From a virus: a stretch of 52,863 bases of DNA. The notes beneath the pieces were generated by a model. That model was given only the letters and a program-made list of their open reading frames with translations. It was not told the origin of the DNA and searched no databases. The stretch covers positions 1,448 to 54,310 of the IMG/VR virus record IMGVR_UViG_3300002460_002255. One strand, given 5' to 3'. The first letter of the stretch is position 1; each line of letters begins with the position of its first letter. This document shows, piece after piece, positions 1-52,863 of this stretch. The position numbers were made by a program, and so were the translations under genes.

Positions 1-822
1 AAAGACGTAACGATTATTATACCAACTATTTTAAACGGTGACCTGCCACTGGAAAAGCTAGATCGACAAAAATACGCCTTTGACCATTGTCTTGAATCTT
101 TGGATGAGACAGTTCCTGATATCCCTAAGATAATTGCTTCTAATGGGGGTAAGCCAATTAGTTACATTAACTATACCCAAATTCATAATTGGCGACAGGG
201 GCAATGTATGGCAGTGAATGCAGCCGTAGCTACTACTAATACTCCTTGGGTCTTTATTACCAACGATGACATGATTTATGCCCCTGGTTGGTGGGATCGA
301 TTAATAAGGGACATAACTCTTGATACTAAATGTATCTCACCCAAGCTCGTGGAGCCGAGGCCAGGGGCTCTTACTTTTATAGTTCAGCCCTTTGGCGGAG
401 CTGGTGGTGATTTTAATAAAGAAGGGTGGCTAGAGTTTGCTAAAAATTATAATGGTGCAGAAGTGAGAACAGGATTTAATCTACCGTTTCTTATTCGACG
501 GGAGCTGTGGGATACAATTGGTGGTTACGATATAAATTACGATCCTTGGGGTAGTAACGGGGATAGCGATCTGGAATATAAAATTAAATTGGCAGGAGTC
601 CAACCGTATCAATCTCAGAATAGCCTGGTTTATCATTTCTCCCAGACTTCAGGAACATTCTCTCCAGAAAACCAGGGCTATTGGCAAAAGAATTACGCTT
701 ATTTTATAGAGAAGTGGGGTTTTGAAAGGGTGGGCAGTCCAGAGATTTGGGAAGCTACCTTTGATATACCTGATGAAGGAAGGAAATTTAGACCAGATTG
801 GGAAGGTAAATATGCGCCTTAA
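1..822 (+). CDS. Family 2 glycosyltransferase, 5'-truncated by window edge
   Basis: The reading frame is open from base 1, so the gene starts just outside the window; the first internal ATG is at 100. The visible protein begins KDVTIIIPTILNGDL, a typical GT-A N-terminal strand. It has the acidic metal/nucleotide-sugar motif TNDDMIYAPGW near residue 95, and GGYDINYDPWG followed by SNGDSDLEYK, the region that often supplies the catalytic acid in GT2 enzymes. The likely role is transfer of a sugar from a nucleotide donor in the cytoplasm. It overlaps the next gene by 11 bases, as in a tight operon. A close paralogue sits at the other window edge (52234 onward) and shares long identical DNA stretches. 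The acceptor is unknown. Confidence 0.85.
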   Translation, partial: KDVTIIIPTILNGDLPLEKLDRQKYAFDHCLESLDETVPDIPKIIASNGGKPISYINYTQIHNWRQGQCMAVNAAVATTNTPWVFITNDDMIYAPGWWDRLIRDITLDTKCISPKLVEPRPGALTFIVQPFGGAGGDFNKEGWLEFAKNYNGAEVRTGFNLPFLIRRELWDTIGGYDINYDPWGSNGDSDLEYKIKLAGVQPYQSQNSLVYHFSQTSGTFSPENQGYWQKNYAYFIEKWGFERVGSPEIWEATFDIPDEGRKFRPDWEGKYAP

Positions 823-1780
823 TTTTATTGGTAATTACCAAAGAGGATATGTAGGCGAAGAAGCAGATGAAGTTCATCTAACTAGGGAAGTAGAAAGACT
901 GGGAAATAACGTAAATAAAGTTCCTAGGGATATTTGGAAAGCGCATGTAGATGGATTAAAGAATGATGACTGGAATAAGTATTTAGATAATCTCAAAGCT
1001 GACATTAACATCATCTGTAAATGGAATCATTTTGATGATGGAAAATACATTAAGAACCTAAGGGAAGAATCAAGTGCTCCAGTATTTTATTGGGTTTGGG
1101 ATTACATGGCCGATGGAGGAGAAGATAACTTTAATATACGGATGGCAAAGGAAGCTGATTTGTACTTATCTAACGAAGGTGGAGCCTTTAACTTTTACTC
1201 TAATCTTGGAATCAAACCCTATTACTTTCCTATGGATGTTTGCGATGGAGATTTGCCAGTCTTTGAGAATGAAGAAAAGATTTATGATGTGGTATTTCCA
1301 GGTAGCTATGTCAAGAAAGGAGATAGGATTGAGTATTTAAAAGAAATCAATAAAGAGATACCAGTAAAGATATTTGCCTGGAACCATGAGGAATGGTTGA
1401 AAGAAGGCTTTGATGCTAGCCCCGCAGTCTATGGAGCTGACTTTAATAAAATGATAGCTCAATCAAAGGTTGTACTTGGATTTAATGTTAATGCTCATTG
1501 TTGGGGATATTGGAGCAATAGGGTAGGGAAGGTACTTACTGTTGGTGGTCTATTAGTTCAACAATATGCTCCTGGGATGGAATTATTATTGCCAGATTGT
1601 GTTTCTCTATTTAGGAATCCACAAGATTTAACTACAAAAATAAAAAATATATTAGAAAAGAGTATTTATTGCCCACATAAAAAACATGAAGAGTTTACAT
1701 CAAATCAAAGATGCTACGATTTATATTTTTTGATAACTAATTATCTAAAGGAAGGAAAATTATGGAACAAACTACCATAA
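812..1780 (+). CDS. Glycosyltransferase, CgeB-like GT-B fold
   Basis: A 322-residue protein. The start is placed at ATG 812 because GGAAGG lies just upstream and the protein then begins MRLNFIGNYQRGYVGEEADE, as expected for a GT-B enzyme; the longer frame from 722 lies inside the preceding gene. The C-terminal half has the pattern NVNAHCWGYWSNRVGKVLTVGG followed by VQQYAPGMELLLPDCVSLF. This resembles the CgeB/Glyco_trans_1_2 family, where the motif binds the nucleotide sugar. It overlaps its neighbours on both sides. The sugar and acceptor cannot be told from sequence. Confidence 0.75.
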   Translation: MRLNFIGNYQRGYVGEEADEVHLTREVERLGNNVNKVPRDIWKAHVDGLKNDDWNKYLDNLKADINIICKWNHFDDGKYIKNLREESSAPVFYWVWDYMADGGEDNFNIRMAKEADLYLSNEGGAFNFYSNLGIKPYYFPMDVCDGDLPVFENEEKIYDVVFPGSYVKKGDRIEYLKEINKEIPVKIFAWNHEEWLKEGFDASPAVYGADFNKMIAQSKVVLGFNVNAHCWGYWSNRVGKVLTVGGLLVQQYAPGMELLLPDCVSLFRNPQDLTTKIKNILEKSIYCPHKKHEEFTSNQRCYDLYFLITNYLKEGKLWNKLP

Positions 1781-2793
1781 AGTTATTGCAGCCTTACGTA
1801 AATAGTAAAATGCGGCAGTCTGCAATGGAAGTTCTAAAGACAAGTTTTATTGGTCAAGGCCCAAAGGTAGATGAGTTTGAGAGGAAGTTCTCTAAAGAAT
1901 TAGGTTATAAATATGCACTTGCTGTTAATTCAGCTACTTCAGGTTTAGAGCTTGTTTATCATCTGTTGGGATTAGGTCCAGGAGATGAGGTCATCACGCC
2001 TGTATTTACTTGTACTGCTACTAATTTAGCTCTAGTTAGGAGAGGAGTAAAAGTTGTATTCGCCGATGTGAAAGAAAACCTGTTGATAGACCCAGAGGAT
2101 GCTATAAAAAAAATTACTCCTAAAACCAAAGCAATCATAAATGTTCATTTACATGGTACAAGAAGTGTGTTTCCTAAGTTGGATATTCCAGTAGTAGGAG
2201 ACGCCGCCCAATATTTAGATAGGACTCACGATGCTTATAATGTCTACTCCTTTCAAGCCACTAAGATATTTTCTACAGTTGATGGTGGGATGGTCACTTT
2301 ACCTGATGAGACTTCTTACAAGAGAGCTAAGCTACTGCGCTGGTATGGGATTGATCGGGAGACAGGAAAACCAAATATTAATGTTGATATTAAAGAAGCA
2401 GGGTATAAATACCACATGAACGATGTTACTGCTGCGATGGGAATTGCTGGATTAGGTAGTTTAGTAGCATTGTGGGGCCATCAAGTAACTTTGAATGCTC
2501 ATTATGTCGCTAATTTATGGGATACCCCTGGGATTGAATTAATGGGTGGTTATGGCCCGTTTCTAATCTCAGTTGAGAAGAGAGAGGAACTAATTGCTAA
2601 GTTGAGAAAACACGGAATTGAAGCAGGTTTAATGCACCGCCGTAATGATACTTATTCAGTCTTTGGCGGTAAAAGACAGAAGTTGCCTACTATGAATAGA
2701 ATTGAAGATAAATATTTATTCTTACCTTTACATCACGCAGTCACTGAAAAGGATGTAAAGTATATTAGTAAAGTTATAAAAGGAGGTTGGTAA
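1762..2793 (+). CDS. DegT/DnrJ/EryC1/StrS-family sugar aminotransferase
   Basis: A 343-residue PLP-dependent enzyme that normally aminates a 3- or 4-keto NDP-sugar. Family landmarks are visible: FIGQGPKVDEFERKF near the N terminus, NSATSGLELVYHLLGLGPGDEV, the cofactor-contacting GDAAQ near residue 150, and FQATKIFSTVDGG with Lys168 as the expected Schiff-base lysine. C-terminal residues include HHAVTEKDVKYI, also typical. The length is slightly below the usual 360-400. An RmlB-like dehydratase (48514-49476) could provide its keto-sugar substrate. It overlaps its upstream neighbour by 19 bases and its stop overlaps the next start as TAATG. Confidence 0.9.
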   Translation: MEQTTIKLLQPYVNSKMRQSAMEVLKTSFIGQGPKVDEFERKFSKELGYKYALAVNSATSGLELVYHLLGLGPGDEVITPVFTCTATNLALVRRGVKVVFADVKENLLIDPEDAIKKITPKTKAIINVHLHGTRSVFPKLDIPVVGDAAQYLDRTHDAYNVYSFQATKIFSTVDGGMVTLPDETSYKRAKLLRWYGIDRETGKPNINVDIKEAGYKYHMNDVTAAMGIAGLGSLVALWGHQVTLNAHYVANLWDTPGIELMGGYGPFLISVEKREELIAKLRKHGIEAGLMHRRNDTYSVFGGKRQKLPTMNRIEDKYLFLPLHHAVTEKDVKYISKVIKGGW

Positions 2794-3362
2794 TGACAGA
2801 CGAAGAAATTATTCAAGCATGTGCTCATATTCCGTCATCGGTTTATGAGCCAGAGCAAAGAATGTGGTATAGAGTACTTTCCCCTTTGCCAGACAGTCCA
2901 GTAATTGTAGATTTAGGAACAGGACATGGTAAGAGTGCTGCTTCTTTAGCCTTATCATGCCCCCAGGGTCATGTATATACCTTTGATCCAGGTGAACCTT
3001 ATATCAATGCTGGATGTAACGAAGAGCAGTATGAAGCAGAAACTAATAAGTTTATGGAGGATGCAGGAGCGAAAAATGTAAGCTTTACTCGTGATTCATC
3101 TTTGACTGTACCTTGGGATAAGGACATTGATGTTCTGAACATTGACTCAAATCATACCTATGAACATACAAGATCGGAAATATTACGCTGGATACCATTC
3201 GTGAAACAAGGTGGTCATGCTTTCTTTCATGATTATGATCATCCCCAAGCACCAGGTGTAAGGCAAGCCATTGATGAGCTAATTCCTAGTACTTTTAATA
3301 TGGAATTAGTGGAGGTAACTGATGCTGGAGCAGTCAAATGTGCTCACTTTATCAAAAGCTAG
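2793..3362 (+). CDS. Class I SAM-dependent methyltransferase, Methyltransf_24/CmcI-like
   Basis: A 189-residue protein. The start is ATG 2793, six bases after a perfect AGGAGG at 2781-2786. The SAM-binding glycine motif is VDLGTGHGKSA, with the acidic residue at the end of strand 2 in YTFDPGEPY. The segment VLNIDSNHTYEHTRSEI followed by GGHAFFHDYDHPQAPGVRQA matches the Methyltransf_24 pattern (DxxHxYE, HDY, PGVxxA), which is common in sugar and cell-surface gene clusters. It probably methylates a sugar or glycan. It sits between the aminotransferase and the epimerase in one operon. Confidence 0.82.
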   Translation: MTDEEIIQACAHIPSSVYEPEQRMWYRVLSPLPDSPVIVDLGTGHGKSAASLALSCPQGHVYTFDPGEPYINAGCNEEQYEAETNKFMEDAGAKNVSFTRDSSLTVPWDKDIDVLNIDSNHTYEHTRSEILRWIPFVKQGGHAFFHDYDHPQAPGVRQAIDELIPSTFNMELVEVTDAGAVKCAHFIKS

Positions 3363-4212
3363 TAAAGTTATAGTAACTGGAAGTGCTGGGTTTTTAGGGA
3401 AACATTTAGTCAGGCGATTAACCTTTGCCGGTTATGACGTTATCGGGTGGGATATTGTTGAAGGTAATGATGTTTGCGATCCTAATCTAAAGTCTACTGA
3501 TATTGATGCAATCTATCATCTGGCATCTCCAGTGGATCCAGGTCATTATGAAAAGATTGCGGTGGATGTTGGTAGGACTAATTTCTTAGGTACCTTAAAT
3601 ATGTTAAATCTGGCTAAGGAAAACAAGGCTAAATTTCTGTTTACTTCCTCTTCAGAGGTTTATGGTGATATGGGGAGTAGACCATTCAAGGAAACTGATG
3701 TTGGGAAAGTAGATGTATCTGATCAACGAGCTTACTACAGCGAAGCCAAACGAGCGGGAGAAATGCTAACACTTCTCTATCATAATCTTTACAGCCTAGA
3801 TGTAAGGATTGTTAGGCCGTTTAATATATACGGGCCAGGTATGAGGAAGAACGACTCTCGTGTAATTCCGTCTTTTATTAGAGAAATTCAACGGGATAAA
3901 CCAATAATTATATATGGACTTGGACAAGCTACTCGAACTTTCTGCTATGTGGATGATTTTATAGAAGGTATGATGAGGGCTATGTACTACCCAAATACAA
4001 ATGGAGAAACATTTAATTTAGGTACAACTGAAGAAATATCTATTTCTGAATTGGCACAGTTATTTGGTAATCAAATAGAGTATAAGGAGAGTAGGAAGGA
4101 TGAGCCAGCTCATCGTCGACCTAATATTTCCAAGGCCAAAAAAATATTAAAATGGGAACCTATGATTAAACTAAGGAAAGGGCTAGAACTTACATGGGCA
4201 CATTATCGGTGA
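3322..4212 (+). CDS. NAD-dependent NDP-sugar epimerase/decarboxylase (extended SDR)
   Basis: A 296-residue extended short-chain dehydrogenase. The start at ATG 3322 has GGAGG six bases upstream; it lies inside the previous gene by 41 bases. The Rossmann motif is VTGSAGFLGKHLVRRL, the Ser/Thr catalytic region is FTSSSEVYGD, and the active-site YxxxK is YYSEAK. The segment RPFNIYGPGMRKNDSRVIP and then GQATRTFCYVDDFIEGM closely resembles UDP-glucuronate decarboxylase or UDP-glucose epimerase members. It would make or interconvert a nucleotide sugar for neighbouring transferases. Exact substrate unknown. Confidence 0.85.
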   Translation: MLEQSNVLTLSKASKVIVTGSAGFLGKHLVRRLTFAGYDVIGWDIVEGNDVCDPNLKSTDIDAIYHLASPVDPGHYEKIAVDVGRTNFLGTLNMLNLAKENKAKFLFTSSSEVYGDMGSRPFKETDVGKVDVSDQRAYYSEAKRAGEMLTLLYHNLYSLDVRIVRPFNIYGPGMRKNDSRVIPSFIREIQRDKPIIIYGLGQATRTFCYVDDFIEGMMRAMYYPNTNGETFNLGTTEEISISELAQLFGNQIEYKESRKDEPAHRRPNISKAKKILKWEPMIKLRKGLELTWAHYR

Positions 4213-5132
4213 TAATAGCGACGATTAGCGATGCTATTGCTACTAATTTTACAGTGGCCCAGATTATTCAACAGTTAGAAGCGGCTAAAATTGATTATGA
4301 GATTATACTTGTAGACAATGGTAGTGATGAAACGAATAAAAAAAATCTTATGGAATTTTTAAGGTTCCACGAGGAATTTCCAATTACCTATTACGAGTAT
4401 GATGTGAAAGGGACAATACCACCTCATTCCTTTGGAGTTACTAAAGCAATTGGAAAATACATAACGATGCCTGATCCCCATCTCATACTCTCCCCTAACT
4501 ACTTCAAGGTCATGTTAAATACATTGAAAGAACTGAAGAGCAAGAACGTAGAAGTGGTCTTTTCACCATTTAGCGTTGGGAGTATGACTAAAAAAGGTGG
4601 GGATTATATATCTGGAAGTCTGTTAACCAAACCTAATCCTTTTAGTAAGCCTAGCAATATTGGTGAATCTTGTAAAATGGGCGATCCTCCTCATCCAGTC
4701 TTATCTACCTCTATGACTAGCTTTATCTGTGAAAGAGATTGGTTTCTGAAGATAGGGAATATGTTTCCTGATTCTTTTGTTGAAGCTGGTGGTCATACAG
4801 CTGAGAGCCTTTTGATAGGGATTCCAACATGGATGTTTGGGAAGAAGTGTTACGTGCAACCTAAAGTTGTGGTTGAGCACCCAGTTTATCGAACCGCCAA
4901 GGGAGCAAGTTGGAGCGCTAATATGCACCTGAGCATGGCTGTAGCTGCTTATATTCTTGGTGGACAGAAGTATTTAGATGAGATGCCTGGACAATATGGA
5001 GCCTATGTTCCTGGTGCGTTGGAGAGGATACCTGTATCTAGTATGGAGGATAGGTTACACATTGAGAAGAATGCTAAATACAGCTTGGATGAATTAGTAG
5101 ATAAATGGGAGGTATTAAGAGATGAGGCTTAA
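4194..5132 (+). CDS. Family 2 glycosyltransferase
   Basis: A 312-residue protein beginning MGTLSVIIATISDAIATNF, with the GT-A motif EIILVDNGSDETN near residue 40 and KYITMPDPHLILS near residue 90 in the place of the DxD motif. The aspartate pair is thus split (DPH), so metal binding may differ from canonical GT2 enzymes. It overlaps the epimerase upstream by 19 bases and the next gene by 11 bases, so it is almost certainly co-transcribed. Donor and acceptor are unknown. Confidence 0.75.
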   Translation: MGTLSVIIATISDAIATNFTVAQIIQQLEAAKIDYEIILVDNGSDETNKKNLMEFLRFHEEFPITYYEYDVKGTIPPHSFGVTKAIGKYITMPDPHLILSPNYFKVMLNTLKELKSKNVEVVFSPFSVGSMTKKGGDYISGSLLTKPNPFSKPSNIGESCKMGDPPHPVLSTSMTSFICERDWFLKIGNMFPDSFVEAGGHTAESLLIGIPTWMFGKKCYVQPKVVVEHPVYRTAKGASWSANMHLSMAVAAYILGGQKYLDEMPGQYGAYVPGALERIPVSSMEDRLHIEKNAKYSLDELVDKWEVLRDEA

Positions 5133-6240
5133 ACATCGCTGGAAGTGTCAGTTTTGCAAGTCTGTTGATCTAACTTTGGTTTTAGATTTGGGACCGATGC
5201 CCTTAGTGGGGGATTTCTTAAAGAAAAAGGATGTTGGTAAAGAGAAATCTTACCCTATTAGACTATGGTGTTGTGAGAACTGTGGACTTATTCAGCTTTT
5301 GGATATTACTCCTAAAGAAGAACTTTTCCAATCATTCCTAACGGGCTATTCACTCACGAAACACTTTGAGAGATTTGCTAGAGAGATGGTATATCGGTTC
5401 TTGAAGAAAGGAGATTTTGTGGTGGAGATTGGAAGTAACGACGGGACTCTTCTTAAATTCTTAAAGGATTTAGGTATGGATGTATTAGGAATAGAACCAA
5501 TTTCTTACATAGCTAAACTATCTAAAGATAAAGGTTTACCAACTATTACTAAGTTCTTTTCTTTAAAAGTAGCTAAGACGATTAAACGCCAAGCGGATGC
5601 TATCTTTGCTAATAATGTTCTAGCTCACATTGATGACATAGCTGATACTTTTAGAGGAATTAAATACTTACTAAAAGATGACGGAATCCTAGTCTTTGAG
5701 GTTCATCATGTCTACAATATCTTTGCTCAGAAGCAGTGGGATAATGTGTATCAGGAGCATCTTTACTATTATTCAGTTGCGCCATTAGCTAATCTCCTAG
5801 CTAAATATGGGTTAGAAATAACTGAAATTAAACCGATTAAGAGTCATGGCGGTTCGATTAGAGTCTATGCTAGAAAGATGCCTAAAATAGATTTACAGAA
5901 ATATGCCGAGGATCACAAAGAAAAACTGGTGAAACTTCTAAAGGATCTAAAAGCCAAGGGTAAGAAAATCATTGGCTACGGAGCGTCTGGGAGAGGGAAT
6001 GTTTTATTAAATTTCTGTGGAATAAACAGTGAAATCATAGACTATATAATAGATGAAGCTCCTACTCGCTATAATAGATATACACCTGGAACTCACATAC
6101 CAGTAGTTCCTAAAGATAAATTTGATGGAGCAGACTATATTTTGCTTTTAGCTTGGAACTACGAAAAAGAAATCAAAAAGAAAATGAAAGGATTTAAAGG
6201 GAAATATATAATACCATTTCCCGAAGTGCATATAACATGA
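5122..6240 (+). CDS. Three-domain sugar C-methyltransferase (TylC3/TcaB9-like)
   Basis: A 372-residue protein with the three-part layout of NDP-sugar C-methyltransferases. An N-terminal zinc-binding part has CQFC near residue 10 and CCENC near residue 52. A central SAM domain has VVEIGSNDGTLLKFL, then NNVLAHIDDI and FEVHHVYNIFAQKQWDNVYQEH (the HxYYYS region). A C-terminal Rossmann-like part has IIGYGASGRGNVLLNF. Known relatives put a methyl group on carbon 3 of 4-keto dideoxy sugars, making branched sugars. This suggests an uncommon branched sugar in this phage. It has tight overlaps with both neighbours. Confidence 0.9.
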   Translation: MRLKHRWKCQFCKSVDLTLVLDLGPMPLVGDFLKKKDVGKEKSYPIRLWCCENCGLIQLLDITPKEELFQSFLTGYSLTKHFERFAREMVYRFLKKGDFVVEIGSNDGTLLKFLKDLGMDVLGIEPISYIAKLSKDKGLPTITKFFSLKVAKTIKRQADAIFANNVLAHIDDIADTFRGIKYLLKDDGILVFEVHHVYNIFAQKQWDNVYQEHLYYYSVAPLANLLAKYGLEITEIKPIKSHGGSIRVYARKMPKIDLQKYAEDHKEKLVKLLKDLKAKGKKIIGYGASGRGNVLLNFCGINSEIIDYIIDEAPTRYNRYTPGTHIPVVPKDKFDGADYILLLAWNYEKEIKKKMKGFKGKYIIPFPEVHIT

Positions 6241-6911
6241 ACTTAATTATTACGCCTGTATACAAAGCTTTTGAAAGAGCTAAACAGATGGTTAGAGCCA
6301 TTGATGAAGGGGCCACGATGCCCTTTTACCACGTGATGGTAGCTGATAACTGTGGTGATATTCCCGTAGCGCATGGTAGAAATAGGGCAATTATTACTTT
6401 CAGGGATGACTATATCGAAGGAGAACATAAGAGTAAAGAAGGCCAAGCTTTGGATTTAGCCTACACTTATGGTACTCAGAAATACACTCCCTATGGCCCT
6501 AACCCGCCGATGGACTATGTATTCCTAATTGAGGAAGATGTCATGGTTCCTCAAGGTTGGGACGCTAAACAGATAGAGTTATCTAGTCATTTAAAAGAAT
6601 GGGCAACCCTAGATGTCAGTAGTGTTGATGAAGCGGGAAAACTAACTTATCCAACTGTTATCTCTCCTCGCCATGGATATGTGGAGTTCGATGGAGTCAC
6701 CTTTGAGCATCAACATTACGCCGACTTTCAATGCACTTTATTTAATCCTATTATATGGTCAGCAGGAGTGCGGTTTTCAGATTTTCCAGATCACTTTGAC
6801 ATCTTATGGTCAAATAAAGTTACTGAGTTGACGGGATTAAAGCACTACCGCACACCTGATATTAAGGCAATCCATTATGCTAGCAGTAGCAGGAACGAGC
6901 TACCAAAATGA
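6237..6911 (+). CDS. Glycosyltransferase-like GT-A protein
   Basis: A 224-residue protein starting MNLIITPVYKAFERAKQMV, which resembles the first strand and helix of GT-A glycosyltransferases. Around residue 98 it has YVFLIEEDVMVPQGWD, an acidic motif placed like the DxD of GT2 enzymes, followed by a histidine-containing region FEHQHYADFQCTLF and the closing RTPDIKAIHYAS. The N-terminal donor-binding part is short. The start overlaps the previous stop as ATGA. It is probably a transferase of the same locus, but the match is weaker than for its neighbours. Confidence 0.6.
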   Translation: MNLIITPVYKAFERAKQMVRAIDEGATMPFYHVMVADNCGDIPVAHGRNRAIITFRDDYIEGEHKSKEGQALDLAYTYGTQKYTPYGPNPPMDYVFLIEEDVMVPQGWDAKQIELSSHLKEWATLDVSSVDEAGKLTYPTVISPRHGYVEFDGVTFEHQHYADFQCTLFNPIIWSAGVRFSDFPDHFDILWSNKVTELTGLKHYRTPDIKAIHYASSSRNELPK

Positions 6912-7852
6912 AAATAGCAGCACATAGTTCAGCTGGCAGAAAATTCATGGATGATATTATTGCTCACTGGGAAGCAAAAGGACATGAAGTGTTTTATGAA
7001 CACGGAGCTAATCCTGAGCTTACTAGAACCTGTGATCTAACCTACATGGATTGGTTGGATAACAACTTCTATTGTCTATTTAACGGGCCAGGTGGGGACA
7101 ATAACGCTCCTGGTTGGAAATCATACCCTAAGAAAGGCCCAATAGCCGTTAGAGCAATCGATATTGATATCTGGATGGGTAGACATAGAGATCAGCGAAT
7201 CTGGAATTATATGGATTACATGATCGTTATTAGTCCTTTCTATCAGAGAATGATTCAAGCAGAAGGTAACCCACCTAAAGGTAAATTGCATTTAATTAGA
7301 CCGGGAGTAAATCTGGAAAAGTTTACCTTTAGGAAAAAGGATAATGAATATAAGATAGCCTTAGTAACTGGTAATATGTGGGAGGCTAAGGCAACTTATG
7401 AGGCAATTAGATTACTAGCTTTGCTCAGAAAGCAGACAAAACACGACTGGACTTTACATATCCGAGGTGATTTTATTCCTCCTGAGTGGCATAGAGCGGC
7501 CCACGATCATCTTCTTGAAGTGCTTGGGGTAAAAGATAAAGTTTCAGTTTACTCTGCGGTAGGAGAAATGAATAACTGGTACGAAGATAAAGACTACATT
7601 CTAGTAACTAGCTATAAGGAAGCATTTAGTTACGCTGCGGGTGAGGGAATGGCTAAAGGGTTAAAGCCTATTTTAAATAACTTCTTTGGGGCAGAAGAGA
7701 TTTGGTCAAAGGAATATCTTTATACTAACTGGGATGATGTAATTAAGATGTTTCAGGAATCAATCGAATCAGAGAAATATAGACAATATATAGAGAAACA
7801 TTATTCTCTGGAAAGAATGTTGAAGGCGTACGATGAGCTACTTGGTAGCTGA
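6908..7852 (+). CDS. GT-B glycosyltransferase, family 4-like
   Basis: A 314-residue protein. The N-terminal half is a short Rossmann-like domain (MKIAAHSSAGRKFMDDIIAH). The linker and C-terminal half have the GT4 pattern VISPFYQRMIQAEG, LIRPGVNLEKF, KIALVTGNMWEAK, and the donor-binding segment SYKEAFSYAAGEGMAKGLKP, which corresponds to the E-x7-E motif region. It overlaps its upstream neighbour by 4 bases and the next gene by 20. It likely adds one sugar of the glycan made by this locus. Confidence 0.78.
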   Translation: MKIAAHSSAGRKFMDDIIAHWEAKGHEVFYEHGANPELTRTCDLTYMDWLDNNFYCLFNGPGGDNNAPGWKSYPKKGPIAVRAIDIDIWMGRHRDQRIWNYMDYMIVISPFYQRMIQAEGNPPKGKLHLIRPGVNLEKFTFRKKDNEYKIALVTGNMWEAKATYEAIRLLALLRKQTKHDWTLHIRGDFIPPEWHRAAHDHLLEVLGVKDKVSVYSAVGEMNNWYEDKDYILVTSYKEAFSYAAGEGMAKGLKPILNNFFGAEEIWSKEYLYTNWDDVIKMFQESIESEKYRQYIEKHYSLERMLKAYDELLGS

Positions 7853-8315
7853 CATGGATGATGTTTATATTGACCCTGCTAACGGCATGAACTGGCTTTG
7901 GTATTTAAAGGGAAAATATCCTAACTTTAAATGTACTTTATTTGTTATTCCCGGAAAAAGTACTCTTGATTGGATATGGGAATTAGTAAATTTAGATTGG
8001 GTGGAAGTAGGAATACACGGTAATATGCACGATGAGAAGGAAGAAATAACAGAGGATATTATAAAAGGGTGGTCAATTTGGTCATCCATTTATAAAGGTC
8101 CTAACTGGAAAGTTACTAAAAAAGAAATGGATTTACTTCATGAAAAGGGCTATTCATTAGCGGTTAAGGAAGTAATTGAGCATCCAATTAAACAATGGCC
8201 TTTGACTGATCCACGAGCAGTTCATGGTCATGCTTGGATCGAGGCTGACTGGAAGAGATTAGAATCTTTAATCAAACCAAAGACAGAGTTTAAATTTATA
8301 AAGGAAGTGATATGA
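7833..8315 (+). CDS. Polysaccharide deacetylase-like (NodB-type) protein
   Basis: A 160-residue protein beginning SYLVADMDDVYIDPANG. The paired Asp at residues 8-9 and the later VEVGIHGNMHDEKEE match the metal-binding motifs of carbohydrate esterase family 4 (D-D and H-x3-H); CTLFVIPG corresponds to the strand between them. It is short and the C-terminal motifs are not clear, so it may be a minimal deacetylase or an inactive relative. In this operon a natural job would be removing an acetyl group from an N-acetyl sugar. Function is inferred from motif order only. Confidence 0.6.
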   Translation: MSYLVADMDDVYIDPANGMNWLWYLKGKYPNFKCTLFVIPGKSTLDWIWELVNLDWVEVGIHGNMHDEKEEITEDIIKGWSIWSSIYKGPNWKVTKKEMDLLHEKGYSLAVKEVIEHPIKQWPLTDPRAVHGHAWIEADWKRLESLIKPKTEFKFIKEVI

Positions 8316-9208
8316 AAGAATTAGCGATAGTTTTACCCTACATACGAGATGATTATGTGAAACGCTGTATTGAAACGTTATATAAGTACACTAACAATTT
8401 CTACCTAATCGGTGTAGACCAGACTGTGAATGGCTACTATGATAAAAGATTCCACTTATATCTACGCCCGTTTCGTAATCTTGGGTTTGCCAAAGCCGCT
8501 AATGAGGGAATAATTCACGCTAAGCGCTGGGGAATTCCCTACATAGGTGTACTTAATGACGACACAGAGTTTATGCACAAAGATTGGTGGCAAGGAGTAA
8601 AAGATGAGTTTGCCACCGATGAGAAGATACTAGCAGTCTGTCCTGAAAGCCCCCGTGTGCCTTTGTGGGGCTATGGTAGACCCCATGGAGAGTATATTGA
8701 TATAATAGAATATAAGGAAGAGTACACAGAAGAAGACTGGCAATATCTATGTGCTGGTGATTATGAAGACCTTAAAGAAAGAGTCCAAGATATTCCCGAA
8801 GCTTTCCCGCTTACAAAGAGAGGTGTTATTGATGCAATCGCTATGTGGTTCCCTATCTTTAGGAACGAGTTTTTTGACAAAGTGGGTTACTTTGACGAAA
8901 GATTTTACCCCGGTGGAGGAGAGGACTACGACCTCAATGCCAGAGGATACCGTCTGGGTTATCGTTTAGTTTCAACCATGCGAGCCTGGATATGGCATTG
9001 GTGGGGACAAAGTAAGGACAAGGCTGCTGAACTACCAAAGGAATTAAATATGTTTGATACAGAACTTAGATGGAATAATTTAGATGAACTTTGGCCAAGA
9101 GAACTTAATAATGGTCAAGGGATGGATCCCTGGGGCCATCACACAGATGTTAATGGAAAAAGGCAACCATTGAATAGGGTAGCCGAAGTTCATATAAAAG
9201 AGTTATAA
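8312..9208 (+). CDS. Family 2 glycosyltransferase
   Basis: A 298-residue protein with a clear GT-A layout: ELAIVLPYIRDDYVKRCIETL, NLGFAKAANEGI, the DxD-like VLNDDTEFMHKDWW near residue 90, and the acceptor-side FDERFYPGGGEDYDLNARG, a hallmark of rhamnosyltransferase-like GT2 enzymes. It has an insertion between the two halves (GEYIDIIEYKEEYTEEDW). It overlaps the previous gene by 4 bases and is the last sugar gene before the tail module. The ORF stop TAA overlaps the TATAAT box of the next gene. Confidence 0.85.
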   Translation: MKELAIVLPYIRDDYVKRCIETLYKYTNNFYLIGVDQTVNGYYDKRFHLYLRPFRNLGFAKAANEGIIHAKRWGIPYIGVLNDDTEFMHKDWWQGVKDEFATDEKILAVCPESPRVPLWGYGRPHGEYIDIIEYKEEYTEEDWQYLCAGDYEDLKERVQDIPEAFPLTKRGVIDAIAMWFPIFRNEFFDKVGYFDERFYPGGGEDYDLNARGYRLGYRLVSTMRAWIWHWWGQSKDKAAELPKELNMFDTELRWNNLDELWPRELNNGQGMDPWGHHTDVNGKRQPLNRVAEVHIKEL

Positions 9209-9215
9209 TTAACCT
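9204..9215 (+). promoter_or_regulatory. -10 box directly before start codon (leaderless type)
   Basis: TATAAT at 9204-9209 is followed by exactly six bases and then ATG 9216. There is no Shine-Dalgarno. A transcript starting the usual 6-8 bases after the box would begin at the start codon. No good -35 box is visible. Confidence 0.55.
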
Positions 9216-9722
9216 ATGGCACAACTATATCAGATTCATAATGGCCCAAGCCCAACAACCGCTGCTCAAGTCCCAGTTACTACAGGAACAGCAATTAAGA
9301 CATTGCTTCAAATCAAACTTGGAACTCAGAACTTTGGAAGGATTGTAGAATGGGGTATCTCCTTTGACGGTAGTGCAGCGGCAACACCTATAAAATGTGA
9401 ACTTTTAGAAACAGGAACGGTATTTGCCACAGTCACAGCCCACGTTGCATCAGGAATAGTAAAATTAGACCCGAATGCTGTTGACCCAACTACTTCTAAT
9501 TTTATTCTCACAACCACTGGTACAGGTTACACGTCAACAGCAGAAGGTACAATTACCGCTTCAAGAGTATTTGATGCTCAACTGGTTGCCCCAACCAACC
9601 AATATATCAAACAATTCCCTTTAGGCAGAGAACCTGTAATTAATGTTGGAACTTCCATGAGAGTTCGTGTAACGGCAGGAGCTGCAATTAATGCCTATTG
9701 TTATATGACTATAGAAGTATGA
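9216..9722 (+). CDS. Putative virion beta-sandwich protein
   Basis: A 168-residue protein rich in Thr, Ala, Val and Gly, with alternating hydrophobic segments typical of a beta-sandwich. It lacks a signal peptide, membrane segment or long helix. I do not recognise a named family. Position at the start of the tail/fibre module and composition (for example PVTTGTAIKTLLQIKLGT and VGTSMRVRVTAGAAIN) suit a phage surface or fibre-associated protein. The start codon is preceded by a -10 box and no ribosome binding site. Confidence 0.55.
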   Translation: MAQLYQIHNGPSPTTAAQVPVTTGTAIKTLLQIKLGTQNFGRIVEWGISFDGSAAATPIKCELLETGTVFATVTAHVASGIVKLDPNAVDPTTSNFILTTTGTGYTSTAEGTITASRVFDAQLVAPTNQYIKQFPLGREPVINVGTSMRVRVTAGAAINAYCYMTIEV

Positions 9723-10204
9723 TAATCAGAAAATATGAGGATAAAGATTTAGCTAAATTCACAGAATTTACCAAAGCTTCTATTACCGAACCAGTAATCC
9801 TCCAGCAATTCTCAAAAGACAATATCGTCAATGCGATATTAACCAATAAAGGCAACAGGATTTATGTAGTGGAAGATGATTTTGGTGAAATTATTGGAAC
9901 TGGAGTCTGGAATACTTCTGGCCCAACATTGATGTATGCTCTGATGAATACTCCCACTTTCCAGCTTGATGATTATATGGGATTAGTTAGTAAGATGGTA
10001 ACTGATTGTTTGGCTGAAGGTTATGATACTGGTTATATTCCAATTTCCCAAAAATGGCTACTTAATTTACTTCAACTACATTTCCCCGTAGGAGTAAAGG
10101 CGACAGTAGTAGGACGGAAGCCTATCACTCAAGAACCTCTATCTTGGGAATTAGAAATTGATTTAAACATAATCGCCGATAGACTCAAGGAACTATCTCA
10201 ATAA
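9719..10204 (+). CDS. GNAT-like N-acetyltransferase domain protein
   Basis: A 161-residue protein. The start is taken at ATG 9719, overlapping the previous stop as ATGA; the protein then opens MIIRKYEDKDLAKFTEF, a classic GNAT first strand and helix. RIYVVEDDFGEIIGTGVW fits the central strands. The acetyl-CoA loop (Q/R-x2-G-x-G/A) is not obvious, so activity is uncertain. Phage tail modules often carry such proteins of unknown use. It could acetylate a sugar or a virion protein. Confidence 0.5.
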   Translation: MIIRKYEDKDLAKFTEFTKASITEPVILQQFSKDNIVNAILTNKGNRIYVVEDDFGEIIGTGVWNTSGPTLMYALMNTPTFQLDDYMGLVSKMVTDCLAEGYDTGYIPISQKWLLNLLQLHFPVGVKATVVGRKPITQEPLSWELEIDLNIIADRLKELSQ

Positions 10205-10205
10205 T

Positions 10206-10838
10206 ATGCCAGCTTTTAGTTTTACCGCAACTATTGATTCATATATGCAAGGCGTACCTGAAGACGGTAAGGGTGTTAATTACGGTTCTAGTGGTCCTTT
10301 AATGGTAGGAGTAATGTATAGTAGTGGGACCAAGGCGGCACTCTTCAACGCTATCGGTAACTTCGATGTATCTTCCTTAACAGGAGCAACAATAAATGCC
10401 GCTAAACTTGTCCATAATATTGTTGATAGGGCTGGAAGTAATAGTGCTAAAGTGAAGCGTTGTACACGGCCTTCTACTTGGACAGAAGCAGGTGTTACTT
10501 GGAACACGTACGATGGGACAAATAATTGGACAACTTCAGGGGGAGATGTGGACGATACTACGCCCACGCCAGTTGCGTTTAATATACCAGCGAATGCGGG
10601 TAGCTTTGAGATTACTGGCATGAAGGACTTTGTAACTGATGCATTAAATAACCGTTCAGGTATTGTTTCTGTTATTTATTTGTTGGATAACCAAGACCCA
10701 GGTACTGACCAAACAATGAGATGGAAAGCAAGGAATGAAACTCCTGAACCGTGGAAACTCATTGTAGACCATGGACCTTTTGTTAAAAATATCCATGTTC
10801 CAATAAACCAAGCAGTTAACAGAGCTAATACGTACTAA
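10206..10838 (+). CDS. DNRLRE-domain (carbohydrate-binding-like) fibre protein
   Basis: A 210-residue protein with the layout of DNRLRE domains: ATIDSYMQ, then VNYGSSGPLMVG, a first-strand cluster ending FDVSSLTGATINAAKLV, the signature STWTEAGVTWNTYDGTNNW, and closing VSVIYLLDNQDPGTDQTMRW. DNRLRE domains occur in secreted and phage surface proteins and are often linked to glycan binding. The protein ends with a short tail (VPINQAVNRANTY) after the domain. A related domain occurs in 17309-18622. Confidence 0.75.
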   Translation: MPAFSFTATIDSYMQGVPEDGKGVNYGSSGPLMVGVMYSSGTKAALFNAIGNFDVSSLTGATINAAKLVHNIVDRAGSNSAKVKRCTRPSTWTEAGVTWNTYDGTNNWTTSGGDVDDTTPTPVAFNIPANAGSFEITGMKDFVTDALNNRSGIVSVIYLLDNQDPGTDQTMRWKARNETPEPWKLIVDHGPFVKNIHVPINQAVNRANTY

Positions 10839-10846
10839 AAATAAGT

Positions 10847-10858
10847 TATACTTAACTT
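10847..10858 (+). promoter_or_regulatory. -10 box directly before the Ser/Thr giant gene
   Basis: TATACT at 10847-10852, then six bases, then ATG 10859, with no Shine-Dalgarno. It has the same geometry as at 9204, 15675 and 17297. No convincing -35 box is present. Confidence 0.5.
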
Positions 10859-13800
10859 ATGGCTCGGTTACTGCGTTCCTACGGGATTATCTTAATAAGA
10901 GAATTTCCAATCACTTTGGTGGTAGGTACTACTACCTCTACAACTACCACCACTTCAACAACCACGTCCACCACCACAACTAGCTCTAGTACATCTACTA
11001 CCACATCCACCAGTACTTCTACAAGCACTACAACCACTTCTAGCTCCACTACCACATCGACTTCAACAACGACAACTTCGACTAGCTCTTCGACATCTAC
11101 GTCAACGACGACAAGCACAACTACTACGAGTACAAGTACTAGTTCATCGACAAGCACAACTACAACTAGCTCTAGTACCTCGACTACGACTTCAACATCT
11201 ACTAGCACATCTACCTCCACTACTACTACTTCAAGTTCTACGAGCACAAGTACGACAACAACATCGAGTAGTACGTCGACTACAACTACTTCAAGCTCAA
11301 CTAGTACAACAACTACCACGTCAACTAGTACTTCTTCCTCCACATCTACAACAACGACTAGTAGTTCTACCTCTACTTCTACTTCGACCACAACGACGAG
11401 TTCGAGTACAACTACAACTACAAGTTCGTCTACGTCTACCTCAACCACCACTACGTCTAGCAGTACTAGTACTTCCACAACAACGACATCAACATCTACT
11501 TCTACTACGACTAGCACATCAACTTCTACTAGCACCAGTACGTCTACGACTACGACCTCTACTTCCACGTCAACCAGTACAACAACTACGAGTTCCAGTA
11601 CTTCTACCACAAGTAGTACAAGTACCAGCACGACCACATCTACTACAACTACATCCAGTAGCACGTCAACATCGACAACAACTACGTCTAGTTCTACTTC
11701 TACGACTACAACCAGTACTAGTACTAGTAGCAGTACCACAACATCAAGCTCAACAAGCACCAGCACCAGTACAACTACAACTTCTACCTCGACTTCAACT
11801 TCTACCACTACGACTAGTTCAAGTACTTCAACAACAACTAGCAGTAGCACGTCCAGTTCAACATCAACGACTACGACCTCTAGTAGTACTTCTACTTCAA
11901 CAACGACAACGTCGAGTTCAACTTCCACAAGTACTAGTACTTCAACCACAACGAGCACTAGTACCACCACAACTTCTTCAACAACAACTACTAGCACAAC
12001 GACTACTTCTTCGAGTACTACAACTTCAACAACAACCTCGACATCGACAAGTAGTTCTACCAGTACTACCACTACCAGTAGTAGTACTAGCACTAGTACA
12101 ACCACCACATCTTCTTCGACTTCTACAAGTACGACTAGCAGTACTAGTACCAGTACTAGTACAACTACCACTTCTAGTAGTACATCGACAAGTACAACCA
12201 CAACGTCTAGCTCTACTAGTACTACTACGTCGACAAGCAGTTCTACCTCGACATCAACTACTACAACGTCAAGTAGTACCTCAACGTCTACTACTACCAC
12301 CAGTAGTAGTACTTCGACCACAACCTCAACTACTACATCAAGTTCAACTTCAACTACCACGACTAGTAGCAGCACATCGACATCAACTACTACTACCAGT
12401 ACTTCGACTAGCACTACGACTACAACTTCTACCTCGAGTTCTAGTAGTACCAGTACAACCACAACGTCGAGTTCAACTTCAAGTAGTACTACCACTACGT
12501 CTAGTAGTACTTCCACAACAACCACGAGTAGTAGTACCTCTACAAGCACTACAACAACTAGTTCATCAACGAGTACTTCGACGACTACCACAAGCTCGTC
12601 TACGTCTACCACAACGACCAGCACTAGTAGTTCTACTAGTACAACTACGACTTCGTCCAGTACTTCAACTAGTACAACTACCACCAGTTCTAGTACATCA
12701 ACCACAACGTCTACTAGTACTACAACTTCAACATCAACTACGACAACGTCCAGCTCTACATCTACTTCTACTACGATTACTAGCACCAGCACATCTACGA
12801 CAACGACGTCTTCCAGTACGACAACATCAACCACCACTACTTCTAGTTCGACTTCAACTACAACCACCAGTTCATCTACTACAACGAGTACAACTACGAC
12901 CTCGAGTAGCACGAGTACTAGTACTACAACTACCTCATCTAGCACTACTACAAGCACTACAACTAGTACTTCGACATCTAGTTCCACTAGCACCACGACA
13001 ACTAGTACTTCAACGACAACAAGTACAACTACCACTAGTAGTAGTACTTCCACCACCACAACCTCATCGTCCACAAGTACGTCAACGACTACAACTAGTT
13101 CAAGCACTTCAACTACAACTTCAACTAGTACAAGCACAACGTCATCTACCAGTACTACTACCACTAGTACAAGTACATCCAGTTCTACAACCACGACTAG
13201 TTCTTCTACTTCGACGACTACTAGTACGTCAACATCAACTAGTACCAGTACAACTACTACTAGTAGTAGTACCTCCACGACTACAACGGTGACATCCACG
13301 TCGACTTCCACTACTACAACCTCTACCAGTAGTTCTACCTCTACGACGACTACATCGTCGTCAACGTCAACAACTACAACGTCCACCTCAAGTTCTAGTA
13401 GTACCAGTACAACCACAACGTCGAGTTCGACATCGACTACCACATCAACTTCAACAAGTACAAGTACGAGTACTAGTACAACTACTACGTCGTCGTCTAC
13501 TTCCACTAGTACAACGACAACTAGTTCTTCTACCTCGACTACTACTACAAGCAGTTCTACTAGTACATCTACCACGACTACAAGTAGCAGTACTAGCACA
13601 AGTACGACATCCAGCTCGACGAGCACGAGCACGAGTACAACTACTACATCTAGTAGTACTTCGACCAGTACGACCACCACAAGTTCTTCGACTACAACCT
13701 CAACCAGTACAACTACTTCAACTAGTACATCTAGCTCAACTAGTACGACCACTACTAGCAGTTCTACTTCGACTTCTACTACAACCACTAGTACTTCGAC

Positions 13801-15679
13801 TACAAGTAGTACTTCTACATCAACGTCTACTACAACCACTAGTTCAAGCACTAGTACAACTACGAGTAGTAGTACTTCAACCACAACAACGTCTTCCTCA
13901 ACTTCCACTACTACAAGTAGTTCGACAAGTACGAGTACTACAACTACGTCGTCTAGTACTACAACAACTACCAGCTCAAGTACGTCTACTACGACCACCT
14001 CTACATCAACATCAACGACGACAACATCTAGTAGTACCTCAACAAGTACCTCAACCACGACTACTTCTACTTCAACTACAACTAGTACCTCCACCAGTAC
14101 AACTACCTCTACATCGACATCCACGACTACTACAAGTAGCTCTACTTCTACTACCACAACTAGTACGTCAACGACTACGTCAAGCTCTACGAGCACGACA
14201 ACAACATCTTCAAGTACGAGTACTACAAGTAGTACTTCAACTTCTACTTCAACAACTACAACATCAAGTAGCACAACGACTAGCTCGTCTACCAGCACTA
14301 CTACTACATCAAGTAGTACATCCACGACAACCACCAGCAGTTCCACGAGTACTACAACCAGTAGCTCAACTTCTACAACAACCACTAGTTCTTCTACTAG
14401 TAGCAGTACTACTACATCTACTTCCACAACTACGACCAGTTCTAGTACTTCTACCACTACAACAAGTTCTTCGACTAGTACTTCCAGTAGTACAAGTACT
14501 TCTACTACAACCACGTCTAGTAGTACTTCTACAACTAGTAGTACCTCAAGCTCCACAACAACAACTAGCTCTTCAACCACTACCTCAACTACAACAACTA
14601 GTTCATCTACGTCTACTACTAGTAGCACTAGTACATCCACAACTACTACTTCTAGTAGTACATCTAGTTCTACTTCCACTAGTACTACAACTACCAGTAC
14701 ATCAACTTCAACTAGTACTACCACAACCAGTTCTTCTACCAGCACGAGCACGACAACCACTTCGTCTAGTACTTCAAGTAGCACTACTACAACTAGTTCC
14801 TCGACATCTACTAGCACTACAACTACAAGTTCAAGTACCTCTACAACAACTAGTACGTCAACGTCTACGACTACAACCTCGAGCTCCACCAGTAGTACAA
14901 CTAGTACATCTACTACCACTACATCTAGTAGTACGAGCACAAGTACCACCACGACATCCACATCAACATCTACTTCCACAACTACTACGTCAACATCAAG
15001 CTCAACGACTACGAGTACTACAACCAGTTCGTCTACGACTACATCCAGCAGTACAACTACAACGTCGAGTAGTACCTCTACTAGCACTACAACTACTAGT
15101 ACTAGCTCAAGTACTAGCACTACCACAACGAGTAGTTCAACCAGTACTTCGACTACAACAACACTGACTACAACTAGTACTTCGACATCTAGTTCCACTA
15201 GCACCACGACAACCTCAAGCTCAACTAGTACAACTACTTCAAGTTCAACGACAACTACTTCTACGAGTAGTTCAACTAGCACTACGACTTCTACTTCGAC
15301 TACTACCTCTACTACAACAACGAGTAGTTCTACTTCCACCTCGACATCGACTACCACAACTAGTACTAGTTCCAGTACTTCTACCTCTACAACTAGCTCT
15401 TCCACTTCAACTTCTAGTTCCACTAGTAGTTCATCTTCTACAAGTACAACTACTACCAGTACGAGTACGTCATCAACTACTTCAACCACTACAACTTCAA
15501 CTTCGACTAGTACTTCTACTTCTACGAGTACTAGCACCACAACCACCAGCAGCTCTACTAGCACGAGTACTTCTAGCTCTACTTCCACAAGCTCAAGTAG
15601 TTCTACAAGTACTACAACTACAGTTCCCTACCCAATAAATGTAGAAAGGAGCGACTTAGTGATAGGCGTTACGGTATAA
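10859..15679 (+). CDS. Giant Ser/Thr-only repeat protein, mucin-like fibre candidate
   Basis: A 1606-residue protein. Residues 1-23 are a short head (MARLLRSYGIILIREFPIT). Residues 24-1588 are Ser and Thr only, with just three exceptions that I can see (one Ile, one Val, one Leu). The last 18 residues, VPYPINVERSDLVIGVTV, resemble the tails of the proteins at 15687 and 17309. The tract is built from variants of TTTTSSSTS and TTTTSSSTSTS. It has no charge, no Lys/Arg and no predicted fold; such tracts are extended and are natural targets for O-glycosylation. The neighbours are fibre genes and a large glycosyltransferase locus. All ten Ser and Thr codons are used in mixed order. No enzymatic role is visible; the glycosylation idea is inference. 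Confidence 0.85.
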   Translation: MARLLRSYGIILIREFPITLVVGTTTSTTTTTSTTTSTTTTSSSTSTTTSTSTSTSTTTTSSSTTTSTSTTTTSTSSSTSTSTTTSTTTTSTSTSSSTSTTTTSSSTSTTTSTSTSTSTSTTTTSSSTSTSTTTTSSSTSTTTTSSSTSTTTTTSTSTSSSTSTTTTSSSTSTSTSTTTTSSSTTTTTSSSTSTSTTTTSSSTSTSTTTTSTSTSTTTSTSTSTSTSTSTTTTSTSTSTSTTTTSSSTSTTSSTSTSTTTSTTTTSSSTSTSTTTTSSSTSTTTTSTSTSSSTTTSSSTSTSTSTTTTSTSTSTSTTTTSSSTSTTTSSSTSSSTSTTTTSSSTSTSTTTTSSSTSTSTSTSTTTSTSTTTTSSTTTTSTTTTSSSTTTSTTTSTSTSSSTSTTTTSSSTSTSTTTTSSSTSTSTTSSTSTSTSTTTTSSSTSTSTTTTSSSTSTTTSTSSSTSTSTTTTSSSTSTSTTTTSSSTSTTTSTTTSSSTSTTTTSSSTSTSTTTTSTSTSTTTTTSTSSSSSTSTTTTSSSTSSSTTTTSSSTSTTTTSSSTSTSTTTTSSSTSTSTTTTSSSTSTTTTSTSSSTSTTTTSSSTSTSTTTTSSSTSTTTSTSTTTSTSTTTTSSSTSTSTTITSTSTSTTTTSSSTTTSTTTTSSSTSTTTTSSSTTTSTTTTSSSTSTSTTTTSSSTTTSTTTSTSTSSSTSTTTTSTSTTTSTTTTSSSTSTTTTSSSTSTSTTTTSSSTSTTTSTSTSTTSSTSTTTTSTSTSSSTTTTSSSTSTTTSTSTSTSTSTTTTSSSTSTTTTVTSTSTSTTTTSTSSSTSTTTTSSSTSTTTTSTSSSSSTSTTTTSSSTSTTTSTSTSTSTSTSTTTTSSSTSTSTTTTSSSTSTTTTSSSTSTSTTTTSSSTSTSTTSSSTSTSTSTTTTSSSTSTSTTTTSSSTTTSTSTTTSTSTSSSTSTTTTSSSTSTSTTTTSTSTTSSTSTSTSTTTTSSSTSTTTSSSTSTTTTSSSTSTTTSSSTSTSTTTTSSSTTTTTSSSTSTTTTSTSTSTTTTSSSTSTSTSTTTTSTSTTTSTSTSTTTSTSTSTTTTSSSTSTTTTSTSTTTSSSTSTTTTSSSTSTTSSTSTSTSTTTTSSSTTTSSSTSTTTTSSSTSTTTTSSSTSTTTSSSTSTTTTSSSTSSSTTTSTSTTTTSSSTSTTTTSSSTSTSSSTSTSTTTTSSSTSTTSSTSSSTTTTSSSTTTSTTTTSSSTSTTSSTSTSTTTTSSSTSSSTSTSTTTTSTSTSTSTTTTSSSTSTSTTTTSSSTSSSTTTTSSSTSTSTTTTSSSTSTTTSTSTSTTTTSSSTSSTTSTSTTTTSSSTSTSTTTTSTSTSTSTTTTSTSSSTTTSTTTSSSTTTSSSTTTTSSSTSTSTTTTSTSSSTSTTTTSSSTSTSTTTTLTTTSTSTSSSTSTTTTSSSTSTTTSSSTTTTSTSSSTSTTTSTSTTTSTTTTSSSTSTSTSTTTTSTSSSTSTSTTSSSTSTSSSTSSSSSTSTTTTSTSTSSTTSTTTTSTSTSTSTSTSTSTTTTSSSTSTSTSSSTSTSSSSSTSTTTTVPYPINVERSDLVIGVTV
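10928..15622 (+). repeat. 4.7-kb low-complexity Ser/Thr codon tract
   Basis: DNA coding residues 24-1588 of the preceding gene. It is made of ACN, TCN and AGY codons with synonymous bases varied nearly at random, so the protein is periodic but the DNA mostly is not. Two long exact DNA repeats stand out: 12956-13002 equals 15167-15213 (47 bases), and 12437-12474 equals 13391-13428 (38 bases). Confidence 0.9.
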
Positions 15680-15686
15680 TTAAAAT
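15675..15686 (+). promoter_or_regulatory. -10 box directly before start codon
   Basis: TATAAT at 15675-15680, six bases, ATG 15687; no Shine-Dalgarno. It sits within the last codons of the giant gene. Confidence 0.5.
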
Positions 15687-17294
15687 ATGGCACGTCTTTG
15701 GTCTAGTGGGTTTGAATTAAATAGTTTAACTACGGATGTTGAAGTGACAGGTATTGGAGGTTCGCCAACTATAAGCACTACAACAGTACGAAGTGGTGCT
15801 TATGCTTTGAAATCAGCCCCAACATCTTCTGTTCAAGCAGTATTTTATGATTTTAAGTCTAGTGCTACTGCTGATGGCTTCTATATAAGGGCATACTTTA
15901 GAATAGCCACTCTACCAGGAGTCAAGACAGAGATCATTAAATTAAGAGGAACTGGTGACAAGGCAAGAATAGACTTAAATTCAGATGGTACATTAGAACT
16001 GTGGAATGCTGAAGATAACGCCCAGGTAGGTTTAGATAGCTCTGTGCTAAATACCAACCAATGGTACAGAATAGAGCTAAAACTTGATTGCACCACATTG
16101 TCTAGTACTTCCATCGAAGGAAAAATAGATGGAACCAGTTTTGCCTCTGGCACAATTAACCTTGCTAGTGGTGTTTCACGAGCTAACTTTGGAATCATAG
16201 ATACTGCAGTTACTGCCGAGCTATATGTTGACGACATAGCCATCAATGACGACTCAGGCTCCTTCCAAAACTCTTGGCCTGGAGAAGGGGAGATAATTCA
16301 TTTAAGACCGAGTGCTACAGGGGACAACTCAGACTGGACTGGTACTAATACAGATATAGATGAAGTAACCCCAGACGATGCCACTACTCTAATTTCTTCC
16401 AACACTAATGAACAAATAGAAGATGTGAATATAGATGATACCCCTGCTGCTTTGGCTTCAGACGACACCATAAACTGTGTTCAATTGGGAACTAGATTTA
16501 ATGGAGTAGGAGCCTCTGCCAATGCCTCCTTCGTTACAAGAATAAAAAAGGCATCGGCTGGTACGGTTTCGGAAAGCTCTGTAATTACTCCAAGTAACAC
16601 TACTTGGGATACTAATGCGGATGCTGCACCTAGAAATTATGCTTTAACTTTATATCAAGATCCAGACAGTAGTAATTGGACTAAAGCTACTCTTGATACC
16701 TCCCAGATAGGGGTGAGACTGTCCTCTGCTTCTACTAATGCAGCCCAAGTTTCAACTCTTTGGCTTTTGGTAGACCACCAACCTGCTGCTGGAACTACTA
16801 CATCAACTACTACAACTACCTCTACCTCAACCTCCACGTCTACGACTACAACCAGCTCTTCTACCTCTACAACAACAACATCTAGTTCTACTAGTACCAC
16901 AACTAGTACAACGACTACTAGTACATCTACTACAACTTCCACAAGTACTACTACCTCATCATCAACTTCAAGTACAACAACGACTAGTACTACCACAACT
17001 TCTACTTCCACAACGACTACTACATCCACCAGTACTACTACATCTTTGAGTACCACGACGTCGACTAGCACAAGTACCAGTAGCAGCACGACTACTTCCA
17101 CTAGTACTACTTCCACATCTACCAGCACCACTACATCCCTAAGTACTACTACTTCAACAAGTACGAGTACTAGTTCATCTACTACAACTACACTAGGTTA
17201 TTCCATCGATGTAGTTCCTGGCTATGATCTAGGTGTGAATGTAGAAGAAGAGGAAGAAGGACTAATGGAGTTTGATGTTAGAGATGAGAAATAG
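15687..17294 (+). CDS. Lectin-like (LamG/ConA-fold) fibre protein with Ser/Thr stalk
   Basis: A 535-residue protein. Residues about 1-190 look like a concanavalin-A-like jelly roll: WSSGFELNS, SGAYALKS, FYIRAYFRIATLP, GTLELWNAED, NQWYRIELKLD, and the closing ELYVDDIAIND. Residues about 200-365 form a second beta domain (ending VSTLWLLVDHQPAAG). A Ser/Thr stalk follows at 16794-17192. The end is LGYSIDVVPGYDLGVNVEEEEEG and a short acidic tail. It probably forms part of a tail fibre that binds or displays glycans. Within the stalk a 25-residue unit occurs twice with scrambled codons (17022-17096 and 17115-17189). Confidence 0.72.
   Translation: MARLWSSGFELNSLTTDVEVTGIGGSPTISTTTVRSGAYALKSAPTSSVQAVFYDFKSSATADGFYIRAYFRIATLPGVKTEIIKLRGTGDKARIDLNSDGTLELWNAEDNAQVGLDSSVLNTNQWYRIELKLDCTTLSSTSIEGKIDGTSFASGTINLASGVSRANFGIIDTAVTAELYVDDIAINDDSGSFQNSWPGEGEIIHLRPSATGDNSDWTGTNTDIDEVTPDDATTLISSNTNEQIEDVNIDDTPAALASDDTINCVQLGTRFNGVGASANASFVTRIKKASAGTVSESSVITPSNTTWDTNADAAPRNYALTLYQDPDSSNWTKATLDTSQIGVRLSSASTNAAQVSTLWLLVDHQPAAGTTTSTTTTTSTSTSTSTTTTSSSTSTTTTSSSTSTTTSTTTTSTSTTTSTSTTTSSSTSSTTTTSTTTTSTSTTTTTSTSTTTSLSTTTSTSTSTSSSTTTSTSTTSTSTSTTTSLSTTTSTSTSTSSSTTTTLGYSIDVVPGYDLGVNVEEEEEGLMEFDVRDEK
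17022..17189 (+). repeat. Two identical 25-residue units in different codons
   Basis: Units at 17022-17096 and 17115-17189 encode the same 25 residues (TSTSTTTSLSTTTSTSTSTS plus SSTTT), separated by six residues. By my codon-by-codon comparison 17 of 25 codons differ, all synonymously. Leu changes from TTG to CTA, and two serines switch between AGC and TCN. Confidence 0.9.
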
Positions 17295-17296
17295 GT

Positions 17297-17308
17297 TATA
17301 ATTTATCT
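17297..17308 (+). promoter_or_regulatory. -10 box directly before start codon
   Basis: TATAAT at 17297-17302, six bases, ATG 17309. A weak TTGATG lies 19 bases upstream of the box (17272-17277). No Shine-Dalgarno. Confidence 0.5.
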
Positions 17309-18622
17309 ATGCCAGATAAAATATTCTTCCAGAAATATCAGAAGGCTCTTGTTTGGCTATTCAAAACAAGAATCGGTAAATGGTTCTTTAAGATTGAGCC
17401 TAAAGGTGAAATTGTTGCTGTCTTCCCTAATGCTATTCGTTGGATAAACCCTAATGGCTCTTACTCAACCGAATTTAGAACCAACAATAGATATGCTTAT
17501 AGATTAAATACTCTACTTAAATACTTCCCATTCTTAATGTGGGAAAGAGAATATCAATGGTATCCTCAACTGCGTCTTGGTTTAACAGTAAGTACTTTTT
17601 ATCCTGATCCTGATGTTGAAAGTACAAGTGTAGATGGCTTGACCGAGGCTGATTATGCTAATGGTAGTGGTAAAAGCTGGGCTAATCTTATAGCTGATGC
17701 TGGAACTGCAAGTTATCCTTCTCTGGTAGGAGATGAAGTAGCTGATACTGCAATGGGTTTCACTACTGACTCTGCTACTACAGATTTTTTCCGTACATTA
17801 AGAAGATCTATTTATCTTTTCGATACTGCTTCAATACCTGACACGGACACAATTGATTCAGCCACACTATCTTTATGGGGTCGAGCTAAGACAGATGGGT
17901 TGAGCGCTACCCCTGATATAAATATTTACTCTTCAGCCCCTGCTTCAAATACAGATTTAGTTGCAGGAGATTTTGACAGCTTAGGATCAACTGCTTTTGC
18001 AACTGCGATTAGTTACGCTAGCTGGGTAGGAGATGACTCTGCTTACAATGTTTTTACTTTAAATGCAAGTGGGTTAACTAATATATCTAAAACTGCCACA
18101 CCGACTAAGTTTGGAGCCAGAAATGCTAACTACGATGTTTCAGGAACCACGCCACCTTGGTCTAATGTAGCTAACACACGAAGTACTTTGGGTACTTGGT
18201 ATGCAGAAAAGACAGGTACAGCTAACGATCCTAAATTAGAAGTTACTCACACTACTCCGACTACCACGTCAACTACAACTACTACTTCAACCAGTACAAC
18301 GACTACCTCTACTTCTACGTCAACCTCCACCTCAACTAGTACCACAACCACATCTACGTCCTCGTCTACTTCGACAACTACAAGCACCTCTACCACTACA
18401 ACTTCTACATCCACTAGTACGAGTACTACAACTACTACTTCCACTTCGACTAGTACCACTACCACAAGTACTAGCACAACGACTACTACGTCCACGTCTA
18501 CATCGTCGTCCACTACTACTACATCCACAAGCACAACCACCACTTCCACAACGACGACTTGGAAATATCCTATTGATGTTGAACTAGGTTATGACCTTGT
18601 ACTAGAGAACAAGTTAGGTTAA
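17309..18622 (+). CDS. DNRLRE-like fibre protein with C-terminal Ser/Thr stalk
   Basis: A 437-residue protein. Residues 1-95 are basic and aromatic (KALVWLFKTRIGKWFFKIEP, WEREYQWYPQLRLG) and may anchor it. Residues about 95-310 look like a DNRLRE-type beta domain: RRSIYLFDTASIPDTDTIDS, ATLSLWGRAK, FTLNASGLTNISKTA, GTANDPKLEVTH. A Ser/Thr stalk follows at 18260-18559, then the tail WKYPIDVELGYDLVLENKLG, similar to the ends of the two preceding stalk proteins. The role is probably a tail fibre or surface adhesin subunit. Confidence 0.68.
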   Translation: MPDKIFFQKYQKALVWLFKTRIGKWFFKIEPKGEIVAVFPNAIRWINPNGSYSTEFRTNNRYAYRLNTLLKYFPFLMWEREYQWYPQLRLGLTVSTFYPDPDVESTSVDGLTEADYANGSGKSWANLIADAGTASYPSLVGDEVADTAMGFTTDSATTDFFRTLRRSIYLFDTASIPDTDTIDSATLSLWGRAKTDGLSATPDINIYSSAPASNTDLVAGDFDSLGSTAFATAISYASWVGDDSAYNVFTLNASGLTNISKTATPTKFGARNANYDVSGTTPPWSNVANTRSTLGTWYAEKTGTANDPKLEVTHTTPTTTSTTTTTSTSTTTTSTSTSTSTSTSTTTTSTSSSTSTTTSTSTTTTSTSTSTSTTTTTSTSTSTTTTSTSTTTTTSTSTSSSTTTTSTSTTTTSTTTTWKYPIDVELGYDLVLENKLG

Positions 18623-18631
18623 AATTAACTT
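18597..18631 (+). promoter_or_regulatory. Promoter ending at the HNH start codon
   Basis: TTGTAC at 18597-18602, 17-base spacer, TAAAAT at 18620-18625, six bases, ATG 18632. The geometry fits a leaderless transcript for the HNH gene. It lies inside the 3' end of the preceding fibre gene. Confidence 0.5.
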
Positions 18632-19342
18632 ATGGTTTGTGAATCTTGTAACAATGAACTAGACCACAGAACTAAAGCGAATAGGTTTTGTTCTCTATCC
18701 TGTTATTGGAATAGTATGAAAGGAATTGACCCTTGGGAAAATGGGCGCCGTATTCTAAAGGGAAAAGATCATTGGAATTGGGGTAATCGTAAAGAGTATT
18801 CCAAACTTTGTTTGGATTGTGGCGAAGAGCGTAAAAGTAGATACTCTTTAAGATGTAAAAGTTGCAATAATAGAATTCTTAAAACAGGTACAAAGCATTC
18901 TGAAGAGCATAAGAGAAAGATAAGTGAGGGCAATAAAGGTCGACAATGTTATTGGTTAGGTAAGAAAATGAGCCTTGAAACTAGAGAAAAGATGAGCAGT
19001 TCTCATAAGGCTTTAGTTATGGCGGGGACACACCCTAGGTGGAAGGGTGGAGTAACCTTAAAAGAGCAACTGGAAAGAAGTAGATTTAGAATGACTATAC
19101 AAAAAAGAGTTTTTGAACGTGATAACTATACTTGTCAGTTATGTGGGGAGCAACAAGATTTACAAGTGGATCATATACAATCGTGGGCAGAATATATTGA
19201 ACTTAGATTTAGTATGGATAATTGCCGTACTCTTTGTAAGAGCTGTCATTATCAGATAACGTATGGAAAACCAATACCCTATAAATCTATACCTTGGGGC
19301 CGTAACTTTGGAAGGAGGGTAGCAAAATTCGAAAGATATTAA
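18632..19342 (+). CDS. HNH homing endonuclease with zinc fingers and NUMOD3-like motif
   Basis: A 236-residue protein. It begins with a Cys-rich finger (CESCNNELDHRTKANRFCSL), then a second (CLDCGEERKSRYSLRCKSC), then a NUMOD3-like DNA-binding segment (TKHSEEHKRKISEGNKG, MSLETREKMSSSHK). The C-terminal HNH nuclease domain has VFERDNYTCQLCGEQQDLQV, DHIQSW and NCRTLCKSCHYQIT; the His in VDHI and the CxxC pairs are the expected catalytic and zinc residues. It is a free-standing selfish element inserted between fibre and adaptor genes. Its last 16 bases overlap the proposed start of the adaptor gene. Confidence 0.92.
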   Translation: MVCESCNNELDHRTKANRFCSLSCYWNSMKGIDPWENGRRILKGKDHWNWGNRKEYSKLCLDCGEERKSRYSLRCKSCNNRILKTGTKHSEEHKRKISEGNKGRQCYWLGKKMSLETREKMSSSHKALVMAGTHPRWKGGVTLKEQLERSRFRMTIQKRVFERDNYTCQLCGEQQDLQVDHIQSWAEYIELRFSMDNCRTLCKSCHYQITYGKPIPYKSIPWGRNFGRRVAKFERY

Positions 19343-20583
19343 TTTCAAATTCAATACTCACCGATGACTCGTATAAGTCTCAATTAGCTTCAGCCTATTC
19401 TTCAGGAACTACTTTAACTGTAAATTCTAATGTATCTTTTGCGGCTAATAATCTATCCGTAACAGGAGAGCTTGGAGAAGAGCTAACTGAACTAAAGAAA
19501 GTCGATAGTGTTAGCGGTGCAACTACTATAACTTTAGCCTCAGCTCTGAATTTCCCTCATCCTAAAGATACTCCAGTTTATCGGGTAGCCTGGGATCAGG
19601 TGGAGATAGATAGAAACCAAACTTTAATAAGTACCAGTGCTATCCAGTGGGATCATAAAGATACTATTTATTATGATAGCCCCGGTACTGCTTCGGACAG
19701 TTACCGCTTTAGATTTTATAACAGTGTTACTGCTACTTATTCGGAATATTCACCCACCATCACTGGAGCCGGTTATCCTCGTAACTCTCTGGGCTATTTG
19801 ATTAGAGAAATTAGAAAGGTACTTCGGGATAAAGAAAGAAAGCTGGTTACTGATGATGAGATAATTCGTTTCATCAACGCTGCCCAGGATATTATATCAG
19901 GAGTAAGAAGTGATTGGTGGTTTCTTAGAAATGAAAACTCTTCTACCACAACTACAGCTGGAACCAGTAAATATGCTTTACCTTCAGGAATAGATAATCT
20001 TGGAGTAACCGATACTATTCGGTATAACTTTAATGATGGTACTACTAACGAAATTTACCAGCTTAAGTTTATATCTTTGCTAGAATACGATTATATCTCA
20101 AGGGATAATCGCAATGATGATACTATCAGAGATGATCGTGTGCAGTATTACACACTGTTACCAGCCGATTCTTCTTCAGCCTCAGGCTATTACAATGTCT
20201 GGCCAATACCAAAAACCACAGGTAGGGGTACTTTCTACGTTCGATATTTTGAAGAGATGAGTGATATGGATGATGTAGCTGATACTACCCAAGTACCTCT
20301 TCCTCAGATAATTGAAGACTACGCAATTGCCATGTGCTATAAGATTCTAAATAGAGAAGACATCGCTAAAGTATATGAGGATAGGTTCTGGGGCCCAGCA
20401 GGGGAAATAAAAGGCAGACGTGGGTTGACAGGATTAGCTTTACTAGAACAACTTAACTACAATCAGAAAAGACCTAAAGGCCAGCCTCGTAGTTTAGTTG
20501 ACTTTACTGGTCGAGAACCACTAAGAAGATTATTTGGTAACGTGAGGATAGATAGGGATCGCCTTCACGAAGATGTTTTTTAG
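19327..20583 (+). CDS. Head-tail adaptor-like protein, probable ATT start
   Basis: The frame is open upstream of the first ATG (19600) back to a stop at 19303. The upstream part codes a sensible sequence (LTDDSYKSQLASAYSSGTTL, then TVNSNVSFAANNLSVTGELG). AAGGAGG at 19312-19318 lies eight bases before ATT 19327, giving a 418-residue protein beginning (M)RKILISNS. The central part has LGYLIREIRKVLRDKERKLV, DDEIIRFINAAQDIIS and SDWWFLRNE, like phage gp6/gp15-type connector proteins that have a helical bundle with D-x-E-x2-x-I-N. The C-terminal part is long and includes IIEDYAIAMCYKILNREDIA. It probably joins portal and tail. Confidence 0.65.
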   Translation: MRKILISNSILTDDSYKSQLASAYSSGTTLTVNSNVSFAANNLSVTGELGEELTELKKVDSVSGATTITLASALNFPHPKDTPVYRVAWDQVEIDRNQTLISTSAIQWDHKDTIYYDSPGTASDSYRFRFYNSVTATYSEYSPTITGAGYPRNSLGYLIREIRKVLRDKERKLVTDDEIIRFINAAQDIISGVRSDWWFLRNENSSTTTTAGTSKYALPSGIDNLGVTDTIRYNFNDGTTNEIYQLKFISLLEYDYISRDNRNDDTIRDDRVQYYTLLPADSSSASGYYNVWPIPKTTGRGTFYVRYFEEMSDMDDVADTTQVPLPQIIEDYAIAMCYKILNREDIAKVYEDRFWGPAGEIKGRRGLTGLALLEQLNYNQKRPKGQPRSLVDFTGREPLRRLFGNVRIDRDRLHEDVF

Positions 20584-20589
20584 CACAAT

Positions 20590-20795
20590 GAAAATGTCGG
20601 AACCATGATTCGGCCTATGTTCTGAAAAACCAGACCGAAAAAGAGGAGCTCGCTCCTAAAACGGGCAACACAGGCGTGTGACCCGTGACCTGATAAGCGA
20701 GCCCCAAAACTAGTCACCGATCCTCGGAGCACGTACTCATCCGTGTGTACCGACCCAGAAGCGTCAGGGATTCTGGAAAAAGTGACGACATTTTC
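20590..20795 (+). ncRNA. Structured RNA candidate, about 206 nt, unknown class
   Basis: The ends 20590-20599 and 20786-20795 are perfectly complementary over 10 bases and close the structure. Inside are a bulged hairpin at 20609-20639, a 5-bp hairpin at 20644-20657, a nested stem at 20661-20686 (ACGGG/CCCGU around CACA/UGUG), a stem at 20724-20753, and a 6-bp hairpin at 20755-20776. GUCAC 20713-20717 can pair with GUGAC 20782-20786. Bases 20648-20654 are complementary to 20696-20702, which would form an alternative long-range helix or pseudoknot. Unpaired A-runs join the helices. No coding frame of note is present. I do not recognise a known family. Confidence 0.6.
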
Positions 20796-20863
20796 TAAAT
20801 ATCTAAACCTAACTCTCATTATAATATATATCAGGGAGTAAACGCAAGGTATGGATTTAAAAA

Positions 20864-21901
20864 ATGGCTGAAGAAATAAAATACGAACTGGATGATTTTT
20901 CATCAGGAGTAAATAGGAAAGTATCTACGTTTCAACAAAAGAAGAACGGGGTATATAGTGCTCTTAATGCTACCTTTAATACCATCATTGGTGGTGTAAG
21001 TAAAAGATTGGGTATAAGTCAAAAGGGTAGTGATATTGCAGCCACTACTTCTACTTCCACATCTACCAGTACTACCACCACATCTACCTCTACAAGTACT
21101 ACAACCACGTCTACTACTACTACCTCCACTTCTACCACTACGACATCAACGACTACAACGCTAACAAGCACCTCAACTACAACCACTTCTAGTTCAACTA
21201 GTACAACAACATCTACTAGTACAAGTACTAGTACTACAACGACAACTCTTGGTCCTACTATATTATTTAGTAGTAGTGCTACTAATACGACTACGGGAAG
21301 TAGTTCGAGCTGGCCATATTCATCAGCGTCGGGTTCTAACCGTCTGTTAGTTGTTCATGTGGCAATAGAAGACGCTACTTCTACTATTCAAGTTAATTCA
21401 ATTACTTACAATGGTGTAGCTTTAACTAAAGCGGTTGCTATCACAGGTACTTTACCAAACAGACCAGTGAGAAGTGAGATTTGGTATTTAATTGCTCCTG
21501 ATACAGGATCTAATACTATGGTAACTACACTAAATGCATCAGCACCATTCAGGGAATATGCACTAACTTTAACAGGAGCTAAACAATCCTCTCAACCAGA
21601 TAATACTGGTACCTCTCAAGGAACTGGACAAGGGGTATCCGTTACTATTGCAGTAAATAATGTAAATTCTTACATTTGGGATATGGTGGCTGCAGAGGAA
21701 GGACCAGGAATCGAGAACAATGGGACCGCAGGAGCAGATCAAACAGAAAGACTTGATACTGCCATAGTATCTTTTGATAGTAGATCACTAGCAAGTGAAG
21801 AACGTGCTCCAACTACTGGAAACAAAACTATGAGTTGGGTATTAACTTATTCTACTGATTGGGTTTCAGCTGTAGCTGCCTGGAAGGATTTGAACGGATA
21901 A
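20864..21901 (+). CDS. Tail propeller N-terminal piece carrying a Ser/Thr cassette
   Basis: A 345-residue protein in three parts. Residues 1-60 (YELDDFSSGVNRKVSTFQQK, ALNATFNTIIGGVSKRLGIS) match the usual opening of phage tail beta-propeller proteins (DFSGGLN...NARN...GxxxKRPG). Residues 61-128 are Ser/Thr with one Leu. Residues 129-345 form a jelly-roll-like domain (ILFSSSATNTTTGSSSSWPY, GSNRLLVVHVAIED, ITYNGVALTKAVAI, EIWYLIAPDTGSNTMVTTL). The following gene continues where the propeller would. I infer that the Ser/Thr-plus-domain cassette was inserted into an ancestral propeller gene and split it. A six-codon frame starting at 20851 overlaps this start. Confidence 0.68.
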   Translation: MAEEIKYELDDFSSGVNRKVSTFQQKKNGVYSALNATFNTIIGGVSKRLGISQKGSDIAATTSTSTSTSTTTTSTSTSTTTTSTTTTSTSTTTTSTTTTLTSTSTTTTSSSTSTTTSTSTSTSTTTTTLGPTILFSSSATNTTTGSSSSWPYSSASGSNRLLVVHVAIEDATSTIQVNSITYNGVALTKAVAITGTLPNRPVRSEIWYLIAPDTGSNTMVTTLNASAPFREYALTLTGAKQSSQPDNTGTSQGTGQGVSVTIAVNNVNSYIWDMVAAEEGPGIENNGTAGADQTERLDTAIVSFDSRSLASEERAPTTGNKTMSWVLTYSTDWVSAVAAWKDLNG

Positions 21902-21902
21902 C

Positions 21903-23411
21903 ATGCCTACGATTCTCGGCTTGATAGGATTTAATGCCACTTCAACTTCAGATGATAAGCTCTTTGCTGTCCATGACAGAAATATTACTGATATTATCAC
22001 TGGTACTTCTCAAGCTCAGCCATTAAAGAATACTCTAAACAGAGCTGAATTTGCTGTATTCTTAGATAGAGTCTGGTTTGTAAATGGTACGGATGACTCT
22101 CGTTACTACACAGCTGGCGGAAGCTGGACTAAGACAGGAGCAGCGGCTCGTTATCCTGTTGCTAAGTATATCCAACAGTTCAAAACTAGACTATTCATTG
22201 GTAACCTAACTATCTTAGGAACCAACTATCCTTCTAGGGTTTGGTATTCTGATCTACCTAAAAACAATACAATTACTTGGGGATTTGAAGCCCAGACTAA
22301 CTTACAGCAAGCAGCTGGTTCAGCTATAGTTAAGAGTCCAGGTGCTCAATTTATTACTTACAATATTAAAGCGGGTGATGCTTTTATAATATTAACAGGT
22401 GCAAACGCTGGAGAATACAAAGTTTCTACAATAGACAGTGAAACTCAAATTACTTTAACTACTAACTTAACTTATTCAGACCCAGCGGATAGCTACATTG
22501 CTGGTGGTAATTGGTTTGATGTAGCTACTGATGATAACGATTCTATTGTTGGATTTGGTGAGAACTCTGATCGATTGTTAATATTTAAGAACGAGTCTTT
22601 ATGGCGTTACGATGGGGTTAGCGTCAAACAAGTCAAAGGAGTTCCTGGGACTACTACGCAAAGAAGTGTGGTAAACGTTAGAGAGTTTACTTTCTACTTC
22701 CACTATTCTGGTATCTATCTCTATGATGGTATAACCAGCTATCTTATTTCTCGCCAAGTCCAAGATTACATTGATGGAGTAAGCTCTGGTGAGTACTCCT
22801 CCATCGTAGCTTGGAAGGTAGGCACCGACACTTACCGCTGTTACCTCAAAGACGTAGTAAATGCTGATGCAGAAATAAACATCCCTAAGTGCTATTTGGA
22901 CTATGATCTGTCAACGAAGAGTTGGTCGGTGGGTAAATATCCTAAGCATGCTACTGTCTCATCTACCTATTTAGAGACATTAAATACTGTTCGTAACACT
23001 TATCTAGGAACTGAGCCTGCGGTTATTTCAGATGCTGGTCAGGTATTTAAAGATAATGATGGTAATAATGATGGCAGCTCTACCACACCAATAGAGTGGA
23101 ACTTTGAAACTATTTGGCACTTTCCGTTTGGTTCTACTATTTACGGAGATTTTACAAGGGTTGATATCCACACTAAAAGAGGACGGGGTATAAATGTATT
23201 ATATAAACTATATAATGAAGTGCCTTCTAAGGACTGGATACCTTTGGGTGATATAGAAAATACAATCACTTCATTTGATTTTCAACCAAGTAAACCAGAT
23301 AGCGGTCGAGGTATTAAATTTCTTTTTAATGAATCCAGCACCAATAAACCACCTATTATTGAGAAGATAGTCTGTTATGGCATACCTAAAACAGATCGCC
23401 CTGTAGTATAA
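21903..23411 (+). CDS. Tail beta-propeller/stopper-like protein
   Basis: A 502-residue protein, starting one base after the previous stop. It reads like the body of a tail propeller: FNATSTSDDKLFAVHDRNIT, FLDRVWFVNGTDDSRYYTAG, YIQQFKTRLFIGNLTILGTN, SDRLLIFKNESLWRYDGVSV, FYFHYSGIYLYDGITSYLIS, WNFETIWHFPFGSTIYGDFT. Repeated aromatic-rich blades of about 40-60 residues fit a P22 gp10-like or related tail hub that plugs the portal. Its N terminus lacks the usual DFSGG opening, which is found in the preceding gene instead. It probably assembles with that protein. Confidence 0.68.
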   Translation: MPTILGLIGFNATSTSDDKLFAVHDRNITDIITGTSQAQPLKNTLNRAEFAVFLDRVWFVNGTDDSRYYTAGGSWTKTGAAARYPVAKYIQQFKTRLFIGNLTILGTNYPSRVWYSDLPKNNTITWGFEAQTNLQQAAGSAIVKSPGAQFITYNIKAGDAFIILTGANAGEYKVSTIDSETQITLTTNLTYSDPADSYIAGGNWFDVATDDNDSIVGFGENSDRLLIFKNESLWRYDGVSVKQVKGVPGTTTQRSVVNVREFTFYFHYSGIYLYDGITSYLISRQVQDYIDGVSSGEYSSIVAWKVGTDTYRCYLKDVVNADAEINIPKCYLDYDLSTKSWSVGKYPKHATVSSTYLETLNTVRNTYLGTEPAVISDAGQVFKDNDGNNDGSSTTPIEWNFETIWHFPFGSTIYGDFTRVDIHTKRGRGINVLYKLYNEVPSKDWIPLGDIENTITSFDFQPSKPDSGRGIKFLFNESSTNKPPIIEKIVCYGIPKTDRPVV

Positions 23412-23419
23412 TTAGGTAT
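23407..23419 (+). promoter_or_regulatory. -10 box directly before start codon
   Basis: TATAAT at 23407-23412, seven bases, ATG 23420; no Shine-Dalgarno and no clear -35. It overlaps the final codons of the propeller gene. Confidence 0.45.
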
Positions 23420-23710
23420 ATGGCATTTGATGAGATTGGTTTTGATGAGAAACTAGAAAGAAAACAAGAAAAGAAACCATTTGAATTGTCAAGTTTAGAC
23501 TTTGATACTTTAATAGAAGATATTGACGCTGCTAAGATTAGTAAAGGTAAGTCAGTTGGTGATAGGTTAGACGTGGATTATGACAGTGGTAAACTGGTTT
23601 TCTATAAGAACAAAACTAAGCGAATAGAGATAGGTGAATTTAATGATGGTAAGTTTGGCTTACGAGTTTATAATGTATCTGGATCTACGGTAGTAGATCA
23701 ATCTGCATAA
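23420..23710 (+). CDS. Small acidic hypothetical protein
   Basis: A 96-residue protein of unknown family. Residues 1-40 are highly charged and probably flexible (MAFDEIGFDEKLERKQEKKP). Residues 50-96 look like a small beta unit (SGKLVFYKNKTKRIEIGEFN, DGKFGLRVYNVSG). Sits between the tail propeller and the internal coiled-coil proteins, so a minor virion or assembly role is likely. Confidence 0.55.
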   Translation: MAFDEIGFDEKLERKQEKKPFELSSLDFDTLIEDIDAAKISKGKSVGDRLDVDYDSGKLVFYKNKTKRIEIGEFNDGKFGLRVYNVSGSTVVDQSA

Positions 23711-23711
23711 T

Positions 23712-24623
23712 ATGGCTGTATTTGAAGTCACTAACAGTTTAGGTTTTACTCATCAATATCCAACCGACTCTTCTACTTGGAGGGCTGAGTATAAACAATT
23801 ATATAACGCTGATATTGTTTCAGAAAGAGTGCTGGGGGTAGATGAAGTACCTCCTGGACAAGCTTCCTCTGTTGGACCTGATCCATCTTTACCTAAAGCT
23901 ACTTTTCCAGAGTCTCCAGTAACTCCACCACCTACACCATTAACAGCTGAACCACCTAGAAGTGTGGATCAAATAATCCAGGATGCGGCGGAGAGGGCCA
24001 TTGAACAGTTTAAAGCGAGAGCTGGAGAATTTGATACTCGCAATCCCTTTGCTTTTGATGAAGTCTTAGCTCGTCAAGCGGCCGAGCAACAAAATGAACC
24101 ATTCTACCAACAACAATTATCTGATTTCTTACAGGGTATAGAAACTCAAAGACGTAGGAGTACTGAAGATGAACAGGCAGTCTTGTCAGAACTGCGGGCT
24201 GATACTCAGAGCTATCGAGGTAGAGTTAAACAAGAGATTGATCGAGCCTTGAATGCCTCAAGGGAAGGATTTGCTGATGCTAATCTTTTCTTCTCTGGTA
24301 GAAGAATAAGAGAAGAAGGTATGATTGAGAGAGCTGGCGCCACTAATTTATCAGAGTTCCTTAGAACTCAGGGTGTCAAAGAACAACAGACACAGTTGGG
24401 TGGAGCAAGAATAAAAGAAGAGTTACTGACTAAGCAAACATTAGGACAGCGAGATATTGGTCGTGCTCGACAGTTTGACGTTGAGCAGGATATAATAGAA
24501 GCAAAGAGAAGAGCGGCAGTCAAGCGTGAATTTGAAAGAGGCCAATTCTTAGGCCCAGCACCAGGAGAACCGATACAAGAGTTTGAAGGTAGACAGTTTG
24601 AGAGTTTATATAGAGGGCTTTGA
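23712..24623 (+). CDS. Coiled-coil internal virion protein candidate
   Basis: A 303-residue protein. A short N-terminal part (VTNSLGFTHQYPTDSSTWRA) is followed by a Pro-rich linker at residues 55-80 and then long charged helices from residue 82 onward (QIIQDAAERAIEQFKARAGE, RRRSTEDEQAVLSELRADTQ, QDIIEAKRRAAVKREFERGQ). It lacks signal or membrane segments. It resembles podophage internal or ejection proteins in composition and position, but I see no specific family match. Its stop overlaps the region of the next gene's start. Confidence 0.55.
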   Translation: MAVFEVTNSLGFTHQYPTDSSTWRAEYKQLYNADIVSERVLGVDEVPPGQASSVGPDPSLPKATFPESPVTPPPTPLTAEPPRSVDQIIQDAAERAIEQFKARAGEFDTRNPFAFDEVLARQAAEQQNEPFYQQQLSDFLQGIETQRRRSTEDEQAVLSELRADTQSYRGRVKQEIDRALNASREGFADANLFFSGRRIREEGMIERAGATNLSEFLRTQGVKEQQTQLGGARIKEELLTKQTLGQRDIGRARQFDVEQDIIEAKRRAAVKREFERGQFLGPAPGEPIQEFEGRQFESLYRGL

Positions 24624-24625
24624 AT

Positions 24626-26275
24626 ATGCCAGAAGATGAATTTACACCAGTAACAGAGGCAAGAACAAAAGCTGAAGGACTCGAGCAACAAGCAGGCGAG
24701 TTAGCTACTCGTGGTACAACTCTACCTGATCTTGTTGGCTCGGCACTTAGACAAAAGTTTGGTGAGGAAAATCCACTCATTCAACAGCGTGGGACTGCTT
24801 TACAAGACTATCTCACCGCCTCTGAGAGAGCCCAGACAGGGCTGCTACCCCAGAACGCTCCTGGTGGTACTGTCTTTGCACCTACTGAACGTAGAGAGCT
24901 TGTAGCCAAAGAGCAAGCCGCTGCGGTTACTCCCTTAGTTAATTTAAATACTATAATTGGTCAAGCCTATGGTGGAATACAGAATATAACTGATGCCGCT
25001 ACCCGTGCCTATCAAGCTCAAGTCCAAGCAGCTCAAGGTGCTGCTGGCCAAGCTAGGCAAGGTTATCAAGATGTACTTAATGAATACATGCAACGGCAGC
25101 AGTTAGGTCTACAAAAGGGAGAGTTAGCCCAACGAGGTGAGATTGCAGCCGAAGAAAGGGGACTGCAAAGAGAACAACTAGCCCAACAAAAGTTCCTTGA
25201 TCTAGAGAAGATGAGACAACAAGGACAAATATCGGATCAAGAGTTTACCTTCAGACGAGAAGAATTATCTCAACAAAGATTCTTGGCCTTAGAAGAAATG
25301 TCTCAACGGGGTGAACTATCCTCTGAAGATCTAGCATTCAGAAGAGAACAACTCGGACAAGAATTAGGGTTGTCTCGTGAGGAAATGGGATTAAGAAGTA
25401 GGTTAGCCGAACTACAGATAGGCATGGATAAAGAGAGAATAGCTCAAGATAAATTCTTAGCTCTTATGGAACTACAACAACGTGGTCAAATCTCTGAGCA
25501 GGACTTTGCAATACGGCGGGATCAACTAGCTCAGGAAAGGTTCTTAGCTATGGAAGACATGGCTCAAAGAGGTGAAATATCGGGGCGGGAATTTGACTTA
25601 AGAAGAGATTTAGCTAGTGCTGAGCTTAGTTTTAATAGAGAAGAACTTGCTCAACAAAGAACCTTGGCGATTGAGGAAATGAATCAAAGAGGTGAGCTTA
25701 CTCGGGAAGAGTATGACTTACGAAAAGAACTAGCGGCCAATGAGCAAGCATTCCAGTACGCTTCCTTAGCGCAAGATAAATTCTTAACATTAGAGGAACT
25801 CGCTCAAAGAGGAGAAATATCAGCCAATGAACTTGCTCAAGCAAAGGAATTAACTCTTAAGCAATTAGCGCAAGACAGATTCCTTGAATTAACAGCTTTA
25901 GCACAGCAAAAACTATTAACGTTAGAGCAATTAAAAGTACAAAAGAAGATTAGTGATAATGAGTTAGCCCTACAAAAAAGCCTTACTCTTAAACAGCTTG
26001 CCCAGGATAAAGCTTTAACCCTGAAGCAGTTAGCTCAAGATAAAACTTTAACTCTTGCTCAACTAAAAAATAATTTAAAGGTGGCTAAAATTGGAGCTGC
26101 TACCTCTATACAGACTGCTAAGATTGGAGCAGGTGCTTCTATATATAGTGCTAAGCTTGGAGCAGCTACCTCTACACAAATAGCTAGTGGTGATCGACTC
26201 AATGCTTTGATGATAGCACTATTGGGTAATAGTGGCAGTAGTTCCTCCACTGCGGATAAATATGGGCTTAAATAA
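24626..26275 (+). CDS. Long coiled-coil repeat protein
   Basis: A 549-residue protein. The start is ATG 24626 rather than the upstream TTG because GAGGG lies at a usable distance. From about residue 160 to 480 it consists of near-repeats of about 27-29 residues with the theme LAQ-(D/Q)-(K/R)-FL-x-LEEM-x-QRGE-(I/L)-S-x-x-(E/D)-(F/L), which should form a continuous helix. The C terminus changes to a smoother KIGAATS-type repeat (residues about 480-525) and a Ser-rich end. It is probably an internal core or length-determining protein in a short-tailed phage. No enzymatic motif is seen. Confidence 0.6.
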   Translation: MPEDEFTPVTEARTKAEGLEQQAGELATRGTTLPDLVGSALRQKFGEENPLIQQRGTALQDYLTASERAQTGLLPQNAPGGTVFAPTERRELVAKEQAAAVTPLVNLNTIIGQAYGGIQNITDAATRAYQAQVQAAQGAAGQARQGYQDVLNEYMQRQQLGLQKGELAQRGEIAAEERGLQREQLAQQKFLDLEKMRQQGQISDQEFTFRREELSQQRFLALEEMSQRGELSSEDLAFRREQLGQELGLSREEMGLRSRLAELQIGMDKERIAQDKFLALMELQQRGQISEQDFAIRRDQLAQERFLAMEDMAQRGEISGREFDLRRDLASAELSFNREELAQQRTLAIEEMNQRGELTREEYDLRKELAANEQAFQYASLAQDKFLTLEELAQRGEISANELAQAKELTLKQLAQDRFLELTALAQQKLLTLEQLKVQKKISDNELALQKSLTLKQLAQDKALTLKQLAQDKTLTLAQLKNNLKVAKIGAATSIQTAKIGAGASIYSAKLGAATSTQIASGDRLNALMIALLGNSGSSSSTADKYGLK

Positions 26276-26277
26276 TA

Positions 26278-28977
26278 ATGGACTGGAAAAAACTATTTCA
26301 AGAAACAATTCTAAAGCCAGTATCTAAGGCTGTATCAACTGCTACTAGGACAGCACGGAAATTAGCTGAACCAATCAAAAAGTATGTAGTGGAGCCAGCT
26401 ATACCAGCAATTACTCAATTTCCAAGAACTATATTGGGTACAGCCTTTGAAGCAGAAAGGTTAATTCTTCCTAAAATCATTAGGGATGAAGCTACCAGGA
26501 GGAAAATAGAGCTTGCTCCCAATCCTTTTATTTCTCTAGCCCAACTAGAAACACTTTCTAAACCTAAAACGGCAATTCCTGAAGTGGCTCGGCAAGCAGG
26601 AGCCTTTGCATCCCTTTTTATACCAGCCCCTATTAGAGGTGCACCCTTATTAAAACAAGTAGGTTTAGGAGCTTTATCAGGAGGATTGTTTGCAGGGACT
26701 CAACCAAACCTCACTACCCAACAAAGGCTAATTCAGACAGGAATTGGGGCTGGCACTGGGGGAGTATTAGCTCCCACAACAGTTGCATTAAGCTCTCTCG
26801 CCGGGCGAGGTATTTCCAAGATATTGGGTAAGAAAACTACCCAAATACAACCAAAGACTCCTACACCACAACCATTTTTACCCTTTCCTAAAAAGGCAGT
26901 CCAGCCTCCTTTTATACCGGGTAGGCCAGAAGTGACCGTAGGGAAAGAAGGATTGAAATTTCCATTACGACAAGAAAGGATTTCTCACGAAGCAATTAGA
27001 CAAACTACTGAGGTAGTCGGTGAAAGATTGCAACAAAATCCTGATAATCCGATACTTCGAGATCAAAGTAAGAGATTATTTAGACGAATAGCCGACCAAT
27101 TTGATGCTGGCGACTTAAATCCAGAGAATATTCCAGCAATCTTAAAACAACATCATATCACTCCTCAACAATTTGCTAAAGAATTTACTGACACTATTTC
27201 TACTAGTGCCCGAGATTTAAATTCTTTATCTCGTTTATCTAGACAAATGAATAAATATCTTCCCGATGAGGCAAAACTACCAGAGCCCAAATTAGGGGCT
27301 TGGGATAGATTTGTTGATATTTACAAAGCTGTTGATTTGCCTAGAAGAGGGGCGATGGTCTCTCAATGGGCTACTGCTGCCCGTAACCTCATCTCCCAGA
27401 CAGGAAGATATACTTTAGGAACTATTGACGATGCTTTTCAAGGAACCTTTCGGGTAGCCAAAGGAGAACCCGCAGGAAAAGCCTTTTCACCCTTTCTGGA
27501 AGATATACACGCTATAGTTAGGCAAGTAACCCCTTCAGGTAGGAAAAGACTTGGAGAAATCTTAGAGAGTAATTTATTGGAGAAAAATAAATTATTTGGT
27601 ACTCCAGTAGGAGACATAGCTTTAACTAATAAAGTAGTTAAATTTATGAATGTACTTAATACTTCTCAAGAATACTTTTTCCGTAAGATTGGTTTTGATT
27701 CAAAGTTCACTTCTAATTTAGTCCAAGCGGGATTTGATCCTAGTAATATGAAAGCAGTCCCAGGTGACATTTTCCACAAGGCATTTCGAGAAGCGACTGA
27801 TAGCGCTTTAGAATTAACCTTTGCCGCCCAGCCCAAATATGGTTTAGGAAAAACAGTAATGAATATGTATCGAGAAGCACCTTTTTTAACTGCTCTAGGT
27901 AACCCATTCCCAAGATTTTGGACAAATGCAGTTAAATTCCTTTTTGATTTTTCACCTGCTGGCTTTAGTAAACTGCTTACACCAAAGACCTTTAAGAGTT
28001 TGACCAGCCCTGATTCTGCATTAGCAGCAAAGGCTGTATCTCAAGCTACGATTGGTACACTTATGTGGGGAGCAGGTTATGCAATTCGTAATTCTCCATT
28101 CGCTGGTGACAAATGGTATGAAATTAAAATGCCAGATGGTAAAACTCTTGATACTAGAGCATTCGCACCGTTTTCAACGTATATGTTTATTGGGCAAGTC
28201 CTTAAAGATCCATCTAAACTAAATAATTTTGATTGGGCTGATGCGCTACTTTCCATAAATAGAATTGCTGGAACTGGATTAACAGTAGTAGATACTTTAA
28301 GAGGTAAAGGGGTAGACGATGCCAAGAAGTTCTTAGCCGAATTTAGTGGTCAATATCTGGGTGGGTTTAGTGTGGGATTGCGTACTTACAGTGATATTCT
28401 AGCTCAATTTAGGCCGGAAGCGGCTATTACTCGTAGCACTAAAGAAAATCCTGTATTTGGTCCATTTCTATCTAATATTCCTTTTGCAGCGGAAACCCTA
28501 CCTGCGTTGCCTCGACTTACCAGAGAAGGACCTTACACAAGAGAAAATCCTTTGCTCAGACAATTAACGGGTCTTACCCTTAAACAAAAGAACTTCACCG
28601 AAAGTGAAATAGACCGACTTGGGATTGAAATGAAAGATCTGATACCAAGAACTGGCGATAAAAAGATTGATAGGCTAATTACTGAAAATACTGGCAAAAT
28701 ATTTGGACAATTAACTCCACGAATACAAGGTAGTCGGGTATATCAAGGTTTAGATGATGAAGGTAGGAAACAATATTTGAAAGATCTATTTTCTGATGTT
28801 AAAAAAGATGTTAAGGCTGAAGTATTACCTGCTATAGCGACAGAGATAGCAACGCAGTGGTATAGCGAACTTCAAGGTAAAAGTCATGGAGAGATAAGAG
28901 CATTTTTGCTTAAACAGAAACAAAAAGGTCTTTTAACAGATGAGATATTAGCAGAATTAGATAGGCTTGGATTATAA
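26278..28977 (+). CDS. Large internal virion/ejection-type protein
   Basis: An 899-residue protein. N-terminal basic helices (KKLFQETILKPVSKAVSTAT) are followed by a Gly/Ala-rich hydrophobic zone at residues about 120-180 (VGLGALSGGLFAGTQPNLTT, GIGAGTGGVLAPTTVALSSL) that could insert in a membrane. The middle has helical segments (RRGAMVSQWATAARNLISQT, NKVVKFMNVLNTSQEYFFRK). A hydrophobic piece lies near residues 590-610 (AKAVSQATIGTLMWGAGYAI). The C terminus is charged and helical. Size, membrane-like zones and position before the lysis genes fit a DNA-ejection protein. No conserved catalytic motif was recognised. Confidence 0.55.
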   Translation: MDWKKLFQETILKPVSKAVSTATRTARKLAEPIKKYVVEPAIPAITQFPRTILGTAFEAERLILPKIIRDEATRRKIELAPNPFISLAQLETLSKPKTAIPEVARQAGAFASLFIPAPIRGAPLLKQVGLGALSGGLFAGTQPNLTTQQRLIQTGIGAGTGGVLAPTTVALSSLAGRGISKILGKKTTQIQPKTPTPQPFLPFPKKAVQPPFIPGRPEVTVGKEGLKFPLRQERISHEAIRQTTEVVGERLQQNPDNPILRDQSKRLFRRIADQFDAGDLNPENIPAILKQHHITPQQFAKEFTDTISTSARDLNSLSRLSRQMNKYLPDEAKLPEPKLGAWDRFVDIYKAVDLPRRGAMVSQWATAARNLISQTGRYTLGTIDDAFQGTFRVAKGEPAGKAFSPFLEDIHAIVRQVTPSGRKRLGEILESNLLEKNKLFGTPVGDIALTNKVVKFMNVLNTSQEYFFRKIGFDSKFTSNLVQAGFDPSNMKAVPGDIFHKAFREATDSALELTFAAQPKYGLGKTVMNMYREAPFLTALGNPFPRFWTNAVKFLFDFSPAGFSKLLTPKTFKSLTSPDSALAAKAVSQATIGTLMWGAGYAIRNSPFAGDKWYEIKMPDGKTLDTRAFAPFSTYMFIGQVLKDPSKLNNFDWADALLSINRIAGTGLTVVDTLRGKGVDDAKKFLAEFSGQYLGGFSVGLRTYSDILAQFRPEAAITRSTKENPVFGPFLSNIPFAAETLPALPRLTREGPYTRENPLLRQLTGLTLKQKNFTESEIDRLGIEMKDLIPRTGDKKIDRLITENTGKIFGQLTPRIQGSRVYQGLDDEGRKQYLKDLFSDVKKDVKAEVLPAIATEIATQWYSELQGKSHGEIRAFLLKQKQKGLLTDEILAELDRLGL

Positions 28978-28978
28978 A

Positions 28979-29185
28979 ATGAGTAATACTAATCCTAATA
29001 ACAGAGATATAATTGAGCGTCTAGCTGTTCTTGAAACCAAGGTTGATGAGATTGTCAAGAATCATTTGCCCCACATTGACCAAAGAATCACGGGTTTAGA
29101 GAACAGACAGAATCAAATTTTGGGTGGTTTGATAATTACTTTAATTGGTGTTATCGTTAACATACTGTTGATGGTAGGAAAATAA
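28979..29185 (+). CDS. XhlA-like coiled-coil membrane protein
   Basis: A 68-residue protein starting at ATG 28979. Residues 10-45 are an amphipathic helix (RDIIERLAVLETKVDEIVKN) and residues 46-65 one membrane helix (ILGGLIITLIGVIVNILLMV). This is the layout of XhlA/hemolysin-like proteins that accompany holins. It sits directly before the peptidase and holin genes, so a lysis helper role is likely. Confidence 0.65.
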   Translation: MSNTNPNNRDIIERLAVLETKVDEIVKNHLPHIDQRITGLENRQNQILGGLIITLIGVIVNILLMVGK

Positions 29186-29626
29186 ATGGCTACTACTAAC
29201 ATATTTGAGCCGTTAAAAAGACCGTTTACTAGAACAAGAGGCTACTGGGATCACGTTAGAACTAACCCTGGAACTTGGTATGGCTTAGATTTGGCTAAGC
29301 CTACTGGCAATTATGTTTATTCTCCCTTAAGACTAAAAATACTTCTAACTAATTACGATAGATTTTCAGGCTACAATATCCTAGCCCAAGTTCGTTGGTC
29401 TACAGGTAATCTAGGCAATTTATACTTCTGGTTTGCCCATCTTTCCAAGTTTAATGTGAAACGGGGGCAGTCGGTAACCCTTAAGACTATAATCGCCCGT
29501 TCTGGTGCCACTGGGACGGTCAGTGGCCCACATCTGCACTGGAGTATTCTAGTGAGGAATGCTTGGGGAAGATATATTCCTGTAAACCCTGAAGACACTA
29601 AACGCTTTAAGTTATTAAGGCTTTAG
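29186..29626 (+). CDS. M23 peptidase-like cell-wall hydrolase, degenerate first motif
   Basis: A 146-residue protein. The C-terminal half has the M23 signatures: FAHLSKFNVKRGQSV and GATGTVSGPHLHWSI with the HLH motif. In the first zinc motif (normally HxGxD) the sequence reads WYGLD, so the first His ligand appears to be Trp. M23 enzymes cut peptide cross-links in peptidoglycan, and this one lies between an XhlA-like and a holin-like gene. With one ligand missing it may be inactive, use another ligand, or bind wall only. There is no signal peptide. Confidence 0.75.
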   Translation: MATTNIFEPLKRPFTRTRGYWDHVRTNPGTWYGLDLAKPTGNYVYSPLRLKILLTNYDRFSGYNILAQVRWSTGNLGNLYFWFAHLSKFNVKRGQSVTLKTIIARSGATGTVSGPHLHWSILVRNAWGRYIPVNPEDTKRFKLLRL

Positions 29627-29645
29627 AGAGGGGGTGGTGAGATAA

Positions 29646-29909
29646 ATGGAAGCATTAACGTTACCATTGGTCGTTGTTGGATTGACCCAACTAATAAAAG
29701 CAGTAGCTAAATATCTAAAAGTCCCTGTATCAGGTGCAACCACGATTATAGTTGCTGGTGTAGTTGGTGGATTAGTGGCTTTTGTTGATCTTGATAGTAC
29801 ATTAGTCCAAGGAATTTATTCAGGTATAGTGGCGGTTGGAGGTGTAACTGCACTTCAGAAACTGGGGAGTGTAGTTAGTCTTGGTGAGCCAGTAGACGAA
29901 GAGAAATAA
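29646..29909 (+). CDS. Holin-like small membrane protein
   Basis: An 87-residue protein with two or three hydrophobic segments (LTLPLVVVGLTQLIKAVAKY, TTIIVAGVVGGLVAFVDLD, GIYSGIVAVGGVTALQKLG) and a charged C terminus ending EPVDEEK. A strong purine-rich ribosome site (GAGAGGGGGTGGTGAG) precedes the ATG. Such proteins form membrane holes at the end of infection and release the lytic enzyme. No specific holin class is assigned. Confidence 0.7.
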   Translation: MEALTLPLVVVGLTQLIKAVAKYLKVPVSGATTIIVAGVVGGLVAFVDLDSTLVQGIYSGIVAVGGVTALQKLGSVVSLGEPVDEEK

Positions 29910-29951
29910 TCAACGTGCTTTGCATGGGCAAACTATTTATACATTAGCTGG

Positions 29952-29991
29952 CTAGAAGAGCAGATTGCCTATTGACGTCTGCTCTTTCTAG
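29952..29991 (+). other. Hairpin after the holin gene
   Basis: Bases 29952-29964 pair with 29978-29991 over 13 bp with one bulged base, around a 13-base loop. There is no U-run after it, so it is not a standard terminator. It may protect the mRNA end or mark processing. Confidence 0.5.
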
Positions 29992-30008
29992 TCTGGTAAA
30001 ATCTATTA
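29972..30008 (+). promoter_or_regulatory. Possible weak promoter before the 50-codon gene
   Basis: TTGACG at 29972-29977 and TAAAAT at 29997-30002, spacer 19 bases. A start near 30009 would make a short transcript ending at the terminator at 30258-30293. Confidence 0.35.
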
Positions 30009-30014
30009 GTGGTA

Positions 30015-30062
30015 AAACAGCCCTGGGATATTTTATCTGCTGTTTGTAAATTCCCGGGGCTG
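30015..30062 (+). promoter_or_regulatory. Bistable RNA hairpin
   Basis: AAACAGC (30015-30021) can pair with GCUGUUU (30039-30045). The overlapping CAGCCCUGGGA (30018-30028) can instead pair with UCCCGGGGCUG (30052-30062) over 11 bp. The two helices exclude each other. The next start codon is at 30070. Confidence 0.5.
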
Positions 30063-30069
30063 GCATTAT

Positions 30070-30222
30070 ATGAAGAAGCGAAGTGAGGCTAAGAAAGCTA
30101 GAGCTAGAGTTCACACCGCTCAAAACAAGATAAAAAGAATAGAAAAAGCACTTAAGTATGCAGGTGGTAGTGCAGTAGAATTTCTACAAGGAAGATTAAA
30201 TTATTGGAAAGGTAAAGTGTAG
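30070..30222 (+). CDS. Small basic protein, 50 residues
   Basis: It reads MKKRSEAKKARARVHTAQNK and so on, ending GRLNYWKGKV. It is strongly basic and mostly helical, so a DNA- or RNA-binding or virion packing role is possible. It has no clear Shine-Dalgarno; the bistable hairpin ends eight bases before the start. It is followed by an intrinsic terminator. I do not recognise a family. Confidence 0.55.
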   Translation: MKKRSEAKKARARVHTAQNKIKRIEKALKYAGGSAVEFLQGRLNYWKGKV

Positions 30223-30257
30223 GAAGAGGTGATGACTAATTCAGAATAAGTCTTAAG

Positions 30258-30293
30258 GGCCAGTTACATAGTTATGAGTGACTGGCCTTTTTT
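30258..30293 (+). terminator. Intrinsic terminator of the plus-strand late operon
   Basis: GGCCAGU (30258-30264) pairs with ACUGGCC (30281-30287), extended by weaker pairs, followed by six T residues. It marks the end of the plus-strand unit. Confidence 0.85.
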
Positions 30294-30307
30294 ATTGGAA
30301 AAATAGC

Positions 30308-30343
30308 GGGGGAAAAGTCCTTTTGACAATGAACTCCTCCCCC
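30308..30343 (-). terminator. Intrinsic terminator of the minus-strand operon
   Basis: On the minus strand, GGGGGAGGAGUUC (30343-30331) pairs with GGACUUUUCCCCC (30320-30308), followed by GCUAUUUUU. It faces the plus-strand terminator at 30258-30293, so the two operons converge here. Confidence 0.75.
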
Positions 30344-30384
30344 TAGAACAAGCAGGATTCAGCGTGCTGGTGGCAAGACATTGC

Positions 30385-30576
30385 TTATCCTGCTGTGTCC
30401 CCGTCTTTTATCTCGAAGCTCAGTCCTTGGTTGTAAGGCTTTCGCATAAGCCTTTGTAGAACTGGCTCCAAGAGTCGCATATCCTCGTCAGTAACCAGAA
30501 ACCGAATAAAGGAAACAGTATGCTTCCCGCTACGATTTCTGATAATGAGATAGTGCAAGTTATTTTGGGCGGGCAC
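30385..30576 (-). CDS. Small hypothetical protein, 63 residues, GTG start
   Basis: The GTG at 30576 is chosen because AAGGAGGAG lies just upstream; an ATG 33 bases further up would leave this site inside the gene. The protein starts (M)PAQNNLHYLIIRNRSGK, then SFIRFLVTDEDMRLLEPVLQ. It looks like a small alpha/beta domain. Last gene of the minus-strand operon; it overlaps the previous gene by 17 bases. No family recognised. Confidence 0.6.
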   Translation of the reverse strand: MPAQNNLHYLIIRNRSGKHTVSFIRFLVTDEDMRLLEPVLQRLMRKPYNQGLSFEIKDGDTAG

Positions 30577-30712
30577 TAGACTCCTCCTTCGGCCAGAGCT
30601 TAACTCCATTTATCCAAAGAACCAAATCGTACTCCTCTGCCGTAGCCAGAAGCATCTCGATCACCGCTTGAGGGATGTCTGGCTTGTCGACCCAAATTTC
30701 TGTCTTTGCCAT
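30560..30712 (-). CDS. Small hypothetical protein, 50 residues
   Basis: It begins MAKTEIWVDKPDIPQAVIEM and ends GVKLWPKEESSARPK. AAGGAGGGATC directly precedes ATG, an excellent ribosome site. Acidic and basic ends suggest a small soluble alpha/beta protein. Similar in style to its downstream neighbour. Function unknown. Confidence 0.6.
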   Translation of the reverse strand: MAKTEIWVDKPDIPQAVIEMLLATAEEYDLVLWINGVKLWPKEESSARPK

Positions 30713-30727
30713 GATCCCTCCTTGTTT

Positions 30728-30916
30728 TCAGTTCTCCTCCTGTTCCTCTTGTTGATCTTTGCACCAAACTTCAACAGACACACCCAATGTTTCAGGATCT
30801 TCGATGATCTGTTGAACCAGTACAGAAATCTGCTCGTATCTATCTACTGTGAAGTCTAGCTTCCTCAGTTCAGTTGGAAGATAACTCCTTCTTGAGATAA
30901 TTGATCCGTGCAGCAT
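30728..30916 (-). CDS. Small hypothetical protein, 62 residues
   Basis: The start is ATG 30916, with AAAAGGAGGGTGCT upstream; a longer frame reaches 30994 without such a site. It begins MLHGSIISRRSYLPTELRKL and ends in a very acidic tail (KDQQEEQEEN). The region DRYEQISVLVQQIIEDPETL is probably helical. Soluble, no family recognised. The 160 bases upstream (30917-31076) hold no gene I can support. Confidence 0.58.
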   Translation of the reverse strand: MLHGSIISRRSYLPTELRKLDFTVDRYEQISVLVQQIIEDPETLGVSVEVWCKDQQEEQEEN

Positions 30917-31076
30917 AGCACCCTCCTTTTGAATTGATCTCTCAAAGCTGGGGCTATTGTTTTTCGATATTTCATCGGGCTTCACCTTCCGCACGCCAGC
31001 CTCGATTCCTCAGCTCGTACAAGCCTACAATAGCTTGGATATTCTAGAATATGCCTCCCAGCTTAGAAAGATCAAT

Positions 31077-31199
31077 CTACCCTTTCTTTTTGTCTATAAA
31101 CCTATCCCTACAATCAGGATGAACGTAGCGTTTTCTTTGTCTTTTATGATTGGCATTTTGTCCACATCCTCTACAATACTTGGCTTGATCTTTTTTCAT
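31077..31199 (-). CDS. Mini zinc-ribbon protein, 40 residues
   Basis: It starts MKKDQAKYCRGCGQNANHKR and continues RKRYVHPDCRDRFIDKKKG. CxxC at residues 9-12 plus His and Cys at 27-30 can bind one zinc. Highly basic. Its start overlaps the stop of the upstream nuclease-like gene as TAATG. It might bind nucleic acid or a host protein. Confidence 0.6.
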   Translation of the reverse strand: MKKDQAKYCRGCGQNANHKRQRKRYVHPDCRDRFIDKKKG

Positions 31200-31504
31200 T
31201 AGTAGTCACGGATTTCTTCTGAACCATCTTTCCTTCTTATATAATATTTGATCTTAACAAAGGGTGGTATCCAGGGCCTTATTTCCAATATTTTCCTGAC
31301 CGTGTTACTTTGAGCTCGTCCCACTGCGCAGGCAATGAGTATGAACGCATCATTTTTCGTAACAATGACATCGGCCACACCCAATAAATCGGACTTCCCG
31401 AAACGGGATTTACGCATTCGATGAGTCCTGTAACCTTCATTCTGGTATCTTTTTTCAATTTCCCGCTCATATTTAGTTCCTACTCTTAATGTAGAAATTC
31501 CCAT
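31199..31504 (-). CDS. PD-(D/E)XK nuclease-like protein (Hjc-like fold)
   Basis: A 101-residue protein; the start is ATG 31504, with AGGAG eight bases upstream. GTKYEREIEKRYQNEGYRTH and the following RKSRFGKSDLLGVADVIVTK resemble archaeal-type Holliday junction resolvases: an N-terminal Glu helix, a basic loop and the Asp of the active-site strand (ADVIV). The normal ExK strand reads ILIACAVGR here, so the Glu and Lys are not in place. It may be a degenerate nuclease or a DNA-binding derivative. Confidence 0.55.
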   Translation of the reverse strand: MGISTLRVGTKYEREIEKRYQNEGYRTHRMRKSRFGKSDLLGVADVIVTKNDAFILIACAVGRAQSNTVRKILEIRPWIPPFVKIKYYIRRKDGSEEIRDY

Positions 31505-31599
31505 ATTTTTGCTCCTAGCAATACTCCACCAATTATCGTAATAACTATTAAAGAGATACTCACTAAGACTATCAAGAGTATGTCTATAAATTTCCACAT
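31486..31599 (-). CDS. Single-span membrane peptide, 37 residues
   Basis: It begins MWKFIDILLIVLVSISLIVI, one hydrophobic helix, and ends GAKIWEFLH. AGAGG lies upstream at proper distance. It overlaps the start of the nuclease-like gene by 19 bases. Tiny membrane peptides of early phage regions often act on host envelope or defence, but nothing specific can be said. Confidence 0.58.
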   Translation of the reverse strand: MWKFIDILLIVLVSISLIVITIIGGVLLGAKIWEFLH

Positions 31600-31625
31600 C
31601 TTAATCCTCTTTGTTTAATTATACT

Positions 31626-32216
31626 CTATAAATATTGAATATAAACTCCAGTCTTGTACACAGTCCAGGGCCACCACCCTCTAGCAAGAAACATTTTATG
31701 AGCTTCATCAACATTGTATTTCCAATCGTATAAATTTGAATCACATCTGTTTATCTGGAACACTCCATAACTATAGCACCCTGTATATCTTGCATCATTA
31801 TAATTCGTGGCATTGGGATTTAATCCTGATTCAGCATAAGCTATTGCTAATGCTGTATTTCCATTTGCACCAAACTTAGAAAGAATATAATTAGCTATAT
31901 ACGCCCGGTTAGGGTTGGAAAGCTGGTTCTGGTGGGGCTGAGAGGTTTGAGGAGGGGTCTTTGCGGCTAACTGTTGCCTGTCTCGCTGAGCCAAGGCGGA
32001 CTTGAGGCGCTTACTCTCAAGTTTCTTGTTTAATTGTTTAATCTTTTTATCCTGCTCTTCTACTTTCTTCTTTTGGTCTTTCAGTTCTTGTTCTTTTCTT
32101 TGTATCTCGGTTTCTTTAGTTTCGTTAATGCTACCCACATTCCAAGTAATGCTTGCGAACCATATAAGAAGAATTGAAAGTGCAAAGATAAGCAGATATA
32201 TCCAGTTTTTACTCAT
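31626..32216 (-). CDS. Membrane-anchored lysozyme/transglycosylase-like protein
   Basis: A 196-residue protein. Residues 5-27 are an uncleaved membrane helix (WIYLLIFALSILLIWFASIT). Residues 32-75 are a charged coiled coil. Residues about 105-196 are a lysozyme-like domain: TALAIAYAESGLNPNATNYN with the expected catalytic Glu, YSYGVFQINRC, and NVDEAHKMFLARGWWPWTVY. Members cut the glycan backbone of peptidoglycan. It lies on the strand opposite the M23/holin module, so the phage carries two separate wall hydrolases. The start overlaps the preceding stop as ATGA. Confidence 0.8.
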   Translation of the reverse strand: MSKNWIYLLIFALSILLIWFASITWNVGSINETKETEIQRKEQELKDQKKKVEEQDKKIKQLNKKLESKRLKSALAQRDRQQLAAKTPPQTSQPHQNQLSNPNRAYIANYILSKFGANGNTALAIAYAESGLNPNATNYNDARYTGCYSYGVFQINRCDSNLYDWKYNVDEAHKMFLARGWWPWTVYKTGVYIQYL

Positions 32217-32341
32217 ATCGGCGTAATTTTAGCTACGCCAGACCAGAATAAAGTAAAGCTTGTGAATGGATTCAAAGCACACTCGCAAGCTTCTATTTGC
32301 CTACCATCTAACAGAATGCCCTGCCCAAACATTACTGCCAT
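32213..32341 (-). CDS. Small Cys-containing protein, 42 residues
   Basis: It begins MAVMFGQGILLDGRQIEACE and ends SGVAKITPI. It overlaps the lysozyme-like gene by 4 bases (ATGA), which supports it. No Shine-Dalgarno is evident; TATCAT lies five bases before the start. No family recognised. Confidence 0.4.
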   Translation of the reverse strand: MAVMFGQGILLDGRQIEACECALNPFTSFTLFWSGVAKITPI

Positions 32342-32368
32342 AGGTGATGATAGGCAAGTAAGTAAAAC

Positions 32369-32431
32369 TTACTCTTTGGTTTTTTCTTTGTCAAGTTTTA
32401 TCTTTTTAGTTGATCCTCTCCTTCCCTCCAT
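32369..32431 (-). CDS. Possible 20-residue basic peptide
   Basis: It reads MEGRRGSTKKIKLDKEKTKE. The start overlaps the stop of the upstream gene as TAATG, and GGAGAG lies upstream. It is very short, so it may be chance. Confidence 0.3.
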   Translation of the reverse strand: MEGRRGSTKKIKLDKEKTKE

Positions 32432-32679
32432 TACTTACTCTCCTTAGTAAGCAATTCCAACACTGAGTTGGTTCTGTTATCTTCAAAGGTTTGAAGTCTA
32501 TCCTCACAGATAGGCTTTGTGAACTCCGAGACACAAAACTCAACTAGCTTTCTTTCTCCTTTCGGTATCAAGACAATCTCCTTTTCGGTAAATGTCTTGT
32601 ATCCTTGATAGCCTACTAATACAAGCAGGGCAAGAAGGATAACTCCGAATATAATCTTCTCCTTGGGCAAGTTTTTCAC
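32431..32679 (-). CDS. Membrane-anchored small protein, 82 residues
   Basis: The start is GTG 32679 with AAAGGAGG eight bases upstream. Residues 10-26 form one membrane helix (IIFGVILLALLVLVGYQGY), followed by a soluble part with two cysteines (EFCVSEFTKPICEDRLQTFE) that could form a disulfide outside the cell. A spanin-like or envelope role is possible given the neighbouring lysozyme-like gene, but not shown. Confidence 0.55.
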   Translation of the reverse strand: MKNLPKEKIIFGVILLALLVLVGYQGYKTFTEKEIVLIPKGERKLVEFCVSEFTKPICEDRLQTFEDNRTNSVLELLTKESK

Positions 32680-32694
32680 GTGTTCCACCTCCTT

Positions 32695-32820
32695 TCAAGA
32701 AGTGAACAAAATATAAATAATAGTCAGTATCGGTATTCCCAGGATTATTCCTAACATTAGGTAATGGTTGTCTTTTGGGTTAGGATCTAGTTTTATGCTG
32801 CTTTCGTGTTTGTAGTTCAT
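32695..32820 (-). CDS. Single-span membrane peptide, 41 residues
   Basis: It begins MNYKHESSIKLDPNPKDNHY and has a C-terminal membrane helix (MLGIILGIPILTIIYILF). AAAAGGAGACTTAA precedes ATG. Its start is directly next to the stop of the upstream gene. Function unknown. Confidence 0.55.
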   Translation of the reverse strand: MNYKHESSIKLDPNPKDNHYLMLGIILGIPILTIIYILFTS

Positions 32821-33054
32821 TTAAGTCTCCTTTTCTTTGGTTTCCGCTAATTCTAGTAATGCCAAGAACAGCCCACTCATAATGTCCACTGCTTCATTAG
32901 GTCTAATAAAATATCTAGCCGAATCGTAAGTACTTTTGATTTCAATTTCTATAGTGTCCTTTGGATTTCTAGCTGGTGATTCTTTTAGCCATCTATAAAC
33001 CCTTATGTATGTTCCATCTTTACCTGTTCTGTTCCAATATCTTTTTCGTTTCAT
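32821..33054 (-). CDS. Small hypothetical protein, 77 residues
   Basis: It begins MKRKRYWNRTGKDGTYIRVY and continues TIEIEIKSTYDSARYFIRPN, then a helix (VDIMSGLFLALLELAETKEK). Basic N terminus and amphipathic end. GGGGAAGG lies upstream. Soluble and unknown. Confidence 0.55.
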   Translation of the reverse strand: MKRKRYWNRTGKDGTYIRVYRWLKESPARNPKDTIEIEIKSTYDSARYFIRPNEAVDIMSGLFLALLELAETKEKET

Positions 33055-33097
33055 TTAACAAACCTTCCCCACAACTGTATCTGGTGTACGTACAGAT

Positions 33098-33571
33098 TTA
33101 TTTTTCATAAAGTTTCATGTAATTATTTCTTTTAGCATCTTTCCATTCTTCGTAATGATCATCACTTAAATGGAAAAAATCTAACCAATCCCAAATGTGA
33201 CCAGATTCCACTGCTTCTTGAGGGCTTTTACCTTCAGCTCTATCAGCAGAAGATACAACCCCTAAAGTTTTATTGAATTCTTTGTAAGCCTTTTCTTTCC
33301 TAGTGTCATATCTGTAAGCATCTTCTTTCTTTTCATCTTTTGCATCATCCCTATCAATAGTACCCGTGTAGTCTGTTTCCAATTCCGTTTCAAACTTCTT
33401 AGTTTCGTCCATAGATATATTTTCTGGAATGACTTCTTTGATACCGAAACATATCTTTCCATTCTTATCTATGTGAGAAAAGTAGGCTTTAGGTTGTCCA
33501 GACTCATCTACCTTAGTTTTGCTAAACTTTTCCTGCATCCATGTCCCGTGGCCCTCACATTTTTTAGTCAA
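33098..33571 (-). CDS. Hypothetical charged protein, 157 residues
   Basis: It begins MTKKCEGHGTWMQEKFSKTK. It is rich in Lys, Glu and Asp and contains DRAEGKSPQEAVESGHIWDW followed by LDFFHLSDDHYEEWKDAKRN. The middle may be helical. It has no signal peptide or membrane segment. It overlaps its upstream neighbour by 4 bases (ATGA). No family recognised. Confidence 0.6.
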   Translation of the reverse strand: MTKKCEGHGTWMQEKFSKTKVDESGQPKAYFSHIDKNGKICFGIKEVIPENISMDETKKFETELETDYTGTIDRDDAKDEKKEDAYRYDTRKEKAYKEFNKTLGVVSSADRAEGKSPQEAVESGHIWDWLDFFHLSDDHYEEWKDAKRNNYMKLYEK

Positions 33572-33813
33572 AGTTTGTTCCTCCCGAATACTTCAATTTG
33601 TTCTTCGCTTTTTTCTTTAGCGATAATATACCCTTCAATAAAAGCTTCTAACATATATCTTTTGGTTACATCAGGCCATTCATCCATTTGTTTCTTGACC
33701 TGTGTCCCTGTGTGTTGATGTTCACGTCGATAGATTGCATCAACAACTTTGTTTCCTAAGTTAAAAGCATAAGATCGTCTTTTGTCATCAAATCTATTGT
33801 CAGTTAATGTCAT
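33568..33813 (-). CDS. Hypothetical helical protein, 81 residues
   Basis: It begins MTLTDNRFDDKRRSYAFNLG and continues VDAIYRREHQHTGTQVKKQM, then MLEAFIEGYIIAKEKSEEQI. Mostly helical and soluble. Overlaps both neighbours by 4 bases, so translation is probably coupled. Unknown function. Confidence 0.6.
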   Translation of the reverse strand: MTLTDNRFDDKRRSYAFNLGNKVVDAIYRREHQHTGTQVKKQMDEWPDVTKRYMLEAFIEGYIIAKEKSEEQIEVFGRNKL

Positions 33814-34178
33814 TTGGTTTGTGTATATATTTCTTCTGAGTGAATATCTTTTATAGTTTCTGGTAAATCCTTACTTGTTAAGATATCTATCCACTTTTTA
33901 TGCATTAGCTTAGCTTCTTTTTTAGTCTCGCACTCATCTACAATTATCCATGCACCATCTTTTCGATACCGAGTGTCAACAATTCCGACCTCATAAAAAC
34001 CTGTGTCGTTAGTGTAAGCAGTGTCTATTATAAGATCTTCCCCATCTTCCCCATAGCGGTCTACTTTTCTGCCATTGTAACCCCCATAAAGCATGCCTGC
34101 AAATCCACTAGCAAGCCCTCCAAATCCTAAATCAATATAATTTTCTTTACTTAACTTACTTTGTTTAACTTTTGACAT
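33810..34178 (-). CDS. Hypothetical protein, 122 residues
   Basis: It begins MSKVKQSKLSKENYIDLGFG. A Gly-rich segment (GGLASGFAGMLYGGYNG) is followed by an alpha/beta part (DLIIDTAYTNDTGFYEVGIV, GAWIIVDECETKKEAKLMHK). The second half resembles small phage proteins with an antiparallel sheet and a helix, where a parameter-like ECETKKEA turn occurs. No family is assigned. Confidence 0.58.
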   Translation of the reverse strand: MSKVKQSKLSKENYIDLGFGGLASGFAGMLYGGYNGRKVDRYGEDGEDLIIDTAYTNDTGFYEVGIVDTRYRKDGAWIIVDECETKKEAKLMHKKWIDILTSKDLPETIKDIHSEEIYTQTK

Positions 34179-34179
34179 G

Positions 34180-34362
34180 TTAGTTGTATTTTTCCTCCTG
34201 AGCTAAAAGTCTTCCTTCATTCCAATCTTTTAAGAAGGAATTGTACCTGTTGAGTAGCAGAGCTATGGCTTTCAACCCCTCAATAGTATCAGTCTTACCT
34301 TCATTAATGTGTTTATTTAAGATAGCTATTGCTTCTATGTATTTGGGGCCGTCATCATTCAT
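34180..34362 (-). CDS. Small hypothetical helical protein, 60 residues
   Basis: The start ATG 34362 lies inside the end of the zinc-ribbon gene (ATGAATGA), so translation is coupled. It begins MNDDGPKYIEAIAILNKHIN and continues LKAIALLLNRYNSFLKDWNE. Helical and soluble. A longer frame upstream reads through the zinc-ribbon gene in another frame and is rejected. Confidence 0.58.
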   Translation of the reverse strand: MNDDGPKYIEAIAILNKHINEGKTDTIEGLKAIALLLNRYNSFLKDWNEGRLLAQEEKYN

Positions 34363-34498
34363 TATCTTTTTCCCTTTCGTTATCAATAACATCCTTATTA
34401 TTTGATCCATCGCTTGAGCAATAATCGCAGTTGTCGCAATCATGACTATCCCCTAAAGACGCTTTGCATTTTTCACAATAAGGATTTGTTGTAACCAT
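34355..34498 (-). CDS. Zinc-ribbon protein, 47 residues, leaderless
   Basis: It begins MVTTNPYCEKCKASLGDSHD and continues CDNCDYCSSD. CxxC at residues 8-11, then C-x2-C-x2-C at 21-27 with a nearby His, can bind zinc. The C terminus is acidic (DVIDNEREKDNE). The gene has no ribosome site; a perfect promoter ends six bases before ATG. A regulatory or host-interacting role is possible. Confidence 0.65.
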   Translation of the reverse strand: MVTTNPYCEKCKASLGDSHDCDNCDYCSSDGSNNKDVIDNEREKDNE

Positions 34499-34534
34499 AG
34501 TTTTATTATATGCACTTGTTTACTTTTTTGTCAA
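34499..34534 (-). promoter_or_regulatory. Strong promoter, leaderless for the zinc-ribbon gene
   Basis: On the minus strand, TTGACA (34534-34529), an 18-base spacer, TATAAT (34510-34505), six bases, then ATG 34498. Both boxes are consensus. A start point at the ATG is expected. Confidence 0.8.
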
Positions 34535-34678
34535 TACCCCAATTTTAATATATTTGGAGATCGTCTGGCGGGAGATATCTACATCTAGGCGTTTACTAAC
34601 TACCCATATCTTTATACCTAAGTTTAGGTACGCTTGGATTTTGGAAACCATATCAGGGGTCATTTTCTTGTAAGCCAC
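34520..34678 (-). CDS. Helix-turn-helix DNA-binding protein, 52 residues, GTG start
   Basis: It begins (M)AYKKMTPDMVSKIQAYLNL and continues GIKIWVVSKRLDVDISRQTI, then SKYIKIGVLTKK. The segment VVSKRLDVDISRQTISKYI has the spacing of a helix-turn-helix of the resolvase/Cro type. It is probably a transcription regulator for this early operon. The GTG start lies six bases after a -10 box, with no Shine-Dalgarno. The operator-like repeats at 35478 and 35526 are candidate targets. Confidence 0.7.
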   Translation of the reverse strand: MAYKKMTPDMVSKIQAYLNLGIKIWVVSKRLDVDISRQTISKYIKIGVLTKK

Positions 34679-34713
34679 AGATTATTTGTAACACATAGCT
34701 ACGTATTTGTCAA
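34679..34713 (-). promoter_or_regulatory. Promoter, leaderless for the HTH gene
   Basis: On the minus strand, TTGACA (34713-34708), a 17-base spacer, TACAAA (34690-34685), six bases, then GTG 34678. Confidence 0.7.
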
Positions 34714-35075
34714 GCAAAAAGATAGCCTTGGTTTTCGTTTTGTTTGTATTTCTTTTGAGTTAAATCCCATTTATAATCAACAAAGAACCAGTAAAATGTC
34801 ATTGGCTGATTCTTAAAGATACCGTTCTGCTTTTGTCTCTTCCCTAAAGCCTTCCATTGTATAGGATTGAGATTAAATGATAAGTCGGGGAATTGTTTAA
34901 ATCTAACTTCTAAATGCTTAGCTTTAGAGATAACATAGTCTATTATTCTATCTCTAACTCCAAACTTAAACTTAAATCCACGCTCTGGTAATACGTCATG
35001 GATAACAAAGCGATAATGATCGGCGATCGGTAGTAATACTTGACTACCGATTTTAATTACTGTGTTTGGGTACAT
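34710..35075 (-). CDS. Hypothetical protein, 121 residues
   Basis: It begins MYPNTVIKIGSQVLLPIADH and continues RFVIHDVLPERGFKFKFGVR, then QPMTFYWFFVDYKWDLTQKK. Rich in aromatic and basic residues with alternating strands. It may bind nucleic acid, but I do not recognise it. It overlaps its upstream neighbour by 23 bases. Confidence 0.55.
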   Translation of the reverse strand: MYPNTVIKIGSQVLLPIADHYRFVIHDVLPERGFKFKFGVRDRIIDYVISKAKHLEVRFKQFPDLSFNLNPIQWKALGKRQKQNGIFKNQPMTFYWFFVDYKWDLTQKKYKQNENQGYLFA

Positions 35076-35196
35076 TTTTATTCCAACGCTTTTTGATCAA
35101 TTCTTTAAAATATTCCTTACCATATTTCTTTAAGGTAGCCTTGCCGCCTAAGCTTCCGGCTTCTTTGATTGTAAGCTCTTTTTTATCTTCAGACAC
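35053..35196 (-). CDS. Small KGG/GGK-type basic protein, 47 residues
   Basis: The GTG start at 35196 has GGAGG seven bases upstream. It begins (M)SEDKKELTIKEAGSLGGKA and continues TLKKYGKEYFKELIKKRWNK. The GGKATLKKYGKEYFKEL segment is common in short phage and stress-type proteins (GGxA...KYGxEhFxE). Function unknown. Confidence 0.62.
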   Translation of the reverse strand: MSEDKKELTIKEAGSLGGKATLKKYGKEYFKELIKKRWNKNVPKHSN

Positions 35197-35299
35197 ACTT
35201 ACCTCCAATCACATCACTACACATATAAGGGCTTCCTAGAAGCTTATACAGCCCTACAGTTAGTAATATTAAGATGGTTGTAAAGATTATAGTTTTCAT
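35189..35299 (-). CDS. Small membrane or secreted peptide, 36 residues
   Basis: It begins MKTIIFTTILILLTVGLYKL, one hydrophobic segment, followed by a short tail with two Cys (YMCSDVIGGKCV) that could form a disulfide. It starts one base after the upstream stop and overlaps the next start by 8 bases. Function unknown. Confidence 0.5.
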   Translation of the reverse strand: MKTIIFTTILILLTVGLYKLLGSPYMCSDVIGGKCV

Positions 35300-35300
35300 T

Positions 35301-35465
35301 TTAATAAATACTGATACTAAACAAGCGTCTTCCTTGCTCTCTTAGATGTTCTAATTCATAGTTTAAGTGGATATGCTTAGAGGTAAAAGCTGGCAATGTA
35401 TCTTTCTTAGTTCTTACTTTGTCTATTTTATTTTTTAGTTGTGTTAAAGACATTGTAGTTTTCAT
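35301..35465 (-). CDS. First gene of the minus operon, 54 residues
   Basis: The start ATG 35465 is preferred because the only promoter (TTGACA 35504-35499, TATGCT 35480-35475) would place the RNA start within a few bases of it; an upstream ATG at 35531 lies before that promoter. It begins MKTTMSLTQLKNKIDKVRTK and ends LREQGRRLFSISIY. Basic and helical. Unknown function. Confidence 0.52.
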   Translation of the reverse strand: MKTTMSLTQLKNKIDKVRTKKDTLPAFTSKHIHLNYELEHLREQGRRLFSISIY

Positions 35466-35577
35466 GCTAGATACAGCATACAACTGCTCGTATAAATATG
35501 TCAAGATAGTACTTTGGGCTATAGGATACAACCACTCGTATTATTGATTTATCCTAGCCTTCTGATATAATTGAACT
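35466..35577. promoter_or_regulatory. Divergent control region with two operator-like repeats
   Basis: Minus promoter: TTGACA at 35504-35499, 18-base spacer, TATGCT at 35480-35475. Plus promoter: TTGATT at 35544-35549, 16-base spacer, TATAAT at 35566-35571 with a TG extension, six bases before ATG 35578. A 16-base motif ATACAAC-nn-CTCGTAT occurs at 35478-35493 and 35526-35541 in the same direction. The first copy lies in the minus promoter spacer and the second just before the plus -35 box, so one regulator could set both directions. Confidence 0.6.
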
Positions 35578-36036
35578 ATGCCAAAGATGACACAGTTAAC
35601 TGGTAAACAACAGAACTTTGCAAGACAATACGTAAAGAATAACTTCAATGGCCCAGAAGCCGCCTTGAAGTCATATAACACTAAGTCTAGAGTAGCAGCT
35701 AGGACGATATCTTATGGTAACTTACACAAACCAGAGATACAACAAGAGATAACCAGTGTGTTAAGGAGGAATGGGATGGATGAGGACTACATAGCTAGGA
35801 AGCTCAACCAAGCACTAGAGAGTGGTATAGGAGAGAAGGCTACTAATAGTGATGCTTTAAGGTCTATAGAAAATATCATTAAATTGTACGGATATACACC
35901 AGTATCTAAACATGCTAACTTGAATGTAACATTAAGTGATAGTTATAATGACAAGAAACACTCAGAACTGATAGAAGAACTTAAGAAATCCACTGCATCT
36001 ACTCAGAAACTACTCAAAGACTTAGGAGATAAATAG
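35578..36036 (+). CDS. terS: Terminase small subunit
   Basis: A 152-residue protein. The N terminus KMTQLTGKQQNFARQYVKNN followed by FNGPEAALKSYNTKSR and ARTISYGNLHKPEIQQEITS is the pattern of the Terminase_2 helix-turn-helix that recognises the packaging site. The C-terminal half is helical for oligomer formation (NSDALRSIENIIKLYGYTP). The start codon lies six bases after a TG-TATAAT box with no ribosome site. The large subunit lies 1.5 kb downstream, with small genes and an RNA between. Confidence 0.82.
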   Translation: MPKMTQLTGKQQNFARQYVKNNFNGPEAALKSYNTKSRVAARTISYGNLHKPEIQQEITSVLRRNGMDEDYIARKLNQALESGIGEKATNSDALRSIENIIKLYGYTPVSKHANLNVTLSDSYNDKKHSELIEELKKSTASTQKLLKDLGDK

Positions 36037-36252
36037 AACCTACTTGCTGTTAGTTACCGCCCCGTAATATAGTACTTATTTCATACTTTGTCAACTATTG
36101 AGGCTAGATCACGTCGCACAATATATGTTGTACGATGTATAATAATATTCTGAAGCTGACCCCCACGGCACCCCTTTTAATTCTCACTAGTAACGTATAA
36201 AGACCTTCTCTATACGACATAAATTTTCAAGATTATAGCTATAACTACTATA
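36037..36252. promoter_or_regulatory. Control region between terS and the RHH gene
   Basis: No protein gene is visible in 36037-36287. On the minus strand TTGACA (36094-36089), a 17-base spacer and TATATT (36071-36066) form a promoter that would read antisense into terS. CGTATA (36194-36199) and TATACG (36211-36216) form an inverted repeat with an 11-base spacer, similar to the CTCGTAT arms upstream. TATAAT occurs at 36138-36143. A packaging site could also lie here, but nothing proves it. Confidence 0.45.
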
Positions 36253-36287
36253 TTGACAGTATGTGTTTTATGTGATATATATACTAT
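36253..36287 (+). promoter_or_regulatory. Promoter, leaderless for the RHH gene
   Basis: TTGACA at 36253-36258, 17-base spacer, TATATA at 36276-36281 with a TGA extension, six bases, ATG 36288. No Shine-Dalgarno. Confidence 0.72.
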
Positions 36288-36563
36288 ATGGCTAAAGCAT
36301 GGGTTATACCCGTATCAAAAGAATTAAATGAAGAGACGTTTGAGTGGGCGCATAAGTTGAAGATGTCTAAAGCCGAGTTTGTTAGACAGGCAGTAAAAGA
36401 GAAAATTAAAAGCGATAGACCGATGAAGACTACAGAAATTTTTACCAAAACACCTGAAGCCGTGGTTGAGAAACCAGTCTTGGAGGCTACCGAAAAGCAA
36501 GAGATAATACGATCGTTTTCTAAAGAAGCCCAAATAAAGAATACTCCGAAAGGAAGTAAATGA
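36288..36563 (+). CDS. Ribbon-helix-helix-like DNA-binding protein
   Basis: A 91-residue protein. Residues 4-41 fit a ribbon-helix-helix repressor: a strand (KAWVIPVSKEL), helix A (NEETFEWAHKLKM) and helix B (SKAEFVRQAVKEKIKSD). The rest is a flexible Lys/Glu/Thr-rich tail. It sits directly after the control region with inverted repeats, so it may bind its own promoter or the divergent one. Leaderless start. Confidence 0.62.
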   Translation: MAKAWVIPVSKELNEETFEWAHKLKMSKAEFVRQAVKEKIKSDRPMKTTEIFTKTPEAVVEKPVLEATEKQEIIRSFSKEAQIKNTPKGSK

Positions 36564-36578
36564 GAGGAGGTGAACTAT

Positions 36579-36848
36579 ATGTGGAAGGGAATAATTGCAG
36601 TGAGTATATTGTTACCTTTACTTCTAGTAGCTCCTGTGGGGGCTGAGGAAGAGGTAACTGATCTTTGCAGTAACATTGATGGTGTTCAGGAAGACTACGG
36701 AAGCGGTAGCACTGAGCTAATTCAGATAGATGAAGAAGGTAACTGTGGCCTGTTAGAAGAAGTCTATCCTGATATTAGGGAAAGACAGGATAATCCTAAC
36801 TTCGTGGAGCCTGGAGAAGAGCCTGTTGTTAGCAGTACTTGCAAATAG
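36579..36848 (+). CDS. Secreted acidic protein with signal peptide
   Basis: An 89-residue protein; the start is ATG 36579, with AGGAGG at 36565-36570 upstream. Residues 1-22 form a Sec signal peptide (MWKGIIAVSILLPLLLVAPV, then GA) with a likely cut after VGA. The mature part is acidic and has three cysteines (DLCSNIDG, GNCGLLEE, SSTCK). Exported phage proteins of this type may act on the envelope or exclude other phages; nothing specific is known here. Confidence 0.62.
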   Translation: MWKGIIAVSILLPLLLVAPVGAEEEVTDLCSNIDGVQEDYGSGSTELIQIDEEGNCGLLEEVYPDIRERQDNPNFVEPGEEPVVSSTCK

Positions 36849-36867
36849 TTGACAAGGGGTGTATTAT
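36839..36867 (+). promoter_or_regulatory. Promoter for the RNA at 36872
   Basis: TTGCAA (36839-36844), 17-base spacer, TATTAT (36862-36867). The expected start, about 36873, is where the first RNA stem begins. Confidence 0.6.
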
Positions 36868-36871
36868 TAAA

Positions 36872-37040
36872 GCGCAGCTGTTGGGGGAATCGTCCTTTTC
36901 TGGGCGTGGTTATAAGCCCCCATAGCTGCGCCACGTTCAGAGAAGGGCGATTTTTGTTGTCCTTCTTTACTACTACTGAAAGTAGCTCCAGTGGAGATGA
37001 CTAGAGAATAGTGTTTCTTTTTCACTGGGGCTTTTTCTTT
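36872..37040 (+). ncRNA. Structured small RNA with its own promoter and terminator
   Basis: Four stems follow each other. GCGCAGCU (36872-36879) pairs with 36924-36931, enclosing GGGGG/CCCCC (36883-36887/36917-36921) and CGUCC/GGGCG (36891-36895/36902-36906). A 10-bp hairpin joins 36941-36950 with 36957-36966. A 5-bp hairpin spans 36973-36985. The final stem, 36984-36993 with 37023-37032, is followed by a T-rich run, so it works as a terminator. No gene is coded. It lies just before the terminase genes. Class unknown. Confidence 0.68.
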
Positions 37041-37090
37041 TCTTTCTGTTTTTTCTAAGGACTTGTTTTTCTTTGTTTTGTTTTATCTGA

Positions 37091-37102
37091 TATACTTTCT
37101 TT
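37091..37102 (+). promoter_or_regulatory. -10 box directly before start codon
   Basis: TATACT at 37091-37096, six bases, ATG 37103. No clear -35 box or Shine-Dalgarno is seen. Confidence 0.5.
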
Positions 37103-37582
37103 ATGAAGGAAAAAAAGATTGAAGAGGTTTCTGAAGAAATTGATGCCATGGGTCAAGAAAGTGAAATAAAAGCGTCTCATTGGGTTAAAGAAAAAGGAAA
37201 AGAATGGGATCAGGAGACAGAACAAGAACAGGGAAAGACCTTAGAGATCTTAAAGGGAAGAACCAAGTATAAATTTGCAGACTACAAACGCTTTTTGGGA
37301 AAAGAATTGATGAGGAGAGGGTGGGAGGAAGGTTATCCTAAAGATTGGATGTTCCAAAGTGTAGTTACTGACAATGGGATAGTGTATTATCTTCGTTCCC
37401 CTGACAAAAGACTGTTCGTAAGGGCTTTTACTCCAGTTAATATTCCCAAGTATGATCTGGTTGCTATTGATAAAATCATAGAGTCCTCCTGGGTAGCAAT
37501 CGAAAAATGGGAAAAGGAAGACAAACGTGATATAATTTTACCTAGTGGAAGCGCAAAACATTTACCGAACCCAAATAATTGA
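37103..37582 (+). CDS. Hypothetical protein upstream of the large terminase
   Basis: A 159-residue protein. Residues 1-50 are a highly charged helix (KKIEEVSEEIDAMGQESEIK, KEWDQETEQEQGKTLEILKG). Residues 55-140 look like a small alpha/beta domain (MRRGWEEGYPKDWMFQSVVT, GIVYYLRSPDKRLFVRAFTP). It overlaps the large terminase start by 38 bases. It could help packaging, but no family is recognised. Confidence 0.6.
   Translation: MKEKKIEEVSEEIDAMGQESEIKASHWVKEKGKEWDQETEQEQGKTLEILKGRTKYKFADYKRFLGKELMRRGWEEGYPKDWMFQSVVTDNGIVYYLRSPDKRLFVRAFTPVNIPKYDLVAIDKIIESSWVAIEKWEKEDKRDIILPSGSAKHLPNPNN
37528..37544 (+). promoter_or_regulatory. Extended -10 box before the large terminase start
   Basis: TGATATAAT at 37528-37536, eight bases, GTG 37545. 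No good -35 box is visible, but the TG extension can compensate. Confidence 0.4.
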
Positions 37583-39050
37583 CAGATTGAAAGAAGAGCA
37601 GGCTACTCGTGACAAGATTCTTAAGGAAGAAGCCTCTAAAGATCTATATATTTTCAACCGACACATACTAAAAGTAGAAGAAGGAACCGAAAAAGTAGAC
37701 CTTGCTCCGTTTCATAAGGAACTTTGTAACTTTGTGCAGGACAATATGCACAAAAAGAAGCTGATTTTAGTCCCCCGAGGCCACTTAAAAAGTACTTTAA
37801 TCACTGTAGGCTACTCTGTCTTCCGCCTAATCCAGGATCCCACGGTCAGAATCCTTATTCAAAACGCTGGCTACCAGACTGCTGCCGATTTCGTTAGGGC
37901 AATCAAGCGTCATCTTCAGTTTAATGAGGATTTGATCAGAATTTTCGGTTCTTTAGCCATAGATCCTGAGGAATGGAGTGAAAACAGGATAACTTTGAAG
38001 ACTGCAAGGTCCTCTGAGAAGGGAAAAGAGCCTAATGTTACCGGCTGGGGGGTGGAGACTACCAAAACGGGCCAGCATTATGACTTAATTATCCACGATG
38101 ACCTTGTGGAGCGGGAAAATATCGGAACCCGGGAGCAAATTGATAAAGTTATCCTCCGTTACAAGGATTCTTTGGATCTTTTAGACCCAGGCGGGCAGAT
38201 GATAGTGATAGGAACCCGTTGGACTGATGGAGATTTGTATTCTTGGATACTAGATCCCGAAAATCACGTTGCTAGCTCTTATGAGGTGATGATAAGGAAG
38301 GCGCTTGAATGGGAAGGAGACTTACCCACCGCCTTAAAGACTGGGGAAGGGATAAAATCCAATCTTTGGCCAGAGAAATTCGATAACAAAGAGCTCTGGA
38401 CTAGGTATAGAGAGAAGGGGCCCTACGAATTTAGCACACAGTACCTTAACGACCCAGTTACCCCAGAAGACGCTACGTTCAAGAGAGAGTGGTTTGGCTA
38501 CTACGAACCGACTGATGCAATCGGTAAGCTCTTTCATACTTATATTACGGTAGACCCAGCCATCTCAATGGAAAGAGATGCTGATTTCACCGCTATGGTG
38601 GTCACCTCAATCGATCAATATGGTAATATATACATAAGAGAGGTAATTAGGGCGAAGTTGACGCCCCGTCAAATTATTGACCAGTTATTTAGATTAGCAG
38701 AGCAGTGGCACCCTAATCGGATCGGAGTCGAGGACGTTGCGTATCAAAAAGCTTTGGCTTACTCTATAAGAGAGGAGGCGGCTAAAAGAGGGCGTTACCT
38801 ACCGATACAAGAAGTCTCGCCGGGTGGGCGAACAAAAGACCAGCGTATTTCGGCGTTGCAACCCCTTTATGCGGCGGGCAAGGTTTTCCACTGGAAACAG
38901 ATGCTGAACAATAATTATTTTGAAGACGAACTGTTACGTTTTCCAAGGGCAACCCATGATGATATCATTGACGCCCTCTCTTATTCGCTAGCTCTCTTTG
39001 CTAAGCCGAGAGAAAAAAGAGAATATTTTGCAGGTCGATATTTATATTAA
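37545..39050 (+). CDS. terL: Terminase large subunit
   Basis: A 501-residue two-domain packaging motor. ATPase motifs: VPRGHLKST near residue 80 (the Walker A variant of many terminases), LIIHDDLVE near residue 185 (Walker B plus Glu) and IGTRWTDGDL (coupling). The nuclease domain has TYITVDPAISMERDADFTAM, RIGVEDVAYQKALAY and RATHDDIIDALSYSL, supplying three acidic residues for DNA cutting. It packs DNA into the prohead through the portal encoded next. The start is taken at GTG 37545. Confidence 0.95.
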   Translation: MEAQNIYRTQIIDRLKEEQATRDKILKEEASKDLYIFNRHILKVEEGTEKVDLAPFHKELCNFVQDNMHKKKLILVPRGHLKSTLITVGYSVFRLIQDPTVRILIQNAGYQTAADFVRAIKRHLQFNEDLIRIFGSLAIDPEEWSENRITLKTARSSEKGKEPNVTGWGVETTKTGQHYDLIIHDDLVERENIGTREQIDKVILRYKDSLDLLDPGGQMIVIGTRWTDGDLYSWILDPENHVASSYEVMIRKALEWEGDLPTALKTGEGIKSNLWPEKFDNKELWTRYREKGPYEFSTQYLNDPVTPEDATFKREWFGYYEPTDAIGKLFHTYITVDPAISMERDADFTAMVVTSIDQYGNIYIREVIRAKLTPRQIIDQLFRLAEQWHPNRIGVEDVAYQKALAYSIREEAAKRGRYLPIQEVSPGGRTKDQRISALQPLYAAGKVFHWKQMLNNNYFEDELLRFPRATHDDIIDALSYSLALFAKPREKREYFAGRYLY

Positions 39051-39053
39051 ACT

Positions 39054-41273
39054 ATGCCAAAAGAAAAAACTGAGCCCGCAATCCGTTCAATCTATAATCC
39101 TAAGGGTAAAGAAGCTGATGCCCGTAAGTGGGTCTATGATCGCTTCATGGCGATGAAAGATTCCCCAGATCGAAAAGATGCGGAAAAGAACTGGGATCGA
39201 TGGGAAAAGCAATGGGAGGCGATGCGGAAGGAAAAAGAGAGAAAAGACGAATGGCAAAGTAATCATTTTGTGCCATTAACAACTGCTATCGTTGAAACTG
39301 CTCTTGCTGAAATAGTAGATCAGACACCTCAACCTTTAATCTTACCAAGAAGTTCAGAAGATGCCCCCCGAGCAACAGTGATGGGTCATATTTTCAAATA
39401 CACTTGGGATGTTGCTGATGGAGATTCTGAACTCTACAACGTTATGAAAGATGCCTTAATCTTTGGGACTGGGATAGCTCAAGAGTTTTACTTAAAAGAT
39501 AGAAGACTCATTCGAAATCTAAAGATTGGAAAAGATAACAAAGAAGAATATGTAGAAGAAGAGACTTTTGATTTTGACGATTGCTACATGGAGGCAGTGA
39601 AACTTCAGGATTTCTATGGTGATGAAAAAGGAAGAGGTTTCACCGGACCTTACGCCCTTCGTGACTGCATCCGCCGTTATATAATGAATATTGAAGATTT
39701 CCGTCTCTTTTTCACAGGGGATGTTTGGGATCCGCTAGGTAATGCCGGAAAAGTTACTCCTGGCGGTGATACTAATTATTATGAATTCTACAAACCACCT
39801 CAAGGAATAGATCAAAGCAAAGAAGTTGAAATTTTATGGTACTGGTCTAAGAAACCGGAAGATAACCTGATTATTGTTGCTAATGACGTGGTGGTAAGAA
39901 TGGGACCGAACATCTACCGCCACAAACAGCTACCTTTCGCTAGAGCAGTTGATGTCAAAAGAACTCATCGTTTTTATGGTAAAGGTGAGGCAGAGTTACT
40001 AGAGTCCACCCAAGATGAACTCAATACCCTTAGAAGAATGGTTATTGATAGAAACCACCTTGATATTGATAAAATGTTCTTGGTTTCTAATAACCTCGGT
40101 TTGAATGATGAAGACCTGATAGCCCGACCTCACGGCATGATTCCCACTGATGATGTCAACGCTGCTAAGCCAATTGAATATGGAGATGTGCCAAGAAGCG
40201 TTGAAATGAGTATAAAAATGCTAGCCGATGATTCGACTATTACCACTGGGATCGATCCCAGGAGTGCGTCCCTTCCCACTCCTGGGACCGCTACCGAAGC
40301 AGCTATCCTGAAGGAATCAGCCCTCAAGAGAATTCGAATGAAGATGAGACTATTAGAGAGAGAATTCTTAGTTAATGTAGCCAGACTTAGAGTGGCCAAC
40401 ATCATTCAGTTTTACTCCCAGCCAAAGTTAGAAAAGATAGTTGGCAAGAAGGGTACCCAAGAATATCTACAACAAGTATCAAGCTTGGCGTCTAAAGGAG
40501 CCTTAGAAGTTGTTAGTGGTGAACCCATGAAAAAAGACTTTAAGACAATCCGACTAGAGAATAAAGAATTAGTTTCTGATGAGAAGGGAGTTCCGAAAGA
40601 AAGAGCAATCTCTGGTATGTCCTTCTTTGAACTTAGACCAGAATACTTTATTCCGACAGCAAGGGGAGGTTATGATATTAAGTTTGCGGCAGGTTCTACT
40701 CTTCCAATTTCTAAACCCTTGATGCAGAGTAAGATGACCGAGATGTACGATCGCCTAATTCAACTGGCAATTGGTGGAGTGGCCTATGATCCTGAGAAAC
40801 TAGGGGATCAACTACTTCGAGTTAATGATCTGAATCCAGATGATTTCAAAGTTGAGAAGGCACAAACTCAAGAAGTACCAGAAGCTAGAGCTCAGCAATT
40901 AGTAGAGTTGGCAATGCGGGAAAATGAACTAATGATTAAAGGGCAACAAGTTGCTCCAACTCCATTTGCTTCACCAGCGCATACTAATATTCACGGAGAG
41001 TTTATGCACTCACCAACTTTCCAAAGATTGCCTAATGACTCCCCAGTGATCCAGATATTCTTAGATCACGTTATGGGAGAACTCTTGGCTCAGACAGGTA
41101 GATCTGAAGCAGGTACAATGACTGAAGGGTTACCACCAAGACCTCAAGGCCAGAGTCCGGTAGAATCTCAGCGAAAGGCTTTGGTAGGAGATCAATCTGG
41201 CGGTAATCGAGCGGTACAAGATACTATTCCTGCTCTGATCCAAGGCGGAGGGCAAATTCCAACGGGAATATAA
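39054..41273 (+). CDS. Portal protein, P22-like
   Basis: A 739-residue protein with the pattern of long portals of short-tailed phages: NHFVPLTTAIVETALAEIVD, DALIFGTGIAQEFYLKDRRL, VKRTHRFYGKGEAELLESTQ and DELNTLRRMVIDRNHLDIDK, then GTATEAAILKESALKRIRMK. The last motif is the usual helix joining wing and stem. It forms the 12-subunit ring for DNA passage. The C terminus is Pro/Gln-rich and probably flexible. TATATT lies five bases before the start. Confidence 0.88.
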   Translation: MPKEKTEPAIRSIYNPKGKEADARKWVYDRFMAMKDSPDRKDAEKNWDRWEKQWEAMRKEKERKDEWQSNHFVPLTTAIVETALAEIVDQTPQPLILPRSSEDAPRATVMGHIFKYTWDVADGDSELYNVMKDALIFGTGIAQEFYLKDRRLIRNLKIGKDNKEEYVEEETFDFDDCYMEAVKLQDFYGDEKGRGFTGPYALRDCIRRYIMNIEDFRLFFTGDVWDPLGNAGKVTPGGDTNYYEFYKPPQGIDQSKEVEILWYWSKKPEDNLIIVANDVVVRMGPNIYRHKQLPFARAVDVKRTHRFYGKGEAELLESTQDELNTLRRMVIDRNHLDIDKMFLVSNNLGLNDEDLIARPHGMIPTDDVNAAKPIEYGDVPRSVEMSIKMLADDSTITTGIDPRSASLPTPGTATEAAILKESALKRIRMKMRLLEREFLVNVARLRVANIIQFYSQPKLEKIVGKKGTQEYLQQVSSLASKGALEVVSGEPMKKDFKTIRLENKELVSDEKGVPKERAISGMSFFELRPEYFIPTARGGYDIKFAAGSTLPISKPLMQSKMTEMYDRLIQLAIGGVAYDPEKLGDQLLRVNDLNPDDFKVEKAQTQEVPEARAQQLVELAMRENELMIKGQQVAPTPFASPAHTNIHGEFMHSPTFQRLPNDSPVIQIFLDHVMGELLAQTGRSEAGTMTEGLPPRPQGQSPVESQRKALVGDQSGGNRAVQDTIPALIQGGGQIPTGI

Positions 41274-41569
41274 TGACTAAAGAAAGAATACCAATTAAAA
41301 CTCAGCGATTGTTAGAAACTTGTAGCCTAGACGAGTTACAGTTTTTTGCTAGTATTGCTAACAAAAAAGATTTTCCTAGATTTATTGACTATGTTAAAAG
41401 ACTGATGGATAATGAGAAGAACTATATCTTTGGGTTATCCGAAGCTGATCCGACAAGGTTATCTATCGAAAAGGCATTTTCTAGGGGTACTGTTGCAGGA
41501 CTTGAAAATTTAGTTTACACCCTCAAAGGATCTGTGTTAGAATTAGAGAAGAGGTTAAAGGATAAATAA
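41273..41569 (+). CDS. Hypothetical helical protein, 98 residues
   Basis: It begins MTKERIPIKTQRLLETCSLD and continues FIDYVKRLMDNEKNYIFGLS, ending YTLKGSVLELEKRLKDK. Charged helices and a coiled-coil-like end. Both stops and starts overlap neighbours by one base (TAATG), as in a tightly coupled head operon. It may be a small packaging or portal-associated factor. Confidence 0.6.
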   Translation: MTKERIPIKTQRLLETCSLDELQFFASIANKKDFPRFIDYVKRLMDNEKNYIFGLSEADPTRLSIEKAFSRGTVAGLENLVYTLKGSVLELEKRLKDK

Positions 41570-41946
41570 TGGCCCAGTTTGACTTTTTAGATAATACAAA
41601 AAATCGACTGATTGAACAGTTTGCTCCTACATCGGGAAGTGCTAACCCGACACTGCCGCCCCAGTTTGGGCAAACTCCAGTACCCCCAGACGTGGGACTA
41701 CAAGCGGGTGGAGCTCCTCAAGGAATGGAAAGTATGCTTCCAACTGGCGGAGCAGGAATACCCCAACCCACTGAACAACCAGTTCCAGGAGCTGCCGCCC
41801 AAGGAACTCCTAGCGGTGGGTTAGCTCAAATTACTTTACAAGATTTATTAGGATTAGGATTAAATGCTCTATTATTAGGACTATTGAGTCAGAATAGTCC
41901 ACTGCAAGGAGCACCACAAGGAGGTCAAAATGCCCCGCCTGGGTAA
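41569..41946 (+). CDS. Pro/Gly/Gln-rich hypothetical protein
   Basis: A 125-residue protein. Residues 20-90 are Pro-, Gly- and Gln-rich and disordered. Residues 88-112 are hydrophobic and helical (ITLQDLLGLGLNALLLGLLS), possibly a membrane or hydrophobic contact segment. It has no recognised family. It overlaps the next gene by 17 bases. Confidence 0.55.
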   Translation: MAQFDFLDNTKNRLIEQFAPTSGSANPTLPPQFGQTPVPPDVGLQAGGAPQGMESMLPTGGAGIPQPTEQPVPGAAAQGTPSGGLAQITLQDLLGLGLNALLLGLLSQNSPLQGAPQGGQNAPPG

Positions 41947-42019
41947 AAAGCACTTTTCTTATACCAAGAAAGGTATGGAAGCCTACAAAAAAGCCAAAAA
42001 GAAAAAAGGTAAAAAATAA
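41930..42019 (+). CDS. Lys-rich peptide, 29 residues
   Basis: It begins [20 protein letters not shown] and ends in a Lys run. GGAGG lies upstream (41920-41924) at good distance. Overlaps the end of the previous gene and the start of the next (TAATG). Probably binds DNA or is a packing protein. Confidence 0.55.
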
Positions 42020-42162
42020 TGCCACTTAGAAAAGGGAAGAGTAAAAAAGTAATCAGTGCGAATATACGAACTGAAATGCACTCTGGTAAACCTCAGAAAC
42101 AAGCTATCGCTATAGCAATGAGTAAAGCTGGTAAATCAAGAAAGAAAAAGAAGAAAAGATAA
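42019..42162 (+). CDS. Small basic protein of DUF6496-like type, 47 residues
   Basis: It begins [20 protein letters not shown] and continues [20 protein letters not shown]. The [12 protein letters not shown] and [18 protein letters not shown] pattern recurs in many phage genomes beside portal and capsid genes. Its exact role is not known. It is followed by a promoter and terminator. Confidence 0.7.
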
Positions 42163-42163
42163 C

Positions 42164-42193
42164 TTGACAAGTTGATGTAAGATAGCTCATAAT
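42164..42193 (+). promoter_or_regulatory. Promoter before the scaffold/capsid genes
   Basis: TTGACA at 42164-42169, 18-base spacer, CATAAT at 42188-42193. The expected start is about 42200, just upstream of the terminator-like hairpin at 42218. Confidence 0.65.
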
Positions 42194-42217
42194 TTAATTA
42201 CAGTTTTATAAGTGGAA

Positions 42218-42248
42218 GGGAAATACGCTTTTGCGGTTTCCCTTTTTT
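42218..42248 (+). terminator. Terminator or attenuator hairpin upstream of scaffold
   Basis: GGGAAA (42218-42223) pairs with TTTCCC (42237-42242), with CGC/GCG inside, followed by five T. It lies between the promoter at 42164 and the scaffold gene, so it may limit read-through into the capsid genes. Confidence 0.75.
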
Positions 42249-42276
42249 ATTGGACAACTCTGTGAAAGGAGCCCAA

Positions 42277-43083
42277 ATGGCAGATGAAGATACGGCCCCG
42301 GAAGCGGGACAACCAACAGAAGCCCCAGTAACGGCTGATACTGGACAAGCTGATTTACAGCCAGCACCTTCAGAAGATAAATTTGCGGGGAAGAGTACAG
42401 AAGAAGTCCTTAAATCTTATAACGAGCTTCAGAAGAAGCTTGGTGAACAGGCAACTGAAGTGGGTGAACTTAGGTCATTTCGTGACCAGATGGATCCTGT
42501 ACTTCAGGCAGTTTGGGCAGATCCAGACCTTTATGGGAAGCTGGATAATAAGATTAAAGAGATGCGAGGTTTTGGAGTACTAGCTAAGGAAGAAGCCAAA
42601 GAAGATGGTAAGGGAAAGACAGAAGTTCCCTCGGCAGATTTAGACACTAGAAGGGCACTTGAAAATCAAATTATTGCTGATTTCGAGCGCAGATATGGAA
42701 TTGACCAACTGGCGCAGAATCAAAGGCGAGAAATGCACGTTAAGATTGGTAACTCTTTAGCAGACTTAGCCGATCCAGGTGGGAAGATGACCTACGCAGA
42801 GATTGTTAACACGATCTCTTTGCAGAAGTTACCTCGCTATTTGGAGAATGCTTACTTCATTGCTAATAAGGAAAACCTAATTGAAACTGCAAAACTTGAG
42901 GCTTTGACGGCTAATAAAGTCAACCAGCAAGCATCCATTGGTAGCATCCCAGCGTCCAGTGGAATGAGCTCGGAATTGGAACTCTCTGCTTCTGAACGAG
43001 AGGCAGCGCAAAAAATGGGCATACCAGTTGCGAAGTATCTCGCTAGGAAAAAAGAGATATTAGAAACACAACAAGGAGTATAA
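42277..43083 (+). CDS. Scaffold-like protein
   Basis: A 268-residue protein; the start is ATG 42277, with AAAGGAG at 42265-42271. It is acidic and helical (VLKSYNELQKKLGEQATEVG, LRSFRDQMDPVLQAVWADPD), with a disordered N terminus and a basic C terminus (KYLARKKEILETQQG). Position just before the decoration and capsid genes and composition fit a scaffold, which guides prohead assembly and leaves. No protease gene is seen nearby. Confidence 0.7.
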   Translation: MADEDTAPEAGQPTEAPVTADTGQADLQPAPSEDKFAGKSTEEVLKSYNELQKKLGEQATEVGELRSFRDQMDPVLQAVWADPDLYGKLDNKIKEMRGFGVLAKEEAKEDGKGKTEVPSADLDTRRALENQIIADFERRYGIDQLAQNQRREMHVKIGNSLADLADPGGKMTYAEIVNTISLQKLPRYLENAYFIANKENLIETAKLEALTANKVNQQASIGSIPASSGMSSELELSASEREAAQKMGIPVAKYLARKKEILETQQGV

Positions 43084-43086
43084 AAA

Positions 43087-43641
43087 ATGGCACAAACTTC
43101 AAACAAGGGATTTCGACTTCGAAAATCCCTGGTGGGTACAGATAGCCCTCCGGTACTGGAGTTCATCATAGCTAACTCAGCCCAGGTTACAATCGGTGAT
43201 GCAATTGAGATCACTGATACGGCTGGTTTTGCAAACCCATGTGATGCTGACGACAAAGTAGCGGGGGTAGCCGTTGGTATTGTTACTGAAGATGGAATCA
43301 ACATTTTCTCTGCACCAGCTGCACCAAGTGTAGATGGTACAAAAAGTGGAGATGACACTTATACGGCGGCATCTAACAACCAAACTGTAAAGAAAGTAAA
43401 AGTGCAAGTGGTTTATCCAGAAAATGCACTCTTCTATAATGAAGCCGATTCTACGCTCACTACGGCAGAACTAGGGACATATTTTGCCCTGACTGCTACA
43501 GGTGATCAAGTCACAGGAACTGGCGATGCAACAGCTAGGACAGCCCAGCTGGTTGAGATAATAGGATTAGCAACGGGTCCAAATAGTTTTGGGGAAGGTT
43601 ATTTCAGATTCTCCAGAACTCACTGGACTAATGTGGCTTAA
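43087..43641 (+). CDS. Capsid decoration or stabilising protein candidate
   Basis: A 184-residue beta-rich protein. It begins MAQTSNKGFRLRKSLVGTDS and contains IGDAIEITDTAGFANPCDAD and VAGVAVGIVTEDG, resembling small phage head proteins with a beta-barrel (DUF2190-like). Ribosome site AAGGAG is just upstream. It sits between scaffold and capsid genes, so a head decoration role is likely. Confidence 0.6.
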   Translation: MAQTSNKGFRLRKSLVGTDSPPVLEFIIANSAQVTIGDAIEITDTAGFANPCDADDKVAGVAVGIVTEDGINIFSAPAAPSVDGTKSGDDTYTAASNNQTVKKVKVQVVYPENALFYNEADSTLTTAELGTYFALTATGDQVTGTGDATARTAQLVEIIGLATGPNSFGEGYFRFSRTHWTNVA

Positions 43642-43652
43642 AGGAGTAAATT

Positions 43653-44570
43653 ATGGCAGCTTATAGAGCAAGTTTTGGTGACTTACTTGAACCAGGATTT
43701 CGTGAAATCTTCGATGACAGGTATAATGAAATTCCGCAAATCCTGACTTCAATTTTCCACATGAATAGTTCCGCCAAACAGGATGAAAGAGACTCGGCCG
43801 TCACTGGGTTTGGCCTGATGCAGCAAACTGCTGAAGGTGCACCGATTGACTATGAGGATCCAGTTCAGATGTTTGACGTTACCTACACTCACCTTAAGTA
43901 CACTAAAGGTTTTAAGGTAAGTAAGGAAATGTGGGAAGATGATCTCTACAACATCATTAACAAGAAGCCAGCAGCGTTGGCCAGATCAGCACGGCGTACT
44001 AGGGAAAGAGAAGCAGCTCAGGTATTGAACCGAGCTTTTAACTCTTCTTACCTAGGTGGTGATAGTGAAGAGCTCTGCTCAACTTCACACGATCGAGCTG
44101 ATGGTGGAACCGCTCAAAGCAATGCTAGTGCAACTGGTATTACTTTGACTGAAGCAAACCTCGAAACTGCAATTATTGCAATGAGAGGCCAGCTGGATGA
44201 CAAGGGACAAAGAATTGATGTCTTTCCAGACACTCTTCTTATCCCAATTGACCTAAGAAAAACAGCTCACCTTATTATAGATTCACCTCTACGACAAGGT
44301 ACAGCTGACAACGACGCAAACGTCTACAAGAATCAGTTCAAGATTGTTGATTGGATTTACATGGATGGTAATACAACCAAATGGTTCTTGATTGATTCTT
44401 CTCAGCACGAACTCAATTGGTTTGACCGGATTAGACCAGAGTTCAAGCAAGATGACAGCTTTGACACCGATATGGCGCTATTTAAGTCCCGCCAAAGATT
44501 CTCCCGTGGTTGGAGTGATTGGCGAGGTATATGGGGCTCTCTAGGTGATGGAGCTGCATATAGCGGATAG
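43653..44570 (+). CDS. Major capsid protein, HK97-fold, Mu gpT-like
   Basis: A 305-residue protein. Segments such as FREIFDDRYNEIPQILTSIF, TYTHLKYTKGFKVSKEMWED, ARSARRTREREAAQVLNRAF, VFPDTLLIPIDLRKTAHLII and FDTDMALFKSRQRFSRGWSD match the strand/helix order of HK97-fold capsids of the gpT class. AAAGGAG precedes the start. It forms the head shell. Its position after scaffold and decoration genes supports the call. Confidence 0.85.
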   Translation: MAAYRASFGDLLEPGFREIFDDRYNEIPQILTSIFHMNSSAKQDERDSAVTGFGLMQQTAEGAPIDYEDPVQMFDVTYTHLKYTKGFKVSKEMWEDDLYNIINKKPAALARSARRTREREAAQVLNRAFNSSYLGGDSEELCSTSHDRADGGTAQSNASATGITLTEANLETAIIAMRGQLDDKGQRIDVFPDTLLIPIDLRKTAHLIIDSPLRQGTADNDANVYKNQFKIVDWIYMDGNTTKWFLIDSSQHELNWFDRIRPEFKQDDSFDTDMALFKSRQRFSRGWSDWRGIWGSLGDGAAYSG

Positions 44571-44578
44571 TAGAAACT

Positions 44579-44680
44579 CAGTGGGGGGTTGAAGTGGTAA
44601 CAACCCCCCAACTGGGGCTGATTGGGTAGCGGTTCTCTCCAGAATCTTATCCATAACCGATACCCCCGATTAAATTGGGG
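44579..44680 (+). promoter_or_regulatory. Three hairpins between capsid and fibre-like genes
   Basis: A stem of about 13 bp joins 44579-44591 with 44601-44614 and contains six G-C pairs. A second, 44630-44634 with 44655-44659, and a third, 44664-44670 with 44674-44680, follow. There is no U-run. The ribosome site AGGAG (44686-44690) comes right after. The array may slow transcription, process or stabilise the capsid mRNA. Confidence 0.5.
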
Positions 44681-44694
44681 CAAGCAGGAGATTT

Positions 44695-45042
44695 ATGACT
44701 AGTAAATTTTCGAGTATACAAGGACAAATGCCAACAGGAACTAGCGATCCTAGTAACCCTAGCGTTGGTGATGAATATTACGATACAACCAATAATCGTT
44801 GGATGCGATATGATGGTAATCAATGGCGAGGTTTAGCTCTGACGCCAACTAGTACTAGTACGTCAACATCTACTACTACAACTAGTACGTCGACTACCAC
44901 CACATCGACTTCAACAACGACGACAAGTACGTCAACTACGACTACGAGTACAAGTACGACTACGAGTACATCTACAACTACAACTACGAGTACTAGCACT
45001 AGTACAACTACTACTAGCACGAGTACGACAACGACGGTATAA
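44695..45042 (+). CDS. Capsid-adjacent protein with Trp motif and Ser/Thr tail (1 of 3)
   Basis: A 115-residue protein. Residues 17-46 have the common phage pattern SDPSNPSVGDEYYDTTNNRW, then MRYDGNQW, a small domain of fibre and decoration proteins. Residues 52-114 (44848-45036) are Ser/Thr, followed by a final Val. Placement after the capsid gene suggests a head fibre. The Ser/Thr tail would project outward and could be glycosylated. Paralogues follow at 45052 and 45327. Confidence 0.68.
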   Translation: MTSKFSSIQGQMPTGTSDPSNPSVGDEYYDTTNNRWMRYDGNQWRGLALTPTSTSTSTSTTTTSTSTTTTSTSTTTTSTSTTTTSTSTTTSTSTTTTTSTSTSTTTTSTSTTTTV

Positions 45043-45051
45043 GGATAAAAT

Positions 45052-45324
45052 ATGGCTGATACACATATTACAGATTTAGCAGGAAGAATAAGAACAGCAA
45101 CTAGCGACCCGGCCGATCCTGTAATTGGTGATGAGTTTTTTAATACATCTACCAATCGGTGGTGTCGGTGGTCTGGTAATAACTGGTTGTGTTATCAGTT
45201 TACAACTACCAGTACCAGTACTAGCACTAGTACTAGTACAACGACTTCAACTAGTACAACAACAACTAGTACTTCGTCTAGTACGTCAACATCGACTAGT
45301 ACGAGTACTACAACGACAGGATAG
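45052..45324 (+). CDS. Capsid-adjacent protein with Trp motif and Ser/Thr tail (2 of 3)
   Basis: A 90-residue paralogue of its upstream neighbour: SDPADPVIGDEFFNTSTNRW, then CRWSGNNW. Residues 51-89 (45202-45318) are Ser/Thr, with a final Gly. Sequence outside the key motif differs, so the duplication is old. AAGGA lies six bases before the ATG. Confidence 0.65.
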   Translation: MADTHITDLAGRIRTATSDPADPVIGDEFFNTSTNRWCRWSGNNWLCYQFTTTSTSTSTSTSTTTSTSTTTTSTSSSTSTSTSTSTTTTG

Positions 45325-45326
45325 AT

Positions 45327-45599
45327 ATGACTAAATTTGGAAGTTTACAATCTAAACGAAGAGTCCAGACCACTTACCCAACTGAACCAGTGGCAGGAGA
45401 CTTTTTCTTTAAAAATGATAGCAACCAATGGGTAGTTTATAACGGTAGTTCGTGGGCGTTTGCAGCAGTGACCACTACAACCAGTACCAGCACATCGACA
45501 ACTACCACGAGTACCAGTACAACCACTACCAGTACGAGTACCAGTACTAGTACCTCGACTTCTTCGAGTACTACGACTAGTACTACGACTAGCTTATAA
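45327..45599 (+). CDS. Capsid-adjacent protein with Trp motif and Ser/Thr tail (3 of 3)
   Basis: A 90-residue protein: TYPTEPVAGDFFFKNDSNQW, then VVYNGSSW, so the same two-Trp domain. Residues 49-89 (45471-45593) are Ser/Thr, ending with Leu. The start overlaps a weak AGGA. Three copies in a row may make a mixed set of head fibres. Confidence 0.65.
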   Translation: MTKFGSLQSKRRVQTTYPTEPVAGDFFFKNDSNQWVVYNGSSWAFAAVTTTTSTSTSTTTTSTSTTTTSTSTSTSTSTSSSTTTSTTTSL

Positions 45600-45601
45600 A
45601 T

Positions 45602-46048
45602 ATGATAACACTTAGGAATCCTGAAAACGGCGCAATGTTAACTAAATATACTTTCAATAAACTAACTTACCGTGATTTTTTGAAAGTGGGGGAACAGAAA
45701 GCTTTTAAAGATGATTTGGCGAAGGCTCTCCTAGAGAACTACCCATTTTTAGAGGAAGTTAAATTAGAAGGTAAATATGTTTGTAAGTATGGTGACTATG
45801 CTAATGATAAACAGATTGCAGTTTTGGGTCATCAGCGTGGACACAAGGGAGAACCAATTGTTGAAGAAGGCAAAGAGTTTATTACTCCCCAAGAAAGACA
45901 AGACGCCGAAAAAAAGGCTAGATTTAGTCCAGAAGGGATACCGGAAGGCGAAGGTGTAGATAAGGATGGAGTTGCATGGTATGGAGAAGGACTGACTACA
46001 GATGATGAATTTATGTCAGTTAGAAGGGGTAAACCAGGAGCATTCTAA
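45602..46048 (+). CDS. Hypothetical head-module protein
   Basis: A 148-residue protein. Residues 1-75 form a small alpha/beta domain (MITLRNPENGAMLTKYTFNK, KALLENYPFLEEVKLEGKYV). The rest is charged and flexible (PQERQDAEKKARFSPEGIPE). Overlaps the next start as TAATG. It may be a minor head or completion protein. Confidence 0.5.
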   Translation: MITLRNPENGAMLTKYTFNKLTYRDFLKVGEQKAFKDDLAKALLENYPFLEEVKLEGKYVCKYGDYANDKQIAVLGHQRGHKGEPIVEEGKEFITPQERQDAEKKARFSPEGIPEGEGVDKDGVAWYGEGLTTDDEFMSVRRGKPGAF

Positions 46049-46377
46049 TGGTAGTAAAACAAGCGTATGGAAAATCAGCAGTGTGGAGACCAGATACAGA
46101 CGGCACAACGCAGAAGTTGCTGGCTGGTTCGTGTGAACTGGGAGCCTTAAAACTTTCAGCTAGCGCTGGTTCTGCTGCTGTGGAGATATACGACTCAGCC
46201 GATGCGGCTGGGGCTATTTCTGCCAATATGGTTTGGTTTTTAGATGCTTCTACTACTGATAATGATATGTCTGTCTTTACGACTCCTCTAGCCTTTGAAA
46301 AAGGAGTTTTTGCTAAACTAGTAACAGGAGCTGGATTTGCTCCTTATATCTGCATTGAAAGAGTCGGCAAACGCTGA
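46048..46377 (+). CDS. Small beta-rich head-module protein
   Basis: A 109-residue protein, MVVKQAYGKSAVWRPDTDGT and so on, ending CIERVGKR. Alternating strands and Gly/Ala/Ser content fit a small beta-barrel decoration protein (GALKLSASAGSAAVEIYDSA). It is last in the head operon. No family recognised. Confidence 0.5.
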   Translation: MVVKQAYGKSAVWRPDTDGTTQKLLAGSCELGALKLSASAGSAAVEIYDSADAAGAISANMVWFLDASTTDNDMSVFTTPLAFEKGVFAKLVTGAGFAPYICIERVGKR

Positions 46378-46378
46378 C

Positions 46379-46414
46379 TTGACAAATGGTTTAACTAGTT
46401 GATATAGTTAGGTC
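46379..46414 (+). promoter_or_regulatory. Strong leaderless promoter of the sugar locus
   Basis: TTGACA at 46379-46384, 18-base spacer, TATAGT at 46403-46408, six bases, ATG 46415. It is the clearest plus-strand example of the -10/ATG geometry. It can drive the sugar operon that runs off the window end. Confidence 0.82.
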
Positions 46415-47743
46415 ATGGAAGTTGCCACAGCCTCAAAGAAGATTATTATCTTCACTCAATTTTCTGAAATTTCCGAAGCTTACAGTCTAAATAGAGTAGT
46501 TCAAGATCAAATAAAGATGTTGCTAAGGAATGGATATAAGCCAACTGTGATTGTGCAGGAGTCCTTCCAACCAGATCAAATGTATGCACATCCTGATGTG
46601 ACTATTGAGAAGATTCCTTCAGTTCCTTGCCATAATGAAGTTAAGAAAGACCCCACTTTCGATGAAGATGTGAATAATATTGAGAGGAAACTACGGGAAA
46701 TTATAACCGATGGATCGGTAGTTTTAACTCACGATGTAGTTTATCAGCCGGCGGCTCTTAAACATAACTTTGCTTCAAGACGAGTAGCTAAGGATGTAAA
46801 CGCTCGGTGGCTGCATTGGATTCATTCGGCCACCTCTCCAGTTACTTTAGGGGCCTTGAGACCTTTCTTCTCAGATGAGTATCTAAATCTTGTTCAACAG
46901 CCTTTTCCCAACGCCCACTATATATTTTTCAATAATTACTCCATCCCTAGAATAGCGGCTAATTTTGGTGTGTCTGAAGAGGTTGTTAAGATCGTCCACC
47001 ACCCAACTGATATTTGCGGGTACTTGGGTGTTAGTCCCGAAGTATCGGTGGTGGTGGATAAGAAAAAGATTCTCTCTGCCGATGCAATTTGTACTTATCC
47101 AATTAGGTTAGATCGAGGTAAACAGGTAGAATATGTGATTAAGACCATGGCTAGGCTTAAAGATTTTGATTTATCGGTTAGAGTAATTATCATTGATTTC
47201 CACTCAACTGGTGGAGACAAAGTAACCTATCGAGAAGAACTCAAGAACATGGCGATTGATTGGGGATTAAATGCAGATGAGATCACCTTTACTTCGGAAG
47301 CAAATGACAAATGGAAAGTGGAAGTACCAAATCACGTAGTTAGAGACTTCCAGCTTCTTTCCAATGTCTTTATTATGCCTTCCGTATCTGAGAGTTATTC
47401 TTTGATTACTCAAGAGGCAGCTTTAACTAAACAAGTAGTGGTGCTTAACTTTGACTTCCCGCCTTTCAGGGATATTTTTGGCGGGGATGCTATCTTTAGA
47501 AAATACTCTTCTAATGTAGATATTATGAACGGATTGGATGGGAATACTAACACATCCTACGGGCCAGCTAATATTTCCGATGACGAGAGGAAAAAATACG
47601 AGAAAGACTATCATTACACGACGGCTGGAATGATTGCGGCTAGGTTACAACATCCCGAGATAGCATTAGCAATTAAACTACGAAAAGAAAGAAATCTTGA
47701 TTACGTTTTTAAAAAGGAATTAGAGCCACTGATTCTTGCATGA
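46415..47743 (+). CDS. GT-B glycosyltransferase, family 4-like
   Basis: A 442-residue protein. The N-terminal Rossmann domain has KKIIIFTQFSEISEAYSLNR and VVLTHDVVYQPAALKHNFAS. The C-terminal donor domain has ICTYPIRLDRGKQVEYVIKT, RVIIIDFHSTGGDKVTYREE, and FIMPSVSESYSLITQEAALT, the ESYSLITQEA being the E-x7-E donor motif. It likely starts or extends the glycan. First gene of the second sugar unit, with its own promoter. Confidence 0.85.
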   Translation: MEVATASKKIIIFTQFSEISEAYSLNRVVQDQIKMLLRNGYKPTVIVQESFQPDQMYAHPDVTIEKIPSVPCHNEVKKDPTFDEDVNNIERKLREIITDGSVVLTHDVVYQPAALKHNFASRRVAKDVNARWLHWIHSATSPVTLGALRPFFSDEYLNLVQQPFPNAHYIFFNNYSIPRIAANFGVSEEVVKIVHHPTDICGYLGVSPEVSVVVDKKKILSADAICTYPIRLDRGKQVEYVIKTMARLKDFDLSVRVIIIDFHSTGGDKVTYREELKNMAIDWGLNADEITFTSEANDKWKVEVPNHVVRDFQLLSNVFIMPSVSESYSLITQEAALTKQVVVLNFDFPPFRDIFGGDAIFRKYSSNVDIMNGLDGNTNTSYGPANISDDERKKYEKDYHYTTAGMIAARLQHPEIALAIKLRKERNLDYVFKKELEPLILA

Positions 47744-47749
47744 TACATA

Positions 47750-48517
47750 ATGGCTACAACGACAAATGATACTTACACAGTAATATCTTCCACTGATGCA
47801 GAAGTAACTGAAAATCCAAGTGAGGTAGAAGGATTAACCTCGATTATCATTCTTTGTCATAACACTGGCTATCCCAATTTCCACTACACTGGTAACTGTA
47901 TTGGCTCGGTCAGAGAACATACTCAAAAGCCTTATGAAATTATTTTGGTTGATAATGGCTCCCCAGTAAAACCTAGTAAGCTGTCTGATTATAGGGCGGA
48001 TAAGATTATTGTTAATGAGGAAAATAAAGGAGTGGCAGCTGGTTGGAACCAAGGAATTAGGGTTAGTAGTGGAGAATACATCTGTTTACTCAATAATGAC
48101 GCTATGGTTTTTGATATGTGGCTCGAGGACCTCCAGGAGGCTTTACAACAGCTTGACCTAGTAATGGCTACTCCCATGTATGGTGAGCCCTTTTCAAGAG
48201 CTTATGAGGCATTACAGAAGCGAGTTTCGTGGGCTGACAAACCGATAGAAGAAAGTTTCTCCGATTTTAGGGACTTTTCCTGTGTCTTGGCAAGAAAGAG
48301 TTTATTTAATGAAATTGGCCTTTTCGATGAGCAGTTTTTCATATACTGTGAAGATTTAGATTTTATGAGAAGAATGGATCAACAAAACAAAAAGTATGCC
48401 TCTACTAAAAAGGTAAACATATTTCACGTAATTGGAGCAACTACTACTAATGATCCAAAGACACCAGAACTAATGAATGACAGTAAGAGGAAGCTGAAAG
48501 ATAAGTGGGGTGAATGA
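47750..48517 (+). CDS. Family 2 glycosyltransferase, rhamnosyltransferase-like
   Basis: A 255-residue protein: LTSIIILCHNTGYPNFHYTG, EIILVDNGSPVKPSKL, NKGVAAGWNQGIRVSSGEYI, DxD-like LLNNDAMVFDMWLED, and FDEQFFIYCEDLDFMRRMDQ with the acidic pair used in catalysis. A strong GT2 match. It overlaps the next gene by 4 bases (ATGA). No ribosome site is evident. Confidence 0.87.
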   Translation: MATTTNDTYTVISSTDAEVTENPSEVEGLTSIIILCHNTGYPNFHYTGNCIGSVREHTQKPYEIILVDNGSPVKPSKLSDYRADKIIVNEENKGVAAGWNQGIRVSSGEYICLLNNDAMVFDMWLEDLQEALQQLDLVMATPMYGEPFSRAYEALQKRVSWADKPIEESFSDFRDFSCVLARKSLFNEIGLFDEQFFIYCEDLDFMRRMDQQNKKYASTKKVNIFHVIGATTTNDPKTPELMNDSKRKLKDKWGE

Positions 48518-49476
48518 AAATATTAATTACTGGGGCTACAGGATTTATAGGTAGCCATTTCATAAAGTACTTTTTAGACGTTCATCCTAATTGGGAATAT
48601 ATTATATTTGAAGGGCTAAACTATGCTGCTGCTTATGACAGATTAAAACAGCATCGTAATAGATTGAAGATATTCTATCATGATTTTAGAGGAGTGATTA
48701 ATGACCATTTAATTAAGAACATCGGAGAAGTGGATTACATTTTTCACATCGGTGCTGAAACCCACGTAGATCGTTCATTGGTAGATCCAAATCCTTTTAT
48801 CCAATCTAACATTATTGGTACATATAATCTTTTAGAATACGCTAGGTTGCATCAACCAAGATTGAAAATATTCTTTTATATCTCAACTGATGAGGTGTAT
48901 GGCCCTGCGCCAATGGGAGTAGACCATGACGAGAATCAACCTCATCGTCCTAGCAATCCTTATTCAGCTACTAAAGCAGCGGCTGAGGATTTAGTGTTCT
49001 GTTGGAATCATTGTATGGGAGTACCTGCAATTACCACTAATACGATGAATAATATTGGGGAAATGCAGCATCCAGAGAAATTCGTTCCAATGATAATTAG
49101 GTCGTTAATTAATGATGACATTATTACAGTTCATGGTTCTCCAGATCGTCCTGGTAGCAGAAAGTACATCTATGCTAGAGATCATGCAAGTGCTGTGGAT
49201 TTTCTTATTAGTAATGGGAAAAGAGGAGAAAAGTACAACGTAGTTGGACAAGAGGAGATCAACAATTTAGAGTTGGTAAACAGAATAGCTAAAGTATTAA
49301 ATAAGACACCCAAGATTAAATTTGTAGATTTCCACAGCGTCAGGCCAGGCCATGATCTTCGTTACAGTTTAGATGGGTCTAAGATGAAGACTTTAGGGTG
49401 GGTTCCACCAACTAATGTAGATAAAGCATTAAAACAAATAGTTGATTGGACCTTAAAAAATAAACAATGGTTATAA
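48514..49476 (+). CDS. dTDP-glucose 4,6-dehydratase-like (RmlB/RffG type)
   Basis: A 320-residue extended SDR. Signatures: KILITGATGFIGSHFIKYFL, GAETHVDRSLVDPNPFIQSN, YISTDEVYGPAPMG (with the DE pair used for dehydration), YSATKAAAEDLVF (YxxxK), and RPGHDLRYSLDGSKMKTLGW near the end. RmlB turns dTDP-glucose into the 4-keto-6-deoxy sugar that aminotransferases and C-methyltransferases use, and both occur in this genome. The matching RmlA gene is not seen. Overlaps both neighbours. Confidence 0.88.
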   Translation: MKILITGATGFIGSHFIKYFLDVHPNWEYIIFEGLNYAAAYDRLKQHRNRLKIFYHDFRGVINDHLIKNIGEVDYIFHIGAETHVDRSLVDPNPFIQSNIIGTYNLLEYARLHQPRLKIFFYISTDEVYGPAPMGVDHDENQPHRPSNPYSATKAAAEDLVFCWNHCMGVPAITTNTMNNIGEMQHPEKFVPMIIRSLINDDIITVHGSPDRPGSRKYIYARDHASAVDFLISNGKRGEKYNVVGQEEINNLELVNRIAKVLNKTPKIKFVDFHSVRPGHDLRYSLDGSKMKTLGWVPPTNVDKALKQIVDWTLKNKQWL

Positions 49477-50267
49477 CATCACCACGCTTTAGTGTCTTAA
49501 CACCAGTGCACATTTGGAATCAATATCGGAAAGATAGTCTGATGAGAGCCATAAAGTCTTTGAAGAACCAAACGGTTAAAGACTTCGAGCACATTATTAT
49601 TAACGACGGAAGCACTGAGGAATTTAAAGTACCAAAGTATCCGTGGCTGCGGGTATACAATCAACCACATTATGAGCGAGTAGTAGCTTACAATTTGGGG
49701 TTTAGCCATGCGCAGGGAGAGATATTTTGTCTACTGGATTCTGATGATGAGTATAAACCAGATTACTTGGAGAGGGTGAATTACTTTTTCAAGAAGTGGC
49801 CGAAGTATAAAATGTTTAATTTCGGTAACGAGTTTCACCATAGCACGGGGAAAGACACAACTAGAGGGGTATTTAATCTAAAGAAAAAGAAAGTAGGTCA
49901 CGAGATGTTTGGACCAGGCAATATCGTTAATGGTACGTTTGTTTTTCATCGAGATATTTACGACAAGTTAGGAGGTTATCCGCCTATGTATTCCGAACTT
50001 GATACGTCTGAACTTAATTATACCTATACAGGAAAGATGTTTATGGGTTCTCCATGGGACTTTTCTGCTGTAGCTCAAATGGAATTCCCTGAGATTAGAG
50101 AATACTTTTTTATTGATCGGGACCACGATCCTAATAAAGCGATTAGGGAACTAGGTAATCCTTGGGGTCAGGATTATTATCTTTTTTATAAGTACACTAG
50201 GAAATATCATAGTAAACCGATCGAGGAATATTTATACATTGTGCATCCAAAGACAGGAATAGCATGA
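49467..50267 (+). CDS. Family 2 glycosyltransferase
   Basis: A 266-residue protein: RFSVLTPVHIWNQYRKDSLM, IIINDGSTEEFKVP, AYNLGFSHAQGEIFCLLDSD followed by DEYKPDYL (the DSDDE acidic motif). The second half is longer than in minimal GT2 enzymes and contains FVFHRDIYDKLGGYPP. Overlaps the next start by 4 bases. Sugar unknown. Confidence 0.87.
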   Translation: MVITSPRFSVLTPVHIWNQYRKDSLMRAIKSLKNQTVKDFEHIIINDGSTEEFKVPKYPWLRVYNQPHYERVVAYNLGFSHAQGEIFCLLDSDDEYKPDYLERVNYFFKKWPKYKMFNFGNEFHHSTGKDTTRGVFNLKKKKVGHEMFGPGNIVNGTFVFHRDIYDKLGGYPPMYSELDTSELNYTYTGKMFMGSPWDFSAVAQMEFPEIREYFFIDRDHDPNKAIRELGNPWGQDYYLFYKYTRKYHSKPIEEYLYIVHPKTGIA

Positions 50268-50980
50268 TTGATATCTTTATTTGTTCATATTTACGACAGC
50301 AATTCACTCGACAGACAATAGATTTTTTGAAAAAAAGAACCGAATACCCTTACCGACTGTTCTTAATAGACAATGGTGGGAATGAGGAATTTATGGGTGA
50401 TGTTAATTATTACATTAAGTTAGAGCCGAATATGGGAATCCATGCTGCTTGGAATATTGCTCTATCCTTAGCTGAATCAGAATACTTTATAACCAGTGAC
50501 AACGATATTTATGTATCAGACTTGGAACCCGATTGGCTTACTCAACTAGTTAAATTTATGGATGATAGACCAGATTATGGAGCGATTAGTCTTCATCCCC
50601 ATGTCTTAATTGGAGCGGTCGGGTTTGACCCCAAAGACTCAGAAGATGTTAAGGAAGTCAACATGTGTGGAGCGGTGATGAGGATCATGAGGACTGAGGT
50701 TGTGAGAAAAGCTGGTGGATGGGATCATATTATTAGTGAAGGTAGAAACCATGAAGAAAGCACAATCTGTTCAAGATTGCAGACAGCAGGATATAAGACA
50801 GGAAGAACTGTAAGATTACGAGCTTACCATCCTTTTGGTAAAGATCAAGGTGGAAATTGGGGGTACCCAGAGAGTTTTACCCCAGAAATGCAGAAGCACA
50901 ACCCAGCTCTTAAAGACTACGTTAAAAGTTTCGATAACATGGAGGCCTACGACCCAGCTACCTGGCTACCTAAGAAATGA
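50264..50980 (+). CDS. Family 2 glycosyltransferase
   Basis: A 238-residue protein: MIDIFICSYLRQQFTRQTID, LFLIDNGGNEEFMG, NMGIHAAWNIALSLAESEYF, ITSDNDIYVSDLEPDW (DxD in SDND) and CGAVMRIMRTEVVRKAGGWD. A compact GT-A enzyme. Overlaps its neighbours by 4 bases on both sides. Confidence 0.85.
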   Translation: MIDIFICSYLRQQFTRQTIDFLKKRTEYPYRLFLIDNGGNEEFMGDVNYYIKLEPNMGIHAAWNIALSLAESEYFITSDNDIYVSDLEPDWLTQLVKFMDDRPDYGAISLHPHVLIGAVGFDPKDSEDVKEVNMCGAVMRIMRTEVVRKAGGWDHIISEGRNHEESTICSRLQTAGYKTGRTVRLRAYHPFGKDQGGNWGYPESFTPEMQKHNPALKDYVKSFDNMEAYDPATWLPKK

Positions 50981-51810
50981 TAATTATAACTGGCGGATCG
51001 GGATTTATTGGCCGCCACCTGGTTAAAGAATTAAAAGATGCAGTCTCATGGGATATAAAGTTTGGAAGGGACATCTTTTCAAATGAGATTGTTCCTTTTA
51101 TCCAGCAAGCAGATGCAGTAATTCATCTAGCGGCAGTGGCAAGTAATGAGAGATCCCTGAAAGATCCAGAACTGACTTATAAAACTAACGTCCAAGGCAC
51201 ATTAAGAATGTTACTATTAGCAACTCAGTTTAAGAAGAAGTTTATCTTTATTTCCTCGGCGGCAGTATATAGAGATACCGGTAGAACTAGTTATCGTGAG
51301 ACTGATGACTTAGAAAGTCTCACTCCTTATGGACAGTCAAAGATAGATGCGGAGTATGCCTGTGCTGCGTTTAGAAGTCGGATACCTATTGTAGTTTTGA
51401 GATTATTTAATGTTTATGGAGAGGGTCAGAACCCAGAGTATGCAGGAGTGATTACTAAGTTTTTGGTCCAAATGAAAGATGGGACTTTAAAGATAAACGG
51501 AGATGGTCGGCAGACTAGAGATTTTATTAACGTAGCTGACGTGGTGGATATTATAAAAGAAGCTTTACAGAGTAATGAATGGGCTAATAAAATTGTGAAT
51601 GTAGGTACAGGTTATTCAACATCGGTTAATGAGTTAGCGGCTTTGTTTAAGAACGCTAACAAAAAGATTAAAGAAATTAAGCACGTTGATCCTGTAATAG
51701 AGGTTAAGGATAGTACAGCAGATACACTATTCTTGAAAGCTCTGTATCAGAAAGAATTAAAAACTAACTTGAAAGAAGATATTACAAAAATGGTAAAGGA
51801 GTATAAATGA
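50977..51810 (+). CDS. NAD-dependent NDP-sugar epimerase/dehydratase
   Basis: A 277-residue extended SDR: IIITGGSGFIGRHLVKELKD, AVIHLAAVASNERSLKDPEL, FISSAAVYRDTGRTSYRETD, YGQSKIDAEYACAAF (YxxxK), RLFNVYGEGQNPEYAGVITK, DGRQTRDFINVADVVD. Probably a 4-epimerase or reductase acting after RmlB. Overlaps both neighbours. Confidence 0.85.
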   Translation: MIIITGGSGFIGRHLVKELKDAVSWDIKFGRDIFSNEIVPFIQQADAVIHLAAVASNERSLKDPELTYKTNVQGTLRMLLLATQFKKKFIFISSAAVYRDTGRTSYRETDDLESLTPYGQSKIDAEYACAAFRSRIPIVVLRLFNVYGEGQNPEYAGVITKFLVQMKDGTLKINGDGRQTRDFINVADVVDIIKEALQSNEWANKIVNVGTGYSTSVNELAALFKNANKKIKEIKHVDPVIEVKDSTADTLFLKALYQKELKTNLKEDITKMVKEYK

Positions 51811-52241
51811 CAATACTTACAGGTGGCACATTTGATCTAATTCACTATGGACACATTCTTCATTTAAGATTCTGTGTCAAACTAGCTGACTATCTGAAGA
51901 ACGTAGGTATAATGTTAGTGTCTGACTCTTGGGCCGAAAGTAGAAAAGGAAAACGGCGTCCTATTCTTTCGTATGAAGAAAGGAAAAAGATACTACAAGC
52001 CTTGGGCTTTGAGAATATATTTCCAGTGAGTGGTAAGGAGGGTATTCTAGATGTAGTTAAACTATTCAAACCTGATATATATGTATATGATTACGAGTCT
52101 AATAAAGAGGCTCATGAAGTAGTAGTGGCTTATTGTGAAGATAATGGGATTGTAACTTTTAATTTAGGTAAGGTTCCTAGAAATCCTTTTGGAACGTCCA
52201 CGACATCCATTATAGAAAAGATAAGGAGTACGAATGATTAA
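51807..52241 (+). CDS. Cytidylyl/adenylyltransferase-like (HldE/TagD type)
   Basis: A 144-residue nucleotidyltransferase: TILTGGTFDLIHYGHILHLR holds GTFDxxHxGH, SDSWAESRKGKRRPILSYEE, and TSTTSIIEKIRST with the ISSTxI-like motif. Such enzymes load a sugar or polyol phosphate onto a nucleotide (for example ADP-heptose or CDP-glycerol). It thus activates a precursor for transferases. Overlaps the following gene by 8 bases. Confidence 0.87.
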   Translation: MTILTGGTFDLIHYGHILHLRFCVKLADYLKNVGIMLVSDSWAESRKGKRRPILSYEERKKILQALGFENIFPVSGKEGILDVVKLFKPDIYVYDYESNKEAHEVVVAYCEDNGIVTFNLGKVPRNPFGTSTTSIIEKIRSTND

Positions 52242-52863
52242 TTCAGAAGATGTGACTATCATCGTTCCAACAATACTTAATGCTGATCTTTCACAGGAGA
52301 GGAGAGGTCGGCAAGAATATGCTTTGGATCACTGTTGGCAGTCTTTAGAAGAGACAGTACCAAGTATAAGGAAAATATTAGCTTCTAATGGAGGTGATCC
52401 AATAATTTATAAAGATAGAGATCAGATTCATATCTGGGATCAAGGTCAATGCAAGGCAGTCAACGCAGCTGTAGCTACAACTAATACTCCTTGGATCTTT
52501 ATTACCAACGATGACATGATTTATGCCCCTGGATGGTTTGAGAGACTAACAGAGAAGATTACATGGCAACCCTGTGTTTCCCCCAAGCTAATCGAGCCGA
52601 GCCCAGGAGCACCAACTTTCGAGGTTTACTTTTGTGGTGGAGCTGGAGGAGACTTTAATAAACAGAAATGGTTAGAATTTGCCAAAGACTATCAAGGGCA
52701 AGGAGAGCGTAGAGGATTTAACCTCCCATTTCTAGTTACTAGGAAAGCTTGGGATACAGTAGGTGGGTATGATATCAATTACGATCCTTGGGGTAGTAAT
52801 GGGGATAGTGATCTGGAATATAAGCTTATGTTGGCTGGTATTCAACCTATGCAACAAACTAAT
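52234..52863 (+). CDS. Family 2 glycosyltransferase, 3'-truncated by window edge
   Basis: The start ATG 52234 has AAGGAG upstream. 210 residues are visible: MINSEDVTIIVPTILNADLS, FITNDDMIYAPGWFERL, GGYDINYDPWG then SNGDSDLEYKL. It is a close paralogue of the gene at 1-822. Bases 52496-52532 equal 251-287 exactly (37 bases), and the DINYDPWG region is also nearly identical in DNA. The duplication is fairly recent or was refreshed by gene conversion. Confidence 0.87.
   Translation, partial: MINSEDVTIIVPTILNADLSQERRGRQEYALDHCWQSLEETVPSIRKILASNGGDPIIYKDRDQIHIWDQGQCKAVNAAVATTNTPWIFITNDDMIYAPGWFERLTEKITWQPCVSPKLIEPSPGAPTFEVYFCGGAGGDFNKQKWLEFAKDYQGQGERRGFNLPFLVTRKAWDTVGGYDINYDPWGSNGDSDLEYKLMLAGIQPMQQTN

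Follow-up and report, generated by a model that had tools for sequence, protein, structure and literature searches.

How does a phage come to encode the same 25 residues twice in close succession, in the same order but with mostly different codons? The question is raised by a tail-type gene on a 63.6 kb contig of an uncultured virus, of which we analysed bases 1448-54310 (52,863 nucleotides, hereafter the window); the contig carries phage terminase, portal and major head genes. The gene holds one of seven Ser/Thr tracts (T1-T7, together about 2,000 codons), and the proteins bearing them are encoded beside head and tail genes. In window coordinates the features concerned are:

10859..15679, plus strand: giant protein of 1606 aa, of which T1 (10928-15622) makes up 1565 aa, all Ser/Thr save for three single interruptions
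15687..17294, plus strand: tail-type protein of 535 residues, made up of an N-terminal domain of 367 aa, tract T2 and a short C-terminal module
16794..17192, plus strand: tract T2, 133 aa
17022..17096, plus strand: first 25-residue unit in T2
17115..17189, plus strand: second 25-residue unit in T2
17309..18622, plus strand: protein of 437 aa with tract T3 (18260-18559), 100 aa
20864..21901, plus strand: protein of 345 aa with T4 (21044-21247), 68 aa, as an internal tract
37545..39050, plus strand: terminase large subunit
43653..44570, plus strand: major head protein/protease, the query for finding relatives
44695..45042, plus strand: small anchor domain and T5 (44848-45036), 63 aa, directly 3' of the major head protein
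45052..45324, plus strand: small anchor domain and T6 (45202-45318), 39 aa
45327..45599, plus strand: small anchor domain and T7 (45471-45593), 41 aa

The earlier note on this DNA had described the two T2 units as one peptide written in scrambled codons, and the recount bears this out: both read TSTSTTTSLSTTTSTSTSTSSSTTT, with 25 of 25 residues equal and 17 of 25 codons different, the Leu being TTG in one and CTA in the other, and two serines being AGC in one and TCA/TCT in the other. Two random synonymous versions of this peptide would be expected to differ at 18.5 +/- 2.2 codons. At the DNA level the pair agrees at 53 of 75 bases, where such random versions would agree at 47.9 +/- 4.1, so that residual homology is not clearly visible. 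Because the codon difference equals the random synonymous level, the T2 pair is one example of a tract-wide state. All ten Ser/Thr codons are indeed in use across the seven tracts, ACG and TCG among them, and the long maximal residue matches within these tracts (309 of at least 20 residues, 78 of at least 25, the longest of 40) have a mean codon identity of 0.26, the level of random codon choice. The two T2 copies are probably true duplicates, since the context of their Leu is rare (identical 8+16 contexts in 2e-4 of position pairs, and in 4e-3 among TTTSxS sites) and L154, a relative, also has the TTTSLSTTTSTSTSTS unit, there with TTA for the Leu. In T1, the segments at 12416 and 13370 form a 22-residue match with 68% of codons identical, the sole long match with high codon identity and probably a more recent copy inside that tract.

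The residue order itself follows a strict grammar. Of 560 Ser runs, 549 have an odd length; Thr runs comprise 1, 3, 4 or 5 residues, rarely 2; and 123 of the 129 distances from one TTTT start to the next are odd. The grammar is thus parity-like: odd-length blocks of S and of T take turns, with TTTT between them. Could a two-letter alphabet simply yield long matches by chance? T1 alone has 72 matches of at least 25 residues; residue models of order 0-2 yield about none, and we reject chance on this ground. An order-6 model gives 81 +/- 24, and since it reproduces the count where the lower orders do not, the long matches stem from the strict local grammar. Codons are much alike at all run positions, with the AGY and TCN boxes and all third bases mixed at each of them; the rule therefore acts on residues, and a nucleotide-level constraint is rejected. 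ACN codons are one base away from TCN and from AGY alike, and a nucleotide rule would hardly produce such an order. We likewise reject gene conversion as its main source, as shared k-mers are without clear excess. On the minus strand, an open frame of 1569 codons (10879-15588) lies antisense to T1, an automatic result, because Ser/Thr codons in that register give no opposite-strand stop. Cellular Ser/Thr tracts from our pattern scan were mostly Thr runs, and literature searches of partial coverage returned no description of tracts such as these.

Relatives found via the head gene allow the selection on this order to be judged. The T6 orthologue keeps a constant length of 39 residues in eight phages and the T7 orthologue is 41 residues long, one T7 starting with Val; in one pair of phages (L135/L136) all 39 T6 residues are identical and 28 of the 39 codons differ. 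Ser/Thr swaps between orthologues numbered 4, 2 and 5, against 21, 28 and 12 expected neutrally at the observed synonymous divergence, so the equal swap rates that would have spoken for mere drift of the residues are not seen. A two-parameter likelihood fit gave omega 0.27-0.36 in the closer pairs and was uninformative in distant ones, and the pooled likelihood-ratio against neutrality (p 5e-4) is, under its site-homogeneous model, a rejection of moderate force only. As a two-letter alphabet inflates identity, we took random windows of the same Ser/Thr dialect for comparison: T7 tract identity is 0.85, against 0.51 for such windows and 0.44 for the protein's own anchor domain. The earlier note had held that the exact order is preserved. 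It is kept far beyond neutral expectation, but not exactly, with 0-9 swaps per 39-41 residues between orthologous tracts, clustered at certain positions. The Ser/Thr order is therefore under strong protein-level constraint, and synonymous positions have drifted near saturation. Equal peptides carry random codons because residue order is constrained while synonymous sites drift close to saturation; as such drift by itself gives this randomness, there is no need to invoke a process that erases repeats or a mutator.

The grammar also differs from one phage to another. Among 37 genomes, the dialect distance between tracts of different genes was 0.258 within a genome and 0.406 between genomes (label-shuffle null 0.404, sd 0.016), a contrast that relatedness inflates; setting T5 beside T7 of its own genome, and beside its orthologues in other genomes, gave a result in the same direction. 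TTTT blocks mark the window, six-Thr blocks L017 and long Ser runs L144-L147, and dialects differ even among phages with homologous anchors. In the relative L148, both tracts (7252-7488 and 7858-7992) have Ile, Val or Leu at alternating positions (SIS, SVS, SLS), a hint of beta-strand. The grammar is thus genome-specific and common to non-homologous tracts of one genome, and an order common to non-homologous proteins points to a trans-acting reader, for example a glycosyltransferase. The glycan genes of the window are:

1..9208, plus strand: glycan cluster copy A, whose start lies upstream of the window, with GT2, GT1/GT4-type, DegT aminotransferase, methyltransferase and epimerase genes
46415..47743, plus strand: GT-B (GT4-type) glycosyltransferase, candidate tract-modifying enzyme, in synteny with T5-T7 in the tract lineage
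47750..52863, plus strand: glycan genes (GT2, epimerase/dehydratases, nucleotidyltransferase), continuing into cluster copy B past the window end

The tract genome thus has both glycosyltransferase (GT2, GT4-type) and sugar-nucleotide genes. The cluster (GT2, GT4-type, epimerase, DegT aminotransferase, methyltransferase) occurs twice on the contig, at window 1-9208 and from beyond 52234 to about 62066, with gene order kept and sequence diverged. The GT-B gene lies about 0.8 kb after T7, and its score for Glycos_transf_1 falls just short of the Pfam threshold (E 6.4e-6; 26.3 bits against a cut-off of 26.4); Pfam gave no match in the tract proteins themselves. A profile scan with the GT-B found a mixed Ser/Thr tract at 61 of 80 loci, as compared with 1 of 80 control loci of an unrelated phage GT2. 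Only 4 of 22 GT4 loci without a window-type head or portal gene had a tract, so this link lies mostly within one phage lineage, and the GT4-type marker had no match among 50,697 records of cultured phages. For GT2, in 50 viral contigs, a non-random sample made up of relatives and of hits from scanning DNA for a Ser/Thr pattern, the gene was present in 16 of 19 with strong tracts and in 6 of 31 others, and outside the window's clade in 9 of 11 against 5 of 30 (p 2e-4). Two relatives with a tract-free T2 anchor, L002 and L006, were without GT2 or epimerase.

The anchor of T2, the N-terminal 367 aa of its protein, is homologous (35%) to minor tail proteins of the Streptomyces phages Galactica and Hiyaa, and the homologue in L002 stops close to the T2 tract start, for which reason the T2 tract and tail look like an added module. 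The AlphaFold2 (AF2) model of the anchor is of low confidence and matches many concanavalin-like lectin folds, a result that identifies a widespread fold but no function. An HNH homing endonuclease with a NUMOD3 motif (18632-19342) sits between two of the tract-bearing tail genes.

Taken with the constraint on residue order, these observations make us favour, with some reserve, protein-level selection on Ser/Thr order and synonymous drift near saturation, in virion-type fibres to which the phage probably attaches O-glycans. Each phage has its own Ser/Thr pattern in all its tails, next to a large set of sugar-attaching genes, which makes their glycosylation probable; this modification, its use and the placing of the tracts on the virion we infer. 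The T2 repeats, lying within the Ser/Thr fibres of such proteins, would be copies of old date or else segments that conform to the grammar. The tracts would form extended, beta-like polymers on head and tail, to be O-glycosylated by phage glycosyltransferases of the adjacent cluster, and the S/T pattern may place rigid (Thr) against flexible (Ser) sites, or modified against unmodified ones. The resulting coat would shield the virion or mediate surface contact. DNA or the glycans of the host could instead be the target of the glycosyltransferase cluster.

Such a target elsewhere is part of the alternative that the pattern is purely structural, with small and beta-branched residues arranged for a beta-sheet or beta-helix fibre and the glycan genes serving another purpose. 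The parity rule would suit it, as would the interruptions: single ones number 78 per 14,208 residues, 73% of them are I/V/L/M as against about 23% under one-step mutation, and neither Pro nor Asn is ever seen among them, so that an extended or beta-like chain is favoured. The AF2 model of the T7 protein also has strands in the tract, but they are weak (pLDDT 56-80), and its comparison with the PDB gave no match with E below 2. A fixed fold would moreover not require dialects that vary despite homologous anchors, and the GT2 association outside the clade and the GT4 synteny speak against it; we regard a structural role without glycans as rather unlikely.

A second alternative, which was that of the earlier note, is that selection on the DNA scrambles codons so as to avoid recombination or slippage between long identical repeats. 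There is something in this at very short range: adjacent identical codons number 193 where 234 are expected (z -3.3), short repeats (6-8 bases, lying within 30 bases of each other) show a similar mild deficit (z about -3), the mean lag-1 z over 58 viral tracts is -0.76, and adjacent serines tend to switch between the AGY and TCN boxes in several phages. In the tracts of L144, L145 and L151, neighbouring serines mostly alternate between these boxes and identical adjacent codons are nearly absent. However, the depletion vanishes beyond about 20 codons and does not extend to longer repeats, one long exact repeat persisting in T1. Tested against a random synonymous model, codon order is otherwise random: given the residues, repeated 6-12-mers equal the synonymous shuffle, and in the corresponding test global 6-15-mers were at or above the null, with only very local depletion. 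Nor is removal of DNA repeats general, since clear ones are retained in 45% of tracts of other phages of this kind; for the same reason the tracts probably grow by duplication, after which DNA identity drifts away. With synonymous drift alone already yielding the randomness, it is improbable that codon scrambling of this sort explains the repeats, and the slight local avoidance of codon repeats leaves DNA-level selection a minor role. tRNA supply was also rejected as an explanation, there being no tRNA genes in the window.

The earlier note's third suggestion, a diversification process, is not needed here. In its favour is L132/L134, where tract synonymous difference is 28% against about 6% in the flanks (up to about 5 times), but the genes of this pair are patchy (0/113 to 11/105), so that exchange of an older allele is a more likely cause than hypermutation. 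In two clean pairs, the difference at synonymous sites is about 1.5-2 times larger in the tracts than in the flanks, the figure for fourfold sites being about 1.5 before saturation correction. Near-identical phages show no targeted excess at all: L145/L146 have 0/393 changes in tracts against 63/7075 outside, and the contig L131, which shares 5,402 bases with the window (99.96%), has 0/429, so that T5-T7, the tracts seen in this second assembly (T2 is present in one assembly), are no assembly error. With no clear surplus of shared k-mers apart from a single long copy, diversification by a mutator, retroelement or gene conversion is very improbable, and hypermutation or diversity generation is rejected.

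How do these tracts compare with known systems? Capsid and tail-tube subunits of mycobacteriophages carry glycans at their C-termini (Freeman 2023, cited in PMC12619734), and the C-terminal position on head and tail proteins and the phage-encoded glycosyltransferases recall the situation here. As far as PMC12619734 relates it, that system has no long Ser/Thr tracts of two letters whose grammar varies with the genome, and for our phage glycosylation is presumed. Mucin-like O-glycosylated domains and linkers share the dense Ser/Thr, low complexity and extended chain, O-glycosylation being probable in the present case. Unlike them, the tracts contain almost no Pro or other residues, obey a strict odd-run order, reach 1565 residues and conserve that order while their codons are saturated. 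Prokaryotic polysaccharide-binding proteins (PMC6821194) have Ser/Thr tracts fused to sugar-binding-type domains, as here, but the longest phage low-complexity region of that survey is 115 aa, and a grammar of this sort is not known from it. Glycans linked through Thr have less conformational freedom than those linked through Ser (PMC9950641).

To go further, we would tentatively entertain that a two-letter Ser/Thr code proper to each lineage, and common to all tracts of its genome, co-evolves with a tract-dedicated glycosyltransferase, the residue order programming the glycan pattern or the stiffness of the coat. Tract order that is better conserved than the neighbouring folded domain, in codons near saturation, means that selection discriminates Ser from Thr position by position, and these tracts are thus a testable system for how the choice of Ser versus Thr may encode glycosylation or fibre structure.
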